From Phycisphaerae bacterium (GTDB lineage: Bacteria > Planctomycetota > Phycisphaerae > UBA1845 > Fen-1342), in the NCBI GenBank assembly GCA_028279405.1, contig JANQNU010000087.1, positions 1-64,000 of the forward strand: a stretch of DNA of 64,000 nt, in the 5' to 3' direction. Below the pieces are notes generated by a model that was not told where the DNA came from, searched no databases, and was given only the letters and a program-made list of their open reading frames with translations. The position numbers were made by a program, and so were the translations under genes. Positions 1 to 64,000 of the stretch are shown piece after piece (positions within the stretch are counted from its first letter, which is position 1; the number at the start of each line of letters is the position of its first letter).

Positions 1-150
1 CCCGGTCAGGTCGTAGCCGCACTCCGGGCACGTTCGTTCGAGGACAGCATCGGGCTTCACGCCAGCCGTCTTCGCGCGGCTCGGCGGAGCGTCCGGCCCT
101 TGTGCTTGCCGATCCGTCGGTGCTTTTTGGGATGGATCCGGTTCCGTCAC
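1..150 (-). CDS. Partial protein with CPECGYDLTG zinc ribbon, cut by window edge
   Basis: The minus strand reads open from a GTG at 150 to the window edge, giving about 50 residues: a polar, Pro/Ala-rich stretch followed by TCPECGYDLTG at the very end. The CxxC knuckle followed by GYDLTG is the same as the C-terminal ribbon of the membrane protein at 19528-20298 (CAQCGYDLTG). Such short ribbons are common in Planctomycetota proteins, where they usually join otherwise unrelated membrane or hypothetical proteins. The GTG start is preceded by a G-rich stretch that could be a ribosome binding site, but the start is uncertain. The rest of the protein lies outside the window, so its function cannot be told. 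Confidence 0.5.
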   Translation of the reverse strand, partial: MTEPDPSQKAPTDRQAQGPDAPPSRAKTAGVKPDAVLERTCPECGYDLTG

Positions 151-379
151 CCCCGCATGATACCGCGACCCCCCGCGATACTGCGGCACCTCGACGCCTA
201 CTCGATGGTCGTGAATGACCGGGAATCGGCGGCGGCGTTCGACCGCCTACGGGTGCCACGCCGACGCGCTTCGTCTGGTGCGCCCTCTCGACTCGAGGCG
301 ACCGACCGGTTGCGCGTCGGCATGTTGACCGTCTGGAAGCGAAATCTCGCACCTTCCAGCGGATACATCGCCGGTCGTG

Positions 380-994
380 CTACTTCTTCTCGATTCCCTC
401 GATCGCGACCATCAGCGTGACTTCTTCGCCGAGCGGGCCGCTCAGTTCCGACATACCGTACTCACCGCGCTTGATGGTGAAGCGCGTCTCGATGCCACTA
501 CGAAAGCCGCCCCACGGATCCGAGCCGGTACCGATCAGCTTCATGGGGACGGTGATTTCCTTGGTCACGCCGTGGAACGTCAGATTGCCCGTGACGTTGA
601 ACTTCCCATTGCCCGCCTCGGCGACCTTTGTGCTCTCGAATGTGATCGTCGGGTAGCTCTTCACATCGAACAGTTGCTTGCTCTTGATATGCTTCTCGCG
701 ATCCGGGCTATTGGTGTCGACACTATCCGCATCGACCTCGAACGAGAACCGGTTCTTCGTCGGATCATGTGCGTCAAGCGTGTACTCGCCTTTGATTCCG
801 TTGAATCGTCCGTAAAAGTTGCTGACCCGCAGATGCTTGATGCGGAACAACACTGCCGAGTGCCCCGCGTCGACCGCGTAGGTCTTCGTGTCCGCGTGTG
901 CCGGGCTCGCCGTCAACGACCGCGAGGGCATCATCAGGAATGCAGCGACCAGCACCGCAATGAACGTCATCGGAAGCAATAGTGCGCGTTTCAT
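380..994 (-). CDS. YceI family secreted protein
   Basis: A 204-residue protein of the YceI family, whose members form a lipocalin-like beta barrel that binds polyisoprenoids or other amphiphiles in the periplasm. The ATG at 994 was chosen because a perfect AAAGGAG lies nine bases upstream and a signal peptide follows at once (MKRALLLPM then a hydrophobic stretch to about residue 30). The mature part begins TYAVDAGHSAVLFRIKHL, the typical YceI opening, and contains the family patterns SYPTITFES and GNLTFHGVTKEITVP. The gene is single and divergent from the ABC transporter genes; nothing nearby points to a specific ligand. The family call is firm, the physiological role open. Confidence 0.93.
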   Translation of the reverse strand: MKRALLLPMTFIAVLVAAFLMMPSRSLTASPAHADTKTYAVDAGHSAVLFRIKHLRVSNFYGRFNGIKGEYTLDAHDPTKNRFSFEVDADSVDTNSPDREKHIKSKQLFDVKSYPTITFESTKVAEAGNGKFNVTGNLTFHGVTKEITVPMKLIGTGSDPWGGFRSGIETRFTIKRGEYGMSELSGPLGEEVTLMVAIEGIEKK

Positions 995-1153
995 CAGGCC
1001 AAGCTCCTTTCTGCTTCGCCGAACGAGCGGGATCGGCACCGCCGTCGGACACCCTTAGATCCTGGACCGGTTCTTCTGCCCCGTCCGGAATCCAACAAGA
1101 TACCCCATCCGATGCCATCCAGGTCCTCCGGTTTCACATCCCCGCGCGAAAAA

Positions 1154-1182
1154 CTGGGCCTACGCGAAAAAGTGCGTAGAAT
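1154..1182 (+). promoter_or_regulatory. Candidate leaderless promoter of the LolD-like gene
   Basis: TAGAAT at 1177-1182 resembles a -10 hexamer and ends seven bases before the ATG at 1190. A weak -35 candidate, CTGGGC, lies 17 bases upstream at 1154-1159. No Shine-Dalgarno sequence lies before the ATG, so the transcript may start at the start codon. Confidence 0.4.
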
Positions 1183-1188
1183 CTACGC
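1174..1188. promoter_or_regulatory. Perfect 7-bp inverted repeat at the start codon
   Basis: GCGTAGA-A-TCTACGC is a perfect inverted repeat with a one-base centre. It overlaps the -10-like TAGAAT and stops one base before the ATG of the LolD-like gene. Its position fits a repressor operator, but no regulator is known and the function is inferred from position only. Confidence 0.4.
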
Positions 1189-1189
1189 C

Positions 1190-1873
1190 ATGCTTCATGT
1201 CGAGCGGCTTTCGAAATCTTACGCGGGCCCGCACGGGACGCTTGAGATCCTTGGCGATCTCGACCTCGAACTGCAATCCGGGCAGGCGGCGGTCATCATG
1301 GGGCCGTCCGGCTCCGGCAAGAGCACGTTGTTGAACATTGTGGGGGGGCTCGAGCCGCCAACGGCCGGGAGCGTCGCGCTCGATGATATGGATCCGTACG
1401 CTCTGGCGGATCGCGACCTGGCTCGATTCCGGAACGAGCGCGTGGGCTTCGTGTTTCAGGAGCATCACCTGCTCCCGCAATGCAATGTCCTCGAGAATGT
1501 CCTCATACCGACCCTTCCCGCCCCACGCGACCCCGCGACGTTGCAGCGGGCGCGCGACCTGATCGAGCGTGTCGGGCTTACCGAGCGCATCATGCAGCGC
1601 CCGGCCACACTCTCCGGCGGTGAGCGGCAACGCGTGGCGATCGCTCGGGCGCTGATTCGCGATCCGCAGCTGCTGCTGGCGGACGAGCCCACCGGCAGCC
1701 TCGATCAGCGGACCGCGGAACAGATCGTCGCCTTGCTGCTCGAGGTCCATCGTGAGCGACAGGGGATTCTCATCTGTGTGACGCACAGCCTCGCGCTCGC
1801 CGAGCGCTTCCCAAGTCGTTACGCATTGCGCGAGGGCAAGCTGATCGAGTCCGTCCCGATGACGAGCGAGTAA
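1190..1873 (+). CDS. ABC transporter ATP-binding protein, LolD/MacB-like
   Basis: A 227-residue ATPase that should power the permease encoded next to it. Walker A is GPSGSGKST, the ABC signature is LSGGERQRVAIARAL, and Walker B is LLLADEPTGSLD, the form typical of the LolD/MacB/FtsE subfamily, which works with FtsX-fold permeases on envelope substrates instead of classical transmembrane import. The start at 1190 (MLHVERLSKSY) matches the usual beginning of the family; an upstream extension from 1112 is in frame but lacks any family similarity. No Shine-Dalgarno sequence precedes the ATG, see the leaderless promoter entry. The permease starts five bases after the stop, so the two form an operon. 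Confidence 0.93.
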   Translation: MLHVERLSKSYAGPHGTLEILGDLDLELQSGQAAVIMGPSGSGKSTLLNIVGGLEPPTAGSVALDDMDPYALADRDLARFRNERVGFVFQEHHLLPQCNVLENVLIPTLPAPRDPATLQRARDLIERVGLTERIMQRPATLSGGERQRVAIARALIRDPQLLLADEPTGSLDQRTAEQIVALLLEVHRERQGILICVTHSLALAERFPSRYALREGKLIESVPMTSE

Positions 1874-1878
1874 TCCGC

Positions 1879-4800
1879 ATGCGCGCGGCCACCCTCGTCG
1901 TACGAAACCTCCAGCACTATCGCAGCGTACACGTGGCGTCGATGATCGGTGTCGCAATTGCCACCGCTGTACTGACCGGCGCTCTCATCGTCGGCGATTC
2001 CGTGCGAGCGAGCCTCCAGGACAACGCCTTCGGTCGACTGGGACCGTTCGATCAGCTGGTACGATCCGCGCGCTATCTGGACGAAGCGATCACGACCCGC
2101 CTGACCGAACACCCGGTCTACCCTCAACAGTACGAACCGCCGGTCCCGCTGGTCCTTTCCAGTGCAAGCGCTGTTCACGCGGAAACCCGCGTCCCGGCCC
2201 CGCGAATCAACCTGTTTGGCGTCGACGATCGCTTCTGGCGAGCCGCGACGTTTCGTCCGCTGCCGAAGCTGGGAGATCGGCAGATCGCCATCAATCGCCA
2301 GCTTGCCACAAAGCTCGCTACCGCGGTCGGCGACGAACTCGTGCTGACGGTCGCACGCCCGGCTCAAATCTCACGGGAATGGGCGCTTGGAAGTCGGGAC
2401 GATGCGTCGACCAGCGTCCGCGTCGAAGTCGGTGCGATCTTGCCCAACAGCGGCTTGGCGCTCTTCTCGACGGACCTGGCGCAGTCATATCCGCCCAACG
2501 CGTTCCTACCGCTCACGACACTGCAACGGTTGCTCGGAACGCGTTCGCAGGTCAACGCCTGGTTGATCGCATCTCGTCACGCGCCAGAGAGCGACGGAAC
2601 GCGCGAATCCGCGCCACTCGAGGCAGCGTTGCAATCAGTGCTGACGCTAGGGGACTACGGGCTCGCGATGCACCGGGTCGATACGGCAGACACCGTGTTG
2701 ACCAGCGACGCGTTCGTTATCGCGCCAGGTGTGGAGCAGTCGGCGATCTCCACCGCGAACAAGCGCGGCTTGAATGTCCGCCCGGTCGTGATCTACCTCG
2801 CAAACACGATTGCGACATCCGCCGAGTCGGCGGGCGTTCCCTATTCCACCGTTGCCGGCATTCCGGAAGTGCCGGATGACGAGATATGGCTCAATCAATG
2901 GACCGCCGACGACCTGGGAATCGCACGCGGCGCGACGGTTGCGCTGACCTACTACGTCCGCGACGAAGCGGGCACACTCGTGACCGATACCGCTTCGTTC
3001 CGATTTACACGCACAGTGCCGGTCCAAAACCGCTTCGCGACGCGTGATGACGTGCCACCCTACCCCGGCGTTACCGACGCGCGTTCGCTCGCGGATTGGG
3101 ACGCACCGTTTCCGATCGACCTGCGCCGAATCCGCGATCAGGACGACGAATACTGGGAATCCTATCACGCGACACCGAAGGCGTTCATCGCGCTCGATCG
3201 CGCCGTCCCGTTGTGGAACGAGCAGCCCGCGCTCGGGCGCTACTCGTCGCTACGATTCGACGAGCTTGACGCCGACGGCTTGCCCGCCAGTGGGGAGCAA
3301 GCTCCCTCGACGAGGCCCGCGTCTACGCCGCGTGCTCCGACCAGGACGCGCGCCTTGAGGGGTGGCACTGGCGGCTTGCCAGCCAGTAGCAGCGAGTCCC
3401 CTTCGGCAGCATTGGCTGCGGATTTGCGTGATACGCTCACGCTGGCTGACGCCGGCGTTCAAGTTGTTGCGATCCGCGCGCAGTTCGCACGTGCCAGTCG
3501 CGGCAGCACCGACTTCAGCGGCCTGTTCATCGGCTTCAGCTTCTTTTTGATCTTCAGTGCGGGCGTACTGATCGTGCTCTTCGTTGGTCTCGGGATCGAA
3601 CGCCGATCGCGCGAGATCGGACTGTTGCAAGCCGTCGGCTGGGACCGTCGTCGACTCGCACGATTGCTACTTGCCGAGCAAGCCTGGGTGGTCATGCTCG
3701 GCGCGACGCTCGGCGTACTGCTGGCGATTGGCTACGCGCGGCTGATGCTGCTCGGGCTTGAAACGGCCTGGACGGACGCGGTCCGTGCTGCGTTCCTGCG
3801 CTTGCGCCTCAACCCGCAGACGATCGTAGTCGGGTGGGCAGCGAGTGTGCTGCTCGGACTGGGCGCGGTGATCGTTGCGCTTCGCGGTAGCACGAGACGG
3901 ACTGCCCGTGAACTGCTTGGGACCGCGATGGCTGCCGAGACCGAGTCGCTCCGGCAGTTGCAGCGGGTCTCCCGGCGTCCGCCGATTGTCTCCGCTAGCG
4001 CACTGTTCGCCGGTCTGCTGCTTGCAGTTCTTTCACGCGTGACCGGAATCGTCCCGCAAACAGCGGGCTTTTTTCTTGCCGGCACGTTGCTTCTGGTCGC
4101 GGGGCTCGGGTTCTGGCGGCAATTCCTGCAAGGCTCGACTGGCGCGCACGCCGCCCAGCCGACGGCGATGGGGATGGCCCTGCAAAACACGTTGCGCAAT
4201 CCACGTCGGAGTTTTCTAGCGACGGCGTTGATTGCGAGTGCGACGTTCGTCATCGTGGCGATGGACGCGTTTCGCCTCAGCGCCGACGAGCGGTCGGCGG
4301 GCACCGGCGGCTACGAGTTGGTTGCGGAAGTCGGTCAGCCGTTGCTGTATTCGCCAGAATCCGCGCGTGGCCGCCAGGCGTTGGGCCTCGACGATGACGA
4401 TCCGCGCTGGGCACAGTTGACGATTCTGCCGGCGCGCGTCAGCGGCGGCGACGGCACCAGTTGTCTCAATCTCTACAAACCCGAGCAGCCGCGATTCCTG
4501 GGCGTGACCGAGGCCTTCATTCGCCGCGGCGGCTTCCGTTTCTTGAGCACGGCGGCGCCAGTTAGCGCCGAGGACGACAATCCCTGGCACCTGCTCGAGA
4601 CCGCTCGAGCGGACGATGCCATCCCCGCGTTCGGCGACGAGGCAGCTGTCCGCTGGCAACTGCACCTCGGACTGAACGGCACGCTGACCGTAACGGACGA
4701 ACACGGCAACCCGCGTTCGATCGTCATCGTTGGTCTGCTGCAAGGGAGCATCCTGCAAGGCGAGCTGGCCATCAGCGAGCGACACTTCAAGGACCTGTTT

Positions 4801-5334
4801 CCGACATCCACCGGCTTTGGAAAGCTGTTCGTGGACACACACGACGCCGACGTGGACGATGTCGCAGTCCTGCTCGAGCGTTCGTTGGCGCGCTATGCAC
4901 TTGATGCGCAGCGGTCGACGCGGATCCTCGATGATTTCTTCGCCGTGCAGAACACGTATCTGACGACTTTTCAGTCGCTCGGCGGTTTCGGCTTGTTGCT
5001 GGGCGCTTTCGGTCTGGCCGCTGTCACGCTGCGAAACCTCCAGGAGCGCCGGCGCGAGCTGGCGCTACTGCTGACGGTGGGTATCCCGCGCCGCACCTTG
5101 GCGCGGATCGTCTTCGCCGAGAATGCGATTGTGCTGGCTTCCGGGCTCACTGTCGGCATCGTTGCCGCCACGGTCGCGGTCCTGCCCGCCTTCCTCGAAA
5201 GTGGACGGGTCGCATCCTGGCAATCGCTGAGCGCCACGCTGGGACTTGTCGTGCTCATCGGCGGCGCCGCGGGCTTCGTGGGGTTGTGGCCGGTTTATCG
5301 ACAGCCGCTGGTGCCGGCACTACGATCGGAATGA
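1879..5334 (+). CDS. Large FtsX-like ABC transporter permease
   Basis: An 1151-residue permease with a MacB/FtsX architecture. One TM segment lies near residues 18-40, then a long extracytoplasmic part of about 500 residues, then a first FtsX domain (TM helices from about 548, with ERRSREIGLLQAVGW), a further TM group, a second extracytoplasmic part, and a C-terminal FtsX domain containing NLQERRRELALLLTVGIPRR. It is roughly twice the length of a single MacB or LolC/E permease, so it looks like two permease halves fused. With the adjacent ATPase it probably moves lipids, lipoproteins or peptides across or out of the inner membrane; the substrate is unknown. Residues of about 467-505 are a low-complexity Pro/Ala/Arg segment encoded by a repeat-like DNA insert, described separately. 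Confidence 0.88.
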   Translation: MRAATLVVRNLQHYRSVHVASMIGVAIATAVLTGALIVGDSVRASLQDNAFGRLGPFDQLVRSARYLDEAITTRLTEHPVYPQQYEPPVPLVLSSASAVHAETRVPAPRINLFGVDDRFWRAATFRPLPKLGDRQIAINRQLATKLATAVGDELVLTVARPAQISREWALGSRDDASTSVRVEVGAILPNSGLALFSTDLAQSYPPNAFLPLTTLQRLLGTRSQVNAWLIASRHAPESDGTRESAPLEAALQSVLTLGDYGLAMHRVDTADTVLTSDAFVIAPGVEQSAISTANKRGLNVRPVVIYLANTIATSAESAGVPYSTVAGIPEVPDDEIWLNQWTADDLGIARGATVALTYYVRDEAGTLVTDTASFRFTRTVPVQNRFATRDDVPPYPGVTDARSLADWDAPFPIDLRRIRDQDDEYWESYHATPKAFIALDRAVPLWNEQPALGRYSSLRFDELDADGLPASGEQAPSTRPASTPRAPTRTRALRGGTGGLPASSSESPSAALAADLRDTLTLADAGVQVVAIRAQFARASRGSTDFSGLFIGFSFFLIFSAGVLIVLFVGLGIERRSREIGLLQAVGWDRRRLARLLLAEQAWVVMLGATLGVLLAIGYARLMLLGLETAWTDAVRAAFLRLRLNPQTIVVGWAASVLLGLGAVIVALRGSTRRTARELLGTAMAAETESLRQLQRVSRRPPIVSASALFAGLLLAVLSRVTGIVPQTAGFFLAGTLLLVAGLGFWRQFLQGSTGAHAAQPTAMGMALQNTLRNPRRSFLATALIASATFVIVAMDAFRLSADERSAGTGGYELVAEVGQPLLYSPESARGRQALGLDDDDPRWAQLTILPARVSGGDGTSCLNLYKPEQPRFLGVTEAFIRRGGFRFLSTAAPVSAEDDNPWHLLETARADDAIPAFGDEAAVRWQLHLGLNGTLTVTDEHGNPRSIVIVGLLQGSILQGELAISERHFKDLFPTSTGFGKLFVDTHDADVDDVAVLLERSLARYALDAQRSTRILDDFFAVQNTYLTTFQSLGGFGLLLGAFGLAAVTLRNLQERRRELALLLTVGIPRRTLARIVFAENAIVLASGLTVGIVAATVAVLPAFLESGRVASWQSLSATLGLVVLIGGAAGFVGLWPVYRQPLVPALRSE
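3276..3387. repeat. REP-like repeat insert inside the permease gene
   Basis: A near-direct repeat, CGGCTTGCCCGCCAGT at 3276-3291 and CGGCTTGCCAGCCAGT at 3372-3387, brackets a stretch rich in short inverted repeats, including GGGAGC-AA-GCTCCC at 3293-3306 and ACTGGC...GCCAGT at 3367-3387. In frame it encodes low-complexity Pro/Ala/Thr/Arg sequence between two well-formed protein segments, as expected for an in-frame insertion of a dispersed palindromic repeat. Only this copy was seen in the window. Confidence 0.5.
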
Positions 5335-5385
5335 TCGACGTGCTCGACATCCGTGACCAGTCTGCAATCCAAAGGAGAGCGGCCC

Positions 5386-6612
5386 ATGCGTTTTGTCGTC
5401 AATCGTCTCCCGACGCTGCTCGCGAACGGGCTCCTCGTCGGCGTCCTGGCTACAACGGCGACTGCCGCTGATTGGCCGAACTGGCGCGGCCCGAACCATA
5501 CCGGTATCAGCCGCGAGTCGGCGTTTCAGAAGCGTTGGAACCAGCCGATTCCGCTCGTGTGGGAGCGCGACATCGGGGCGGGATTCTCGTCCTTTGCTTG
5601 CGTCAAGGGCCGTTTGTACGCGGCGGGTACTGCGAACCGGTACCAAACACTGTATTGCCTCGCGGCGGACACCGGCGAGGTCATCTGGACCAATCCGTTC
5701 GAGAGCGAGTACATCGAGCGGCAGGGCGGCGACGGCCCCCGCGCCACGCCGACGGTCGACGAAGATCGCGTCTACATGCTCGGGGCGCGCGGTCGGCTGA
5801 TCTGCGTTTCAGCGGAGGACGGGGAGCTCGTCTGGGAGCACAAACTGCGCCACCCGCCCACATGGGGCTACAGTGGATCGGTCCTGATCGATGCCGACCT
5901 CGCGATCGTTACTGCCGGGGCCCGCGACGGTGCCATTCTCGCGTTCGACAAACGGACCGGGGAGCTACGGTGGAAGAGCGGGCAGGCGTCCGTCGGCTAC
6001 TCGACCCCCTATGCCTTCGATTTCGAAGGCACACGCTACGTTGCCGGCTTCCTGGGCGACGCGCTCCTGATCACCGAGCGCGACAACGGCAAGTTGGTGC
6101 ACTCGGTCCCGTGGGTGACGAACTGGTCAGTCAATGCGGCGATGCCGATCGTCGACGAGGAGTTGCTCTACCTCAGTTCGGGCTACGGTGTCGGCGCCGC
6201 CGTGCATCGGCTGAAACGGACGGCGGACGGCGGCCTCACCAGCGAGCAGGTCTGGAAGAAGAAAGTGCTGCGGAACAAGTTCCAGTCGGCAATCCTCCTC
6301 GACGGCTACCTGTATAGCGGCGACGAAAAGGGCATTAAGTGCATCCAGCTTGCCAGTGGACAGCGCATGTGGGAGCGACGTCGAGAGCCGCACGCGACGG
6401 TCCTGATCGCTGACGGGCACATGTTGGCGCTGACGGAGGATGGCGAGTTGATCATCGCGCCCGCGAAGCCCGACGGCTTCGAGCCCCTGACCACGGCCAA
6501 GATTCTCGGCGGGCGCTGCTGGACCATTCCGATCCTGTGCAACGGAAAACTGTACGCGCGCAACCTGACCCGGCTGGTCTGCTTCGACTTGGCCGGCGAC
6601 CGTGCAGAGTGA
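5386..6612 (+). CDS. Secreted PQQ-like beta-propeller protein
   Basis: A 408-residue protein with a signal peptide (about residues 1-25, ending TATAADW) and a WPNWRGPNHTGIS opening, which is very common in Planctomycetota outer-membrane/periplasmic PQQ-like propeller proteins. Repeated blade patterns are visible, for example LYCLAADTGEVIWTNPF, LICVSAEDGELVWEH, ILAFDKRTGELRWKS and IKCIQLASGQRMWERR. These blades are structural; no dehydrogenase active-site residues were recognised, so a catalytic PQQ enzyme is not claimed. The ATG at 5386 is preceded by AAAGGAG. It follows the permease by 51 bases and may be co-transcribed with the exporter. Confidence 0.85.
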   Translation: MRFVVNRLPTLLANGLLVGVLATTATAADWPNWRGPNHTGISRESAFQKRWNQPIPLVWERDIGAGFSSFACVKGRLYAAGTANRYQTLYCLAADTGEVIWTNPFESEYIERQGGDGPRATPTVDEDRVYMLGARGRLICVSAEDGELVWEHKLRHPPTWGYSGSVLIDADLAIVTAGARDGAILAFDKRTGELRWKSGQASVGYSTPYAFDFEGTRYVAGFLGDALLITERDNGKLVHSVPWVTNWSVNAAMPIVDEELLYLSSGYGVGAAVHRLKRTADGGLTSEQVWKKKVLRNKFQSAILLDGYLYSGDEKGIKCIQLASGQRMWERRREPHATVLIADGHMLALTEDGELIIAPAKPDGFEPLTTAKILGGRCWTIPILCNGKLYARNLTRLVCFDLAGDRAE

Positions 6613-6683
6613 GGCGCGTGCTACGTCAACGGCCGATGTGTAATTCCGATGCCTCGACGTAGCGCTGCCAAGTGTGGCGTGCT

Positions 6684-6722
6684 AAAAAAAGAGCAGCCGG
6701 GCCCCCGCGGGTACCCGGCTGC
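6684..6722 (-). terminator. Intrinsic terminator of the cheA-cheW operon
   Basis: GCAGCCGGG (6693-6701) and CCCGGCTGC (6714-6722) form a perfect 9-bp stem with a 12-base loop. Read on the minus strand the stem is followed, after two bases, by seven T residues (plus-strand A7 at 6684-6690). It lies about 45 bases past the cheW stop codon. Confidence 0.88.
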
Positions 6723-6766
6723 CATGGGAAGCTGTCGAGACAAGTCGACAGTGAAGCTCACGTCGA

Positions 6767-7273
6767 TCAGGCGGATGCCTCTGCGGCTTGCAGGGCACCC
6801 ATCTCTTGAACCGAGAGCACTTTCTCGATGTCGAGCAGGATCTTGACTTCGTCCTTGACCTTGCCCATGCCCATGACGAAGCTGGTGTCGACGTTGGACC
6901 CGAGCGGCGGCGGCGGGTCGATGTCCTTCGACGGAATGTCGAGCACTTCCACGACCGTATCGACGATGATCCCCATCAGCACGCCGACATCGACGACGAT
7001 GATACAGGTCTGGTCGGTGTAGTCCGCTTCTTCCATCTGGAACTTCAAGCGCAGGTCGATGACCGGGATGACCTTGCCGCGCAGGTTGATGACGCCCTTG
7101 ACGAAGGTCGGCATCTGCGGGACGCAGGTGATGTCAACGATCCCGATGATCTCGCGGACGGTCAGGATCTGAACCCCGTACTCTTCGCCGTCGAGCGAAA
7201 AAGTCAGGTACTTGCCGACCTGCTCGTCCTGGGAGCCGTTGAGTTGGTCGTTGATCGCTTGCGTGTTACTCAT
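6767..7273 (-). CDS. cheW: Chemotaxis coupling protein CheW
   Basis: A 168-residue CheW, the adaptor that couples receptors to the CheA kinase. Typical patterns are YLTFSLDGEEYGVQILTVREIIG near the start, the INLRGKVIPVIDLRLKF core, and IIVVDVGVLMGIIVDTVVEVLDI. The C-terminus is short and Ala-rich. The start codon follows an AGGAGAG that overlaps the cheA stop codon; only nine bases separate the two genes, so cheW is translated from the cheA-cheW messenger. A strong terminator follows. Confidence 0.96.
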   Translation of the reverse strand: MSNTQAINDQLNGSQDEQVGKYLTFSLDGEEYGVQILTVREIIGIVDITCVPQMPTFVKGVINLRGKVIPVIDLRLKFQMEEADYTDQTCIIVVDVGVLMGIIVDTVVEVLDIPSKDIDPPPPLGSNVDTSFVMGMGKVKDEVKILLDIEKVLSVQEMGALQAAEASA

Positions 7274-7282
7274 ATCTCTCTC

Positions 7283-9724
7283 CTAGGCAACCGTGGCTGC
7301 TTCGAGTTCCGCCTCGACCGGGCTCGACGATTCCGTTGATGAGTCCTGTCTATCCGTGGGCGTCCCGTTTGCGCGGGACATTCCACTCGTTTGGTTGTAG
7401 TACCGGAGCACACCGGTTGGCTCCAGAATCAGTCCGACGCGCCCATCCCCGAGGATGGCGGCCCCCGAAACACCCTTGACGTTCTTGAACCGGTCGCCCA
7501 GCGTCTTGATCACGACCTGCTGCTGGCCGATCAGTTCGCTGACCACCAGGCCGACCTTCTGTCCCTCGCAGATGGTGACGACGATCAGGGATTGCGTAGG
7601 ATCGACCCGGCCGCAGTACCCGAACAGCTCGCCGAGTTGAACGAGCGGGCAGAGTTCGCCGCGGACCTTGATCATCTCGCCGCGCTTCTGGACCGTGTGA
7701 ATGTCCTTGGTGGACGGTCGCAGCGATTGTTCGATCACGATCGTCGGGATGATCAGTCGTTCTTCGCCGACCTTGACGAGCATTCCGTCGATGATCGCCA
7801 GCGTCAGCGGCAAACGGATGAAGAACGTCGAGCCCTTGCCGAGTTCAGTCTGGATATCGATCTTGCCGCGTAGCTGCTCGATGTTTCGCTTGACGACGTC
7901 CATGCCGACGCCGCGCCCCGAGATGTCGGTGATCGCAGCCGCCGTCGAGAAACCGGCCGAGAAGATCAGCTGGTAGATCTGCTGGTCGCTGAGCTGATCT
8001 TCGGCGGTGACCATGCCGCGTTCGATCGCCTTCTTGAGCAGCTTGTCACGGTCGAGCCCGCGACCGTCGTCCTGGATCGCGATGATGATGCTGTCGCCTT
8101 GGTGGTATGCGTCGAGCGTCACCTGTCCGACGGCGGGCTTGCCGGCAGCGATCCGCTCCGCTTCGGGCTCGATTCCGTGGTCGACCGCGTTGCGAACCAT
8201 GTGTACCAGCGGGTCGGAGATCTGCTGGATGACGGTCTTGTCGAGTTCGGTCTCTTCGCCGCTGATATGCAGCTCGACGTTCTTGTCCGCCTTGCGCGAC
8301 ACGTCGCGCACCAGTCGTTTCATCTTCTGGAAGGTCGAGCCGATGGGCACCATGCGCATCGCCAACGCGGTTTCCTGAATGTCGCGTACGATCTTGGTGA
8401 CCTGCGACACGTCGCGCTGGAGTTTCTCGTCCTTGTTGTTTGCCGCCGCTAGCGCCACCATCGTCTGTGCGATGACCAACTCGCCGACCGCGTCGACCAG
8501 CGCGTCGAGCTTGACGGTGTCGACACGGATCGACTGATCGACGTGCGCCTTCCCGCCGCCGTCCCCCGCTTCCGCAGACCCGCCACCACCGGCCATCGCG
8601 GGCGGAGCCACGGATGCCGGCGTGCCGGTCTCATTGCTGGTCGGTGCTTCGGCCTCGGGCGCCCCGGCAGCCCCTGCTTCTTCGGCTGCGGTCGCGCTCG
8701 TTTCCGCTGCCGTGTCCGATCGGCCCGCCGAAAACCCTGCCGGCAGCTTGCCGGCTGCCGCGCGTCGGAGCACCGCCATGATGTCCACAATATCAGGCTG
8801 CGGACACGGTCCGCCTGTCGGCTCTGAGAGCTGTTGCTGAACCGCGCTGATCTGCACTTTAAGCACGTCAATCGCGCGGAAGATCAGATCGATGATGCCC
8901 TGCGTAATCGTGAGCTCGCTCTTGCGACCGAGGTCGAGGATGGTCTCCACCTCGTGGGTCAGTCGATTGATGTCGCGCAGATTGAGAAAGCCGGCGATGC
9001 CCTTGATCGTATGAAACGGACGGAACAGTTCGTTGAGCCGCGCCGCGTCCTGCGGATCCTGCTCGACCTCGAGCAACGCGCCCTCGATCGAATCCATGTG
9101 TTCGCGCGCTTCGTCCACGAACCCCTGGAGATCCTCAGCGTCGTCCATGTTCAGGATCAACGGCTCGGCTACGTAGGCCTCGACCTCGAAGTCGTCATCC
9201 GCGTTCGCTGCCGCTGCCGGCTCGGGTGCCGCGGGCGTTGCGACCGGCTCCGGTTCGGACGCCGCCGGTGGCGCTTCAGCCGCGGGCGCCGCTGCAGGCG
9301 CTTCCGCAACAGGTTCACTCGCTGCGGCCGGGGCTTCCGGGGTCGACGTTGCGGCAGGCGTCGCATCCGCGGCGTTGCCGCCGATCACCTGCTGAATGGA
9401 GGCCACGAGTGCCTGCGTATCGATCGAAGCACCGGCGGCGATCGCCTTCAGCGCCTCGGTCGCCGACGGAACCAGTTCCAGTCCACCCTGGGGGTCGGCC
9501 ACCTCGTTGAGGATGACGCCCTCGAAGAACGACATCAGCGCGCCGGCCAATGCGCGCGCCCCCTCGCTTGCCAGGTGCTCGTTGGCAGCAGCCTCGATCT
9601 CGGCCAGCGATTGACACCATCCGTGCAAGCGCGCGAGCCGCGTCAGATCGTTCGCATCGATCGGCTCACTAGCGGCCTGCATGAGTTCGGACAGGATCGT
9701 CAAACTGTCTTGATGTTCGGACAT
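7283..9724 (-). CDS. cheA: Chemotaxis-type histidine kinase CheA
   Basis: An 813-residue CheA. The first 120 residues form a helical domain of unknown role, followed by an Ala/Pro/Glu-rich linker to about 175. The Hpt domain carries the phosphorylatable His238 in FHTIKGIAGFLNL, placed about 190 residues later than in the classical enzyme. A second flexible linker precedes the dimerisation helices (KLDALVDAVGELVIAQ), the ATPase domain (N box VRNAVDHGIE, G1 IQDDGRGLD, G2 GRGVGMDVVKRNI) and the C-terminal CheW-like domain. The ATG at 9724 was chosen by a purine-rich GGAAGAGAAG; the upstream in-frame extension lacks similarity. No CheY/CheB response-regulator domain is visible. It forms an operon with cheW; no methyl-accepting receptor, CheR or CheB lies in the window. 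Confidence 0.94.
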   Translation of the reverse strand: MSEHQDSLTILSELMQAASEPIDANDLTRLARLHGWCQSLAEIEAAANEHLASEGARALAGALMSFFEGVILNEVADPQGGLELVPSATEALKAIAAGASIDTQALVASIQQVIGGNAADATPAATSTPEAPAAASEPVAEAPAAAPAAEAPPAASEPEPVATPAAPEPAAAANADDDFEVEAYVAEPLILNMDDAEDLQGFVDEAREHMDSIEGALLEVEQDPQDAARLNELFRPFHTIKGIAGFLNLRDINRLTHEVETILDLGRKSELTITQGIIDLIFRAIDVLKVQISAVQQQLSEPTGGPCPQPDIVDIMAVLRRAAAGKLPAGFSAGRSDTAAETSATAAEEAGAAGAPEAEAPTSNETGTPASVAPPAMAGGGGSAEAGDGGGKAHVDQSIRVDTVKLDALVDAVGELVIAQTMVALAAANNKDEKLQRDVSQVTKIVRDIQETALAMRMVPIGSTFQKMKRLVRDVSRKADKNVELHISGEETELDKTVIQQISDPLVHMVRNAVDHGIEPEAERIAAGKPAVGQVTLDAYHQGDSIIIAIQDDGRGLDRDKLLKKAIERGMVTAEDQLSDQQIYQLIFSAGFSTAAAITDISGRGVGMDVVKRNIEQLRGKIDIQTELGKGSTFFIRLPLTLAIIDGMLVKVGEERLIIPTIVIEQSLRPSTKDIHTVQKRGEMIKVRGELCPLVQLGELFGYCGRVDPTQSLIVVTICEGQKVGLVVSELIGQQQVVIKTLGDRFKNVKGVSGAAILGDGRVGLILEPTGVLRYYNQTSGMSRANGTPTDRQDSSTESSSPVEAELEAATVA

Positions 9725-9930
9725 GGCGACTTCTCTTCCGTGGGTTCCATTCACCGCCAGACAATGCGCATACGCTGCGCCCCGCCCGAACCGAGACGTA
9801 CCACGAGGCGGATGTCCTTTGTCGTTATCGTGTCGTCGAGCGGAGTGATTCAGTAGGAGAGAAGCGAAGCGCGGTAACAACCCAACCGAGCCCCGCGAAC
9901 ACACGGCCCGATAACCCAGGGTCGCCTCGG

Positions 9931-10374
9931 TCAGCCCGCGTTCGGCCGGGAGTCGTTCGTCGTGCTCGGTCCTGACTCAGCAGGTCCAGGCCCGATCTCG
10001 ACCGCACACGTGCCCGACTCGCACTGGCCCGATAACCGTTGGCGGTTGCGGGCGATCCAGGCATACACCTGACGTCCTAGGAAACCGAACCCCGGAACGC
10101 GGTAGATCAGCGCCAAGATCCGATAACCTGGAAGGCGTCGGGCGATCTCGTACACGCCATCCGCACCGACCCGAACCGTACCGTCCGGGCGGATCAGCCG
10201 CAGGCCGGTTTCGAAGTCCTGCTCCTTCAGTGCCGGGAAGCGCTCTTCGACGCCGTCCGTTTGGCGTGGAACAAACTCGAAGCAGCTCGACCGGTCCCGG
10301 CTGCGGATCCAGTTGATCTGGCGCCGACAGAACCCGCATTCCCCGTCATAGATGATCACGTAGCGTGAACCCAT
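9931..10374 (-). CDS. DCC-family (DUF393) thiol-disulfide oxidoreductase-like protein
   Basis: A 147-residue protein beginning MGSRYVIIYDGECGFCRRQ. The DGxCxxC pattern near the N-terminus, with Cys13 and Cys16, defines the DCC/DUF393 family, related to thioredoxin-like folds and predicted to act in disulfide chemistry. The central RLPGYRILALIYRVPGFGFLGRQVYAWIARNR is also typical. The start at 10374 is preceded by GGGAG at proper spacing. It lies 19 bases after trmB on the same strand, so it is probably in the trmB transcript. The family is clear; the substrate is unknown. Confidence 0.9.
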   Translation of the reverse strand: MGSRYVIIYDGECGFCRRQINWIRSRDRSSCFEFVPRQTDGVEERFPALKEQDFETGLRLIRPDGTVRVGADGVYEIARRLPGYRILALIYRVPGFGFLGRQVYAWIARNRQRLSGQCESGTCAVEIGPGPAESGPSTTNDSRPNAG

Positions 10375-10393
10375 GCGCTGCTCCCAGAAGACG

Positions 10394-11089
10394 CTAGCCC
10401 GACTCGGGCGTCTTGCCCGTTGAGGGGTCTGCCAACCGACGAACCGCGAGTTGATAGATCGCCCGGCCCGCACGCCGATACTTGACCTCGAAATTTGTAT
10501 CGAGCCGTGCGTCCCGAAGTCCCGCGTCGGGTTCATCGAACGGCACTTCCACCAGCGCTGGATGGTCGAGCACGCAGGTCCGAATCTGCTCGAAGTATTC
10601 CGCATGATCGGTCTGCAGCGCCCAGCGCCCGCCGGGCACGAGGCACGCAACCGCAGCTTCGACGAACGCCGGCTGAACCAGTCGGCGACGCTGGTGCCGC
10701 GCCTTCGGCCACGGGTCCGGATGGTAGACGTGCAGCATCGACAGCGACGTTCGCGGGCAATGTGCCTTCACGAAATCCGCAGCATCCGTCCGCACGACGC
10801 GTACGTTGGCGACGTTCCAGCGTCGCATGCGATCGGCGGCGTACTTGTAGTACTTGTTGGCCCATTCGATCCCCAGGAAGTTCCGCTCGGGGTGCGCCTG
10901 CGACCGTCGGAGCAGAAATCCGCCCTTGCCGATACCGATTTCCAGCTCCACCGGTCGATTGTTGCCGAACAGGGCCGACCAGCGAACGCCGGCCAGCGCT
11001 TCCGGGGCAACAATGACGTCTTCCAGCCGAACCGAACCCAAGCCGCGGTCGCACGTGTCGGCGGATGGCATGACTTTTGGAGTGCTCAT
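10394..11089 (-). CDS. trmB: tRNA (guanine-N7)-methyltransferase TrmB
   Basis: A 231-residue SAM-dependent enzyme that makes 7-methylguanosine at position 46 in the tRNA variable loop. The SAM-binding motif is LEIGIGKGGFLL, followed by FLGIEWANKYYKYA, and the family-specific VYHPDPWPKARHQRRR and LQTDHAEYFEQI are present. Length is normal for the family. The gene is divergent from carA with 16 bases between the two start codons, and is followed closely by the DCC-family gene. Confidence 0.95.
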   Translation of the reverse strand: MSTPKVMPSADTCDRGLGSVRLEDVIVAPEALAGVRWSALFGNNRPVELEIGIGKGGFLLRRSQAHPERNFLGIEWANKYYKYAADRMRRWNVANVRVVRTDAADFVKAHCPRTSLSMLHVYHPDPWPKARHQRRRLVQPAFVEAAVACLVPGGRWALQTDHAEYFEQIRTCVLDHPALVEVPFDEPDAGLRDARLDTNFEVKYRRAGRAIYQLAVRRLADPSTGKTPESG

Positions 11090-11104
11090 GGTAAGATCCT
11101 ACCA
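11070..11104 (+). promoter_or_regulatory. Candidate leaderless promoter and palindrome before carA
   Basis: TAAGAT at 11092-11097 is a good -10 candidate and ends eight bases before the carA ATG at 11106; ATGACT at 11070-11075 is a possible -35 with a 16-base spacer. No Shine-Dalgarno sequence lies before carA. TGGTA-AGATCC-TACCA at 11089-11104 is an imperfect palindrome lying across the divergent trmB/carA start region and could be an operator. Confidence 0.42.
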
Positions 11105-11105
11105 A

Positions 11106-12311
11106 ATGGAAACAAAAAAGCCCGCCAAGCTCGTGCTCGCCGACGGAACTGTCTTTGTCGGCCGGTCATTCGGCGCCGAGGCCGTCTCCGGCGGCGAAGT
11201 CGTCTTCAACACGGCACACACCGGCTATCAGGAGGTCATCACCGACCCTTCCTATTGCCGGCAGATGATCTGCATGACCAACCCGCACCAGGGGAACTAC
11301 GGCACCAATATGGACGATCCGGAGGGCGCCCGGCCGTTCATCAGCGGATTCGTCGTCAGTGATCTGTCCGATGAGCCAAGCAACTTCCGTAGCCAGCAGA
11401 CGCTGCACGCGTTCCTGAACGACTACAAGATTCCCGGGATCGCCGGCATCAGCACCCGCCAACTGACGCTCAAATTGCGCACGCACGGTGCCATCAACGG
11501 CATCATCTCGACCACGGAGATGGACGAAGTGGCCCTGCTCGGCAAGGCGCGGGAGCTGCCATCCATGAGCGGTGCCGACTTAGTCAGCACGGTCGCGACG
11601 CGCACGCGCTTCGAGTGGTCCGAGCCGCACGACCCGGCTGCGTTCCCGGTTCTGCTCCCCGCGTTGCCGCTCGATCTGCACGTCGTGGCCATTGATTGCG
11701 GCACCAAACGCAACATTCTCCGCAATCTGGTCCAGTTCGGCTGTAAGGTCACCGTGGTACCCCCGACGACGACGGCCGATGAGATCATGGCGCTCGCGCC
11801 CGATGGGGTCTTTGTCAGCAACGGCCCCGGCGACCCCGAGCCCGTAACGTATGTCCAAGAGACGTTGCGCGGCTTGCATCAGCGGGTGCCGATCTTCGGG
11901 ATTTGTCTGGGGCATCAACTGCTCAGCCTGGCGCTGGGCGCCGAGACCTACAAGCTCAAGTTCGGCCACCACGGCTACAACCACCCCGTACGCAATGTCC
12001 TGACAGGCCGGGTGGAGATCACCTCGCAGAATCACGGATTTGCGGTGCGGGCGGAATCGCTGGACGGGACCGGCCTTGAAATGACACACGTCAACCTGTA
12101 CGACAACACGGTTGCCGGCGTGCGACACCGCGACCTGCCGATCTTCGCCGTGCAATACCACCCCGAAGCTGCACCCGGTCCCCACGATGCGGTATACCTG
12201 TTCGATTGTTTCCGGCAGGTGATGGAGCGTCGTGCGCCGCTGGATGCCCGAATGCTTGCCGAGGCCCAGCAGCGCCTGGCCAACGCGACCCGTCGCGTCG
12301 CCACCGGCTAA
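11106..12311 (+). CDS. carA: Carbamoyl-phosphate synthase small subunit
   Basis: A 401-residue glutamine amidotransferase subunit that supplies ammonia from glutamine to CarB for carbamoyl phosphate, the precursor of arginine and pyrimidines. The N-terminal CPSase_sm_chain domain (FNTAHTGYQEVITDPSYCRQMI) is followed by the class I amidotransferase domain with the nucleophile Cys267 in FGICLGHQ and the His352/Glu354 pair in QYHPEAAPGPHD. The start METKKPAKLVLADG fits the usual beginning. carB is not in the window. The start lacks a Shine-Dalgarno sequence and sits eight bases after a -10-like hexamer. Confidence 0.97.
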   Translation: METKKPAKLVLADGTVFVGRSFGAEAVSGGEVVFNTAHTGYQEVITDPSYCRQMICMTNPHQGNYGTNMDDPEGARPFISGFVVSDLSDEPSNFRSQQTLHAFLNDYKIPGIAGISTRQLTLKLRTHGAINGIISTTEMDEVALLGKARELPSMSGADLVSTVATRTRFEWSEPHDPAAFPVLLPALPLDLHVVAIDCGTKRNILRNLVQFGCKVTVVPPTTTADEIMALAPDGVFVSNGPGDPEPVTYVQETLRGLHQRVPIFGICLGHQLLSLALGAETYKLKFGHHGYNHPVRNVLTGRVEITSQNHGFAVRAESLDGTGLEMTHVNLYDNTVAGVRHRDLPIFAVQYHPEAAPGPHDAVYLFDCFRQVMERRAPLDARMLAEAQQRLANATRRVATG

Positions 12312-12352
12312 ATCCCCGAACGCACTTTCCCATAGCGCCGAGCCAACCGCAT

Positions 12353-12381
12353 GCCTGCGACGCGTTTTTGTGTGCGCAGGC
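12353..12381. terminator. Possible hairpin between convergent genes
   Basis: GCCTGCG (12353-12359) and CGCAGGC (12375-12381) can pair over a 15-base loop between carA and the convergent lipoprotein gene. No T-tract follows on either strand, so this is only a weak terminator candidate. Confidence 0.25.
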
Positions 12382-12384
12382 TCG

Positions 12385-15186
12385 CTATTGAGGCTTCTTC
12401 GTTCCGAACAGCAGGTAGACGCGCCCGTTCTCCGCGCCAGGCGCTCCGATCGCGACATCCTGGAGCGTGTCGTTGTTGAGCTTGCCGCCCGTGGAGATCG
12501 AGGACCCGAAGAGACCGGGACCGCTCGTATCGCCGGCCAGTTCAAAGCCCTGAACGTTGCACGTGTACACGGAGAGGTCGACGGCGCCCTGGAACGACTG
12601 CCCGCCGTATAACATTCGGACCACGCCGCGATTGGTCTCGGCGTGAGGCGCGCCGATGAACATCTCGACGAACTGGTCGCCGTCAAAGTCGCTCGTGGCG
12701 CCGACGGCGTAGCCGAACTGCTCGCCTGAGGCGAGACCGTCGAACACCGCCCCGTTAACCGAACCGGCTTCGATATCGCCCAGGTCGATGTCCGCAGGGA
12801 GCTCGGGATTGCCGAAGTCGTGGATCAGGTAGGCCCGGCCGCGACTGTCATCGAAACCCGGCGCGCCGATCAGGAGGTCGAGCGATTCATTGCCGTCGAA
12901 GTCGGCGAACGCCAGCGCGTAGCCGGTGGCGTCACTCGAATTCTCGCCCAGGAACCGTCGTACGCGGAGCTGTTCGGAGGTCACGTCGAGCACGGCGTCC
13001 TTGTCGAGCACCGGCGACCCAAAAATCAGATACACGATTCCCGCACCGTTCGGGCCGGCGCCCGGAGCGCCGACGAGCAGTTCCGCATAGCCGTCGCCAT
13101 CGAGGTCCGGCAGGCCGACGATCGTGTGACCGAAGAAGTCGCCCTCGTTGGTCCCGCGGATCCGCGCGACGAAGACGCCCAGTGACGGAAACGCGCCGCT
13201 TCGCAGCAGCGTCACGGTCCCATTGCCGGCGAGACCGCCGATGGCGTATTCGTCGTGTCCGTCGCGGTTGACGTCTCGCAGGCCGGCGACATCATGCCCG
13301 AACTCGAACGGGACGGACGGGGCCAGCACCGCAACGCCCAGCGGCTGATCGATACGGGTCAGTCGCAGCGTGTCGAACGTACGCACCGACCGGCCATTGA
13401 GCACGTACGCAATCCCCTCCCGTTTGTTACCGCCTGACGGTGCACCGATGAGAAAGTCCGGCGTTGCGTCCGGATTGATCGACGGCACCATCGCGATCCG
13501 CTGACCGGTGCGGTCGTTGTTGCGGGCTGCAAACAACGTGGTCGTAGCGCCCGCCACAGGCTGGCTCGAAGGCCATTCGCCTTGCGGATTGTCGAAGTAA
13601 TAGACCTCGCCGAACGTGCCGTCGTCGGAGAATCCCGGATCGCTGATCAGCAGGTCCGACAATCCGTCGCCGGTGACATCCTGCGTGATGTCGACGTCGG
13701 TGCCGAGCTCACGGTTGCCGTCGGCTCCGACGATCAGCGACATCGTGCCCTCCGGCAATTGGCCGTTTTCGATTCGGCCGACCAGCCGATCCGTCAGGCA
13801 CACGCGCCCGGTGTACACCAACGTGCTGCCGAGCGGGTCCTCGATTTGGCCACCGACGAAGTAGTCGCCGGGTTCCAGTTGCAGTTTCAACGGATCGAGG
13901 AAGAAGTCGCGATCCTCGACGTCGTCTTCGCGGACGCCGTCGCGCAGCGGGATCTCGTTCCCGTTCAGCTCCTCGTCGATGTCCAGGAAGATCGCGATCG
14001 TCGCATCGTCGTCGTCATCCTGTCCGGCCCATGCGATCGTGAACCCGATCCCACGTGAAACCAGCAGATCCGGAAGCGGGTTGTCGAAGACCAGTTGCGG
14101 TTGATCGTTCACCAGCACCCGTCCAGGCGCCGCTTCCGACAGCGCCGACTCGTCGCCACTGACCACCTCGGCGAAAAGGAAGAACGCGCCTGGCGCCACC
14201 GGCGGGACGAGCCAATCAACATCGATCAGTTCAGCAACGGGCAGCTCGGCCTGGATGACGATTTCGTTCTCGTTGGTCGGGTTGAGGTCACGGTCGGCAA
14301 AGACGCGCACGAACGCGTCCGGCCGGAATCCCTCGACCGCTACTTGGAATGCGACTGTTTCGTTCGCGTTGACGCGCACATCTTGCTCGACGCCGACAAT
14401 CGCGATCGAGAGTTCAACCGGGGGCTCGAGACAATCAATGATCCCGTTCTCATCACTGTCGACATCGGCTTGCCCACAGCCGCAAACGCCCGGATCGATC
14501 TTGTTCGCGTCAAACGGGCAGAGATCCAGGCAGTCCGGCGTACCGTCGTTATCGGAATCGACCGTGTCGTCGACGCCGGGGCATTCGTCGTCGCAATCGA
14601 GAATTCCGTCCTGGTCCGAGTCAACATCCGGCTCTCCGCAGCCGCAGGTTCCGGGCTCGGATTTGTTGGGGTCCTGTGGACACCCGTCGCAATCGTCGAT
14701 GAATCCATCGGAATCGGAATCGGTTTCGGTGCTGTCTGCGATGCCGTTCTCGTTGCAATCAGGCTCGACCGGGGCGGCGGGAATCCGCACGACGACGGTA
14801 TCGCCGGAGCTGAAATCGCGTCCTAGCACCAGATTCTGCATGGGTAACGAGCGCGGCGGGTCCTCGTCGATGACGGTCGCTTCGATCAGGACGGTGTCGG
14901 CGCGGTCCGGTCCGACCACCATCTGGGAGCCTTCCGGTGCGATTCGGCGGACCGTGAAGTGGACTTGTCGGCCCGCGATCCGCATGGTCACACGACCGTC
15001 GACAAATTTACCGGACTCATTTACGAACTCGACGTTAATCGTACCACTGTCCACCGCGGGAATCGGGAAGCCGGACGGAATCGACCCGACACCACCGACC
15101 ACATCGAAGAGGGTCGGGACAGGTGTGCTGAATGGACAGCCCAGGAGCGGTAACGTCATGACTGTCAGAAGGATACAGCGTTTCAT
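12385..15186 (-). CDS. Lipoprotein with thrombospondin type 3-like and FG-GAP repeats
   Basis: A 933-residue surface or periplasmic lipoprotein. The signal peptide ends in the lipobox LLGC with Cys17 as the lipid-bearing residue. Around residues 150-265 three acidic Ca-binding repeats of thrombospondin type 3 type are seen (DSDSDGFIDDCDGCPQDPNK, DVDSDQDGILDCDDECPG, DSDNDGTPDCLDLCP), separated by CGCG turns. The C-terminal half has at least seven FG-GAP-like blades, such as DLDGDGYAELLVGAPGAGPN and DFDGNESLDLLIGAPGFDD, predicted to fold as an integrin-alpha-like propeller. The ATG at 15186 is preceded by CGGAG and gives a clean signal peptide. Such proteins are usually adhesins or matrix proteins; the ligand is unknown. 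It stands alone between convergent carA and a divergent secreted-protein gene. Confidence 0.88.
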   Translation of the reverse strand: MKRCILLTVMTLPLLGCPFSTPVPTLFDVVGGVGSIPSGFPIPAVDSGTINVEFVNESGKFVDGRVTMRIAGRQVHFTVRRIAPEGSQMVVGPDRADTVLIEATVIDEDPPRSLPMQNLVLGRDFSSGDTVVVRIPAAPVEPDCNENGIADSTETDSDSDGFIDDCDGCPQDPNKSEPGTCGCGEPDVDSDQDGILDCDDECPGVDDTVDSDNDGTPDCLDLCPFDANKIDPGVCGCGQADVDSDENGIIDCLEPPVELSIAIVGVEQDVRVNANETVAFQVAVEGFRPDAFVRVFADRDLNPTNENEIVIQAELPVAELIDVDWLVPPVAPGAFFLFAEVVSGDESALSEAAPGRVLVNDQPQLVFDNPLPDLLVSRGIGFTIAWAGQDDDDDATIAIFLDIDEELNGNEIPLRDGVREDDVEDRDFFLDPLKLQLEPGDYFVGGQIEDPLGSTLVYTGRVCLTDRLVGRIENGQLPEGTMSLIVGADGNRELGTDVDITQDVTGDGLSDLLISDPGFSDDGTFGEVYYFDNPQGEWPSSQPVAGATTTLFAARNNDRTGQRIAMVPSINPDATPDFLIGAPSGGNKREGIAYVLNGRSVRTFDTLRLTRIDQPLGVAVLAPSVPFEFGHDVAGLRDVNRDGHDEYAIGGLAGNGTVTLLRSGAFPSLGVFVARIRGTNEGDFFGHTIVGLPDLDGDGYAELLVGAPGAGPNGAGIVYLIFGSPVLDKDAVLDVTSEQLRVRRFLGENSSDATGYALAFADFDGNESLDLLIGAPGFDDSRGRAYLIHDFGNPELPADIDLGDIEAGSVNGAVFDGLASGEQFGYAVGATSDFDGDQFVEMFIGAPHAETNRGVVRMLYGGQSFQGAVDLSVYTCNVQGFELAGDTSGPGLFGSSISTGGKLNNDTLQDVAIGAPGAENGRVYLLFGTKKPQ

Positions 15187-15388
15187 AGCGGCTCCGCGCG
15201 GTCGCTTTGGATCGATTGAGGTCGGGAAAGATCGCGTCCCCGCGCCCGGGATCGTTGCATCCGAGAGCGTGAACAACCCTGACGCATAAGCGTAGCACTG
15301 GGGGGTAGCCGGGTCAATGATTCACAGGGAACCGCATCAGGTTGTCGATGAAGGAGTTATCACGCATTGGTTGTCGCCGGATGGTGCT

Positions 15389-15417
15389 TTGGAGGGCACC
15401 GTCCGGTATGGTATAGT
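15389..15417 (+). promoter_or_regulatory. Sigma70-type promoter before 15456 gene
   Basis: TTGGAG (15389-15394), a 17-base spacer, and TATAGT (15412-15417) with a TGG just before it (extended -10). Transcription would start near 15424, about 30 bases before the ATG at 15456. Confidence 0.6.
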
Positions 15418-15455
15418 TTGAGGGAGCGATCGACCCACATTTGAGGGATCACGTG

Positions 15456-16613
15456 ATGTTGCGGGTGCTATTGGTCGGCGGGTTTGTCTGTTTGCTCGGG
15501 TTGCCGGAGGTCGTGGGGCAGACCGAGAATCCGAAACAATTCTCGGGGTTCGCGCGTAGCGCCCGGATTCGGCGACCCTCGTCGCAGGCGCCATCGGTTT
15601 TTGTTGGGCGCCAACGCGGGCGGCGTCTTGCCACCCCGAGCGCTGGTCGGCCGCAGCCCGTGCTCGATACTGCGCTCCTGACTGGCACTGGCACCGGTGG
15701 TGGTATCGGTATTCTGCCGCGCGGGCCCATTCCCATGATTGCGCAACCGTCGCGCGTTTTCGTCAACAGTTCGTTGGTTGGCGTTTCGACCGGTGGACTC
15801 ATGGGAACGGTTCGGGCAAACACGTTGGCAAATGAGCGGGTTTCGGGCCTCTCTGCGACCACTTTTCTCGGCCGGCCGTTGCTTCCCAGCCCCACGTTGA
15901 GCGGTGCACCGATGCAGAATATTCCGCTCGCGCCGGCCGCGGTCCCTCGGCCGGTGGAGCCGGCATCGGCCTACCATGGCTTTTTCGGTATCGTGCCGGC
16001 AGCGCCAGAGCGCCGCCGAACCGATGCCGTGGATCCGGTTTTTGTAGACGTCCCGACGTTTTCGGACCGGCTGGGCGCCCGTTTTCGCGAGCAGTTGCGT
16101 GTCGCCGAAGGTCGAGCGGTGATCTCGTTCAAGACGGCGACCGACACCCGGACCACGGATCTGGTTCGGGCGCAGGCCCGCGCGGCGCGGGAGTTGACCA
16201 ACGTATCCACGTTGCGCCGGGACCTTCCGTCGGCGATTCCGCTGTTGCTGTTGGCTCACCTCGATCTCGAGCGCGACCGGATCACCTCAGCGATTACGCA
16301 TTTGGCAGAGGCGGCGGAGCGCTATCCGCGCGTGTTTCTCGACCACCCCGATCTTCGGGGTTACTTTGGCGAGGAGCGGCTCTTCGAGGCACAGCTTCGT
16401 GAGTACATCCGGGTTGGCACACAGAATCCTGATTCTCCCGAAGCGTTGGTTCTCGAAGCCTATTGTGCCTGGCAGCTCGGGGACAATCGTCGGGCGGCGG
16501 CGGCCCTCGAGAGTGCCGAGGAGATTGCGCGCGAGCAGGATTTTGCTCGACCCTCCCAGCGGGCGGGCGTTAGTCGTTTGATCTGGGCATTGCGCGCTGC
16601 GGTTCAGGAATAG
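15456..16613 (+). CDS. Secreted protein of unknown function, helical C-terminus
   Basis: A 385-residue protein that I do not recognise. A signal peptide spans about residues 1-22 (MLRVLLVGGFVCLLGLPEVVG). Residues 30-180 are low-complexity, rich in Gly, Pro, Arg and Thr, and probably disordered. From about 215 the protein is helical, with patterns that look like degenerate tetratricopeptide repeats (AIPLLLLAHLDLERDRITSAITHLAEAAERY and VLEAYCAWQLGDNRRAAAALESAEEI). The ATG follows a GAGGG; the in-frame TTG at 15441 is less likely. The stop is nine bases before the dehydratase gene, so the two genes share a transcript driven by the promoter at 15389. Confidence 0.75.
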   Translation: MLRVLLVGGFVCLLGLPEVVGQTENPKQFSGFARSARIRRPSSQAPSVFVGRQRGRRLATPSAGRPQPVLDTALLTGTGTGGGIGILPRGPIPMIAQPSRVFVNSSLVGVSTGGLMGTVRANTLANERVSGLSATTFLGRPLLPSPTLSGAPMQNIPLAPAAVPRPVEPASAYHGFFGIVPAAPERRRTDAVDPVFVDVPTFSDRLGARFREQLRVAEGRAVISFKTATDTRTTDLVRAQARAARELTNVSTLRRDLPSAIPLLLLAHLDLERDRITSAITHLAEAAERYPRVFLDHPDLRGYFGEERLFEAQLREYIRVGTQNPDSPEALVLEAYCAWQLGDNRRAAAALESAEEIAREQDFARPSQRAGVSRLIWALRAAVQE

Positions 16614-16622
16614 TCGCTGGTC

Positions 16623-18623
16623 ATGGGTGAAGACAATGGGCAACGCTGGGGGGCTTCTTGGCGCCAATGGGTGCGCTCCCATCGGCTGACGCTGAGCGTC
16701 TTTTCGCATGCGGTCCTGTTCGCGCTGGCTTGGTTGTTTGCGTTCGGGCTGGCGTACAACTTCAAGCTAAACGAAGAGAACGAGTGGTTCCGGGCCTACT
16801 TCCTGCCTTTGCTCGTTCCGGTTCTGATCATCAAGCTGGCCGTGTTCACGATTCAGGGGCTTCACCGCGGTTGGTGGCGTTATGTCAGCCTGCGTGACGT
16901 CTTTAGCGTGGCGCGTGCCGCGTGGATTTCGTTCTTCTGCATTTTTCTGCTGGTGTTCGGCCCGGTGTTCAATCCGCAGTTGCTCGGGCTGCCGAGCGAC
17001 TTCTTCGGCCACTATTCGGACAAGTTTCCCGATGTGGTCTTTCTGCTCGATTTTGCAACGACCATCGCGCTGGTGTGCGGAGCCCGACTCGGCGTTCGTT
17101 TGTACTACGAGGAGATGCGTCCGACTGCGGATGGTCAGGTTCCACGGCTCCTGATTCTGGGTGCCGGGAATGCGGCGGAGAATGCGGTTCGCGAGATTCT
17201 GCGCATGCCGGTGATGAAGTACAGCGTGGTCGGGTTTCTCGACGACGACATTGCCAAGCGCGGGGCTCAGATTCATGGCATTTCGGTTCTCGGCGGGCTC
17301 GATCGGCTAACGTCAGTTTGCGAAGACCACGAAGTGGACGAGCTGCTCATCGCGATGCCGTCGGCGAGCAAGCAGCAGATTCGTCGTGTGGTGGATTTGT
17401 GCCAGGGTGCCAACATCCGCTTCAAGACGCTTCCCGCGATGGAGGACTTGATCGCGGGCCGCGCGACGGTCACCGAGATGCGGGATGTCGACATCAACGA
17501 CTTGTTGGGTCGCGCCCCGGTTACGCTGGACGCGGATGAGATTGCACGGTTCATCGCGGATCGGATCGTGATGGTCACGGGCGCCGGCGGCTCGATTGGT
17601 TCGGAGATGTGCCGGCAGGTGGCGCGCTTCAAGCCGCGTCGACTTCTGCTGGTGGAGCAGGCTGAATGGCATCTGTTCGAGATCGATCGTGAGTTGCGCG
17701 CCCAGCAGCCGGACTTCGAGATCGTCCCGTATGTTGCTGACATCGCGGACGCCGGGCGAGTGACGGCGATCTTCGAGAACGAGCGGCCGCAGGCGGTCTT
17801 CCACGCCGCCGCCCATAAGCACGTGCCGATGATGGAGCACAATCCCGGCGAGGCGATCAAGAACAACGTCAACGGAACGCGGATCATTGCCGACGCGTCT
17901 GTCCGGACCGGGGTCGAGAAATTCGTGATGATCTCGACCGACAAGGCGGTCAACCCGACGAGCATCATGGGGGCCAGCAAGCGAGTCGCGGAGATGTACA
18001 TTCAGGCGCTGAACACGCACGGCGACACGCAATTCGTGACCGTTCGTTTCGGCAACGTCCTGGGCAGCAGCGGTAGCGTCATCCCGATCTTCAAGGAGCA
18101 GATTGCGCTCGGCGGCCCGGTCACCGTGACCCACCCGGAGATGGTTCGGTTTTTCATGACGATCCCCGAGGCGTCACAGCTCGTCTTGCAGGCTGCGTCG
18201 ATGGGCAACGGCGGCGAGATCTTCATCCTCGACATGGGTGATCCGGTCAAAATCGTCGACCTGGCGCGCGACTTGATCACGCTCTCCGGGTTCCGCCCGG
18301 ACGAAGATATCAAGATCGAGTTCGTCGGTATGCGGCCGGGCGAGAAGCTCTATGAAGAGCTAGCGATCGAGGGTGAAGGGGTCGCCCGTACGGCGCATCC
18401 CAAGATCGGCGTCTGGGGGAACATTGCGGTCGACTTCGATATGCTGGTTCGTGCGATTGACGCCCTCATCGCTGGAGCGGACCGGTTCTCTCGCAACGAG
18501 ATCCGCGATGCGCTCAAGCAGCTCGTTCCGGAGTTCCACCTGGAGTCCCCGCCGTTGAAGGCGGCTCTCTCGAAATCAGAGATTGAACGACAGCCCTCGC
18601 AGGCCCGCATCGCCCCGGCTTGA
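16623..18623 (+). CDS. CapD/FlaA1-type nucleotide-sugar 4,6-dehydratase, membrane-anchored
   Basis: A 666-residue polysaccharide biosynthesis protein. Four predicted TM helices fill the first 160 residues; a CoA-binding-like Rossmann domain follows (LLILGAGNAAENAVREIL), then the short-chain dehydrogenase domain with the NAD motif VTGAGGSIGSEM and the active-site segment STDKAVNPTSIMGASK. As in WbpM/FlaA1 the usual Tyr of the SYK triad is Met (MxxxK), which is typical of UDP-GlcNAc 4,6-dehydratases of this family. The product would be a UDP-4-keto-6-deoxy sugar for surface glycans. It is likely co-transcribed with the secreted protein just upstream; the main polysaccharide operon lies about 12 kb away on the other strand. 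Confidence 0.92.
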   Translation: MGEDNGQRWGASWRQWVRSHRLTLSVFSHAVLFALAWLFAFGLAYNFKLNEENEWFRAYFLPLLVPVLIIKLAVFTIQGLHRGWWRYVSLRDVFSVARAAWISFFCIFLLVFGPVFNPQLLGLPSDFFGHYSDKFPDVVFLLDFATTIALVCGARLGVRLYYEEMRPTADGQVPRLLILGAGNAAENAVREILRMPVMKYSVVGFLDDDIAKRGAQIHGISVLGGLDRLTSVCEDHEVDELLIAMPSASKQQIRRVVDLCQGANIRFKTLPAMEDLIAGRATVTEMRDVDINDLLGRAPVTLDADEIARFIADRIVMVTGAGGSIGSEMCRQVARFKPRRLLLVEQAEWHLFEIDRELRAQQPDFEIVPYVADIADAGRVTAIFENERPQAVFHAAAHKHVPMMEHNPGEAIKNNVNGTRIIADASVRTGVEKFVMISTDKAVNPTSIMGASKRVAEMYIQALNTHGDTQFVTVRFGNVLGSSGSVIPIFKEQIALGGPVTVTHPEMVRFFMTIPEASQLVLQAASMGNGGEIFILDMGDPVKIVDLARDLITLSGFRPDEDIKIEFVGMRPGEKLYEELAIEGEGVARTAHPKIGVWGNIAVDFDMLVRAIDALIAGADRFSRNEIRDALKQLVPEFHLESPPLKAALSKSEIERQPSQARIAPA

Positions 18624-18653
18624 GGCCGTCCTCCAGTTGCCCCCGACCCGGCG

Positions 18654-19439
18654 TCAAACAGTCTTCCTCAGACGAACGAAGCGGCGTTGCTGTGGCTCCA
18701 CGATCTGCTCCGATTCGATCCGGAAGCCGGCCCGTGCGGCGATCTCCTGGATCTCGCGTTCTTCGAACAGAAACATCCGCGAAGGATAGGCCGGATCCCA
18801 TGCGGCACGCGCGGGTTGCACGCGCCCGTCCGCGACCCGTTTTTTCCCCTCCGCGTTCGGAAAGTAGAAGTCGGCGATCAATAGCCCGTCGGGTTTGAGC
18901 AGGGCGTGCGCCAGACGGGTTACCCACTGCGCACTTTCCGCGTTTTGATGAATGAAGAAGTGCCGGCCCAGCACCAGATCGCGCGTCCCGCAATAGCGGC
19001 CGAGTTGCTCGAGGTCTCCGAGATTGAGGTAGTCGCACCGTGCTGGTGAGATTAGCCGGGCAACGCTCAGAGCGAGTCGCGAGAAATCGATGCCGAGGTA
19101 ATGACTGACGACGTGTCCCAGCTGTTTGCCGAGCTGTCCCGGTCCGCAGCCGATTTCCGCGACGTGCTTGGAGAGCAGGTCGTTCGGATTGAGCCAGATG
19201 GAGAGCGGACTCTTCGTTTCGTACGAGAACAATTCGTAGTGAAACAACTCTTCAGTTGTCAACGATGGGAGTCGCGAACGGAATCGCTCGACGCGCTCGT
19301 CGACGTCCGCGAGGCTGTCGAACCACAATTGCCCGTGGTAACGTGAGAAGTACCGGCACCACTCTCGGTCCCAGCGCTTCACGAGTTCCTCGTCGACAGG
19401 GATGAACGACAGATCGACGGGCTTCGGTGAATCACTCAT
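18654..19439 (-). CDS. Class I SAM-dependent methyltransferase
   Basis: A 261-residue methyltransferase. The SAM-binding motif I is VAEIGCGPGQLGKQLG, followed by YLGIDFSRLAL and the post-motif RDLVLGRHFFIHQ. The N-terminal 90 residues (WDREWCRYFSRYHGQLWFDS) are not a known substrate-binding domain to me, and the substrate cannot be told. The ATG at 19439 has no Shine-Dalgarno sequence but sits eight bases after a strong CATAAT -10, suggesting a leaderless messenger. It converges with the dehydratase gene, 30 bases apart. Confidence 0.85.
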   Translation of the reverse strand: MSDSPKPVDLSFIPVDEELVKRWDREWCRYFSRYHGQLWFDSLADVDERVERFRSRLPSLTTEELFHYELFSYETKSPLSIWLNPNDLLSKHVAEIGCGPGQLGKQLGHVVSHYLGIDFSRLALSVARLISPARCDYLNLGDLEQLGRYCGTRDLVLGRHFFIHQNAESAQWVTRLAHALLKPDGLLIADFYFPNAEGKKRVADGRVQPARAAWDPAYPSRMFLFEEREIQEIAARAGFRIESEQIVEPQQRRFVRLRKTV

Positions 19440-19447
19440 GATGCAGT

Positions 19448-19476
19448 ATTATGAAACGCGCCGCTCCTGTCGGCAA
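19448..19476 (-). promoter_or_regulatory. Candidate leaderless promoter of the methyltransferase gene
   Basis: On the minus strand TTGCCG (19476-19471), an exact 17-base spacer and CATAAT (19453-19448) form a recognisable sigma70-type promoter. The -10 ends eight bases before the ATG at 19439, so transcription would start at or next to the start codon. Confidence 0.55.
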
Positions 19477-19527
19477 CCGCGATCCCTCGACGACCCGATC
19501 GCTTTCGCCTCCCCGCTGCCTGATGTG

Positions 19528-20298
19528 CTATTCTCGGGAGAATCGCGTCCCGCATTCCGGGCACCGGGTCTCCGGCAGGCCCGTCAGATCGTAGCCGCAC
19601 TGGGCGCACACTGCCGGTCCGACGATCCGTCCGCGCGTCCGCCAGCGCAGCTCCTCGAGTTCGTGAATCGTCCGCGAAATCGATACGAGCAGATGAATGA
19701 ACGGGATTGCGACGACGAGGAGGACAATCAGCGCACCGCACGCCGCCGGTCCGCCGTGGAACCATCGGTTGAGGTCCAGGTCTAACGTCGGCCCGCTGTA
19801 CGCGCCGCTCAGCGCGACGTCAGCAATGCTTGCCAGATAGATGAGTCCTAATGGCACGACATACACAACGCCGACAAGCCGTGCCGTGAGCCGCCAGCTT
19901 GGGGTGCTGCGTTCCAGTCCGGTGGCGCGGCACATCCGGTTCATCGAGAACAAGAAGAGCAACAACGCCACCAGCGAAGCGATGCCGAACAAGAATCCTG
20001 CCGCTACCATCCAACGCGGCCAGTTGATGGAGAAAAAAGTAATCGGCGGGCTGGCCAGGACCTGCAACCAGGCGATCACCAACACGAAGCGCAGACGCCG
20101 TTCGTAGACAGGGTCTACTTCGATGCTGGCGAGGTGCACGATACCGACCGCGATCAGCAGGGCTCCGACGAAGTCGCTCAATACGTCGAAGCTGATCCGG
20201 CCGCTCCAGATGGTAAGGTCGAGCACGAGCAGCAGCGCGCCCCAGAAGATGCACCGCAAGGGCCCGGTTGCCCCCAGCACGGACGATTTCTCGATCAT
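19528..20298 (-). CDS. Six-TM membrane protein with C-terminal zinc ribbon
   Basis: A 256-residue protein of unknown function. Six hydrophobic segments are seen, for example FWGALLLVLDLTIW, FVGALLIAVGIVHLASI and ALIVLLVVAIPFIHLLVSI, followed by a cytoplasmic C-terminal ribbon with two CxxC knuckles, CAQCGYDLTGLPETRCPEC. The same GYDLTG knuckle ends the fragment at 1-150. The start at 20298 follows a long G tract that can act as ribosome binding site. ATTCTC-GG-GAGAAT (19530-19543) is a 14-bp palindrome overlapping the stop codon. It lies 28 bases downstream of the MOSC gene and may be co-transcribed with it, though no functional link is evident. Confidence 0.8.
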   Translation of the reverse strand: MIEKSSVLGATGPLRCIFWGALLLVLDLTIWSGRISFDVLSDFVGALLIAVGIVHLASIEVDPVYERRLRFVLVIAWLQVLASPPITFFSINWPRWMVAAGFLFGIASLVALLLFLFSMNRMCRATGLERSTPSWRLTARLVGVVYVVPLGLIYLASIADVALSGAYSGPTLDLDLNRWFHGGPAACGALIVLLVVAIPFIHLLVSISRTIHELEELRWRTRGRIVGPAVCAQCGYDLTGLPETRCPECGTRFSRE

Positions 20299-20326
20299 CG
20301 CGCAGCCCCCCCGTGGGGTCCCGATA

Positions 20327-20776
20327 TCACTCCGTAAGCAGTTGGATCTCGTCTCCGACGCGGATCGAGCCGCTTTCGCGGATATGTCCGTGAACGCCAG
20401 CCCGACACTCGGGTTTCAGCGCCGTCTGGAGGCCCGGCTGGAGTTCGTCCATCAGCCCGCAGGGTCGCGTCTCGCCGGTGATTTCGACGACGACGGAGCC
20501 GATCCGGATTGTCCGGCCGATCCACTCGCCGAGCCGCGGCACATCCGTCAGGAGGTTCGCCCGTCGCGTGTGCCACGGCATGTCGGCGTTCAGCTCGGCC
20601 TGCACTCCTTCCCATTGCGGCTGCGACAGCAGCGTGATGCCGCGAAAGTCCTTGACGGGTTGGTCTCCGTCAAGGCCGAAATCTGCGGTTGCCCGGACCT
20701 GCTCGAGCTCGCGCATCGGGCCTTTTCGTTGCGTTCGAACGGCCAGTGCCAGCACTTTGCCGACGGTTGCTCCCAT
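20327..20776 (-). CDS. MOSC domain protein
   Basis: A 149-residue stand-alone MOSC domain, the C-terminal domain of molybdenum cofactor sulfurases, thought to handle sulfur or bind pyranopterin. The conserved Cys106 is in TGETRPCGLMDE, and RRANLLTD and SIRVGDEI match the family. The usual N-terminal beta-barrel or aminotransferase domains are absent, as in the YiiM/YuaD-type short proteins. AAAGGAG seven bases before the ATG fixes the start. No molybdenum enzyme is encoded nearby. Confidence 0.88.
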   Translation of the reverse strand: MGATVGKVLALAVRTQRKGPMRELEQVRATADFGLDGDQPVKDFRGITLLSQPQWEGVQAELNADMPWHTRRANLLTDVPRLGEWIGRTIRIGSVVVEITGETRPCGLMDELQPGLQTALKPECRAGVHGHIRESGSIRVGDEIQLLTE

Positions 20777-20906
20777 GATTGAACTCCTTTACATCACCGA
20801 TCCAGCGCGTTTTTCGCATTGTCACCGGCCGCCGACGGTCGCATGACGGGGCTGATTCCGGCGGACGGGTGTCCCCCGGACCGCGTGATCCCGCGGGGCG
20901 TCCGGC

Positions 20907-20912
20907 TACAAT
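20907..20912 (+). promoter_or_regulatory. Candidate -10 element before the ECF sigma factor gene
   Basis: TACAAT lies about 50 bases before the ATG at 20963. No convincing -35 is seen at 16-18 bases, so a sigma70 or an autoregulatory ECF promoter cannot be told apart. Confidence 0.3.
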
Positions 20913-20962
20913 GTGATGTTGATCATACGGGTTTCTGTCGCCGACCGACAAGCGAGGCGCTC

Positions 20963-21532
20963 ATGTCCGCCGATTCGCCAATCCCGACCGACGAACAGCT
21001 CGTCGACGCCCTGCGCACCGGAGACCAGACCGCCGCCACGGCACTGATCGAGCGCTACTGGCCGGCGATTCATCGCTATGCGAGCGGCTATCTGAACGAC
21101 GAGAATCTTGCGGAGGACGTTGCGCAGGAGACGTTCGCGCGTCTTTCCGACGGTGCCGAGCTGCCGACCGGGGCCTTCAAGCCCTGGATCTATCGCGTGG
21201 CCCGCAACCGCTGTCTGGATATTCTACGTCGCTATCAGCGTAGTCCGACCCATCATGTACGCATCCGTACGGGTTTCGATGCCGGTGGGGCTTCGGCCGG
21301 CCCGCGGACCCGCGCCGCCAACGAGGAGCGCCGGCACCTGATACGCCAGATCATCGAGACCATGCCCGACGAATACCGGGACGTGTTGATGCTGAAATTC
21401 TTCGAGGGCTTCTCGCGGAGCGAGATGGCCGAATCACTCGGCGTCAGCGAGGCGACCATCAAGGGCCGGTTGGTGCGGGCCTCGACGTATCTGCAAGAGG
21501 AGCTGCGCAAGCTGACAGGACCGGCCGAATGA
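20963..21532 (+). CDS. ECF-type RNA polymerase sigma factor
   Basis: A 189-residue sigma factor. Region 2 is seen in YASGYLNDENLAEDVAQETFARL and WIYRVARNRCLDILRR; region 4 is MPDEYRDVLMLKFFEGFSRSEMAESLGVSEATIKGRLVRA, a helix-turn-helix. The ATG at 20963 was chosen by GAGG at proper spacing; the upstream in-frame extension lacks similarity. The last bases overlap the kinase gene as ATGA, which implies translational coupling. ECF factors next to such kinases are typical of Planctomycetota, and the kinase or its zinc finger probably sets their activity. Confidence 0.94.
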   Translation: MSADSPIPTDEQLVDALRTGDQTAATALIERYWPAIHRYASGYLNDENLAEDVAQETFARLSDGAELPTGAFKPWIYRVARNRCLDILRRYQRSPTHHVRIRTGFDAGGASAGPRTRAANEERRHLIRQIIETMPDEYRDVLMLKFFEGFSRSEMAESLGVSEATIKGRLVRASTYLQEELRKLTGPAE

Positions 21533-23826
21533 GCTGTGGAGTGTCTTCGGATCAGCTATGGGCGTGGATCCATGGCGAGGACGATGCCGAGGCTGCGGTC
21601 GGCGCGCATGTCCAGTCATGCGCAGCTTGTCGCGGGCGCGTCGCGGACATGCGCGCGCTGGTCGACGACCTCAGTGGGATCGGACGCGAACCGCCCGGCG
21701 ATCCTGCACGCCGACTGCCGGATCGGATCGGCAACTATCGGATTCTGCGCAAGCTTGGCGAAGGCGGGATGGGTGTCGTCTTTGAAGCCGAACAGCCTGC
21801 GCCGGCGCGGCGCGTCGCGCTCAAGGTTGTACGCGGAAGCGAATACCTGGACTCGCAACGCGTTCGGCTCTTCCAGCGCGAGATTCAGACGCTGGCGCGC
21901 TTGACCCACCCGGGCATCGCGGCGATCTACGATGCCGGCTGCACCGCGGAGGGGGAACACTTCTTCGCGATGGAACTGGTCGACGGGGTGCCACTCTCCC
22001 GATACGTTACCGGCCGGGGGGCCGATGCACCGCCGATGCTGACGCTTGAGGAGCGGCTACGGCTGTTCCTGACGGTCTGTGGTGCGATCAACTACGCCCA
22101 CCAGCGCGGCGTGATCCACCGCGACCTGAAGCCGTCAAACATTCTCGTCACCGCGAACGGTGACCCGAAGATCCTCGACTTCGGTCTGGCGCGGATCACC
22201 GAAGCTGACGTCCAAGTGACGTTCGTCTCGGAACCGGGTGCGTTGGCCGGGACGCTCCCATACATGAGTCCCGAACAGGCCCGCGGCGACACTGACGACA
22301 TCGATGTTCGAACGGACGTCTACGCGCTGGGCGTGATTCTGTATGAACTGCTGACCGGCGTACTGCCCAACGCCGTCCTCGATGTCCCGCTGCATGAGGC
22401 CGTTCGCCGGATTTGCGAGCAGGCGCCGCCGAGTCCCCGCGCGCTGGATCCGACGATTCCGCTCGATGCCGCGATTGTGGCCCAGAAAGCGCTCGAGAAG
22501 GAGAGCGAACGGCGGTATCCGACGGCCGCTGCCCTCGCAGAGGATGTCGAGCGGTATCTCACCGATCGACCGATCCTCGCCCGGCCGCCCAGTCGGGTCT
22601 ACCAGGCGCGCCGCCTGGCCCAACGACACAAGCTCGCGTTTGGCCTCCTGACGTTGATCTTCCTGCTGGCGATCGGCTCGGCGATCACGTTTGCGATCAT
22701 GACCGTTCGGATCGCCGACCAGCGCGACGCGATTTCGCGCGAACGCGACATCGCGCGTCAAATCAACTTCGTCCTCGAAGACATGCTTCGCGACGCGGAC
22801 CCGTGGGCCTTCGGCGATGCCAACCGAACCATCCGGCAAGCGTTGGACGAGGCGGCCGGCCGTCTCGACGACAAGCCGATGCGCGACGCCTTGGTCGAAG
22901 CCTCGCTCCGCAACACGCTCGCGAACAGTTACATGGCAATGAGCGACTACGACGCCGCCGAGCGGCACTTTCGCATTAGTCTGGATCATCGCCGGACGCT
23001 GCTCGGCGACACGCACCTCGACGTCGCGCAAACCGAGAACGACCTGGGCGAACTCTACCTGCTCCAGGGCCGTACGGCCGACGCCGCGCCGCTCCTCGAT
23101 CACGCCCTGGAGGTGCGGAAAGCGCAGCTGCCGCCGTTCCACGCCAGCATCGCGGTCAGCGAAAACAACCTCGGCTTGTGGTACAAACGGGCCCGCGACG
23201 GCGAGCGTGCCGAGCGGCACCTGCGCGCTGCGCTCGACATTCGATCGTCAATTGCGGCCCGCGTTCCATCAGATCCAACTGCGGCCAGCGAGCAGGACCT
23301 GCGGGCGATCAATGATTACGCGCAGACGCTCAATAACCTGGCCGCATTGCTTCGTACGGCGACGCGCAATGCGACCGAAGACCGTGCCCGCGTGTCGGCG
23401 GACTTGCGCGAAGCGGAGTTGCTGTATCTGCGCGCGCTGGAGCTGCGGTCGCGTTACCTGCCGGAGAACCACCCGGACGTTGCAAAAATGCACAACAACT
23501 ACGCGAAGCTCCTGCAGGACCTCGCAAATGAGCCGAGTGTTTCGCTCGAGACCCGTGCCGATCTGCGGCAACGGTCGATCGAGAACCTGAACATCGCCTT
23601 GCGCGTGCTTCGCGCCGGTTTCGCGCAGGATCCCGACCATGCCTTTATCTGTCAGACTTTGCACAACCTGGCAAGCGTGCAACACGATGCCGGAATCCGT
23701 TCGGCCGCCGAGGCGAATGCGACGGAAGCGCTGGCGCTTCGTCGATCGCGATTCGGGGCCGATTCCGCGCAGGTTGCCGCCACTGCGGCACTGCTCGACG
23801 AGATTCGCGGCCAGGTCCTTCCATGA
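21529..23826 (+). CDS. Ser/Thr protein kinase with zinc-finger N-terminus and TPR-like C-terminus
   Basis: A 765-residue protein with an unusual head. Residues 1-40 carry HVQSCAACR, an H-x3-C-x2-C (His27, Cys31, Cys34) like the ZAS zinc finger of anti-sigma factors. The kinase domain follows at about 65-345: P-loop GEGGMG, catalytic Lys99, HRDLKPSN, DFGLA and MSPEQA are all intact, so it should be active. One TM helix lies at about 369-391; the remaining 370 residues are helical with TPR-like patterns (NDLGELYLLQGRTADAAPLLDHALEVR) and would lie outside the cytoplasm. The start overlaps the sigma gene stop (ATGA) and its stop overlaps the next gene's start (ATGA). It probably senses an envelope signal and controls the sigma factor. 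Confidence 0.93.
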   Translation: MSCGVSSDQLWAWIHGEDDAEAAVGAHVQSCAACRGRVADMRALVDDLSGIGREPPGDPARRLPDRIGNYRILRKLGEGGMGVVFEAEQPAPARRVALKVVRGSEYLDSQRVRLFQREIQTLARLTHPGIAAIYDAGCTAEGEHFFAMELVDGVPLSRYVTGRGADAPPMLTLEERLRLFLTVCGAINYAHQRGVIHRDLKPSNILVTANGDPKILDFGLARITEADVQVTFVSEPGALAGTLPYMSPEQARGDTDDIDVRTDVYALGVILYELLTGVLPNAVLDVPLHEAVRRICEQAPPSPRALDPTIPLDAAIVAQKALEKESERRYPTAAALAEDVERYLTDRPILARPPSRVYQARRLAQRHKLAFGLLTLIFLLAIGSAITFAIMTVRIADQRDAISRERDIARQINFVLEDMLRDADPWAFGDANRTIRQALDEAAGRLDDKPMRDALVEASLRNTLANSYMAMSDYDAAERHFRISLDHRRTLLGDTHLDVAQTENDLGELYLLQGRTADAAPLLDHALEVRKAQLPPFHASIAVSENNLGLWYKRARDGERAERHLRAALDIRSSIAARVPSDPTAASEQDLRAINDYAQTLNNLAALLRTATRNATEDRARVSADLREAELLYLRALELRSRYLPENHPDVAKMHNNYAKLLQDLANEPSVSLETRADLRQRSIENLNIALRVLRAGFAQDPDHAFICQTLHNLASVQHDAGIRSAAEANATEALALRRSRFGADSAQVAATAALLDEIRGQVLP

Positions 23827-25082
23827 GCGGCAACTGGCGGTCCGTAGCTTCGAATCCATGGAGCTTGGTTCGGCGATACGACTATCCCGAGTCCGCTTTC
23901 ATTGCGACGTTGCTCGTCTATGGCGCGACAGCGTGGCTGGTCGGTCACACGAGCACGCCGACGCTGGCGTACTTTGACCGACTCTCGGCAGCGCTGATCG
24001 AGGGGCAGTTCGATTTGCCGAATCCGCCGCACACCGCCGATCTGACCCTGTTCGACGGGCGCTGGTACGTGCCGTTCCCGCCGCTGCCGGCGCTGCTGAT
24101 GATCCCTCTGCGCCTGCTGGCACTCCCGATCAATACGGTCTGGTTCTCGATCTTTGTCGGTAGCCTGACCGCATTGTTCGTGGACCTGTTGTTGCGGTCC
24201 CTTGAATCGCGCGATGTGGACCCGGTTGCGCGGCCCGCGCCGGGTGATGCGATGGCGGCCCAGACGCGGCGCTGGTGGCTGCTGGCGTTCTTTGCGCTCG
24301 GTCTGCCCTGGTATATCGCGATCGACGGCAACGTCTGGTTCCTCTCGCACACGTGCACATTGCTCTTTGTCGCGATTGCCGCCTGGCTGGCCGCCACGGA
24401 CCGGTCGGGGCTGGCGGTCGGGGCGGCGCTCGGAATGGCGATGCTCGGTCGGCCGCATTTGTTGCTGAACTGGTTTCTGTTGGCCGGGCTGGCGTGGTCG
24501 CGTCGCCGTCGCGGCGCGATGATGCGATGGACGCTGCTCTCCGCAATCGGGCCGCTGGCAGCAACCGCGCTGCTGCTGGTTTACAACTACGTCCGATTTC
24601 ACGATCCGCTGGAGTTCGGCTATCGCGACCAGCAGGTTGACCCGCGGCTGATGAGCGACTTGTACAACCACGGGCTCTTTCATTGGCGCTACCTCGAGCG
24701 CGGCGTACACGCGGCCCTCCTGGCGTTTCCGGCGCTTTCGGAAAGGGGGTGGTTTCCGGTGCCGCGCGAGACGGGCCTCAGCCTGGTCATTACCAGCCCC
24801 GCGTTGCTGATGATCGGCTTGACGGTTCGACGACGCGACCCGCGGTCAACGGGCGCCTGGTTGAGCGTCGTGACGCTCTTTTTGCTGGTATTGGCCTACT
24901 ACAATCCTGGCTGGGCTCAGTTCGGTTATCGGTTCAGCCTCGATTTCCTGGTGCCGTTGACTGTCCTGCTGGCGATCGTGGCTCGCACTCCGTTACAGAC
25001 CGGCCTCCGGTGGTTGACACTTGCGGGAGTCCTCGTGAATGCCTGGGGCGTGTGGTGGTGGTTCATCGGTCGCAATGGGTGA
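23823..25082 (+). CDS. Polytopic membrane protein, possible GT-C glycosyltransferase
   Basis: A 419-residue protein with about ten hydrophobic segments. A GT-C-like layout is suggested by a first TM helix, a soluble loop containing FDGRWYVPFPPLPALLMIP (an acidic/aromatic loop typical of dolichyl-phosphate-type mannosyltransferases), and later alternating helices including FLSHTCTLLFVAIAAWLA. No catalytic DxD motif stands out, so the glycosyltransferase call is tentative. Its ATG overlaps the kinase stop codon (ATGA), so its synthesis is coupled to the sigma/kinase pair; it could be a signalling partner or merely follow in the operon. Confidence 0.6.
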   Translation: MSGNWRSVASNPWSLVRRYDYPESAFIATLLVYGATAWLVGHTSTPTLAYFDRLSAALIEGQFDLPNPPHTADLTLFDGRWYVPFPPLPALLMIPLRLLALPINTVWFSIFVGSLTALFVDLLLRSLESRDVDPVARPAPGDAMAAQTRRWWLLAFFALGLPWYIAIDGNVWFLSHTCTLLFVAIAAWLAATDRSGLAVGAALGMAMLGRPHLLLNWFLLAGLAWSRRRRGAMMRWTLLSAIGPLAATALLLVYNYVRFHDPLEFGYRDQQVDPRLMSDLYNHGLFHWRYLERGVHAALLAFPALSERGWFPVPRETGLSLVITSPALLMIGLTVRRRDPRSTGAWLSVVTLFLLVLAYYNPGWAQFGYRFSLDFLVPLTVLLAIVARTPLQTGLRWLTLAGVLVNAWGVWWWFIGRNG

Positions 25083-25115
25083 TTCTCGCGCGGCCTGTCT
25101 GACGGGTGGCCCGGC

Positions 25116-25144
25116 TTGGTTCGCCGAACGCGGGGGTCTACAAT
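25116..25144 (+). promoter_or_regulatory. Promoter of proC
   Basis: TTGGTT (25116-25121), an exact 17-base spacer and TACAAT (25139-25144). Transcription would start near 25151, about 30 bases before the proC ATG at 25182, which has its own GGAG. This also argues against the in-frame upstream starts at 25116 and 25143. Confidence 0.6.
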
Positions 25145-25181
25145 GCTGCGTCGTATTCGCGCGGGGGGCGGGAGTCTCGGG

Positions 25182-26000
25182 ATGCAGACGCAGTATGAAA
25201 TCGGGGTGATCGGAGCCGGCAACGCTGCCGAGGGGATCGTGCACGGACTGCTGCGCAACAGCGTTCTGCTCGACGATCGGATCATCGCCTCCGACCCGCA
25301 CGAAGCGCGTCGGTCGGTCTTCGAAAGGCGTTTTCAGATTGCGACGACCACCGACAATCGTTTCGTGGCTCAAAACAGCTATATCTTGCTCTTGGCGATC
25401 AAACCGCAGCAGCATCGCGACGTGTTGAAGGAGATCGCCGACTGCGTTTGCGCCGACCACCTGATCGTTTCCATCATGGCAGGCGTATCCACCGATGCAA
25501 TCGAGGCCGAGTTGGCACATGTAAACGCCCGCGTGGTGCGCGTCATGCCGAACCTGCCGATGCACGTCGGTGCGGGTATGGCGGGCGTGTTCCCGGGTCG
25601 ACATACGCGCGAGGCTGACCTGTTGCGGGCCCAGCGGATCTTCGAGGCCGCCGGCAAGAGCATTCACGTCGAATCCGAAGAGCTGATGGATGCGGTTACG
25701 GCCGTTTCCGGCTCCGGTCCCGCGTACTACTACCTTTTCACGGAGGCGATCATCGCCGCCGGTCAGCGGGCCGGCCTGTCGCCAGCGCACGCCGCGTTGT
25801 TGGCCAAGCAGTCCTGCCTCGGAGCGGCCCGGATGATGCTCGAGATGGCCGACGCACCCGAGACGCTACGTGAAAAAGTGACCTCACGTGGCGGGACGAC
25901 AGCCGCCGCCTTGCAATCGATGCAGGATAACCAGGTTTTCGAGCACGTCGTGCAAGCGGTTCTGGCAGCGTTCGAACGCAGCCGCGAGCTGGGCCAGTAG
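25182..26000 (+). CDS. proC: Pyrroline-5-carboxylate reductase
   Basis: A 272-residue enzyme for the last step of proline synthesis, NAD(P)H-dependent reduction of pyrroline-5-carboxylate. The N-terminal Rossmann motif is IGVIGAGNAAEG; LLAIKPQQ, RVMPNLPMHVGAGM and the family signature region TAVSGSGPAYYYLFTEAI, SCLGAARMML and TSRGGTTAAALQSM are all present. Length is normal. GGGAG precedes the ATG at 25182. Likely read from the promoter at 25116. Confidence 0.96.
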   Translation: MQTQYEIGVIGAGNAAEGIVHGLLRNSVLLDDRIIASDPHEARRSVFERRFQIATTTDNRFVAQNSYILLLAIKPQQHRDVLKEIADCVCADHLIVSIMAGVSTDAIEAELAHVNARVVRVMPNLPMHVGAGMAGVFPGRHTREADLLRAQRIFEAAGKSIHVESEELMDAVTAVSGSGPAYYYLFTEAIIAAGQRAGLSPAHAALLAKQSCLGAARMMLEMADAPETLREKVTSRGGTTAAALQSMQDNQVFEHVVQAVLAAFERSRELGQ

Positions 26001-26134
26001 CGTCCCGGAATTCGGATCGTGATCAAGCCCGATACCGGCGAATCGAGCCGTGCGTCTCCGATCCCGTCCTGGGCACTACTCGGCTTCGCGGTCGTTTGAT
26101 ATCGTACAAGGGCAGGGCGCAAGGATCGGAGTGA

Positions 26135-27073
26135 ATGGCGACAGCCGAAAAAGAACTCAGCAAACGCATCGCCGATATTCGGCGCCGACACTACGGTGCC
26201 CGCGGGAAGGGGGCGTTTGCCGCCCAGCTCGGGGTCAGCGCGGAGGAGTACGCGCGCTACGAGCGCGGAGCCGTGCCGAGCGGCGAGGTGCTTGTGCGCA
26301 TCTGCGAGCTCACCGGTGAGGATCTTCAGTGGCTGTTGACCGGCGTCGCTGCCCGCGGCACAGTCGTCATTGCCGGCACCCGCGGACGCCATCAGGAACT
26401 GCTGGCACGCCTGGCGCGGCTGCTTGACGAGCGTCCCGAATTGGCGCGCCCGCTGGAGTCCTTTGTGCGTTTGCTGGTCGACGGCAGCGACCTCGAGCCC
26501 GCAGCCAAGCAACGGCTGGAAAACTCCGATCACGCCGCACTGATCCCGATCTATGCGGCAACCGAACCCGTCAAGCTGGAGGACGCGGACGCGGCCGATG
26601 GCGAACCGGACGGCGGACACCCGCTGCTTCCCACCGAGATTGCGTCGCTACGTGTCGCGGCCGAAGTCCGGATCATGGAACCTGATCCACAGGGGACTGA
26701 GAGGAACGCGCGAGCCGTCGAATTGGTGGAGATTCAGGAGCGCTCGGGGACGTCCCGCCTTTGTGTCAGAGACGAGTTGGTCACGGCACACTTCCCGCAG
26801 GCGTTCGCATTGCGCGTCAACGACGATACGATGGCGCCCATGATTGCGACCGGAGATGCCGTCGTTGTGAGTCCGACCGTCGACCCCGAACTGGGTGAGC
26901 CGGCGGTTTGTATCGACGCCCGCACGCGTGGCTCCCGATGCCGGATCTGGCTGGGCAGCGATGCGGACCGCATCCGGCTGGGACGCTGCAGCGACGGTTG
27001 TGTCGAAGAGGTTGCCCCAGCGGACGTATTGCATTCGTTCGCTGTGCTGTTCCGTGTTTGTTTGGCCGCGTGA
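26135..27073 (+). CDS. XRE-type regulator with degenerate S24 (LexA/CI-like) domain
   Basis: A 312-residue DNA-binding protein. The N-terminal helix-turn-helix (AFAAQLGVSAEEYARYERGAVPSGEVLVRICELTG is split here: the HTH core is QLGVSAEEYARYERG, residues 31-45) resembles phage CI-type repressors. A helical linker leads to a C-terminal domain with the S24 peptidase pattern LRVNDDTMAPMIATGDAVVV. The catalytic Ser of the usual DSMxP is Thr232, and no Lys occupies the second catalytic position (RCRIWLG has Arg), so self-cleavage is unlikely. No phage genes surround it. GGAG lies four bases before the ATG. The gene lies between proC and aroA; the aroA start is 12 bases downstream, so it is co-transcribed with aroA and may regulate this unit. 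Confidence 0.82.
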   Translation: MATAEKELSKRIADIRRRHYGARGKGAFAAQLGVSAEEYARYERGAVPSGEVLVRICELTGEDLQWLLTGVAARGTVVIAGTRGRHQELLARLARLLDERPELARPLESFVRLLVDGSDLEPAAKQRLENSDHAALIPIYAATEPVKLEDADAADGEPDGGHPLLPTEIASLRVAAEVRIMEPDPQGTERNARAVELVEIQERSGTSRLCVRDELVTAHFPQAFALRVNDDTMAPMIATGDAVVVSPTVDPELGEPAVCIDARTRGSRCRIWLGSDADRIRLGRCSDGCVEEVAPADVLHSFAVLFRVCLAA

Positions 27074-27085
27074 AGAGGTTCGGCT

Positions 27086-28378
27086 GTGTTCGAATGGCAG
27101 GATGGCGACGTTCGCGTTTCACCGGTCGGGCGGATCGAGGATCGCGTCCACCTTCCCGGCTCCAAGAGCTTGACCAATCGTTACCTGACCTGCCTTACGC
27201 TGGCAGACGGGCCTAGTACGCTGGTCGATGCTTCCATTGCCGACGATGCCAATTGCATGCTCGCCGGCCTCGAAGCGCTCGGCGTACAGATCCGCTGCGT
27301 CGCAGAGACCTCCGACATCTCGATTGAAGGGACGAACGGGGGATTTGTTGCAAGCGAAGCCGCGTTGCAGGTCGGCAACGCGGGGACGGCGATGCGGTTT
27401 CTCGCGGCGATGTGCTGTCTCGCGCACGGAAAGTTTCAGCTGGACGGCTCCGCGCGCATGCGCGAACGACCGATTGCCGAAATGGTCGATGCGCTGCGGG
27501 CCCTCGGGGCCCAGATTGAATACGACCTGACGGACGGCTATCCACCGATCACAGTACACCCGGCGACACTGCGCGGCGGCGAACTCAACCTCACCAATCT
27601 GCGATCGAGTCAGTTCGTCAGCGCCATCCTGATGGTGGCGCCCTACGCGGCCGACGACGTGTTTGTTCAGGTCGACGACACGCTTCCAAGTCGACCGTAC
27701 GTGGACATGACCGTTCGCGTCATGCGCAGCGCGGGCGTCGAAGTGCTGCAGGAGGGGGACCGGTTCATCGTCCCGGCGGCGCAGCGGTACCGGGCGGGCA
27801 GCTATCGCATCGAGCCCGACGCCAGCGCCGCGACGTATTTCTGGGCGGCGGCGGCGTTGACGGGCGGGCGCATCCGAATCAACGGGCTCTCCCGCAGCAG
27901 TCTGCAAGGGGACGTCGGGTTCGTCGACGTGCTGGCGCGAATGGGGTGCCAGGTCTCCAGCGGCGAAGACTACCTCGAGGTCGCCGGCCCGGACGACGCA
28001 GTCCTCCACGGCGTCAACGAGGACCTCAACGCGATGCCCGACACGGTACAGACCCTCGCGATACTGGCGCTGTTCGCGCGCGGGAAAACCGAAATCCGCA
28101 ATGTCGCGAACCTCCGTGTCAAGGAGACCGACCGGCTGGCCGCACTGAGCGCCGAGCTGGCCCGACTGGGCGCGACAGTCGACGTTCACCGAGACGGTTT
28201 GACGATCTTCCCTCCGGACGAAATCACGCCGGCGGCGATCGAAACGTACAACGACCATCGCATGGCGATGAGTTTTGCGATTGCTGGCCTCGCATTGCCT
28301 GAAGGGCTCGTGATTCGCGATGCCGGCTGCGTTTCAAAGAGTTTTCCCGGGTTCTTCGACACGCTCGGAACCTTGTAG
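27086..28378 (+). CDS. aroA: 3-phosphoshikimate 1-carboxyvinyltransferase (EPSP synthase)
   Basis: A 430-residue enzyme of the shikimate pathway that joins phosphoenolpyruvate and shikimate-3-phosphate. The motifs PGSKSLTNR, GNAGTAMRF, ARMRERPI, VKETDRLAAL and YNDHRMAMSFA distinguish it from MurA, which it resembles in fold. The GTG start at 27086 is preceded by AGAGG; the nearby ATG at 27094 is out of frame. It is the last gene in a unit with the S24-like regulator. Confidence 0.96.
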   Translation: MFEWQDGDVRVSPVGRIEDRVHLPGSKSLTNRYLTCLTLADGPSTLVDASIADDANCMLAGLEALGVQIRCVAETSDISIEGTNGGFVASEAALQVGNAGTAMRFLAAMCCLAHGKFQLDGSARMRERPIAEMVDALRALGAQIEYDLTDGYPPITVHPATLRGGELNLTNLRSSQFVSAILMVAPYAADDVFVQVDDTLPSRPYVDMTVRVMRSAGVEVLQEGDRFIVPAAQRYRAGSYRIEPDASAATYFWAAAALTGGRIRINGLSRSSLQGDVGFVDVLARMGCQVSSGEDYLEVAGPDDAVLHGVNEDLNAMPDTVQTLAILALFARGKTEIRNVANLRVKETDRLAALSAELARLGATVDVHRDGLTIFPPDEITPAAIETYNDHRMAMSFAIAGLALPEGLVIRDAGCVSKSFPGFFDTLGTL

Positions 28379-28415
28379 GGCCAGGCGTCCCCGGCGCGCG
28401 CCGCAACGGCCCACA

Positions 28416-29855
28416 TCATGTTTTTGGTCGAATCAGACGCTGCGTTCCGAGACGATGGAGTATCGCCAGCGCAAAGGCCAGCACCAGGAGCTGGGCGCCT
28501 CGCCAAGCCGTGTAATCGACGATCGCACGGGCTTCGGCGCCGGACCGCGACACGGTGCGTTCGGTTAGCCGATCCAGCCTGCCGGCGTCGCTTTGTTCGT
28601 CCAGTAGCTCGTCCAGTTGCGCTACGAGGCGGCGTAGCGACTCCGCTGAACGGCCAGTGGCCTCAGCTGCTACGGTATAGTCCGTGATGTCGAAGCGGTT
28701 GCGTTGCGTATCGGCTGAGGTGTTTGCGTCTTGCGCGATCTCCGATGAAGGCGCGCGGCTGAGCAGGCCGTCGATCTCCGTTGCTGTCGCCCGTATCTCA
28801 CGCACAGTGTGGTTCCAGACCGTTCCCGTCTCGCGTGCTTGGGCAAGCGTGTGGTTGGCTGACGCCGCCGCGTTTTGTGCTTCCTTGAGCACGGCGTTAA
28901 TGGTCGCGGCCGTCTCATTGGCCTGTTCGAGTGAGGTCTGCAGCGCGGGTTGTCGCGCTGCCACCGTGTCGAGCAGATCGTCGGCTTGCGCGCGCACGTC
29001 CTGGGGCAGTTCGCGTGCCGCGGTCGTGATGCGTTCGAACGCGGCCGTCGCACGGCCGAGCTCCGATAACGTTCGGCCGGTGACCTCGAGTTCGTCGAGC
29101 CGCATCAGCAGCAACTCGCCTTGCCAGCGCAGTTGCGCAGGATAGTCCTGTAGCAGCAAGCGCCAGCGGTCGACCGCATTCGCGAGGCGGGTTGTCGGAT
29201 CGAACTGCTTACCCACCGCGCCCAGCGCCTGTAACGGCGCGGCCAGCACGCCGCTCAACAGGGCTCGCCCACGCTTGCCGTCCGTGAAGTCTTCGTCATT
29301 CGCGTGTGAGAACGAACCGCGAATCGGATTGTCGCGAGCATGCGCCTGAATCTGGCGTGCTGCGCTTGCGAACACTTCGGCCGGCAACGTGCTCCGCGCA
29401 AGTCGCTCGATCCGTAACAACAGACGGCCAGTCGCCGCGGCAATATCGGCTTGATGTAGTCCGAACAGGGATTGTCCATCCTCCGCACGGACATACTGAT
29501 CGAGTCGCTGCAGGAACGCCCATACGTCCAATAGCGCCTCGCCGGGGTTGTCTTCCAATAGCTGATTGTTGACTTCCAGGATACTCTCCAGACGCCAGCG
29601 CAACACGGCGCGGGTCATTTCCGGGGCGGTGCGCGCGGCGACGATTCGCTCAGTCGCCGCGTCGACAACCCGCTCGGCCTCCGCGACGAACACCAGGAGA
29701 TCGTTGCGCAGGGTGTCGCCCGAGATCGCGGGTGCCTGATGCACAGTGCGGTCAACCGTCCCCGGGCGCGAACGGTCCGGCCCGCACCCGCCGCCGAGCG
29801 GCGCGATTGACAGCAAGACGAACCAATGATGCGTCCGGTTGCAAATCGAGTCCAT
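28416..29855 (-). CDS. Envelope coiled-coil protein, possible lipoprotein
   Basis: A 479-residue protein I do not recognise. The N-terminus is a signal sequence ending in LGGGCGPD; Cys24 may be lipidated, but the residue at -3 is Gly, so the lipobox is not canonical. The body is almost wholly alpha-helical, with long heptad-like runs between about 290 and 400 (ELGRATAAFERITTAARELP, LEQANETAATINAVLKEAQN), and one hydrophobic segment near the C-terminus (QLLVLAFALAILHRL) that would cross the membrane. AAAGGAG precedes the ATG at 29855. It lies convergent with aroA, with 37 bases between the two stops. Confidence 0.75.
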   Translation of the reverse strand: MDSICNRTHHWFVLLSIAPLGGGCGPDRSRPGTVDRTVHQAPAISGDTLRNDLLVFVAEAERVVDAATERIVAARTAPEMTRAVLRWRLESILEVNNQLLEDNPGEALLDVWAFLQRLDQYVRAEDGQSLFGLHQADIAAATGRLLLRIERLARSTLPAEVFASAARQIQAHARDNPIRGSFSHANDEDFTDGKRGRALLSGVLAAPLQALGAVGKQFDPTTRLANAVDRWRLLLQDYPAQLRWQGELLLMRLDELEVTGRTLSELGRATAAFERITTAARELPQDVRAQADDLLDTVAARQPALQTSLEQANETAATINAVLKEAQNAAASANHTLAQARETGTVWNHTVREIRATATEIDGLLSRAPSSEIAQDANTSADTQRNRFDITDYTVAAEATGRSAESLRRLVAQLDELLDEQSDAGRLDRLTERTVSRSGAEARAIVDYTAWRGAQLLVLAFALAILHRLGTQRLIRPKT

Positions 29856-30189
29856 TGGCCGTCTCCTTTCGGGTGCGAAGCGGGCATGCATCCTGGATCA
29901 TGATCACCTGATCGTAGTACGATTTCATGGCGGTGGGTATGAGGTTGACAGCAAGGCGAACGCGATCGTGGAACGGCTCTGCACCGCCAAACGCAAGGCG
30001 TGCGTGCTGCCGGCCCAGGAAAACCGACAGCACGCAGGGGAGTGAATCAAATGTTGCACAGGCCAGGCGGGGTTTGCGCCTTCGATGGGCCGCGCTGACC
30101 GCCGCTGAGCGATCAGCATCCGCGGACTATGTAAGCTCAGCGTGAGTAGTTAAAGAAACCCCGGTGAATCGCTGGACGTCGTAGCGGCG
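29856..30189. other. Intergenic region of 334 bases, no gene seen
   Basis: No convincing gene was found here. The region holds the upstream sequence of the coiled-coil protein gene (its Shine-Dalgarno sequence at 29862-29868), a 10-bp palindrome GATCATGATC at 29896-29905, and a long inverted repeat near 30103-30142. Short open frames (such as 29839-30045) lack ribosome binding sites and similarity. Confidence 0.6.
30103..30142. repeat. Perfect 8-bp inverted repeat downstream of the polysaccharide operon
   Basis: CGCTGAGC (30103-30110) and GCTCAGCG (30135-30142) can pair across a 24-base loop. It lies about 50 bases beyond the stop codon of the last gene of the minus-strand operon, so it may act in 3' end formation, but no T-tract follows. 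Confidence 0.35.
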
Positions 30190-32334
30190 TCAGGTAAGTT
30201 CGATTGGAAGGCCGCTACGTGCCGCACGGACAGCGGCGAAGCTGGCGCGGGTCACTTCGTCAAGCTCCGCGAACGGGATGAGTGGTTCGCTGCCGGCCTG
30301 GATTGCGTCGAGAAACGCGCGCACTTCCGCTTTGTGTCCCTTGTCTTGACGCGCCGTGCGTTTCCGAGCGCCTGGCCAGTCGTACGGGCGCAATGTTCGC
30401 CAGTTGTCGATCTCCAACACGCGGCCTTCGCTGAAGATCTCGATTCGTTCCTTCGGGAACGACTTGCCGCCGTTGGCCCAGTAGTGGATCGTGCCGAGCG
30501 AGCCGTCGGCGAACCGTAGCGAGATGCTCATCTTGTCTTCTGCCAGGGGGCCGGCCTGCTCGCCGAACATCGTGGCGTAGACGGTCGTTATCGGGTGTCC
30601 CACCAGCGCACGCAACAGGTCGATGAAATGACACCCCTCGCCGACGATCCGCCCGCCACCGACGAGCGGATCCTGGGTCCAGTGGTTCGCGGGGATGTGA
30701 CCGGCGTTTACCAGACAGTTGATCGCGAGCGGCTGCGAACGGCCCTTGAGCATCGTCAGCGCTGTTTGCGTGTGGGGGGCGAACCGTCGATTGAACCCCA
30801 CCATGATCTGACGGTCGGAATGGTCGCGGTGCGCCGCCTGGACCGCCTCGAGCCCCTCTTCGTCGATCGCAAGCGGCTTCTCGACAAACACGTGCTTACC
30901 AGCCGCGATCGCCTCTGACACCATGCGCGCGTGGCTCGCGTGCCGCGTCGTGACGAAAATCGCGTCGACGTCGTCCCGATCGAGCACGGCCCGATAATCG
31001 CTGCCGGCCTCTTCCGCATCGAACTTTCGGCTGGCATGCAGCCCGGTGACACCGCCGGCGCTGATCACGGAATGGATGGGAGCGCCTGCCGCCTTGATCG
31101 CGGGCAACAGCACCAGCTTGGTGAAGTTCCCCGCACCGACCACCGCCACACGCGGACGCGTCGGAAGCGGTTGTGTCGGTCGAACGTTCCCATTCAATCG
31201 GATCGTGCGTTGTGTGGGCGGCGACTGCTCGGGATAGGTCAAGACGACGCCGAGCACGCCGGCATCGTTGAGGATCGCGTCATAGGCGTCCGGCGCGTCC
31301 GCTTGTGCGATTCGGCGGGTGATCAGCGGATCGATCTTCAGCCAGCCTTCGCGCATGGCATCGAGCAGTGCCTCGAAGTTGCGACCTTCGGTCCAGCGAA
31401 CGTACGGTAGCGGATAATCGCGTCCCTGGTCCTCGTAGGTCGTGTCGTAGCGGCCCGGACCGTACGAGCACGAGACCTGGAAGTGCAGTTCCTTCTCATA
31501 GAAGTCGCTACGCCGAAGGTTCAGTCCCACGACGCCGACCAGGATGATACGGCCGCGCTTGCGCGACATCGCGGCCGCTTGCTGCATGATCTCGTCGCTT
31601 TTGGCCGAGGCGGTAATCAGCACGCCGTCGGCACCACGCCCCTGCGTGAAGGCTTCGGCTGCCTTGACCGGATCGCCTCCGTCAGCGAGCGCGACCGTTT
31701 CCGCGCCGAATGATCGGGCCAGTTCGCACCGCTGGGGATTGACGTCGACTCCCAGCACGGGGCAACCGTGCGCGCGGAGGATTTGGACCGCGATCTGTCC
31801 GAGCAGGCCGAGTCCGACGACGACGAAACGTTCGCCGAACGTTGGCTCGAGCAGGCGAATACCGTGCAAGGCGATCGAACCCAGGACCGTGAAGCTCGCA
31901 GCGTCGTCAGCGACGTCATCCGGCACCTTCGCACAGAGCGTCGCCGGCACGCATACCATCTCCGCATGCGGGCCGTTGCTGATGACGCGGTCACCGACAC
32001 TGAACTCGGTGACGTCGCGGCCGACTTCGACGACCCGGCCGACGTTGCAATACCCGAGTGGCAGCGGCTCGTCGAGTCGGCTGAACACGGTCTCGAGTGT
32101 CGGCAACAGGCCGTCCGTGCGAATCTTCTGCAGCACCTGTTTGACTTTGTCGGGCTGCGCGCGGGCTTTTGCCAGCAGGCTCCCTTTGCTGAACTCGACC
32201 AGCATCCGCTCCGTGCCAGCGGAGATGAGCGTACGAGTCGTTTGCACGAGCACGTGCCGCGGTCGCACGATCGGACAGGGCACGTCCGCAACTTCGATCT
32301 GACCACTACGAAGGTGTTGAAGGATTTGTTTCAT
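30190..32334 (-). CDS. Bi-domain oxidoreductase: Zn-type alcohol dehydrogenase fused to Gfo/Idh/MocA domain
   Basis: A 714-residue fusion. The N-terminal half (about 1-375) is a medium-chain dehydrogenase with GDRVISNGPHAEMVCVPATL and the nucleotide-binding VVVGLGLLGQIAVQ. The C-terminal half (from about 395) is a Gfo/Idh/MocA oxidoreductase: VAVVGAGNFTKLVLLPAI, the active-site EKPLAIDEEG, and GGGRIVGEGCHFIDLLRAL. Such fusions occur in surface-polysaccharide clusters, where they are thought to oxidise a sugar nucleotide or alter a sugar during synthesis; the reaction here is not known. It is the last gene of the polysaccharide operon, its ATG overlapping the glycosyltransferase stop by four bases. 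Confidence 0.9.
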   Translation of the reverse strand: MKQILQHLRSGQIEVADVPCPIVRPRHVLVQTTRTLISAGTERMLVEFSKGSLLAKARAQPDKVKQVLQKIRTDGLLPTLETVFSRLDEPLPLGYCNVGRVVEVGRDVTEFSVGDRVISNGPHAEMVCVPATLCAKVPDDVADDAASFTVLGSIALHGIRLLEPTFGERFVVVGLGLLGQIAVQILRAHGCPVLGVDVNPQRCELARSFGAETVALADGGDPVKAAEAFTQGRGADGVLITASAKSDEIMQQAAAMSRKRGRIILVGVVGLNLRRSDFYEKELHFQVSCSYGPGRYDTTYEDQGRDYPLPYVRWTEGRNFEALLDAMREGWLKIDPLITRRIAQADAPDAYDAILNDAGVLGVVLTYPEQSPPTQRTIRLNGNVRPTQPLPTRPRVAVVGAGNFTKLVLLPAIKAAGAPIHSVISAGGVTGLHASRKFDAEEAGSDYRAVLDRDDVDAIFVTTRHASHARMVSEAIAAGKHVFVEKPLAIDEEGLEAVQAAHRDHSDRQIMVGFNRRFAPHTQTALTMLKGRSQPLAINCLVNAGHIPANHWTQDPLVGGGRIVGEGCHFIDLLRALVGHPITTVYATMFGEQAGPLAEDKMSISLRFADGSLGTIHYWANGGKSFPKERIEIFSEGRVLEIDNWRTLRPYDWPGARKRTARQDKGHKAEVRAFLDAIQAGSEPLIPFAELDEVTRASFAAVRAARSGLPIELT

Positions 32335-33464
32335 TTTGCTCGGTTTGGCTCGAGTTTGCGATAGAGATCAATGAGCAGCTTAGCCTCGTTTTCCCAGTTG
32401 TACTTTCGGGTCACCGCCTCTCGACCATTGTCACCATAGCGCACCCGCAGAGCATCGTCTTGTACGAGACGGTCCAATGCCTCCGCGATTTCTTTGGGAT
32501 CAGATGGATCGAGCAACAAGCCACAGTCCTCCTCGCGCACGATCGGAGCCACTTCCTCTGCAAACTCGGGCATGATCACCGCCAATCCCATCCGCATGTA
32601 GTCAAAGAGCTTGTGCGGCATTGCATAGACGTGATTCAAGACCCCCGGTTGGAAGAGGATCAGGCCGATATCGGCCTTGGCAAGCTCGCTGTACATCTGC
32701 TCGATTGGCATCCAATCGATGATCTCGACCCGCTCCCTCAAGTCCGGCGCGGCGAAGGTGTTCAGGAAAGGTGTTGTATCACTATCGTTGCACTTCCCAA
32801 TGATCTTGACGCGCAATTTGGGCGACTTCACGAGCCGCAGGGCCTCGGCCAGTTGCGGCCATCCCCGGGCACTTCCGATAAGACCAACGTGGACCGCGGT
32901 GATGAACTGCTTGTCGCCGGGGCGTTCGAGTGCTGTCGCGCTTCCGCGTGGCGCCGTGTTCAATACGACGATCGAGCGCTCCGCTGTGTTCGGAAAGTCC
33001 GCAGCGACGCTTCGTTTCGCGAAGACGAAGAAATCGGTTATGGGGGTCAGGCAACGAAAGAGGAATCGAAGCATGCAAGCAGCGGTCCAGGCGAGCAAGC
33101 GCGGCCGGAGCCTTTCGAACCGGCTCGGGTAATGCTCGTGGACGTCGAACCCGACTTTCTTGCGCCGTAGCAATTTCAGCACTACCCCGACGACCCACGA
33201 ATCCACCTCGTTGCAATGGTATACATCCGCGTTGAGCCGTCCGGCGCGACGGTAGAGACGAAAGAGCCCGCCGAGGCGACTCACCAGCCCCGGCTTGGTC
33301 GGCGGGTAAATCTCGAGCCACACTCCGTCCTGCTGACGAGACGGTTCTGTTCCTGGCGCCAGGTGGACGACGTCGTAGCCAGCAGCGGCAAGGGACTTGC
33401 CTTCTTTCTCGAAAACGCGCTTGTCCACCGGCGTATGCGCCGAGGATAGTAAGCAGACCTTCAT
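32331..33464 (-). CDS. Glycosyltransferase family 4-like protein
   Basis: A 377-residue GT-B glycosyltransferase. The N-terminal opening is MKVCLLSSAHTPVDKRVFEKE, with YHCNEVDSWVVGVVL and DVHEHYPS; the C-terminal donor-binding half has VHVGLIGSARGWPQL, the E-x7-E-like region MPEFAEEVAPIV and the segment YAMPHKLFDYMRMGLAVI. This fits GT4-type retaining enzymes that add a sugar to a growing polysaccharide unit. GGAG stands seven bases before the ATG. The gene overlaps the following oxidoreductase gene by four bases. Confidence 0.88.
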   Translation of the reverse strand: MKVCLLSSAHTPVDKRVFEKEGKSLAAAGYDVVHLAPGTEPSRQQDGVWLEIYPPTKPGLVSRLGGLFRLYRRAGRLNADVYHCNEVDSWVVGVVLKLLRRKKVGFDVHEHYPSRFERLRPRLLAWTAACMLRFLFRCLTPITDFFVFAKRSVAADFPNTAERSIVVLNTAPRGSATALERPGDKQFITAVHVGLIGSARGWPQLAEALRLVKSPKLRVKIIGKCNDSDTTPFLNTFAAPDLRERVEIIDWMPIEQMYSELAKADIGLILFQPGVLNHVYAMPHKLFDYMRMGLAVIMPEFAEEVAPIVREEDCGLLLDPSDPKEIAEALDRLVQDDALRVRYGDNGREAVTRKYNWENEAKLLIDLYRKLEPNRAK

Positions 33465-33509
33465 GCAACGGCTCCAACGGCGGACACGATATCGAAATGC
33501 CTTGCTGTT

Positions 33510-34823
33510 CTACTGACCATTGTCCAACCGTTCTGCCTGCCCTGGCTCCATTAGCGCCTGATCGCGATAGATTCTGCTGAACCCGGCCAGCCAGGCACAC
33601 GCGGCCGTTGCGGCGGCGAGGGCGGACGCGATCGCTGCCCCGCGGGCTCCGTATGGCGGAATCAGAATGAACAACGCGAACAATTGCACACTGATGCCCA
33701 TGACCGAGTAACGGATCATCCGATTGATCGCCGCATATCGTAAGGAAACTGGCTTGACGAGCAAAACGACGGTCGCCGCCGCGTTGCCGATCGCGATCCA
33801 ATGGAAGAACGGGATAGCTGCATCGTAGAGTTTCGGATAAAGCTGCTTCAGCAAGATGGTACCGACGATCTGCGTTCCGAACCCGGCCAGCACGGCGGCT
33901 ACGGCGACCGTCGCTAGGAATAGCACCAGCGTACCACGATCGAAGGCGAGCTGCTTTCGCTTCGAGAGCAGTGAAAGAATCAGGGTTCCGACCATACCGA
34001 GCGGCATCATAATGACGTTGCCGATCGACATCGCAGCGACCAGTACGCCGACGTCCGAGGTCGTGGCCAGGATTCCCAGTATGATCCGGGGGGCAAAGAC
34101 GCGTGATTGTTCGGTAAACGTTAGCCAGCCGCCAGCCGGCCACTCGCGGAGCATTCGCGTTGCTGTTTGTGGCAGGTACCATGAGCCGGTACCACTGTAT
34201 ACGGTCAGACTGGACAGGATCGCAGCCGACGCGGCCAGACTTGCAACATAGCAAAGTGCTACCCACAGCAGGCTCTTGGTGAAGACGATGAACACAATCG
34301 AGCAGAGCACCGCCCCTTCGACCACTTTGACGAGAAAGATCGTGCGAAAACGACGCTCCGATCGCAGGCCGGCCAGCATGATGCTTTGGAGGCAGAATAG
34401 CAGGCTGAATGCTAACAGCGGCGGGTAGATGCTGAGCGCATACTCTCGGATCTCACCGGCAGCGAAGAACAGACTCAGGCCAGCGACTCCGATCAGAAAC
34501 GGACAGGCGAACAAGGCGGTCAAGAGTAGCGCCGTTCTCAGCGTTGCTTGATTTGCCTCAGCCGACTCAGACCCCAGGCTCCGCATCAGCGTAATGACGA
34601 AACCGTTGGAGACGATCCGTCGTGAAAGGTCGAAGATCGCCATCACCCAGGCAAAGGCGCCGAACAGTGCCTCGCCGAAATGGCTGTTAAGAGCCGGATA
34701 GACGATCAAACGATCGATCGCAACCGGGGCCGCGAAGGCCGCTGCGGTCCAGAAGGCGTAACCGCCCAGTCGACGCAGGCGACCGATCATTGCCGACTTC
34801 GGTTTGGGCGTGGGCTCGGGCAT
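33510..34823 (-). CDS. Wzx-like lipid-linked oligosaccharide flippase
   Basis: A 437-residue membrane protein with about 12-14 hydrophobic segments and polytopic topology. The N-terminal YAFWTAAAFAAPVAIDRLIVYP and central ARIILGILATTSDVGVLVAAM-like segments fit the MATE/Wzx superfamily that moves undecaprenyl-linked sugar repeats across the inner membrane. Lys/Arg-rich cytoplasmic loops (LLSKRKQLAF) agree. It lies between the polymerase and the glycosyltransferase, 10 and 45 bases from its neighbours. The codon use is visibly less G+C-rich than in the rest of the window. Confidence 0.83.
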   Translation of the reverse strand: MPEPTPKPKSAMIGRLRRLGGYAFWTAAAFAAPVAIDRLIVYPALNSHFGEALFGAFAWVMAIFDLSRRIVSNGFVITLMRSLGSESAEANQATLRTALLLTALFACPFLIGVAGLSLFFAAGEIREYALSIYPPLLAFSLLFCLQSIMLAGLRSERRFRTIFLVKVVEGAVLCSIVFIVFTKSLLWVALCYVASLAASAAILSSLTVYSGTGSWYLPQTATRMLREWPAGGWLTFTEQSRVFAPRIILGILATTSDVGVLVAAMSIGNVIMMPLGMVGTLILSLLSKRKQLAFDRGTLVLFLATVAVAAVLAGFGTQIVGTILLKQLYPKLYDAAIPFFHWIAIGNAAATVVLLVKPVSLRYAAINRMIRYSVMGISVQLFALFILIPPYGARGAAIASALAAATAACAWLAGFSRIYRDQALMEPGQAERLDNGQ

Positions 34824-34833
34824 GCGCGTGCGA

Positions 34834-36240
34834 TCAGCGAGAAACGCCGCTGGCGATCGGCGGGTACCGCGTCATTGCCGCCTCGGCCGTTACCGGCCGC
34901 TGAATCGGGACCGGGCGGATCAGTCGTGAGAAGACGCGCCCGGCAAACCAGATCGTGACGAGAATGACGATCGGTGTCGTAGAGGAGCCGCGTACGAGAT
35001 AGAAGATCCAGTATCCGGAGCCCGCGACGAACAGCAGATGATTCAACGTACGGTAGCGCTCCATTGCGAAGAAGGCGCCGAACAGCACCATCCCGACTAC
35101 GCCGAACGAACCGAAGTTGATATACAAGTCCCCAACGATGCCCGGAGGGATCGTTAGCCCGATCGATGCCGCGTTGGCATCGACGACCTGTGCGAAAATG
35201 CGCTGCGTACTCTCCGGCTTGTCCGGCCACACGAATCGGGGTATCGGAACGAAAGCCAGTCGATAGTAGGAGTAGCCTAACAGGTACTCGTGCCGACTCG
35301 GAAAGTTCGATATTGCCTGACGGAGCCAAAAGGCGTAGCCCAGATCGCCGCCGGCGAAGGTGCCCTCGATCAGGTAGTTGAGGTGCTCACGATCCAGCGT
35401 ATAGCCGAAACGGGGATTCGAGTACGACTGCCGCAGATATCGGATCGCCAACGTCGAAAACGCAAGTAACGGGATGCTGACTACCAGCACTGCACGGCGG
35501 AGCCAGGTGATCTCACGCTTGAGTTCGATGTTGCCAATCACGACCAGATAACGACGAACGATGAAGGATGTCAGATACGCCACCAGACAAGCGACTGCCA
35601 GGACCCGGACGCGATACACCATGAAGTGCAGTGTTAAGATCAGCAGAATTGGTCCAGCATACATCAGTTGCAGTGTGTACCGAGAGCAACCAACGAGAAA
35701 TATGGCCAACGGCAGGATCGTCATTGCGTAGGTCGTCAGCAGGAAGAGCCCGGTCTCGTTTCCCGTCGAACGATATGATTTCTCGACCGTGAAAATGTTG
35801 ACATCGGCACCGGCCACCACGATCAAGGCGCAGATAGCCACCAGGCAGCCGCTTAGGATTACCATCGTGATTACCTGGGTCGCGAATCCCGGCAAGTAAA
35901 GGCTCGGCATGCGGGCCACGTCGAGCCGGTGCGTTCGCAGTCGCTTGGCCCCGACGGCGAACAAAGCGATTCCGATCATCAGGAGCCCGTTCGAACGATA
36001 AAAAATCGACGGCTCACGCAGCGGTTCCAGCCGGACGAACCCTGCGACAATCCCCAAAGGATTCAACAGGTACATCCCGATGTAGGCGACGATAAACAGC
36101 GCGCAAAGCGGCTGTTTGGGGAGGAGTTGGCGAGCGATCCAAGTACTGCCAGCGATCACCAAGAGCAGCAACAGGCCTTGGAGGAAATCGTTGTGTACGA
36201 GTAACCCCAGCAGCCCGAAGACCAGTAGTAAGAACTCCAT
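34834..36240 (-). CDS. Wzy-like oligosaccharide repeat unit polymerase
   Basis: A 468-residue polytopic membrane protein with about 11 hydrophobic segments. A characteristic large loop contains RLAFVPIPRFVWPDKPES and VVDANAASIGLTIPPGIVGDLYINFG, a pattern seen in O-antigen and exopolysaccharide polymerases that join lipid-linked repeat units. A GAGG precedes the ATG at 36240. Position between flippase and sulfotransferase in a polysaccharide operon supports the role; sequence similarity in this family is weak, so the exact subfamily is open. Confidence 0.8.
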   Translation of the reverse strand: MEFLLLVFGLLGLLVHNDFLQGLLLLLVIAGSTWIARQLLPKQPLCALFIVAYIGMYLLNPLGIVAGFVRLEPLREPSIFYRSNGLLMIGIALFAVGAKRLRTHRLDVARMPSLYLPGFATQVITMVILSGCLVAICALIVVAGADVNIFTVEKSYRSTGNETGLFLLTTYAMTILPLAIFLVGCSRYTLQLMYAGPILLILTLHFMVYRVRVLAVACLVAYLTSFIVRRYLVVIGNIELKREITWLRRAVLVVSIPLLAFSTLAIRYLRQSYSNPRFGYTLDREHLNYLIEGTFAGGDLGYAFWLRQAISNFPSRHEYLLGYSYYRLAFVPIPRFVWPDKPESTQRIFAQVVDANAASIGLTIPPGIVGDLYINFGSFGVVGMVLFGAFFAMERYRTLNHLLFVAGSGYWIFYLVRGSSTTPIVILVTIWFAGRVFSRLIRPVPIQRPVTAEAAMTRYPPIASGVSR

Positions 36241-36270
36241 GGTTCGCCTCGTATTGGGACCCGCACCGGG

Positions 36271-37191
36271 TCAATCACGATAGCCGATCCGTTTGTTCCA
36301 GTTGCCCGCAAGCCGCTCAAAAACCTGCAGGTCGTCAGCGGTCAGTTCTTCCCGCCAGCGTTCGTCGAGCCGAATTCGGCGTTCGGTGGTCCGAAATCGC
36401 ATTGGGTTTCCGCCGATATCGTGGGCCACGTCCTTGCGCAGCTCGATCATTGCCGGATCGAACGGGACGCCGAGAAATTCGCAGATCCGCGCGACCGAAC
36501 CTGCGGGGTCTGCACAGATCGACTCGTATCGGACCCGGCAGACCTGCGAATCGGGTATTGTCGACGATGCCCAGGATAACGAGCGCATGGTGGTCACCCA
36601 ATCGCGGATCGCGCGTTCGAGCGAGATCTTCTTTCGCCGAACGGCTGACGCCACGATGGCGCGCCCGTCGCGCATCAGCAGAATCAGGCGAAAGCTACGC
36701 GGCTCGGTCAGGTAGAGCGCCTTCAATCGTCGGGCGTCCTTCGATGAATCCAACAGGACGCTTGTCCCCGTATGCTCCCGAATGACGTCGTACCAGAACA
36801 ACGAGTTTTTGCAGGCTTCATGATGAGCGCGCGTGAGCCAGGGCGCCACCGCGAGATATAGCGGGCGGTTGCCCATCACCAGCAGCAGCTTCTGCACGCG
36901 GTCGGCTACCCGCCCGACTTCCTCCGGACGGAGCATCGTCTCCAATTCGGTGAGAAGGTCGTCTCGTGTCGCACCGAGTCGCTGCCGGCCCAAGGCCTCC
37001 ACCGCGAGCCAGAAGGGGCATTTCGTAACAGGCTCTCCGCAAGTGCAGGTTTCGTGATTCGTCCGTGCATACCAACAGAGCCGTGAGACCTCGCCCACCG
37101 CCTGGATCTGCGGGTTGTTGTTGAGAATGAGGTCGAGCATCGTAGACCCGCACCGCTCGGAACCGCCGATGTACGCGAGTAGCCCTGCCAT
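36271..37191 (-). CDS. Sulfotransferase family protein
   Basis: A 306-residue PAPS-dependent sulfotransferase. The 5'-phosphosulfate loop is YIGGSERCGSTMLDLIL, and the 3'-phosphate site is LLMRDGRAIVASAVR. A Cys-rich segment TCTCGEPVTKCPFW, frequent in bacterial members, lies near residue 50. In this operon it probably transfers sulfate to a sugar or lipid-linked repeat unit, making a sulfated surface polysaccharide. It lies 30 bases from the polymerase gene and 77 bases from wecB. Confidence 0.9.
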   Translation of the reverse strand: MAGLLAYIGGSERCGSTMLDLILNNNPQIQAVGEVSRLCWYARTNHETCTCGEPVTKCPFWLAVEALGRQRLGATRDDLLTELETMLRPEEVGRVADRVQKLLLVMGNRPLYLAVAPWLTRAHHEACKNSLFWYDVIREHTGTSVLLDSSKDARRLKALYLTEPRSFRLILLMRDGRAIVASAVRRKKISLERAIRDWVTTMRSLSWASSTIPDSQVCRVRYESICADPAGSVARICEFLGVPFDPAMIELRKDVAHDIGGNPMRFRTTERRIRLDERWREELTADDLQVFERLAGNWNKRIGYRD

Positions 37192-37268
37192 GGGAAGCCT
37201 AGCCCCCTACCGTGTATGCAACCGATGGGAGCAGCGCGCCGCAGTTCGCGCTGCCGTTCGCGGCAGGC

Positions 37269-38360
37269 TCAGCAGCCACTCAGAATCTCCGCAATCCGCT
37301 CCGCGGCACGGCCGTCCCATTTCTCCGGGACCGGTGGGGCGTCGAGCCGCGCCGCCCGGCAGGCACGATAGGCTTCGATGATTCGCGTACTGTCCGTACC
37401 GACCAGCCTGTTCGTCCCCTCGGTCATGGTAACCGGTCGCTCCGTATTCTCACGAAGCGTCAGACACCAGACGCCCAGGATCGTGGTCTCTTCCTGAATC
37501 CCGCCGGAGTCCGTCAACACCACCGCCGCGTTTGCGGTCAGCTTCAGGAAATCCAGATATCCCAGCGGCTCGATGATCCGCAGGTTCTTCAACGCCGCCA
37601 CTCGGTCGGCGACGCCCAGTTTCGTCAGGTTGTTTCGTGTTCGCGGATGCATCGGAAAAACGATCGGCAGGTCCGCCTCGATCGCCTCGAATGCCGTCAG
37701 TATCCGACCCAACGTCTCCGGATCGTCGACGTTGCTCGGGCGGTGCAGCGTCGCGACGTTGTACCCGCCGCGTTCCAGACCTAGGTTGGCCAATATCGAC
37801 GACTGCTCAGCTTTCTCACGATTCGCCCGCAGCGTGTCGATCATCACGTTGCCGACGAAATGAACCTTCTCCGGCGCGACCCCTTCATTCTTCAGATTCT
37901 CCAGCCCGCTCGGCTCGGTGACGAACAACAGATCGGAGATCGAGTCGGTCAGCACGCGGTTGATTTCCTCCGGCATGTGGCGGTCGAAGCTCCGCAGCCC
38001 GGCCTCCACGTGCGCTACTCGCACATGCAGCTTCGAGGCCACCAGAGCGCACGCAATCGTGCTGTTCACATCTCCTACGACCAGCACCCAGTCCGGTTCG
38101 TGGTCGTTGACCACCTGTTCGAACCGGGTCATGATCTCGGCAGTCTGCTTGGCATGGCTTCCCGAGCCCACCTCCAGGTTCAGGTCCGGCTCCGGAATAT
38201 CGAGCTGCCGGAAGAACAGATCCGACATCCGTTCGTCGTAGTGCTGGCCCGTATGTACCAGGACCGGATCGATGTTCCCGTGGTTCCGATAAGCGCGCAT
38301 CAGCGGCGCGATTTTCATGAAATTCGGTCGGGCACCGCAGATGTTGATTATCTTGATCAT
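37269..38360 (-). CDS. wecB: UDP-N-acetylglucosamine 2-epimerase, non-hydrolysing
   Basis: A 363-residue enzyme that interconverts UDP-GlcNAc and UDP-ManNAc. The opening MIKIINICGARPNFMKIAPL, VHTGQHYDERMSDLFF, VVGDVNSTIACALVA, VAHVEAGLRSFDRHMPEEINR and LTDSGGIQEETTILG are hallmarks. The ATG at 38360 is the family start; an upstream extension to 38474 is not family-like. It is the first gene of the minus-strand polysaccharide operon and would supply an N-acetylmannosamine-type precursor. Confidence 0.96.
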   Translation of the reverse strand: MIKIINICGARPNFMKIAPLMRAYRNHGNIDPVLVHTGQHYDERMSDLFFRQLDIPEPDLNLEVGSGSHAKQTAEIMTRFEQVVNDHEPDWVLVVGDVNSTIACALVASKLHVRVAHVEAGLRSFDRHMPEEINRVLTDSISDLLFVTEPSGLENLKNEGVAPEKVHFVGNVMIDTLRANREKAEQSSILANLGLERGGYNVATLHRPSNVDDPETLGRILTAFEAIEADLPIVFPMHPRTRNNLTKLGVADRVAALKNLRIIEPLGYLDFLKLTANAAVVLTDSGGIQEETTILGVWCLTLRENTERPVTMTEGTNRLVGTDSTRIIEAYRACRAARLDAPPVPEKWDGRAAERIAEILSGC

Positions 38361-38518
38361 GGACCCTGCTTCCAACAAATGTACGGTCATCAACGCGAAG
38401 ATAGCGTAACCGCAAGCCGTACCTTTTTTCCAGCCGGACCGATCGCATGCGCGGTTTTTGCGCTGGGCGCTCACCGAGTCGCCGGCAAAACTCGTCGCCG
38501 GTCAGAACGGAGCTGTCT

Positions 38519-39130
38519 GTGTCGCGTCGCTACCTGATCCCGAAGGCCCGGGCCCGCGCCGAGATTCGCGTCTCCAACTCGCGTTTCGTGACCACCGTCG
38601 ACCGCGCCGACACGGTGCGTGCTGCACAGGACATCGTCCGTGCGATACGGGCAGAATGGCCTGACGCCACGCACCACGTCTATGCCTTCAAGATCGGCTT
38701 TGCCGGCACTGTTTCCGAAGGTCTGAGCGACGACGGCGAGCCCAGCGGAACCGCCGGGCCGCCAACGATGGCCGTCCTCCGTGGGGCAGAGATCGGCGAC
38801 GTCGTGCTCGTCACCACCCGCTACTTCGGCGGTACCAAGCTCGGCACCGGCGGCCTCGTCGCCGCCTACACCGAAGCCGCCAAGGCCGGGTTGGCGGCAG
38901 TCGAGACCATGCCAAAGGTGACTCGGAAGCGTTTTCGAGTGACCATTCCCTATCCCACGTTCGAAGCGGCTCGGCGAATGGTTCACGGGCTCGAGGGGAC
39001 GATCGAGAACGAGTCCTTCGGCGACGCAGTAGCCCTGGAAGTCGCCGTTCCGGAGGAGGCCATTCCCGCACTCGTTCAACAATTCGCCGACCTCACCGCC
39101 GGCAGGTCCGCCCCCGAGCCGCTGGACTGA
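38519..39130 (+). CDS. YigZ/IMPACT family protein
   Basis: A 203-residue member of the YigZ/IMPACT family (UPF0029). Typical patterns are FVTTVDRADTVRAAQDIVRAIRAEWPDATHHVYAF split over the N-terminal half, SDDGEPSGTAGPP, and VLVTTRYFGGTKLGTGGLVAAYT. The eukaryotic homologue IMPACT controls GCN2; the bacterial proteins have a poorly defined role, possibly in translation or nucleotide metabolism. The GTG start at 38519 is preceded by CGGAG at proper spacing. It is divergent from wecB with 158 bases between the starts. Confidence 0.9.
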   Translation: MSRRYLIPKARARAEIRVSNSRFVTTVDRADTVRAAQDIVRAIRAEWPDATHHVYAFKIGFAGTVSEGLSDDGEPSGTAGPPTMAVLRGAEIGDVVLVTTRYFGGTKLGTGGLVAAYTEAAKAGLAAVETMPKVTRKRFRVTIPYPTFEAARRMVHGLEGTIENESFGDAVALEVAVPEEAIPALVQQFADLTAGRSAPEPLD

Positions 39131-39190
39131 TACACCGCGAACCCGCATCAACCGCGCATCTGATTCCTTCGCGATGTCGCTCTTCTGCGA

Positions 39191-39196
39191 TACAAT
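39191..39196 (+). promoter_or_regulatory. Candidate -10 element of a leaderless yacG promoter
   Basis: TACAAT ends six bases before the yacG ATG at 39203. No Shine-Dalgarno sequence is present and no strong -35 is seen. Confidence 0.4.
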
Positions 39197-39202
39197 CCGG
39201 AC

Positions 39203-39415
39203 ATGTCTCCTCAGAAGCGCTACCGTTGCGTCATCTGTGCCAAGCCGATCGAATATGTCGGTCGCTTGCCCGAACTGTTCCCATTCTGCTCGTCGCGCTG
39301 TCGACTCGTCGATCTCGGCCGCTGGTTCCAGGAGGATTATGCGATCGAACGCGACTTGCTTCCCGAGGAAGTGGCCGAGCAACTCGACTCTCATAACCCC
39401 GAAGTTCGTCCCTGA
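39203..39415 (+). CDS. yacG: YacG-type zinc-binding protein
   Basis: A 70-residue zinc protein of the YacG family, which in Escherichia coli binds DNA gyrase and inhibits it. Four Cys ligands are present as CVIC (Cys9, Cys12) and CSSRC (Cys29, Cys33), followed by the family signature RLVDLGRWFQEDYAI. Length is normal. The gene stands convergent with the last protease-like gene, only 15 bases apart. Confidence 0.9.
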   Translation: MSPQKRYRCVICAKPIEYVGRLPELFPFCSSRCRLVDLGRWFQEDYAIERDLLPEEVAEQLDSHNPEVRP

Positions 39416-39430
39416 CCGTCGACCCGCGGA

Positions 39431-40606
39431 CTACGGTTGCGGCTCAGGCACCGGGATTGGGAACGGCTGGGAGCGCCCGGAAGGCTGGGATGTCGGCGGC
39501 TCGATCGGCTTGACCTCGTCAGCGCGGCGAAGGGTGAGTTCGGCCCGAATCCGCTTCCCGTCGCGATCTACCGCCACTGACACGGTCTGACCCGCTGCCA
39601 GCGTTGCCAGTGCCCGTCGCAGATCGAGCGGTCGATCGACCGCGTGGCCATCCAACTCAACGATCCGATCCGCGGCTTCGAGACCGGCATCCATCGCCGG
39701 CCCGTCTTCGGCGAGCCGTTCGATACGGACGCCCGACGGACTGTCGTCACCGACCGCCCGATCCCCTTTGCTGGTCAGAATCCCGAGCACGCCGGCGTGC
39801 CAGTCCGTTCCGGATCGCAGTGCCTCGAAACGCTGGTTGAGATGATCATGGGTGACTGCGAATCCGATCCCGGAGTCGTACCATTCGACTCCCGCGATCT
39901 CATCGGTCCCGCGTCCGGCCTTCGGGATGCAGATCCCGATCAATCGACCCTCGATGTCCAGCAACGGGCCGCCGTAGTTCGCCGGCGAGGTCTTTGCATC
40001 CGTCTGGGCGCAGAGACCCTCGTTGCGCCGCAACCCGCTGATGACGCCGACGCTGAGTGCCGGCTTCGCGCTGCCATAGCCCAATCCCGCGGTCAACGCC
40101 CATTGACCGGGTCGCAGCCCTTCGAGCGGCGCGCGCGGGGGAGTCGGCAAGTCCTCTGTTTCGATCTTCAGCAGGGCAAGCTGTGCCACCCGGTCACGCG
40201 CGACGAGGTGCGCAACGAATCGCTTACCGTCAGCGAGTGTGGCGGTGATGATTGCCGGTTGGCGGACGAAGTTGAAGCTGCTCGTGAGGATGTACCCGTC
40301 CCGGGTCCAGAGGACGCCGGTCGTCGGGCCATCCGCTTGCCGAAATGTGGCCGCGACCACGGTATCGCCGCCACGATCCTGAATCTCGCGCACGGCTTGG
40401 GCCCCACCGATCGTATCGATCCTGACGATCGTAGGCGCGATCCGTTCGAGTGCCGCCTGAAAGACCTGCCGTTGGTGCGTGCGGAGCGCGGTCGCCGAAA
40501 TCGCAGCCTCATCGGCTCGGCCGGCCGGCGCGCTCCCAGCAAGAATCAGGAGTAGTGGCAGTAGTTGCCACCGAATGCCATCCACAACCGGTCGGTTCCG
40601 CGTCAC
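39431..40606 (-). CDS. Degenerate trypsin-like (S1C) PDZ protein, inactive paralogue 2
   Basis: A 391-residue secreted protein of HtrA/DegP type with a C-terminal PDZ domain (DAGLEAADRIVELDGHAV). The signal peptide is at about residues 13-31. The catalytic triad is gone: the His position of the intact neighbour (LTNFHVV) reads LTSSFNFV with Phe111, the Asp position reads VAQLALLKI with Gln142, and the Ser position (GNSGG) reads ANYGG with Tyr211. It is therefore a pseudoprotease, although the fold and PDZ domain are preserved. The GTG start at 40606 overlaps the upstream stop codon as TAGTG, and GGAG lies eight bases before. It is the last gene of the 13-gene operon. Confidence 0.9.
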   Translation of the reverse strand: MTRNRPVVDGIRWQLLPLLLILAGSAPAGRADEAAISATALRTHQRQVFQAALERIAPTIVRIDTIGGAQAVREIQDRGGDTVVAATFRQADGPTTGVLWTRDGYILTSSFNFVRQPAIITATLADGKRFVAHLVARDRVAQLALLKIETEDLPTPPRAPLEGLRPGQWALTAGLGYGSAKPALSVGVISGLRRNEGLCAQTDAKTSPANYGGPLLDIEGRLIGICIPKAGRGTDEIAGVEWYDSGIGFAVTHDHLNQRFEALRSGTDWHAGVLGILTSKGDRAVGDDSPSGVRIERLAEDGPAMDAGLEAADRIVELDGHAVDRPLDLRRALATLAAGQTVSVAVDRDGKRIRAELTLRRADEVKPIEPPTSQPSGRSQPFPIPVPEPQP

Positions 40607-41658
40607 TACGATTCTCCAGCGGATGCCAGTTCGATGAGGACGACGTCGTCCGCACGCTTGACGAAGAGCGATAATGGCGTTTGCGGCTCCAGCGCCTGCA
40701 ACGCGGTACGAACGTCGTTGCACGTCGCGACCGATTCGTCATTGATCGCCAGGATCAGGTCGTTGGCGCGAAGCCCAGCCGTATGCGCCGCCGATGCGGC
40801 TCGAACGCGTTCAACGTACGGCGGCCGGACACGTCCCCCCACATCCAACAGGCGAAGACCGAGTTGCAGCAGCCGCTTCTCCGCCGCTGCACGCTCGGCG
40901 GTCGGGTCCGGGCGCGTTCGGGCCTCGACGGCATCCGGTGCCAGGACGAAAGTCGCCACCTCCGCCACCGGCAGGGCATAGTTGACCCACGTATTCGTGC
41001 GCGTGCTGACGACGGGGCGACCGATGACTCCGACCAGATTGCCGCGGGCATCGACGAGCGCGCCGCCTGCTGCGCCCGGAGCGCTGACCACGACGTCGGT
41101 CAACAATACCTCCCCATCGTATGAAAAGTCCTGACGTCGATGACGGGCTGCGAGTCGCGTGCGCGCGGCGATGATCCCGGCAGCTACCGATACCGGCTCG
41201 CGGCCGCTCGCAACCTTGAACGGGTTGGCGGCTGCAATGACCCAGTCGCCGGTCCGGACGTGACTGTCGCGTGTTACGTCGAAGTAGGGCAGGTCGCGAA
41301 CATCGATCTTCAGCAGCGCCAACTGACGGTAGGGGTCGCGCGCAATGAGTTCGGCTGCATAGCTGGAACCATCCGCCAGCACCGCACGCAACGAGCGCCC
41401 TTCCAGCATCAACGACGTCGCGGTGACGATCCGACCGTCGGGTGACACGAGCACGCCCGACCCGTACGCCTTCTGCCGTCCCATGCCGGCTCCGTACAGC
41501 TTCACCACCCGCGGCCGCGCGATCTCGATGGCACGGTCGAACGGACCGGTGGCCGGTCCACCCCCAGACGCTGAGTTGCTCAGCACGGCCAGGCAAATGA
41601 ACAGACGCCAGGCGCGCAGGGCGGACGGTCGGGTGATCGCAGGACGCTCAACGCTCAT
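40606..41658 (-). CDS. Degenerate trypsin-like (S1C) PDZ protein, inactive paralogue 1
   Basis: A 350-residue secreted protein with the S1C fold and a C-terminal PDZ-like domain (TAGLRANDLILAINDESVAT). A signal peptide covers residues 1-30. All three catalytic residues are replaced: Ser82 for His (VTATSLM), Gln112 for Asp (RDPYRQLALLKI) and Ala197 for Ser (APGAAGGAL). The replacements differ from those of the other paralogue, so the losses were either independent or followed by divergence. The ATG overlaps the intact protease's stop codon (ATGA). Confidence 0.9.
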   Translation of the reverse strand: MSVERPAITRPSALRAWRLFICLAVLSNSASGGGPATGPFDRAIEIARPRVVKLYGAGMGRQKAYGSGVLVSPDGRIVTATSLMLEGRSLRAVLADGSSYAAELIARDPYRQLALLKIDVRDLPYFDVTRDSHVRTGDWVIAAANPFKVASGREPVSVAAGIIAARTRLAARHRRQDFSYDGEVLLTDVVVSAPGAAGGALVDARGNLVGVIGRPVVSTRTNTWVNYALPVAEVATFVLAPDAVEARTRPDPTAERAAAEKRLLQLGLRLLDVGGRVRPPYVERVRAASAAHTAGLRANDLILAINDESVATCNDVRTALQALEPQTPLSLFVKRADDVVLIELASAGES

Positions 41659-43292
41659 CCGTCACCCGTTCGCTCGTTTGTCGGCGTACGTTCCATATGA
41701 CCGAACGTCAGCGTGATCGTACGCTCTCGTGCTCCAGACGCTACGGACCGACGTTCCCAGGTGCGAGGCCAGCTCGTTTCGTCGCCGGTTGCGCGTTGCG
41801 GCGTCCAGCGCGCGAGTACGACATCGTCCTGGCCGAGTCGCGCTTCGCGCAGGACGTCGGTCGGCCAGTCCGTGATCCACTGAACCCAACGATCGTCGGC
41901 GTATCGGCGTTCGATCACCGTCGCCACGCCTCCCGCGACGCGATCGGTTGCGCGAACCTTCCAGTCGAGGCTTGCGGTAGTTCCGTGGACCAGCGGCTGC
42001 GTCACTCGCAGCCACTCCTGCCAGATATGCGCGTCGTCGGACGCTGCCTCGGCATCCAGCGCGATGGTCTCATTGACACCATCCTCAACTAGCAGCTCGA
42101 GCCGATCGCGGTATTGCGTACCGCGCACGCGTGTCGTCGCGCTCTGACGCTTGACGGTGGCCGCCCACTCGATCGCCGAACCGTCTTCGGTCGGCGCCAA
42201 CGAGCCGGCCGCGGCGTTGAGTATCCGATGGATCTCGCGTTGCGCCTGTTGCGGGTCGGGAATGAACGGTGCGCCCAACCGCGACGGCAGTTTTTCGAGC
42301 CGTGCGGCGAGCGTGTGTCGTTGGCCGTTGCGTTCGAGGACCAGTTGGACAGGCCAGTCTGCCGGCAGGATCGCTAGTTGGTTGTTGTACTCGTTGGTCG
42401 TATGGATGCGTCGACCGTCGATCGAGACCAGTACGTCACCGAGTTGAATGCCGGCGGTCTCGGCTGGCGACAACGCCTGTAGCGCGTCAAAGATCAGGTC
42501 GTCGCCGGCCGCTTGGACCGTTGCGCCGAGTGTTCCGTGATGGCACAACAGTCCCGCGCGCAGCGGGGGAATGAAGCGTTTGACCTGGTTGATGGTAACG
42601 GCGTATCCGAGGCCGACGTTCACCCGACCACGTTCCTCGAACGACGCTCGGCCGTTGATCCCGATCACGCGTCCCTCGAGGTCGAAGAGCGGACCGCCGG
42701 AGTTGCCGGGGTTGATCGACGTCGAAACCTGGATGCAGTCGGCGTACTCAAGCAGATTGCCTTCGCCTTCCTGGTAGCGATGCAAGCCGCTGATGATGCC
42801 GACCGTTATGGTCGGTGTGTAGTCTTCTGCCACGAGAAAGGGGTTCCCCATCGCGGCTACCCATTGGCCGACGGCCAACTGGTCCGAGTCACCGAGCGGC
42901 GCCGGGTCGAAGCGTTGTCGACCGCTGAGCTTGAACATTGCGATGTCGCCGCCAGGGTCGATCCCAAGCACTTCGAGCGGGTAGAGTCGCCCGTCGTTGA
43001 GCCCGCCGTAGCCGCGTCGTTTCTCGAGAAACGGCGCCACGACGTGGAAGTTGGTCAACCCGAAGCCGGCCTCGTCGATGATCACACCGCTTCCGCCCCC
43101 CTCGCCGGTACGATCGCCAAAGATGCAGACGACACTTTTCGCTGCCCGCGTGAATACGGCGACGCGTCGCGCTTCGTCTGCTCGGACGGCGTCGAACGAC
43201 GCGGTGCTGTCAGCCGCCAGCGCGGCGCCGGTGACGAGCGCCAGCAACCAACAGGTCTGCAAATGGCGCGACCAGCGACCGCCCCCGCTCAC
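41655..43292 (-). CDS. Trypsin-like (S1C) serine protease with PDZ domain
   Basis: A 545-residue secreted HtrA-type protease with an intact triad: His83 in GLTNFHVV, Asp116 in DPGGDIAMFKL and Ser198 in PGNSGGPL. A PDZ domain follows (PAETAGIQLGDVLVSIDGRRI), then a C-terminal part of about 200 residues with no recognised similarity. The signal peptide is at residues 7-27. The GTG at 43292 overlaps the NPCBM gene stop as GTGA, matching other junctions of the operon; an ATG at 43319 is an alternative. The protease should act in the periplasm, and its two inactive neighbours may regulate or scaffold it. Confidence 0.92.
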   Translation of the reverse strand: MSGGGRWSRHLQTCWLLALVTGAALAADSTASFDAVRADEARRVAVFTRAAKSVVCIFGDRTGEGGGSGVIIDEAGFGLTNFHVVAPFLEKRRGYGGLNDGRLYPLEVLGIDPGGDIAMFKLSGRQRFDPAPLGDSDQLAVGQWVAAMGNPFLVAEDYTPTITVGIISGLHRYQEGEGNLLEYADCIQVSTSINPGNSGGPLFDLEGRVIGINGRASFEERGRVNVGLGYAVTINQVKRFIPPLRAGLLCHHGTLGATVQAAGDDLIFDALQALSPAETAGIQLGDVLVSIDGRRIHTTNEYNNQLAILPADWPVQLVLERNGQRHTLAARLEKLPSRLGAPFIPDPQQAQREIHRILNAAAGSLAPTEDGSAIEWAATVKRQSATTRVRGTQYRDRLELLVEDGVNETIALDAEAASDDAHIWQEWLRVTQPLVHGTTASLDWKVRATDRVAGGVATVIERRYADDRWVQWITDWPTDVLREARLGQDDVVLARWTPQRATGDETSWPRTWERRSVASGARERTITLTFGHMERTPTNERTGDG

Positions 43293-44536
43293 TGGATCAC
43301 CCGGACGAATGCCCAACACGCGTGATCGGCGAGGTCGAGGTCGTCACCGTATTCGACGGTCAGCGTCAACTCACGTACCCGACTGACATCGACGATGAAG
43401 TCGCGCGGCGGGTCACCGCCACGAATGTTCTCCCCTTCCCATAGCACCTCGTCGTCGCCCAGAATTCGCATCGTGACGTTGCCGCGACCCGGACCGACCT
43501 CGTCGAGGATTCCGGCCTTGCCGGCGAGCTTGCCCGCCTGACGTTCGAGCCGATAGGTCAGCCGCGATGCGCTGTGCATGACGATCCCCTTGGCGTACGC
43601 CTGGCCATCGAGCACGAGCGGAGCGCCGGTGAGCGATTCGTCTGTTGTGTACCGCCAGCGCACGCCGAAGAGCGGCTCATGCTCATAGCGCAGCGGTTTG
43701 AGGTCGGAGAGGAACACGAGTCGATCGCTGCGAACGTCGATGTGCGCAATCTCGCTCCAAGGGATCGACAACGATTCAAAGATCGACGACCGAACGATGA
43801 GCCGCTCGAGTCCGTCGACCTCGAGGGAACCGGCAAACCGATCCTGGTTCCGCAGGGTCACCAGTGCCCGACTGCCGCGCCGTTGCGGACTGGCCATGAC
43901 GATTCCGCCCACGCGTTTCCATGGCAGGGCGCGCTCCCGTCCGTTCCATACGAATCGGACGCGCTCGGCGCCGATGCTCTCGACGACACCCCGCAGCACG
44001 AGTGCCTTACCGGCACGGGCGATGACGACTGCATCGCGCGCGGCGCCATCGCGGTCACGCTTGTCGCGGAGTTCGTTCAGCTGATTGCGAACGGGCGCAG
44101 CGGAATCGGCGCGCACCATCGTGCTGATGATCTCTGCCGGCACGACGCCGCGGTGCCTCTTGCGGAAACGGATCGAGACGCCGTCAGAAGTTGCGTCGCC
44201 CAGCGCCACCGAAAATGCGCTACCGTCCGAAAGCTCGAGGCGGTAGGGCTCGACGGCGGCTTCAGACAATGATCGTTCGTCTTGCTGCGGCTCGATTCGC
44301 AGCACGTCCTCCCATGCGATCGTGCGGGTTTCTTCCGCGACTTGGACGACGATCGCGGGCGCCAGCGCCCGCGCGACGCCCATGACGCGGTCACCGTCCA
44401 GCAGACTGACCGCGATGACCAGCGGGTCCGTCGTGGCCGCTACCGCCGGCGCCGTGGCCGTAGGGTGTTGGGCACCGCGGGCAACGGGCGGCATCGTGCA
44501 GCATATGAGAATCGCGATCGACCCCGAGACCCTCAT
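43289..44536 (-). CDS. Secreted protein with C-terminal NPCBM-type domain
   Basis: A 415-residue secreted protein. The signal peptide ends near ARGAQ. About residues 30-270 hold beta-rich sequence with repeated ISW-type elements (TIAWEDVLRIEPQ, ALPWKRVGGIVMA, SIPWSEIAHIDVR), which resemble a SHD1/SM-like or bacterial Ig-like repeat that I cannot name with certainty. The last 140 residues match the NPCBM carbohydrate-binding module: KGIVMHSASRLTYRLE, GRGNVTMRILGDDEVLWEG and DVSRVRELTLTVEYGDD. GGAGGA precedes the ATG at 44536, which overlaps the upstream stop (ATGA). It could tether the operon's complex to polysaccharide. Confidence 0.83.
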   Translation of the reverse strand: MRVSGSIAILICCTMPPVARGAQHPTATAPAVAATTDPLVIAVSLLDGDRVMGVARALAPAIVVQVAEETRTIAWEDVLRIEPQQDERSLSEAAVEPYRLELSDGSAFSVALGDATSDGVSIRFRKRHRGVVPAEIISTMVRADSAAPVRNQLNELRDKRDRDGAARDAVVIARAGKALVLRGVVESIGAERVRFVWNGRERALPWKRVGGIVMASPQRRGSRALVTLRNQDRFAGSLEVDGLERLIVRSSIFESLSIPWSEIAHIDVRSDRLVFLSDLKPLRYEHEPLFGVRWRYTTDESLTGAPLVLDGQAYAKGIVMHSASRLTYRLERQAGKLAGKAGILDEVGPGRGNVTMRILGDDEVLWEGENIRGGDPPRDFIVDVSRVRELTLTVEYGDDLDLADHACWAFVRVIQ

Positions 44537-45522
44537 TTTTCCTCCGCCATCGATCGGTAGTATTGCTCGACGAGCTGACGATAGCGCGACGGGAAGCGAT
44601 TTCGCAACGATTGCAGAATGCGCTCGCGTTCGGATGGAGGGAGCTTGCCCCACATTTCGCCGGGGTCCGCTTTTGGCGCGGTGTGTAGTTCACCGACCTT
44701 ACCCGCACCAGGTGTCACGCGCGACTCTTCGAGCGGGTTCGACGGTGACTGTCGCTGGCCGCGGTTCTGGCGGCTGCCGCCACCACCGCCTTGACGCTGC
44801 TCGTTCTGCTCAGCCTGTTCGATCAGATTGTCGAGCAGTTCCACGATATGGTCCTGCTGGCGACGTACGGACTGCGAATCGTCTTCCGCCGCCAGGCGCG
44901 ACGCAGAATAGTCCATATAGTCTGCCACTTCGCCGAGTGTTCCACGCTCACGTCGCGACAGTTCCAGCTTCATCTGCTGCGCCGCGATGGCCAACGCCTC
45001 GCTTGTCTGCGGGTACTCCGTCGCCACTGTTTCGAGCGTCGCGGCTGTTTCGTCGAAGCGCAGATTGTTGAGTTGGCAATGGGCCAGCAGCAACAGGACC
45101 TGTGCCCCGCGCACGCTGTGCTGCGAATGACCTGTTGCGGGCGCGCTCCAGTCGAGCAGCAGCCGTTCTGCTTCTTCGAGCCTGTCGCGGGCCACCTCGG
45201 TCCGCGCCAGCCAGTATCCGCTCTCTGCTGAGAGAAACGGGTCGTCCGCGGCCTGGAGCTGTGCGAACCCACTCGCCGCGGCGTCGTAGCGTCCGTAGTC
45301 GAAGTGCGCGAGCGCGTCCGCAAACGCCGGTTCGAGCAGCGATAGCCCGCGCACAATCAGCTGAGTGTCCCGTGCTTCCATGTGCAGCGACGCCAGTTGT
45401 TCCGCGGACAACGTGCCGAGACCATCGACGTGCGCCAGAAACCGGTCGTGGAGTAGGAGAGCGTCGGTCGCCGACTCGTAAAACGGCAGCGCCATCAAGA
45501 TGATCACCAGCGTATTCATCAT
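44533..45522 (-). CDS. TPR-like helical protein
   Basis: A 329-residue, mostly helical protein. A short hydrophobic N-terminus (NTLVIILMALPFYESA) may be a signal sequence or anchor. Helix pairs resembling tetratricopeptide repeats are seen at FADALAHFDYGRYDAAASGFAQL and GYWLARTEVARDRLEEAERLLL. After about 215 it becomes Gln/Arg/Gly-rich, with QGGGGGSRQNRGQRQSPS, and ends in a helix. It lies between the coiled-coil and NPCBM genes, sharing four-base overlaps (ATGA) with both. Its role is not known; a scaffold in an envelope complex is plausible. Confidence 0.75.
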   Translation of the reverse strand: MMNTLVIILMALPFYESATDALLLHDRFLAHVDGLGTLSAEQLASLHMEARDTQLIVRGLSLLEPAFADALAHFDYGRYDAAASGFAQLQAADDPFLSAESGYWLARTEVARDRLEEAERLLLDWSAPATGHSQHSVRGAQVLLLLAHCQLNNLRFDETAATLETVATEYPQTSEALAIAAQQMKLELSRRERGTLGEVADYMDYSASRLAAEDDSQSVRRQQDHIVELLDNLIEQAEQNEQRQGGGGGSRQNRGQRQSPSNPLEESRVTPGAGKVGELHTAPKADPGEMWGKLPPSERERILQSLRNRFPSRYRQLVEQYYRSMAEEK

Positions 45523-47291
45523 CGTCGCTCGTTCATCTGCCGTGCCATCGTCGTCAGGCGCGCCTGTCGTTTCGCCAGCGTGCGATAGCGTTCCGTCTGG
45601 GTGCGATTCGCCTCGGCGTACTGCTTCGTGCGATCATTGATGCGCACCTGCGAAGCGCGGAGGAGCTTGAGTTCGGCCGAGCCGGGAAGCAACGCCGCGA
45701 CGCTGTTGCCGGGCCCGTCCTGCTCACCGCTCGGCTGGTTGTTCATCTGCTCCCGCTTCTGCTCGATGGCGCCGAGAATCTCCCGAATCGCGGCGATCAC
45801 GTCCTCCAGCAGCGTCGTCGTGGCGGCCGAGACGTCAACCGCTTCGAGATTCGCCCGTACGCCATCCATATCCGCCGCCAACTCGGCCACAAGTTCCGGC
45901 AGGATTACCGTCGTTCCTTCGTCGAGCAACAGCCGCCGGACCTGCCGACATTCCTCGACCATATCGAGCTGGCCCGCGGCAAGCTCGCGGATCGATACGC
46001 GATCGTCGCGGGAGAGTGCGTCCACCCGTGCCTGGAAGGCCGAAACGTCTTCGAGCAGAGTTTCTTGGTGCTGTAGCATTCGTTTGAATCGGGTTTCGAG
46101 CGCCGTCAGCGTTTCTTCCAATTCCTCTTCACGAACCTGTCGCAGTACATCCTCGATCTGCTCCATCGCGTCCTGCAGCGATTCGATCGCCTCTTGTTGC
46201 TCCTGTTCGGCGGAATTCGCGTCCTGCTCACCCAGTCGGTCGGCTGCGCGCTGCATCGACGACCGAGCGCGTTTCATCGATTGCTCGCTGGGCAGCGGCG
46301 CTTCATCCCCATCGGGCCGCATCTGCTGCTCCATCGATTCCGCCTGCTCCGCATGCCCCCGCTGCTGCCGTTCGATCGGTCGGACGTTCGCGCGTTTCTG
46401 CAACGCTTCGGCCTGTTGTTCGAGCCGTCGGATCGCACGTTGCAACGCCTCTGACGCTTTCTGCTGCTGCGCATCGCGTTGTTTGGCGGAATTGCGCGCC
46501 TCTGCTTCCGACTCTGTCGCACGCATCGCCTCGGCTGCGGATTGCATCGCTTTCGCCGCCTGCTCGGCATCGCGCGCCGCTTGCTGGCGCAAACGCTGAT
46601 CGTCCTCGGGCGCATCCGTGGCGCGCTTCAACTGTTCCGCCGCTGCGCGCGATTCCGCTGCGAGCTTCTCCTGCGCTTCGGCCTTCTTTGCTTCCGCGCT
46701 CGGTGCCTCGTCCGTTTGCTGACGGAGTTCGGCCTGCTCTTGCGCCAGCTTGCGCAGCGCTTCGGCCTCCGCCGCCAGCCGCTGGGCCCGCTCCAGCATC
46801 TGTTGCGCGGCGCGCGTTCGCTGCAGCGTTTCGATCTGCTCAGTTTGTAGTTGTTGCAAGGCCTGCCGCAGTCGCGCCAACCGCTCGCGCTCCGCGCGCA
46901 TCTGCTCGAGCTGGTCCTGCTTCTCGGTCAGCAGCGTGAGGATCGCTTCCAGCTCCTGCACGACCGAGCGCTGCTCGGCGTCCGCCGCGGAGAACTGTGC
47001 ATCGCGCAGCAGGCCGACAATCGTTTCGAGTCGGCGACCCACTTCACGTTCCCCCGTTCGCTGCAGTGCGTCGCGCAGCCGTTCTGCTTGCTCGGGCTCT
47101 GACTCGCCTACGGTCTGGGCCAGCTTGAGCATTCGCGCCTCGAGTCGCTCCAACCGGTCGCGCAACACCCTTTGCCGTCCAGCCAGCGAGCGGTCGCCCG
47201 TTTCATTGGCCGAAACCGCTCCCGGGGACGCTAATAGAAGCAGCGCCGATCCCGCAGAAACTACGATTAGCACCCCGATTCGCATAATCAT
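45519..47291 (-). CDS. Secreted long coiled-coil protein
   Basis: A 590-residue protein with an N-terminal signal (IGVLIVVSAGSALLLLASPGAVS) and an almost continuous coiled coil from about 35 to 320 and 355 to 440, rich in Ala, Glu, Gln and Arg (for example LARLRQALQQLQTEQIETLQ and LRKLAQEQAELRQQTDEAPS). The C-terminal 150 residues are helical and less repetitive. In-frame ATGs at 47291 and 47285 are both possible; the AGGA suits the second. The gene begins three bases after the DUF4175-like gene and overlaps the next by four. It looks like an extracytoplasmic spacer or scaffold. Confidence 0.8.
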   Translation of the reverse strand: MIMRIGVLIVVSAGSALLLLASPGAVSANETGDRSLAGRQRVLRDRLERLEARMLKLAQTVGESEPEQAERLRDALQRTGEREVGRRLETIVGLLRDAQFSAADAEQRSVVQELEAILTLLTEKQDQLEQMRAERERLARLRQALQQLQTEQIETLQRTRAAQQMLERAQRLAAEAEALRKLAQEQAELRQQTDEAPSAEAKKAEAQEKLAAESRAAAEQLKRATDAPEDDQRLRQQAARDAEQAAKAMQSAAEAMRATESEAEARNSAKQRDAQQQKASEALQRAIRRLEQQAEALQKRANVRPIERQQRGHAEQAESMEQQMRPDGDEAPLPSEQSMKRARSSMQRAADRLGEQDANSAEQEQQEAIESLQDAMEQIEDVLRQVREEELEETLTALETRFKRMLQHQETLLEDVSAFQARVDALSRDDRVSIRELAAGQLDMVEECRQVRRLLLDEGTTVILPELVAELAADMDGVRANLEAVDVSAATTTLLEDVIAAIREILGAIEQKREQMNNQPSGEQDGPGNSVAALLPGSAELKLLRASQVRINDRTKQYAEANRTQTERYRTLAKRQARLTTMARQMNERR

Positions 47292-47294
47292 ATC

Positions 47295-49484
47295 CTATGG
47301 CTTCGGAGCATCCTCGTCGAAATCTTCAAGCGGTTCGTCCTCGCCGAGGATGGCCTCGAGCTCCGTCTCCAGCGCCTGAAGCGTCTCGGTCCGCAGGGCA
47401 TCCTGATCGCTGATGAGCTGTTGCAGCAGTAGCACGGCTTCGCGGTAGCCCTCCCATTCGAGCATGTTTCCCAGCACGACCCGCATTTGCCGCAACACCT
47501 CGTTCTGCGCCGCCAGCGCGGCATCCTTTGATGGAGTGGAGCCATCCTGACGGAGTTGCCCGAGCACCTCGCCGGCATCCGGCATCGCCTCCGTCGCTAA
47601 CTCCCTCAACGGCGCGACGATACGGTCCAGGATACGGCGCTCGTCGGCGACGCGCGCTACTCGGCTCGACCGCATTTCCGCCAGGATCCGCTCGAACCGC
47701 TGCGCAATTGCTGCGCAACGCCCGGTGTGGGCGGCCTGCTGGCGAATCAGGCCGGTCAGCCGTTGACTTTCGCGCGGGCCCGCCGGGCCCGAGTTCGGGA
47801 GCGCTTCAAACAGCCGAACCAGCCCGTCCTGAATTCGTCGCTGGGCACTCATCAGACGCTCGAACTCCCGCCGAAGTTCCAGCTCACGTTCTGCCATCGC
47901 AGCCTGAAAGTCTTCGATCGAGACGACCCCGATTTCAATCACCGGCGTCTGCCCGACGTTCGGCCCCGCAGGATCGCGATCCGCTGCCGCCGCCGACAGC
48001 CGCAACCGATCGCCGGGCGTCACCCGCACGACGCGCGGTGCCCAAAGCTGACGTGCGGCGAACGTTCGTCCCTGGCTCGACAACTCCGGCAACGGGATCG
48101 CAAACAGCGGGTCCTCGTTTCGTTGCGCAGAGAGCGATACGCGCCCCAGGCCGTATGCGTCCTCGGCACGCAGCGCAATGTCGAACTCCGCCTTGGGCGT
48201 AATCAGCTCCCCGACATCCATCACTTCCATCTGAACGTCCGGCGGTTGATCCGCGCTGACCTTGATCGTGAAGGGTACCGGGTCTCGATTCTCGATCGTG
48301 TCCCGATCCAACAACTCGAACCGGTAGACGCCCGATTCCGGCGTCGGCAACGCGACCGTTACCAATGACCGTCCTTCTTCCTGACGCGTCGACAACGTCC
48401 CAACAGATTGCCCCTCAGCAGCCACGAACCGCGCGCGCTGAAGCGGTTTGTTGACCTCGGCCTCGATCGTGAGCGAGGCGCCCTGCAAGAGATCGAAGAC
48501 GGTCTGCTGTTCCAGTTCGAGCGTGTCCTGTCGCGTATAGGTCGGCGGAACGACAATCGCGCGCGTACGGACCAGACGCGGCCGTTCCACCGCAATCACC
48601 GTATACTCCGGCGTATTCTCATCACCACCGGTGATCTCAAACGTAACATCCTCAGACAGGACGCCGATCGACGCGAACAGTGTCTGTCCGCCAAGGCGCG
48701 TCATCGGCTCGCGACCCTTTCGTCCCGAGGCGGTTCGCCATCGCAACGTCGCTGTTTGCGGAACCTCACCCACGATCTTCGCAAACACTTCGAGTTCCTC
48801 ACCGCGCGGCATCCGCCTTCGAAAGTTGTCGAAGTGCTCCGGGACGATGTAGGTCCGTTGCGGCCACGCGAGGTCGGCCAGCAGCCAGTTCCGTTGAAAC
48901 CACACGTTCATCATCCCGGCGTCGATCAGGAACGCCGCGACAATCGTCAGCAGCAACGCGCCCGAGAGCATCCCGTTGCGCTGTGCGCGACGATGGTTCA
49001 GCACAGCGTCGAAACGTACTCGGCCCGCGGCGTCTGCCGCACCGCGCAAGACGTCCGCCACAAGCTCCGGCGATGTCTGGTCGTCCTGCGGCTGCGCGAC
49101 CTCTGACGCGTCCGTCGGTCGCGATTGTTCGGAGAACTCGACTGCGGTCGATAGCGCATCCGCCAGTTGCGGGTGTCTTCGATCCACCCAACCCGCAAGC
49201 GTCGCATCCGACAACGGCCGAAACAGCGGGGCGACCAAGTAACGGTGGATCACGATCAGCCAGCCCACGGTAATCGCAATGTTGAGAACGAGCCGCTGGT
49301 CCAGTGAGAGGCGCAGCCAGCGATCCAGCACCAGCTGGATCAAACCGGCGCCCAGCAGCGCCGCGAGCAGCCGCAGCACCCCGGCGACTACCAGGTACCA
49401 CCGTGTTCGACGGCGCAAGTTTCCCAACGGCGCGCGGATTTGCCGCTGGATTGCATGCTGGACATCAGGAGGCAGTGCGCTCAC
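47295..49484 (-). CDS. DUF4175-like membrane protein
   Basis: A 729-residue protein with three hydrophobic segments near the N-terminus (LVVAGVLRLLAALLGAGLIQLVL, LVLNIAITVGWLIVI and LLTIVAAFLIDAGM), followed by a large extracytoplasmic region with beta-rich, Ig-like character and then a helical C-terminal part. It resembles DUF4175-containing proteins that accompany MoxR/DUF58/VWA genes in other bacteria. The GTG at 49484 overlaps the upstream stop codon as GTGA and is preceded by AAGGA; the in-frame ATG at 49514 has no ribosome binding site. Function unknown; likely part of the membrane complex. Confidence 0.78.
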   Translation of the reverse strand: MSALPPDVQHAIQRQIRAPLGNLRRRTRWYLVVAGVLRLLAALLGAGLIQLVLDRWLRLSLDQRLVLNIAITVGWLIVIHRYLVAPLFRPLSDATLAGWVDRRHPQLADALSTAVEFSEQSRPTDASEVAQPQDDQTSPELVADVLRGAADAAGRVRFDAVLNHRRAQRNGMLSGALLLTIVAAFLIDAGMMNVWFQRNWLLADLAWPQRTYIVPEHFDNFRRRMPRGEELEVFAKIVGEVPQTATLRWRTASGRKGREPMTRLGGQTLFASIGVLSEDVTFEITGGDENTPEYTVIAVERPRLVRTRAIVVPPTYTRQDTLELEQQTVFDLLQGASLTIEAEVNKPLQRARFVAAEGQSVGTLSTRQEEGRSLVTVALPTPESGVYRFELLDRDTIENRDPVPFTIKVSADQPPDVQMEVMDVGELITPKAEFDIALRAEDAYGLGRVSLSAQRNEDPLFAIPLPELSSQGRTFAARQLWAPRVVRVTPGDRLRLSAAAADRDPAGPNVGQTPVIEIGVVSIEDFQAAMAERELELRREFERLMSAQRRIQDGLVRLFEALPNSGPAGPRESQRLTGLIRQQAAHTGRCAAIAQRFERILAEMRSSRVARVADERRILDRIVAPLRELATEAMPDAGEVLGQLRQDGSTPSKDAALAAQNEVLRQMRVVLGNMLEWEGYREAVLLLQQLISDQDALRTETLQALETELEAILGEDEPLEDFDEDAPKP

Positions 49485-51895
49485 AGCAGATGATTCCTTC
49501 GTCGCAGGGTCCATTCAAGCGCCAGCAGGCCGGCCAGTATCGCCATCACCCACCAGCGATCCCATAGTGACTCCGGCTGAGCCCCGCGGGTTACGATCGT
49601 TTCGCTCGCGTTGGTAATCAGGCCGGTCAGTTCGTGGGCATCCGCGATCGGTCGATACGCACCCCCAGTACGGTCAGCCAGCGTTCGAAGCAGGTCCGCA
49701 CGCAGCCGCAAGGTCTCCATCTCGACGTCCGGCTGTTGCACGCGTACCCGGCGCGCGAGCATCGTCTCCTCGTCGTCGTTGGGCGGAAGCGGCACCTCAA
49801 TCATCGCCGGGCCGGCGATCTCGAACAGGACGCGCGCCGCGAACCAGCCCGGCCGGTCAGGAATCGCGTTCATGCGTACTGTACGCCGTGTCATATCGTC
49901 ACCGAAGCGAATCTGTGCCTCGGTCGTTGGCTCGAGCCAGGGGGCGAACATATTGTCCAGGACGCGCGCTTCGATCTTCACGAAATCGCCGGCCTCGACG
50001 ATCTCGCGGTCGAGCAGGATCGTTCCGCGCTTGCTTCCTCCTTCGCGACGCGGTTGCGCCAGGTAGCGAATGATCTGCGTCCAGAAGCGGGTGAAGTAGG
50101 GTTCCGCGGTGGCGCGCCAGCGCCAGCTCGAGTCGAACCCCAGGTAGACCGTGCGCCCAGCGCCGGTCGGTTGAGTCGCGAAGAGCACGGCGGGTCCGTG
50201 AACCGTGCGTTGGCTGGGATTGCTGTGTTGAGTGAGCACCGTTGCGATCGGCTTGGCACGCTGGACCGGGTAGTACCAGAACACGCCGGGAAGCGCCGTC
50301 CAGATCGCTTCGTTGGTCGTCGGCTCGTTGGAGAACGAGACCAGCGGATGCGCGAGGCTCTCGCGCGGCACCTCGAAGGTCGACGCGTCCGGGCGGAACG
50401 CCCCGCGCTCGCCGAGCCAGACGTCCGCATCGGGGTCCGGGACGACCGGGAGGAGACTGACGAGATCCTCCATCCGAACGTCGCGCAGGAACCGCGACGT
50501 AAAGTGCGGACCGGCCTCCACCAGCAGCCCGCCGCCAAACTCGTCGACGAAGCGCCGGACTGCCACAGCCCAGGCCGAGTCGAATTCGGCCGGGTTCGGG
50601 TCCATGAGCAGAATGCAATCGTACGCGAACAGTGATTCAGTGCTGCGGGGAAGCTCGGTGATCACGGTGTTGCCATCGCGGATCGCCTGCGGGTCAGCTG
50701 ACTGCAACCAGCAGCTCACGTCAACGCTCTTGTCGCGTTCGAGCATCCGGACCAGATGGCGATAATCAAACGACGGCCGACCGGCGACGATCAGCACCCT
50801 AAAACGCTCATCCAGCACCTGGACCGCGATCTCTCGCACGTTGTCGCTCGTTACCGCCTCGCCCGCGACGGTATCCAGTCGAACGCGGTAGAGCTGTTCG
50901 CCGGCCGTCGTCGGCGTGATTTGAAACGTGTGCGGTACCGTCGGTCGATCTTGAGCAAACGTGATGTCGCGGGCTTCGACCGGAGATTCGCCCATCGCCG
51001 CTGACTCATCGATCACGCGTGCCAGTTGCAGCCGGGACGTGGCGCCCGGGAGTCCACCCGCTGCGCAGTCGACGCGGAGCTCGAACGGATCACCAAGCCG
51101 GACGGTCGGCGGGGCGGAGAGCCCAGTAACGCGGAGGTTGGGCGGTTCCGCCGCCGCGCCTACGCCGACGGTGTACAAGCGTGCCTTCTTTCGACGGGCA
51201 TAGCTGACGATCGCGTCCGGAGCCATTCCCTTGTTGTTGGCTCCGTCCGTGATCAGAATCACGCCGGCGATCGCTTCCTGTCCCAGGTCTTTCAAAGCGC
51301 CGACGACGGCTTGTCCCAGATCGGTCCGGTTGCGCAGGGCCGTGTCGCCGACGATCGGCGCCGTTGGCGAGGGGGGAACGCTGAGGGTAGGAGGTTCCGC
51401 ATCGGCGGCCAGTTCCCACGGCAACGGCCGGCGCGCCATGTCGTCGCCGAACACGTACAGATTCAGTGGATTCTGGGCGTCCAGAGCGCGCAGCCATGCA
51501 TGATCGTCCTGGTTCAGCAGGGTCCGAACGCGATCGATGCGGGTCGCGGCGGTGGCTCCTGTGTTTTCCGCGTCGCTGATCTCCATGCTGGCGGAGACGT
51601 CGTATGCGACGACGACATGCGCATCACGTGTGCTTTCCAGGTAAGTTGCGATGACCGGCTCGAGCCAGATTGCGCCAAGGCCAACGAGCACCAGCGTCCG
51701 CAGGGTCGCAAGTCCGCGCCGCAAGGCCGCGCCGGCACCGGCTCGTCCTTCACGGGCGTATAGGAAGAAGATCAGCGCCACGATCGCGAACAGAGCGACG
51801 AACAGGAAGAAACCCGTCCAGCCGCCCGTCAGGCCCGGAAACTCGAGTTCCCGTCGGCGCGAATCGACTTGTCCAAGAAGTGCAAGTATGGCCAC
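49481..51895 (-). CDS. Membrane-anchored VWA protein with glutamine-amidotransferase-like region
   Basis: An 804-residue protein. TM helices lie at about 28-46 and 67-83, and one more at the C-terminus (WWVMAILAGLLALEWTL). The VWA domain begins with the metal-binding DVSAS (99-103), with TRTDLG-like and VILITDGANNKG elements. Later, RVLIVAGRPSFDYRHLVRML and LLVEAGPHFTSRFLRDVR suggest a class I glutamine-amidotransferase-like fold, probably not catalytic, as seen in many large VWA proteins. GTG at 51895 is the only good start, with AAAGGGAG just before it. It follows the BatA-like gene by 11 bases. Confidence 0.86.
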   Translation of the reverse strand: MAILALLGQVDSRRRELEFPGLTGGWTGFFLFVALFAIVALIFFLYAREGRAGAGAALRRGLATLRTLVLVGLGAIWLEPVIATYLESTRDAHVVVAYDVSASMEISDAENTGATAATRIDRVRTLLNQDDHAWLRALDAQNPLNLYVFGDDMARRPLPWELAADAEPPTLSVPPSPTAPIVGDTALRNRTDLGQAVVGALKDLGQEAIAGVILITDGANNKGMAPDAIVSYARRKKARLYTVGVGAAAEPPNLRVTGLSAPPTVRLGDPFELRVDCAAGGLPGATSRLQLARVIDESAAMGESPVEARDITFAQDRPTVPHTFQITPTTAGEQLYRVRLDTVAGEAVTSDNVREIAVQVLDERFRVLIVAGRPSFDYRHLVRMLERDKSVDVSCWLQSADPQAIRDGNTVITELPRSTESLFAYDCILLMDPNPAEFDSAWAVAVRRFVDEFGGGLLVEAGPHFTSRFLRDVRMEDLVSLLPVVPDPDADVWLGERGAFRPDASTFEVPRESLAHPLVSFSNEPTTNEAIWTALPGVFWYYPVQRAKPIATVLTQHSNPSQRTVHGPAVLFATQPTGAGRTVYLGFDSSWRWRATAEPYFTRFWTQIIRYLAQPRREGGSKRGTILLDREIVEAGDFVKIEARVLDNMFAPWLEPTTEAQIRFGDDMTRRTVRMNAIPDRPGWFAARVLFEIAGPAMIEVPLPPNDDEETMLARRVRVQQPDVEMETLRLRADLLRTLADRTGGAYRPIADAHELTGLITNASETIVTRGAQPESLWDRWWVMAILAGLLALEWTLRRRNHLL

Positions 51896-51906
51896 GCTCC
51901 CTTTCG

Positions 51907-54270
51907 TTATCTTGTGGCGGTCGGCGCCCCGCGCCGTACAGCGGCCGAACGGAAACGCGGTTGCCTGTGGGAACCGCCGCCAAACCACCATGCGAGCGCC
52001 TGCTCCAGCAGTAGCGTGCCGATCAGCGCGATCAGCAGCCCGCGCCACAGTTCGCGACGTGGTTGATCGCCGGCTTGCAGGAAGCTCTCTTCGGCATCCA
52101 GAATTTCATGCGGGATACCGGCGAGGGTCGTGTCCAGATCCGCCGAGCCCAGCACGGCCAGATCCGACTCTGCCGCGGGCAGGTTCACCGCGAGCGGCCG
52201 AAGTTCCCGGCCCCCGGTCCGATCGGTCAGATCCGCCTCATAGATGCCCAGCTGGGTCGCGCGCGGACCTTCCAGGATCAGCGGGTCGCCGGGATTGGTG
52301 TCGCGCCCGGCGAAGTGCGCATCGGTCGCCGGTTCGTTAGGAAAGGCAGGGCTGCGGAACAGCGCTCCCGGTTCGTGCTCGTCCGGCCAGATTGCCAGCC
52401 GGATCGGCTCGCCGGCCGGTAGCGAGAGCGGGTGCTGCGGGGCGCCTGCGAGGTAGTGGGCCAGTTCCAGCATGGTCACGACGTAGCTGCCGTCGAGCGA
52501 CCGTGGCCAGTCGTTCCACTCGGCGTCGATCGAAGACGTGAACAGCATGACCCGGCCGCGGCCGAATGGGCGCTCGATCAGGGCCGGCGTGCGTGCGGCG
52601 TTGGCGTAGACGGCCAGAATCGTCGCGGAGGAACGGGATGACGCCTCCGACTCCGAGTCTTCGTCGCGCTCCAGGGTCTGCGCTTGCGTGCGGCTCGCCG
52701 TCCGGACGAATCGGCGAAAATGAACGTACTCGGAAAGCTGCTGGTCGCCGGCCGTGAACATGGCGGTCACCGGATGTTCGCCGAGACGCTGCAAGCCGAC
52801 GCCAACGCGCTCTTCGGTATCGACGATCGCTTCGAGCGCCGCCGGCAACACGCCACTGCCATTGCGCCACAAGGCCTGGTTGTATTCCTCGATCGCTGCC
52901 GCCGACGAACCGAGCGCGATCAGCAGACCCCCGCCACGACGAACATAGCGCTCCAACTCCGCGATCGCTGCCGGAGAGGGCACGGGTGCGTTGCAGAACA
53001 TGACCGCGCGGTATTCTCCGAGCGGTGTCGCATCCAGCGCGCTCGGCTCGACAACCTCGACGTGGATGCCCGACGGCAGCGGTCCAGGCGGCGCCAACGC
53101 GCTTCGCAGCGCGTACACCTCATCCGCCCAGACGTCGCTGGACGGCTCCCCATCCACGACTAACACCGGCAGCGTCTCCGCGACCGGTACCACGACGCGC
53201 CGGTCATCGTCGAGAGGGAACGGGTCGCGCGGACCGATCCCGACCGACAGTTGTTGGAATCCGGCCTTCGGGAAGGTGATTTCGAAGAGTACCTCCCGTG
53301 TCTTGCCCGGTTCGATCTCTTCGATCGGCACCGCTGGCTGAGCGTCCTTGTTCAGCGTGATCTCGAGCGTGAGGTCGACAGCGGTCCGGTTCGTCAGGTT
53401 CGCGACCTCCACCACGACCTGTGCCGGCATACCGGCGATCGTCTGCGGTCGGAGCAGCGCGATGCTACGGACTGCGAGATTGTCGCGTCCATCGACGCTG
53501 GAACGCACTGCGATCACACGAACGGCACCCTGCCGCTCGTCGGCGTCCGCGGCTGCCGCGATTCGTTTGATCGACTCGAATGCCGATTCTCGCTCCGCGG
53601 CGCGTGCCCACCAATCGCTCCGCTGATAGTCGGAGAGGACGTACACGTCCGCGTCCGCGTCCGGACGTTGGTCGAGCCAGTTCGCGACGCGCGTCAGCGC
53701 GTGCCGCGGGTTGGCCGGCAGCGGTCGCACCTCGATGTCCCGCAAGCGGCTTCGCAAATCATCCATTGAGAGCTTCGACAACGTCTGCGCCTCGATCACG
53801 GGAGTGGCCGGGTCCGAGGTCGTCAGCACTGTCACGGGATCGTTCGGTGCCTCGCTTCGCAGCCATGCGAGCAGTCGTTCGGTCGATTCCATCAGCAGAT
53901 CGAAGTCGCGAACAGATGAGCCGCGATAGCCCATGCTGGCCGAATCATCGATCAGTACATAGCGGTGCACCGCGGACTTCGCGCCGAGCAGCGTCGCCAC
54001 GAAGCCGGGTTGGACGAACGGCCGCGCCAACAGCAGCGCCAACAGTGCCATAGCAAGACAGCGTAGCAGCAGCAGCAGCCATTGCTCGAACTGCACGCGT
54101 TTGCGGTTCTCGCGCTCGGCCTCGAGCAGGAACTGCATCGCTCCCCATTCGACGACGCGAAATCGACGCCGCGACAGGATATGTATGAGAATCGGAACCG
54201 CGATCAGCGCCAGCCCTCCGACCAGCAGCGGATTGACGAAGCTCATCGCCAGCAGCCACCCCGCGCTCAC
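51907..54270 (-). CDS. BatA-like membrane-anchored VWA protein
   Basis: A 787-residue protein with the BatA N-terminal domain: FVNPLLVGGLALIAVPILIH, then RRRFRVVEWGAMQFLLEAE and a second helix LLLLLRCLAMALLALLLA. The VWA domain begins with YVLIDDSASM (DDSAS 108-112). A long region of beta-rich sequence follows, with a glutamine-amidotransferase-like segment, and a C-terminal TM helix (GLLIALIGTLLLEQALAWWF). The GTG at 54270 overlaps the DUF58 stop codon as GTGA; AGGAGG lies before it. Proteins of this type work with MoxR and DUF58 in assembling or controlling envelope complexes. Confidence 0.9.
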   Translation of the reverse strand: MSAGWLLAMSFVNPLLVGGLALIAVPILIHILSRRRFRVVEWGAMQFLLEAERENRKRVQFEQWLLLLLRCLAMALLALLLARPFVQPGFVATLLGAKSAVHRYVLIDDSASMGYRGSSVRDFDLLMESTERLLAWLRSEAPNDPVTVLTTSDPATPVIEAQTLSKLSMDDLRSRLRDIEVRPLPANPRHALTRVANWLDQRPDADADVYVLSDYQRSDWWARAAERESAFESIKRIAAAADADERQGAVRVIAVRSSVDGRDNLAVRSIALLRPQTIAGMPAQVVVEVANLTNRTAVDLTLEITLNKDAQPAVPIEEIEPGKTREVLFEITFPKAGFQQLSVGIGPRDPFPLDDDRRVVVPVAETLPVLVVDGEPSSDVWADEVYALRSALAPPGPLPSGIHVEVVEPSALDATPLGEYRAVMFCNAPVPSPAAIAELERYVRRGGGLLIALGSSAAAIEEYNQALWRNGSGVLPAALEAIVDTEERVGVGLQRLGEHPVTAMFTAGDQQLSEYVHFRRFVRTASRTQAQTLERDEDSESEASSRSSATILAVYANAARTPALIERPFGRGRVMLFTSSIDAEWNDWPRSLDGSYVVTMLELAHYLAGAPQHPLSLPAGEPIRLAIWPDEHEPGALFRSPAFPNEPATDAHFAGRDTNPGDPLILEGPRATQLGIYEADLTDRTGGRELRPLAVNLPAAESDLAVLGSADLDTTLAGIPHEILDAEESFLQAGDQPRRELWRGLLIALIGTLLLEQALAWWFGGGSHRQPRFRSAAVRRGAPTATR

Positions 54271-55205
54271 GTTGCATTCTCCTCCTCGTCCGGGTGCGGC
54301 GCCGTGGCCATCGGCCGCGCACCACCTCGACGGCTCAAGTACCCGCAGACCGTCACGTCCAGAGGGTCGCGTGTGCTCGTTGGGACGTAGTCCGCGCGCA
54401 ACTTCAGGCAGACCGCCCGCAGCCGGGATGTAAACCGCTGGACGGCCCGTCGGTAGCTTTCCTGGAGCCCCTGCGGATCGGCGAACAGTCGCGCGGGGCT
54501 CTCCAACCCCTCGAACTGCACGTTCTCGACGAACGGCAACTCCCATTCGTCCGGGTGCATGACGTGGAAGACGATGAGTTCGTGCCCGGTGTGTGCCAGG
54601 TGCTCGAAGCCCGCGACGATCGCATCCGGCTCCGCCAGCAGATCGCTGATCAACACGACGACCGAGCGCCGACGCAACTCCTCGGAGAGCCGATCGAGCA
54701 GCAGCTTGACACGTGTTTCGCCAGTCGGGTCACTCGATTCCAGAATCTGTAGAATATTGGTGAGCTGCTGCTGTCCGGTCGCTGCCGGGATCCGCGTGCG
54801 AACTTCGTTATCGAATGTGACCAGCCCGACGTGATCGTGCTGCGCGACGACGAGATATGCCAGGCTCGCTGCCAGTCGGCAGGCATAGTCGAACTTGTTC
54901 TCGCTGGCGCTGCCGTAGGCCATCGAGCGACTTACGTCGAGCAGGATGTTCAAGCGCAGGTTGGTCTCTTCCTCGTACTGCTTGATGAACAGCCGGTCCT
55001 TGCGGCCGAATAGCCGCCAGTCGACGTGTCGGATATCGTCCCCGGGAACGTACGGACGGTGCTCCGCGAACTCGACGCTGTAGCCGCGGTAGACGCTACG
55101 GTGCATCCCCGAGACGGCGCCGGAAACCGCGCCGCGGGCGCGCAGCTCCAGCCCGCGCAACCGGGCGATGACCTTAGGATCCAAGTACTTCCTGGATACG
55201 GGCAT
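54267..55205 (-). CDS. DUF58 domain protein (VWA-like)
   Basis: A 312-residue cytoplasmic protein of the DUF58 family, the standard partner of MoxR ATPases. The family signature [19 protein letters not shown] is at 50-68, and the VWA-like metal site begins with [11 protein letters not shown] (90-95). ATG at 55205 is preceded by GAGGGG. The start lies 32 bases inside the end of the MoxR gene. In other systems MoxR and DUF58 act together in chaperone-like assembly of metal- or VWA-containing complexes. Confidence 0.94.
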
Positions 55206-56322
55206 GCTGCCCCTCGCTATCGTCGCGCTCCGGCAGCACGTCGAGCAGTTGCGTGATGATCTGGTCCGGACCGAGTCCTTCGGCATCCGCGGCGTAATTG
55301 GTGATGATCCGATGTCGCAAGACCGGCCGCGCCACAGCCTTGACGTCCTCCACCGCAACGTGATTCCGGCCACGCATGACCGCCAGCGCCTTGGCGCCCA
55401 GCAGCAGGAACTGTACCGCACGTGGCCCCGCGCCGAACGTCACCATGGAGTCGATCAGCGCAACCCGCTCCGCGGTCGGATCGCCGTTCTCCTGTGCATG
55501 CGCCGGTCGCGTCGCGCGGACCAGCCGCAGCGCGTAGTGCACGACGCTCGGCGCTGCGGGCACCCGGCGAATGACGGCCTGCAGCCGCAGGATCGCATCC
55601 CGGTCCAGGACCGCACTGATCGTCGGCACGTCCGAGCCCGTCGTGCGCTCCGCGATCCGGTACTCTTCGTCGTAGCTGGGATACCCAACCAGCACCTTGA
55701 ACATGAAGCGGTCCTGCTGCGCCTCCGGCAACGGGTACGTCCCTTCCTGCTCGATCGGGTTTTGCGTCGCCAGCACGAAGAATGGCGGGGCCAGTGCGTG
55801 TCGCTTGCCGCCGACAGTCACCTGCTGCTCCTGCATGGCCTCCAGCAACGCTGCCTGCGTCTTGGGTGGCGTACGATTCACCTCGTCGGCCAGCAGCACG
55901 TTCGCGAACACCGGCCCCGGCAGAAACCGGAACGAGCGTTGCCCCGTGCGCCGATCCTCCTGAATCACCTCCGTCCCCGTGATGTCCGACGGCATCAAGT
56001 CGGGCGTGAACTGGATCCGGTGAAAATCGAGGCTCAGGCACCGCGCCAGACTGCTGATCATCAGCGTCTTGGCCAGGCCCGGAACGCCTTCCAGGATGAC
56101 GTGCCCGCGGGCGAACAACGCGATCAGGAGCTGGTCGATCACGTCCTCCTGTCCCACGATGACATGCGCCAGCTCCGCACGGATCGTCTCGTACGTTGCG
56201 CGCAGTCGCTCACAAGCCTCGGTGTCCGTCCATGACGCCGCCTCCGACGTCGCTGAGGGAGCCGGCACGCCAGACGAAGACGCCTGCGGATCGGGCTGTG
56301 TCGGCGGAACTGAATCACTCAT
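55174..56322 (-). CDS. MoxR family AAA+ ATPase
   Basis: A 382-residue AAA+ ATPase. Walker A is EGVPGLAKT (79-86), Walker B LLADEVNR (143-150), the [20 protein letters not shown] region is sensor 1 and the MoxR-specific insert, and FVLATQNP includes the sensor Asn188. A Pro/Ser-rich tail of about 30 residues precedes the core. GAGG lies eight bases before the ATG. It is placed directly upstream of DUF58 and the VWA genes and should provide the energy for their action. Confidence 0.95.
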
Positions 56323-56354
56323 CGATTGACCTCGATTTCATGCTCGCTTCCATC

Positions 56355-57437
56355 TTACCGCTGCATGATCGGAAGATGCTTGTACGGTAACTGCAGAATC
56401 AATAGCGCCACCGATGTCCCATAGGTCGTGCCGACGCGGTCGCCGTCCCACGAGCCGTCGTCCTGCTGCTGCCGCAGCAGGATGTCGCGCATCATCGGAT
56501 AGTACTCACTCCACTTCTTCTCGCCTGACAGGTACATCACCTGTGCCATGTACAGGTGCGCGTAATAGTAGTGGCCGAAGTAACGGTTCTGCCGCCCGTG
56601 CAACGGCGACAGCGAGGCCTCCGCGAACGCGAGCGCCTTCTCGGCATTCGGATCGTTGTACTCCCCGGCGTTGTACCAGCACGCCACCGCCGCGGCCGTG
56701 ATCGCCGGCCGACTCGGCCCCGTATCGCTTACCTGATAGCGGATGCCCCCGTCGTCGTTCATCGAACGCTCGAGGTACCGCATCGCGTTGTCGATCGTGC
56801 GCTTGGGGACCGCGATCCCCGCGTTGCGCGCCGCGCGCAAACCCTGAACCTGCGTTACCGTCACCGAGCCCTCGTCACTGGCCGCGTCCGGTGTATACAG
56901 CCACCCGCCTGCGGCGCTCTGACTGCGCGCCGTCAACTCTACCGCACGCCGAAGCGCGAGTCGGATCTGGCCCTGCCGCGTCGGATCCTCCTCCATTCCA
57001 TAGCACTCTGCCAGGAACAGCATCGCGAAACCGTGCCCGTGCATGCAGTGGTTCTCTTCCTCGAGTTGCGCGATCAGACCGTCCCGACGGGCACTCTTCA
57101 GCACGAAACTCAGCGCCCGACTGACATTTCGCGCATACGGGCCCTGGGTCGGTGTGCTACCGCTACCAAGCAGTGCCAGCCCCGCCAGCGACGTCATGGC
57201 CACAGGGTAGTCCCCGGAGGCGCCCGACGTTCGCCAACTCCCGTCGCGGTTTTGCACTGACGCCAGATAGCGCAATCCTCTCTCGATCGCGCGCTGCGTC
57301 GGCTTGTTCACTTCTGGCGGATGCGCTGCTGGTATTCCATCCGCCGCGTTCGTCGAGAACGACGGTGCCGCATGCACGCCCATCGGCGTACAGAGTAGCC
57401 CCACAATCACCAGCGCGCATCGCAAACCAAGCTCCAT
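56355..57437 (-). CDS. Secreted squalene-cyclase/prenyltransferase-like repeat protein
   Basis: A 360-residue protein with a signal peptide (residues 1-23) and an alpha/alpha-barrel type of repeat. QW-like motifs are seen four times: SVQNRDGSWRTSG, SQSAAGGWLYTP, SMNDDGGIRYQ and RQQQDDGSWDGD. The DXDD catalytic motif of squalene-hopene cyclases was not found, so it is likely a non-enzymatic relative of the kind often seen as secreted proteins in Planctomycetota. The ATG follows the propeller gene's stop codon by three bases. Confidence 0.82.
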   Translation of the reverse strand: MELGLRCALVIVGLLCTPMGVHAAPSFSTNAADGIPAAHPPEVNKPTQRAIERGLRYLASVQNRDGSWRTSGASGDYPVAMTSLAGLALLGSGSTPTQGPYARNVSRALSFVLKSARRDGLIAQLEEENHCMHGHGFAMLFLAECYGMEEDPTRQGQIRLALRRAVELTARSQSAAGGWLYTPDAASDEGSVTVTQVQGLRAARNAGIAVPKRTIDNAMRYLERSMNDDGGIRYQVSDTGPSRPAITAAAVACWYNAGEYNDPNAEKALAFAEASLSPLHGRQNRYFGHYYYAHLYMAQVMYLSGEKKWSEYYPMMRDILLRQQQDDGSWDGDRVGTTYGTSVALLILQLPYKHLPIMQR

Positions 57438-57440
57438 TCG

Positions 57441-60400
57441 TTAAAACCCCAACGACAAGGCCGGCGTCCCCCACGCGGCGATGATTCCATTCCATTCAAT
57501 CAGGATTCGCGCCGGCGTTACGTATACGCCGGGAAGATCCTCCCGTTCATCGCCCCCCGAGAATTCGCGACTGATTTGTACCGGTTCGCCGATCTCGCGG
57601 CCGTCCCGGCGATCGATGAGCGTCAGCAGTAATGTGCCGCGCGGTCCTAACTCCGCGTGCTCGCGGCGTACCAGTAGCGGAATGAAGCGCGGGTGGCCTG
57701 TTAGCTGGCCCGGAAGGATCGGGAAGGGTGTCCGGGTTTCGAAGGTCCAGGCCTGCTCGCCGGTGTCAACGGCGTACGCCGTTATCCGCATCTCGTTGTC
57801 ATCAAACGACTCTGCGTCCATTCTGCCCGACGTCATCATGATGACTCCATCCGCCATCGCCAGCACGGTCGGACCTTCGTCCTTGCGCTCGATCGTGACC
57901 GTCGTGCTTCCGGAGCGCGCGTCGATCAGCTCCCAGCGATCCGCGGCGCTCCGAAGCGCAATCTGATCGCTCACACCGCCGACCAGCTGTAGATCGCCGC
58001 CGGGGCCCGAACGGGTCCAGAGCGTCTCGAGTGTCGCGCGATCAAGCCCCACCAGCTGTTGCTCGGTGTGAGCGACCACAACGTCTCCACAGTGGAACGC
58101 GTTCCGGAGCGTGGCGCCCAGGGCCGTCATCTCCCTGAGTTGTTCGCCCGTCTCCGCATCGTACAGCAGCAGCGCACCACCCGGCGTCTGCACCAGCACG
58201 CGATCGTCGAACGCATGCACCAGGGCCGGGCTGTTGCCGTCGAGCGTCCGTCGCCAGCGCACGCTGCCGTCAAGCCAATCCAGCGACTCCAGCGCACCGT
58301 CGGGCGTTGTACGAAAAACGCCGACACGGCTGGCCGAAAACTGCCACGGGTACGGGTATCCGCGGTTCCCCTGAGCCTCTGGCATGGGGCGTTGCCAGAG
58401 CGCCATGCCAGCACGTTGCTCGCCGCCAAACCCGGCCGTGCCGATGCAGGTGAGTTGATCTCCGACACTGACAATCGCCAGCCGACCGACCGAGGCCAGA
58501 TGCTGGGCTGTCGGACCGCGCAGGATGCGTTGCGGACCAATCGCCCGCATCAGGTTACGGGTCGCCGTGCCGCGCGCGGCGTTTCCTGTCTTCAGCGGAA
58601 ACCGTCGCCACGTCTGACCCGTGCGAAAGCTGACCAGTTCGAGCGCGTTCGCTGCGTAGTCGTGGGCGATGAAGAACGACGTGGCCCGCCCATCGCTGCC
58701 GCGCCAATCGGCGACGAGTTCGTGGTTCGCAAGCCGATACTCCCGAAAGGGAATCTCCTGCGAAAACGGCTCCATCCGTTCGGCGTCGCGTTTTGCCTGG
58801 TTGAGTCGGATCATCTGCAACGGGTCGCCGACCTCAGCGCGTTGCGCGATCGAGTTCGACTCCGCCTGACGAGCGTTCCAACGGGCGTCGAGCAGTGTGC
58901 CCACTTCGTCGTCCTCGACGGCAATCTGGGCTGTCCAGAGAGCCAGCAGTGACTCGTCATCGAGCGTCGGGAGCGAGCGGGTAACGCGCTCCAGCGGCCA
59001 ATCGAGCGCGAGCAGTTCGAACGGAATCGCCGTGCGCAACAAGGCGCGGTCGATTACGTCCTCGTGGTGACTGCGGGCCGCCAGCACGCGCAATCGTCGC
59101 AGGAAACGGACGTCCGGCGTCGCCGAATCGGCGACCACCCTCGCCAACCAGTCATGCCGATCGTCCGTCCCCGAGGGCGCCAGCGTACCCAGCCGGTCCA
59201 CGATTTGCAGCCACACGGCTTGTCGTAATCTATCCCCCGTCGGCGTCTCCATCAGAACGTCGTTCGGGGACTTCAGCGCGTCGACATAGTGAGCTCGTGC
59301 AGTAGCGACATCGCCGCTCTCTTCAAGCGTTTCGCCGATCAACAGCGCCAACTGGGCAGCGGTTTCCGCTGACAGCGACAGGTTCTGAGCCCGGCGCAGC
59401 CAGGCCAGTCGTTGCTCACCCGTACCCGATGCGCCGGCCAGGCCGACGAACACCCGCACGAGCAGACGCTCGCGAGCAGCGGCCAGGTTGGTGTTCGTCG
59501 TCGAGAACTCCTCCACCAGCTGGAGCGCCGCTTCGTGTTGGTTGCTCAATGTTCGTGTCCACGCCAGCGCGACGTGATCTTCCGGCCGGTCATTCTGCGC
59601 CACGCGTCGTTCGAACACGGGCGCAGCGCGTTGCAGATCAATATGCTTGGTGATCCCGTTCGGCGATACGCTGTAGACGGCCAGATCGTCCGTGCACAAT
59701 GCCATCCCGGCATACCCGCTGGCCAGCCCGTCCCAGGCACGTGCCCACACCCCGTCCGTTCGCGCGTCACGCCAGGGGTCCGAATCGAAACGCACCTTGC
59801 CGTTGTTGGCGTCGAGCACGGTAATCCCAGTACGCAGCGGGACGTAGACCCGCTCGCCGCGAACGAGCGGCTTGCCGACGATCTCGAGCGGGGTGCTTTG
59901 CCACCGGATCGTCGTTCCATCGCGGGCATCGACACAGGTGACGGTATCACCGACCAGCAGCACGCCACCCGGCACGGCACCGGCCAGCCCGATGTGCGTA
60001 CCGCGCTCCACCGCCGGCCAGCGTAACCGGCCGCGTACACGATCGATGGCCAGGATCGTCGTCGAGTCGATCGGCGCTACCACGAGCATGTCGTCCACCA
60101 GCAACGGTCGATCGGAGCCGAAGTCATGCGTTTGCATCCGGCCGCGGTTCCAGAATCGTCGGCCGCGCGTCTCGGTCAATGTGCTGGCGTATGTCAACGC
60201 CCAGCGCCATGAGAAGTCACGCGCAGTGATCGCGGCGATCACGCCGTTGCCCGTGCAAACATAGATGTTGGTCCCGTCCGTATCGATAAGGCAGCGACCA
60301 CCCTGTGCCGTGAAATGCGTCGGCGGGCCCACGATGGGCACCTCGCGAATCAGTGCGCCGCGCGCCGCATCGAGCACGGCAAGCGCAATCGCGTCGCCAC

Positions 60401-61748
60401 GCTGGATCGGGATGACCAACTGGTTCGCGATGATCACCGGCCGGTCCTGGAATGCGGCCTCGAACGTTGCCGAACCCAGCTCCCACACCACCTCGCCGGT
60501 GCGCAGGTCCCGTGCGACAAGTCGATTCGGGCGGATCTTCGGGATGCGAATCCCCCAGCCGTACTGGTCCGGCTCGTGATCCGTCAGCGTCAGGTCCTCG
60601 ATTGTGTAGACGTAGGGCCCTGAGGCAGCCATCGCGTGCCGCAGCGCGTGATTCAGCAGCAGGCCTGCGTCCTCCGAGATGCTTCGCCGGCCGTCGCGTT
60701 CGTCGGTGGGCAGCATTGTGGGATCGGTCCGTGCGCTGCGCTCCTGCGCCACCCAACGTAACGTTAAAGCGCCGGCGTCCAGGCAGTAGATTCGCCCGCG
60801 CACTCGAACCAGCAGCGCGTCGCCAACCCGCAGCGGCGCCAGCAACGGCAAACGCCGTTTGAGATCAATTGCCTCCATCAGACGCGCATCGCGGTCCAAG
60901 GTGACGTCGTCCGACGGCAGGGCCGCCGACCACGATGTGTTCCGGAGTTCCAGCGCGAGCGGCTCGATCCCGGCACGCTGTCGCGCCCGCTCGCGCTCGA
61001 GCCAACCGGCCAGCTGATCCCGACGTACGTCCCACCCCGGAAGCGGGGAGGCGTCGAGCGTGCGCGTCAGGCTGCCGAACGCCTCCCCGGCAACTCCCCA
61101 TGCGCCGCGCTTCGCGAACGCGATGACCCGCAGGGCCTCCGCCTCCGCACCGATGGTGGTGTTGTCCGCGAGGGTCTGCAGGATCGCCGCCGCGGCACCC
61201 ATCTCACCGTCGTCGATCAGCAGCCCTGACAGTGTCAGCGCGATTTCCGGCCACGCACTCGCGGCCCGTTGTGTCCGAAAGAGCAGCTCCAACTCCGGGA
61301 GGTCGTGCGCTGCTACCGCCCGCGCGAAGCGGCCATTCACTTCCGGATCGTTCAACCCGCGGTAAAACGTCCGGGCTTCTTCGGGCAGTCGGCTTTGCAA
61401 CCGAAATGCCTCGAGCCAGACGGGGTAGTACGTTCGGCTGCCGGAGGCCGGGGTCAGTTGATCCGGCATTTCTGCCAACTGTTCGATCAGCCGAATGGCG
61501 AGTCGATGGTCGCCGACCTCGAGCGCCTCCACCACGCGGTTGGAAATCAGCCGCGCCTCATTGGACTCCGGGAGCGTCGCTGTCGCGATCAGTGGCGGTT
61601 CCTGCGCGGTCCCAGATGCCACCAGCGCGATGAGACAAGCGCACTCGATGACCGATGCCCACCTGCCCGAACGCCGGCGCGCACCCTCGCGAGGCGCGGC
61701 GGGCATCCGCCGGCTCCAGGGCTTGTCGACGCGCGACTGTCTTGTCAT
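57441..61748 (-). CDS. Giant secreted double PQQ-like propeller protein
   Basis: A 1435-residue secreted protein. The signal peptide is at about 30-50 (IECACLIALVASGTAQ) after a basic N-terminal extension. Helical sequence to about 275 is followed by a first PQQ-like propeller (blades such as ARDLRTGEVVWELGSATFEA, DARDGTTIRWQST and VLDANNGKVRFDSDPW, about 290-720), a helical TPR-like region (about 725-1000), and a second propeller (SLDWLDGSVRWRRTLDG, LYDAETGEQLREMTALG, ALIDARSG-like blades, about 1090-1400). No PQQ-dehydrogenase active site is recognised. The ATG at 61748 is preferred over the upstream GTG at 61769. It is the first gene of the operon. Confidence 0.88.
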   Translation of the reverse strand: MTRQSRVDKPWSRRMPAAPREGARRRSGRWASVIECACLIALVASGTAQEPPLIATATLPESNEARLISNRVVEALEVGDHRLAIRLIEQLAEMPDQLTPASGSRTYYPVWLEAFRLQSRLPEEARTFYRGLNDPEVNGRFARAVAAHDLPELELLFRTQRAASAWPEIALTLSGLLIDDGEMGAAAAILQTLADNTTIGAEAEALRVIAFAKRGAWGVAGEAFGSLTRTLDASPLPGWDVRRDQLAGWLERERARQRAGIEPLALELRNTSWSAALPSDDVTLDRDARLMEAIDLKRRLPLLAPLRVGDALLVRVRGRIYCLDAGALTLRWVAQERSARTDPTMLPTDERDGRRSISEDAGLLLNHALRHAMAASGPYVYTIEDLTLTDHEPDQYGWGIRIPKIRPNRLVARDLRTGEVVWELGSATFEAAFQDRPVIIANQLVIPIQRGDAIALAVLDAARGALIREVPIVGPPTHFTAQGGRCLIDTDGTNIYVCTGNGVIAAITARDFSWRWALTYASTLTETRGRRFWNRGRMQTHDFGSDRPLLVDDMLVVAPIDSTTILAIDRVRGRLRWPAVERGTHIGLAGAVPGGVLLVGDTVTCVDARDGTTIRWQSTPLEIVGKPLVRGERVYVPLRTGITVLDANNGKVRFDSDPWRDARTDGVWARAWDGLASGYAGMALCTDDLAVYSVSPNGITKHIDLQRAAPVFERRVAQNDRPEDHVALAWTRTLSNQHEAALQLVEEFSTTNTNLAAARERLLVRVFVGLAGASGTGEQRLAWLRRAQNLSLSAETAAQLALLIGETLEESGDVATARAHYVDALKSPNDVLMETPTGDRLRQAVWLQIVDRLGTLAPSGTDDRHDWLARVVADSATPDVRFLRRLRVLAARSHHEDVIDRALLRTAIPFELLALDWPLERVTRSLPTLDDESLLALWTAQIAVEDDEVGTLLDARWNARQAESNSIAQRAEVGDPLQMIRLNQAKRDAERMEPFSQEIPFREYRLANHELVADWRGSDGRATSFFIAHDYAANALELVSFRTGQTWRRFPLKTGNAARGTATRNLMRAIGPQRILRGPTAQHLASVGRLAIVSVGDQLTCIGTAGFGGEQRAGMALWQRPMPEAQGNRGYPYPWQFSASRVGVFRTTPDGALESLDWLDGSVRWRRTLDGNSPALVHAFDDRVLVQTPGGALLLYDAETGEQLREMTALGATLRNAFHCGDVVVAHTEQQLVGLDRATLETLWTRSGPGGDLQLVGGVSDQIALRSAADRWELIDARSGSTTVTIERKDEGPTVLAMADGVIMMTSGRMDAESFDDNEMRITAYAVDTGEQAWTFETRTPFPILPGQLTGHPRFIPLLVRREHAELGPRGTLLLTLIDRRDGREIGEPVQISREFSGGDEREDLPGVYVTPARILIEWNGIIAAWGTPALSLGF

Positions 61749-62022
61749 CGTGCATCCGCTCCGATTCACGCTCGTGCGTGAAGTAGAACCAAATCCTGGC
61801 GGCGCGTTCGAACGGTTGCGCCGCCGAGAATGGAAGCGCTCCCGGCATCGATCGCCGACTCGCGCTCGAACATTCTATTTTATCGGCAACTGTCCCGAAT
61901 CCGCGCGGGTCCGAATAAATCCGAATCGACCGCTCGGGATATCCGCCAACACGATCGGACGCCAGTCGTCGGACCGATAACGAACGAGCCTTTGATGCCG
62001 GTCAACATCTGTGACGCAATGC
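61749..62022. other. Intergenic region of 274 bases upstream of the operon
   Basis: Contains no gene. It must hold the promoter of the minus-strand operon. A-rich minus-strand GATAAAATAGAAT (at about 61869-61881) contains two overlapping -10-like hexamers (TAAAAT and TAGAAT) but no convincing -35. Confidence 0.5.
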
Positions 62023-64000
62023 TCAACGCAGCGTTTCGAGCAGCCGTTGCATCCGGGACAAGCCGGTGTCCGCGTCGTCGGTCCCATCCAAAATCGCTCG
62101 GCGGGCCGCGATTCCGCGCAAGAGCGTGTCCCGGGCTGCGGCCGGATCCCCCAATCGCTGCTGAACGAGAGCGAGGTTGATCGCAATGTCCGGATCGTCG
62201 TCGGCCTGCGAAAACGCGCGCTCCAGGCCACGTCGCGCCTCGTCGACGCGCCCGAGCTGCAGCAGTGCCAGTGCGCGATTCACCAGGGCTAGCGGGTGGT
62301 CCCGTGTAATCGCCAGCGCCTGGTCAAATGCGATCAGTGACGCTTCCGTCCGCCCGTCGAGCAGTAGCGCAATGCCACGATTGACGCGTGCGTCCACGTT
62401 GCGCGCGTCAAGTTCGATGGCGCGGTTGAACGCAGAAAGAGCGCTGACGACATCGCCGACCTGCGCCGCGACCAGCCCGAGCCCGACATACGACTGTGCC
62501 TGAAACGGCTCCACATGGATCGCTTGTTCGTAACACTGGCGAGCCGCCTCCGGCCGACCCAGCGCCAGATGGAGCTTGCCCAGCAAACGCCATGCGGCAC
62601 CATAGTAGGCATCACCACGGAGTGCCTGCTCGACGGCGCGCTGCGCCGCGTCCAGTTCGTTCCGCTCCTCGCGGACTGTCGCTTCGACGTAAGCGACATC
62701 GACATTGTCGGAATCGAGCGTTCGGGCGCGATCCAGCGTGCTCAGGGCTTCGTCGTATCGCTGGCTGTCGGCGAGCGCAATCGCATGATTGACGAGTCCG
62801 CTAACCTGAACCGTACGTGCGCTGAGCAGCGGCCAGTTTGCGGGAACCGCCGCCGCCAGCAGCAGTCCGATCGCTCCGCTCAACCGCACTCGGTCGTGCG
62901 CGCGGGCCGCTCGGAACAGGGCGCAGATGCCGTGGGCCGCGAATGGCGCGACCGCCGGCAGCAACGGGATCCGATAGCGACCAAAGACGACAAAAGCCGC
63001 CACCGATAGCGCAACCAGCACAACCCATGCGTACAACGGCCAAAGGCGCGGCCAGCGACCGATCGCGAACACCATGCCTACCAGCGCCAACGGTGCCAGT
63101 CCGCCGTAGTGCCCGATTGCGTCGAGCAAACGCAGAACGCGCGACCACTCCAGGTACAAGTAGTAGTCCTCAGTGTCCGGCGGTTCATACGTGTTCCACA
63201 GCAGGAGCCACTTCCACACGCAGATCCGCGCAAAACTGGTCGGGTGCGAACGAACGAAGTCGAGGCCGGCGCGCAGATAATGGTCGGACACCTCTTGCGC
63301 GGAAAGCGATCGGCCCGCGGCCTGTTCCGCTTGGCGCACCCAGGCCTGCTGTTCGTGCAGGCCGTTCGCATAGCCGCGACGATGCGGCAGGTAGGTGCCG
63401 GTGGCGTCGATATGATTGCCCATCGCGAAGTTCTGGCCCAGGTTCGGCGTCGTCAGCAGCAGACCGCCGTGAACGATTCGGTTACGAATCACCCACGGCG
63501 ATACGGTCGCCGAGAACGTGAGCAGAAAGAGCATCGCGACACCGACCCGCGCGCCATAGCGTGGGGGCGCGCTACCAGCCGTCCACAGCCAGATGATCGG
63601 CAACGGCAGCAGGGCCAGTAGGTTCTGCCGCGTCAGGACCAGCAGCCCCCAGACGATCCCCGCGATGAACCAACGCCATGCCTTGCCCTGCGCCACCGCG
63701 GCTTGAGTACGCTCCAACGCCAACGCCGCAAAGAACAGGCTGAGCGTCGTCTTCTGAATCAGCGCGTCATGGAAAACGGCCGCCGGATGCAGCGCGACCA
63801 GTACACCGGCGATCAGCCCGACCGTGCGGTCGAACATCCGCGCCCCAAGCGCCGCGATCAAGCAGCAGGAAACGCTCCCGAGCAGAATCTGCACAACGCG
63901 CGGCGACCAAACCAGGTCGTTCGTGACAGCCGCCGACAGCGCCAGGAACCACGCGTAGCTGGGCGCATGGACGAATCGCTCATCGCCCAACCAGTCGCCA
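62023..64000 (-). CDS. GT-C type glycosyltransferase with C-terminal TPR, N-terminus cut by window edge
   Basis: At least 658 residues, continuing past the window edge; the frame is open through base 64000 (…GDWLGDERFVHAPSY), so the TTG at 63990 is not the start. The first 360 residues are polytopic, with about nine hydrophobic segments, and resemble GT39/PMT- and ArnT-like glycosyltransferases (FVHAPSYAWFLAL, LLVLTRQNLLALLPL). The C-terminal 260 residues are tetratricopeptide repeats (ALRGDAYYGAAWRLLGKLHL, AQSYVGLGLVAAQVGDVVSA). Such GT-C plus TPR proteins glycosylate surface proteins or lipids; the acceptor is unknown. It lies upstream of the propeller operon on the same strand. Confidence 0.75.
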   Translation of the reverse strand, partial: GDWLGDERFVHAPSYAWFLALSAAVTNDLVWSPRVVQILLGSVSCCLIAALGARMFDRTVGLIAGVLVALHPAAVFHDALIQKTTLSLFFAALALERTQAAVAQGKAWRWFIAGIVWGLLVLTRQNLLALLPLPIIWLWTAGSAPPRYGARVGVAMLFLLTFSATVSPWVIRNRIVHGGLLLTTPNLGQNFAMGNHIDATGTYLPHRRGYANGLHEQQAWVRQAEQAAGRSLSAQEVSDHYLRAGLDFVRSHPTSFARICVWKWLLLWNTYEPPDTEDYYLYLEWSRVLRLLDAIGHYGGLAPLALVGMVFAIGRWPRLWPLYAWVVLVALSVAAFVVFGRYRIPLLPAVAPFAAHGICALFRAARAHDRVRLSGAIGLLLAAAVPANWPLLSARTVQVSGLVNHAIALADSQRYDEALSTLDRARTLDSDNVDVAYVEATVREERNELDAAQRAVEQALRGDAYYGAAWRLLGKLHLALGRPEAARQCYEQAIHVEPFQAQSYVGLGLVAAQVGDVVSALSAFNRAIELDARNVDARVNRGIALLLDGRTEASLIAFDQALAITRDHPLALVNRALALLQLGRVDEARRGLERAFSQADDDPDIAINLALVQQRLGDPAAARDTLLRGIAARRAILDGTDDADTGLSRMQRLLETLR

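Follow-up and report, generated by a model that had tools for sequence, protein, structure and literature searches.

A planctomycete operon encodes an intact HtrA-type protease together with two conserved pseudoprotease paralogues

Introduction

HtrA enzymes are homotrimer-based proteases whose activity is controlled across subunits. In HtrA/Deg proteases, the trimers are formed by the protease domains, with the PDZ domains located at the rim (PMC4877387). Catalytically degenerate HtrA proteins or domains have been described in two settings. MamO is needed for proteolysis by MamE and acts non-catalytically (PMC4794232), while an inactive protease domain of plant Deg7 has been reported, in work cited in PMC3473262, to serve trimerization.

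Here, a window of 64,000 nucleotides from a Phycisphaerae bacterium (source genome 5.6 Mb in 92 contigs) was analyzed, in which a gene for an intact HtrA-type protease (G1) is followed by two paralogues devoid of the catalytic triad (G2 and G3). Among the best 80 loci listed, with 187 further relatives beyond these, the closest named relatives were Phycisphaerae/Planctomycetota metagenome assemblies. The locus did not qualify as MamE/MamO by the NCBIfam equivalog models, scoring at most 109 bits for MamE and at most 43 bits for MamO (cut-off, 800 bits). The single polypeptide typical of Deg7 was likewise not found in the window, where the genes are separate, but it occurs in some relatives.

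Results

The trio is encoded on the minus strand at 43292-39431 by three overlapping genes, all of the HtrA/Deg trypsin-PDZ type: G1 (41655..43292; 545 aa, GTG start), G2 (40606..41658; 350 aa), and G3 (39431..40606; 391 aa, GTG start). These genes complete an operon-like run of eleven overlapping or closely spaced genes on the minus strand, from 56322 to 39431, which is of planctomycete type. The chaperone part of the run begins with a MoxR-type AAA+ ATPase (55174..56322; Pfam AAA_3, E 7.7e-64), followed by a DUF58/VWA protein (54267..55421; coordinates of the called ORF, whose true start may be internal) and a protein with domain matches to the BatA N-terminal domain and a VWA-like domain (51907..54546). 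Two large conserved proteins come next, one of 855 aa that serves as an operon marker (49481..52048) and one of 739 aa that is conserved in the operon (47295..49514), and then a coiled-coil-rich protein (45519..47291), all three with no Pfam match. The remaining genes encode a TPR protein (44533..45522), assigned to the same operon from gene calls, Pfam, and context, and an NPCBM-domain protein (43289..44653), which is found directly upstream of G1 in approximately 80 loci. The initial annotation had described couplings of G1 to G2 by ATGA and of G2 to G3 by TAGTG, and both stop/start junctions were found as claimed; in addition, the NPCBM stop overlaps the G1 start in GTGA. An Rfam search of the window gave no hits.

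Pfam assigned Trypsin_2 and PDZ domains to each of the three proteins, and their best sequence matches in the structural database were solved HtrA chains. The aligned catalytic positions are His83, Asp116, and Ser198 in G1, Ser82, Gln112, and Ala197 in G2, and Phe111, Gln142, and Tyr211 in G3. These residues, as listed in the initial annotation, were exact and agreed with HMMER alignments to solved DegP/DegQ/HtrA chains, and its view that the trypsin-like and PDZ domains remain in G2 and G3 was borne out by the Pfam matches and by the HtrA fold of the G3 model. That model (pLDDT 86.5, pTM 0.80) matched Deg1, DegQ, DegS, and other HtrA structures with Z scores of 26 to 28 over ∼290 to 310 residues (27.7 for Deg1 and 26.9 for DegQ). 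Each of the three proteins carries a signal-peptide-like N-terminus, the feature that points to a probable periplasmic location of the trio products. For the C-terminal region of G1 (∼200 aa), no family was matched in the Pfam search. An extra C-terminal region was also present in G3 of the Pirellulaceae type, in some cases with PDZ or weak alpha/beta-hydrolase matches.

The catalytic positions were then compared over distinct loci. The H-D-S triad was present in 79/79 distinct G1 sequences, and G1 is predicted from its intact triad to be catalytically active. The triad was complete in none of the G2 (0/84) or G3 (0/94) relatives, which places both among the non-peptidase homologues of the S1C family. 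In G2, the three sites were mostly Ser, Gln, Ala, or Pro; His was never observed at the first site (0/84), and Ser at the third site was found in only two sequences, neither with a complete triad. Some Pirellulaceae forms of G2 read S-H-V, with a shifted His and the Asp retained; their serine site is Ala or Gly. In G3, the triad sites were never H, D, or S. The first was Phe in 91/94 and the serine site was Tyr (88/94) or Phe (6/94), within the signatures SSFNF and SPANYGGPL, and both positions were conserved above ∼85% of columns. A further 16 G3 sequences from the most divergent genomes all had Tyr at the nucleophile site, giving Tyr/Phe in 110/110. The Asp site of G3 was Lys, Arg, Met, or Gln, mostly Lys or Arg, with the Gln seen in the window confined to a few genomes. 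As the replacement residues of G3 are themselves conserved, the alignments identify a constrained pseudo-active site rather than decay. The lost sites of G2 are under weaker constraint, and therefore the functions of G2 and G3 may differ from each other. Four other HtrA-type proteases in the genome of the window kept H-D-S, as did the ordinary HtrA paralogues of trio-bearing relatives. Chance loss of the catalytic residues is excluded by the conservation among relatives.

Among 61 relatives, orthologues of G1, G2, and G3 were found in an identical set of 39 genomes. The survey was extended to 394 Planctomycetota genomes of at least 90% completeness, where the first thresholds gave G1 in 133, G2 in 132, and G3 in 119, with any member in 134. 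On rechecking of the discordant genomes, G3 was present in all of them; in one (G562) a weaker G2 lay between G1 and G3, and in another (G487) a single frame matched both G1 and G2. Thus, 133 of the 134 genomes with any member hold all three, a count of related genomes rather than of independent events. The sole exception was a genome in 1,340 contigs (G359), in which no G2 was detected. An oddity of a single genome or lineage was rejected, since the trio was found in relatives and phylum-wide, and a sequencing or assembly artefact was rejected on its independent recurrence in >100 genomes. Judged from the best 80 loci listed, the trio is likely confined to Planctomycetota.

Selection was estimated as dN/dS by the Nei-Gojobori method on the 40 closest pairs. 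The values ranged over ∼0.03 to 0.22 for G1, 0.03 to 0.19 for G2, and 0.05 to 0.18 for G3, and this also held for pairs with unsaturated dS. For example, G1, G2, and G3 gave 0.046, 0.029, and 0.054, respectively, in the pair L163-L169, 0.153, 0.139, and 0.152 in L076-L077, and 0.082, 0.089, and 0.060 in L121-L125. Broken copies were rare, comprising an in-frame TAG in L075/L117 and a possible frameshift (split frame) in L156. The initial annotation had proposed maintained non-catalytic roles for G2 and G3, against which relaxed selection on them, or a conserved protease lacking them, would have spoken. With dN/dS the same as for G1, few broken copies, and G1 lacking a paralogue in 0/61 relatives and in 1/134 genomes phylum-wide (the latter a highly fragmented assembly), the proposal is well supported by both co-occurrence and dN/dS.

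Phylogenetic analysis of 65 trio members with four other HtrA proteins placed G1, G2, and G3 each in a single clade with 100% SH-aLRT support, and each clade spanned both Phycisphaerae and Pirellulaceae/Planctomycetaceae-type members. On this topology, the trio is therefore old and predates the sampled families. G1 and G2 were joined in a single uninterrupted frame in 13/79 distinct loci. The fused or split state changed approximately six times on the tree, at least five of the changes being forced by starred branches, as counted on a quick tree with SH-aLRT support only and with the direction of change left aside. Further same-frame cases were found phylum-wide (e.g., genomes G219, G428, G436, G465, and G520), and the spacer between the two units, which may or may not include the C-terminal region of G1, was of clade-dependent length. 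When a natural fusion of G1 and G2 was modelled with AlphaFold2 (pLDDT 78, pTM 0.67), the model and a PDB search with it showed two HtrA units but no readable interface, so that the model was not counted as evidence of contact. The recurrent fusion is the strongest indication of a direct partnership.

The order NPCBM-G1-G2-G3 was observed in 70 loci, with G1 and G2 fused in 11 more (some contigs being counted twice). In two genomes (G010 and G037), G3 lay apart from G1-G2, yet all three were retained. The upstream genes comprise the elements of a MoxR/Bat-type operon: a MoxR AAA+ ATPase, DUF58, a BatA N-terminal domain, and a TPR gene. Because this operon also occurs without the trio (L085, L086, L087, and L089) and the trio is sometimes located elsewhere, distant from most of the operon (L076 and L077), the link is loose, and the trio and the MoxR part, though associated, can be separated. 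For these genes, PADLOC returned weak trypsin-domain matches but otherwise assigned no defence function, and a direct role in anti-phage defence was rejected.

Discussion

The simplest explanation for three HtrA paralogues of one operon that invariably occur as a set, with a single live member, two dead ones, and recurrent live-dead fusions, is a mixed assembly. It is probable that they constitute one functional unit, in which G1 is the protease and G2 and G3 are its dedicated non-catalytic subunits. A mixed HtrA-like oligomer, as suggested in the initial annotation, would fit the repeated G1-G2 fusions. The three proteins would physically associate by way of the interface at which HtrA protease domains trimerize, with a mixed trimer as the probable product. 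In it, G2 and G3 would contribute trimer contacts as well as allosteric control, while their PDZ domains would recognise a substrate or partner. Compared with a homotrimer, such a unit would have a reduced number of active sites, and G1 would work only alongside G2 and G3; both the trimer stoichiometry and the regulation of G1 activity by G2 and G3 are predicted on this basis. MoxR-DUF58-BatA may form a membrane AAA+/VWA remodelling machine that would be co-regulated with the periplasmic protease and to which the trio would thereby be linked, the role being envelope quality control or the maturation of a particular envelope complex. A stricter version, put forward tentatively as somewhat less than an even prospect, is a phylum-specific heterotrimeric HtrA of fixed 1:1:1 composition, with one active site and two dead subunits per trimer, coupled to the MoxR-VWA AAA+ machine. 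To our knowledge, HtrA complexes have otherwise been described as homotrimer-based.

Four other explanations were weighed. There is a modest chance that G2 and G3 work on their own in the envelope as peptide-binding or scaffold proteins, holding partners through their PDZ domains and the filled substrate cleft and forming no oligomer with G1, so that the co-occurrence would reflect a shared pathway. The retention of PDZ domains in both proteins, the extra C-terminal region of Pirellulaceae-type G3 with its occasional PDZ or hydrolase matches, and the genomes in which G3 is encoded apart from G1-G2 are consistent with such scaffolds, but repeated in-frame fusion and the near-perfect co-occurrence of the trio favour a stoichiometric partnership. 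It is improbable that the dead copies instead gained a ligand or metal site with which they sense a signal and switch on G1 without lasting contact. MamO provides the precedent, being a degenerate HtrA protein that binds metal and activates MamE non-catalytically, with contact between the two undetected (PMC4794232), and G3 carries fixed residues (Phe, Lys/Arg, and Tyr) at its lost sites. However, metal-binding residues are not evident in the dead copies, MamO requires a TauE domain that is absent from the trio, and the fused G1-G2 forms point to contact.

It is very improbable that G2 and G3 act as proteases by means of a displaced or unusual catalytic apparatus. This reading could draw on the S-H-V forms of G2 with retained Asp and on the Tyr that occupies the very nucleophile position in G3, but in those G2 forms the serine site is taken by Ala or Gly, a His-Asp pair is lacking in G3, and we know of no Tyr nucleophile in the HtrA protease clan. 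That G2 and G3 are functionless, decaying duplicates, as the loss of all catalytic residues and the occasional broken copies might suggest, is refuted by purifying selection equal to that on G1, replacement residues conserved over the phylum, and co-occurrence in 133/134 genomes.

Throughout much of the phylum Planctomycetota, a live protease is always inherited with two dead look-alikes that are strongly maintained by selection. This suggests that the role of the dead copies is to guide the live enzyme or to assemble it. As a natural experiment, the trio bears on the need of a protease for inactive subunits and on HtrA allostery between neighbours, and it provides a testable partner for the widespread MoxR-BatA operon of poorly known function. 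It also calls for a correction of annotation, as domain matches likely label such genes as serine proteases and many of the products cannot be active.

The upstream operon, with its MoxR, DUF58/VWA, BatA, and TPR genes, resembles the described MoxR-VWA systems NorQ/NorD (PMC9976466), RavA-ViaA (PMC10585395), and the Bat operons (PMC3557215), for which no HtrA trio is reported in the abstracts. The MoxR-vWA-VMAP conflict systems have VMAP as a third conserved component (PMC7159879). In the open-access literature, with most subscription journals outside its scope, no description of planctomycete HtrA pseudoproteases or of a MoxR-trio operon was found. ClpP/ClpR cores likewise combine catalytic and non-catalytic paralogues, long kept together, in one protease (PMC7966870), but are of unrelated fold and ATP dependent. 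AtDeg5/AtDeg8 are associating HtrA paralogues, as is proposed here for the trio, but both are active and their complex is built of homotrimers (PMC4877387). Deg7 carries active and degenerate HtrA domains in one chain, which the natural G1-G2 fusions resemble (PMC3473262); it has four PDZ domains, where the fusions have two, and is not bacterial, and trio genomes always have the second pseudoprotease, G3. MamE/MamO, with Deg7 one of the two nearest precedents, consists of an active HtrA encoded with a degenerate HtrA paralogue (PMC4794232), but it has one pseudoprotease rather than two, with a TauE transporter domain and a location in the magnetosome island. A pair of different dead HtrA copies conserved across a phylum is found in none of MamE/MamO, Deg7, and ClpPR. 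HtrA is already known to have pseudoprotease partners, and a trio of one live and two dead members would be a new form of such a partnership.

Variation in the protease trio

The C-terminal region of approximately 200 residues of G1, the catalytically intact HtrA-type protease (window 41658-42275, minus strand), had no Pfam match. It was present in some clades and lacking in others, and it formed the spacer in some of the fusions that carry G1 and the pseudoprotease G2 in one reading frame. For the pseudoprotease G3, the Pirellulaceae-type proteins (L139, 5824-7971; L130, 5926-8025; L141, 5680-7878) carried a C-terminal extension of about 300 residues, with further PDZ matches or an alpha/beta-hydrolase match (weak), and in one genome an open frame of 2057 aa had G3 at its C-terminus (L123, 1000-7170). 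Disrupted copies were rare: an in-frame TAG within G3 separated the protease part from the PDZ part in L075 and L117, and G2 was spread over two frames in L156. These breaks could be assembly errors.

Genomic surroundings

The MoxR-DUF58-BatA-TPR-NPCBM operon was found without the trio in other families of the same order (L085, L086, L087, and L089). A gene for a squalene-hopene-cyclase-like repeat protein (window 56355-57437, minus strand) preceded MoxR in relatives too, and directly upstream of it lay a gene whose 1442-aa product matched beta-propellers of the BamB/PQQ type (57441-61769, minus strand). The window also encoded a Ser/Thr protein kinase with TPR repeats (21529-23826, plus strand) and a 714-aa protein combining zinc-type alcohol dehydrogenase domains and a Gfo/Idh/MocA oxidoreductase in one chain (30190-32334, minus strand), the latter adjoining polysaccharide genes that included a sulfotransferase-like (36271-37191) and a WecB-like (37269-38474) gene.
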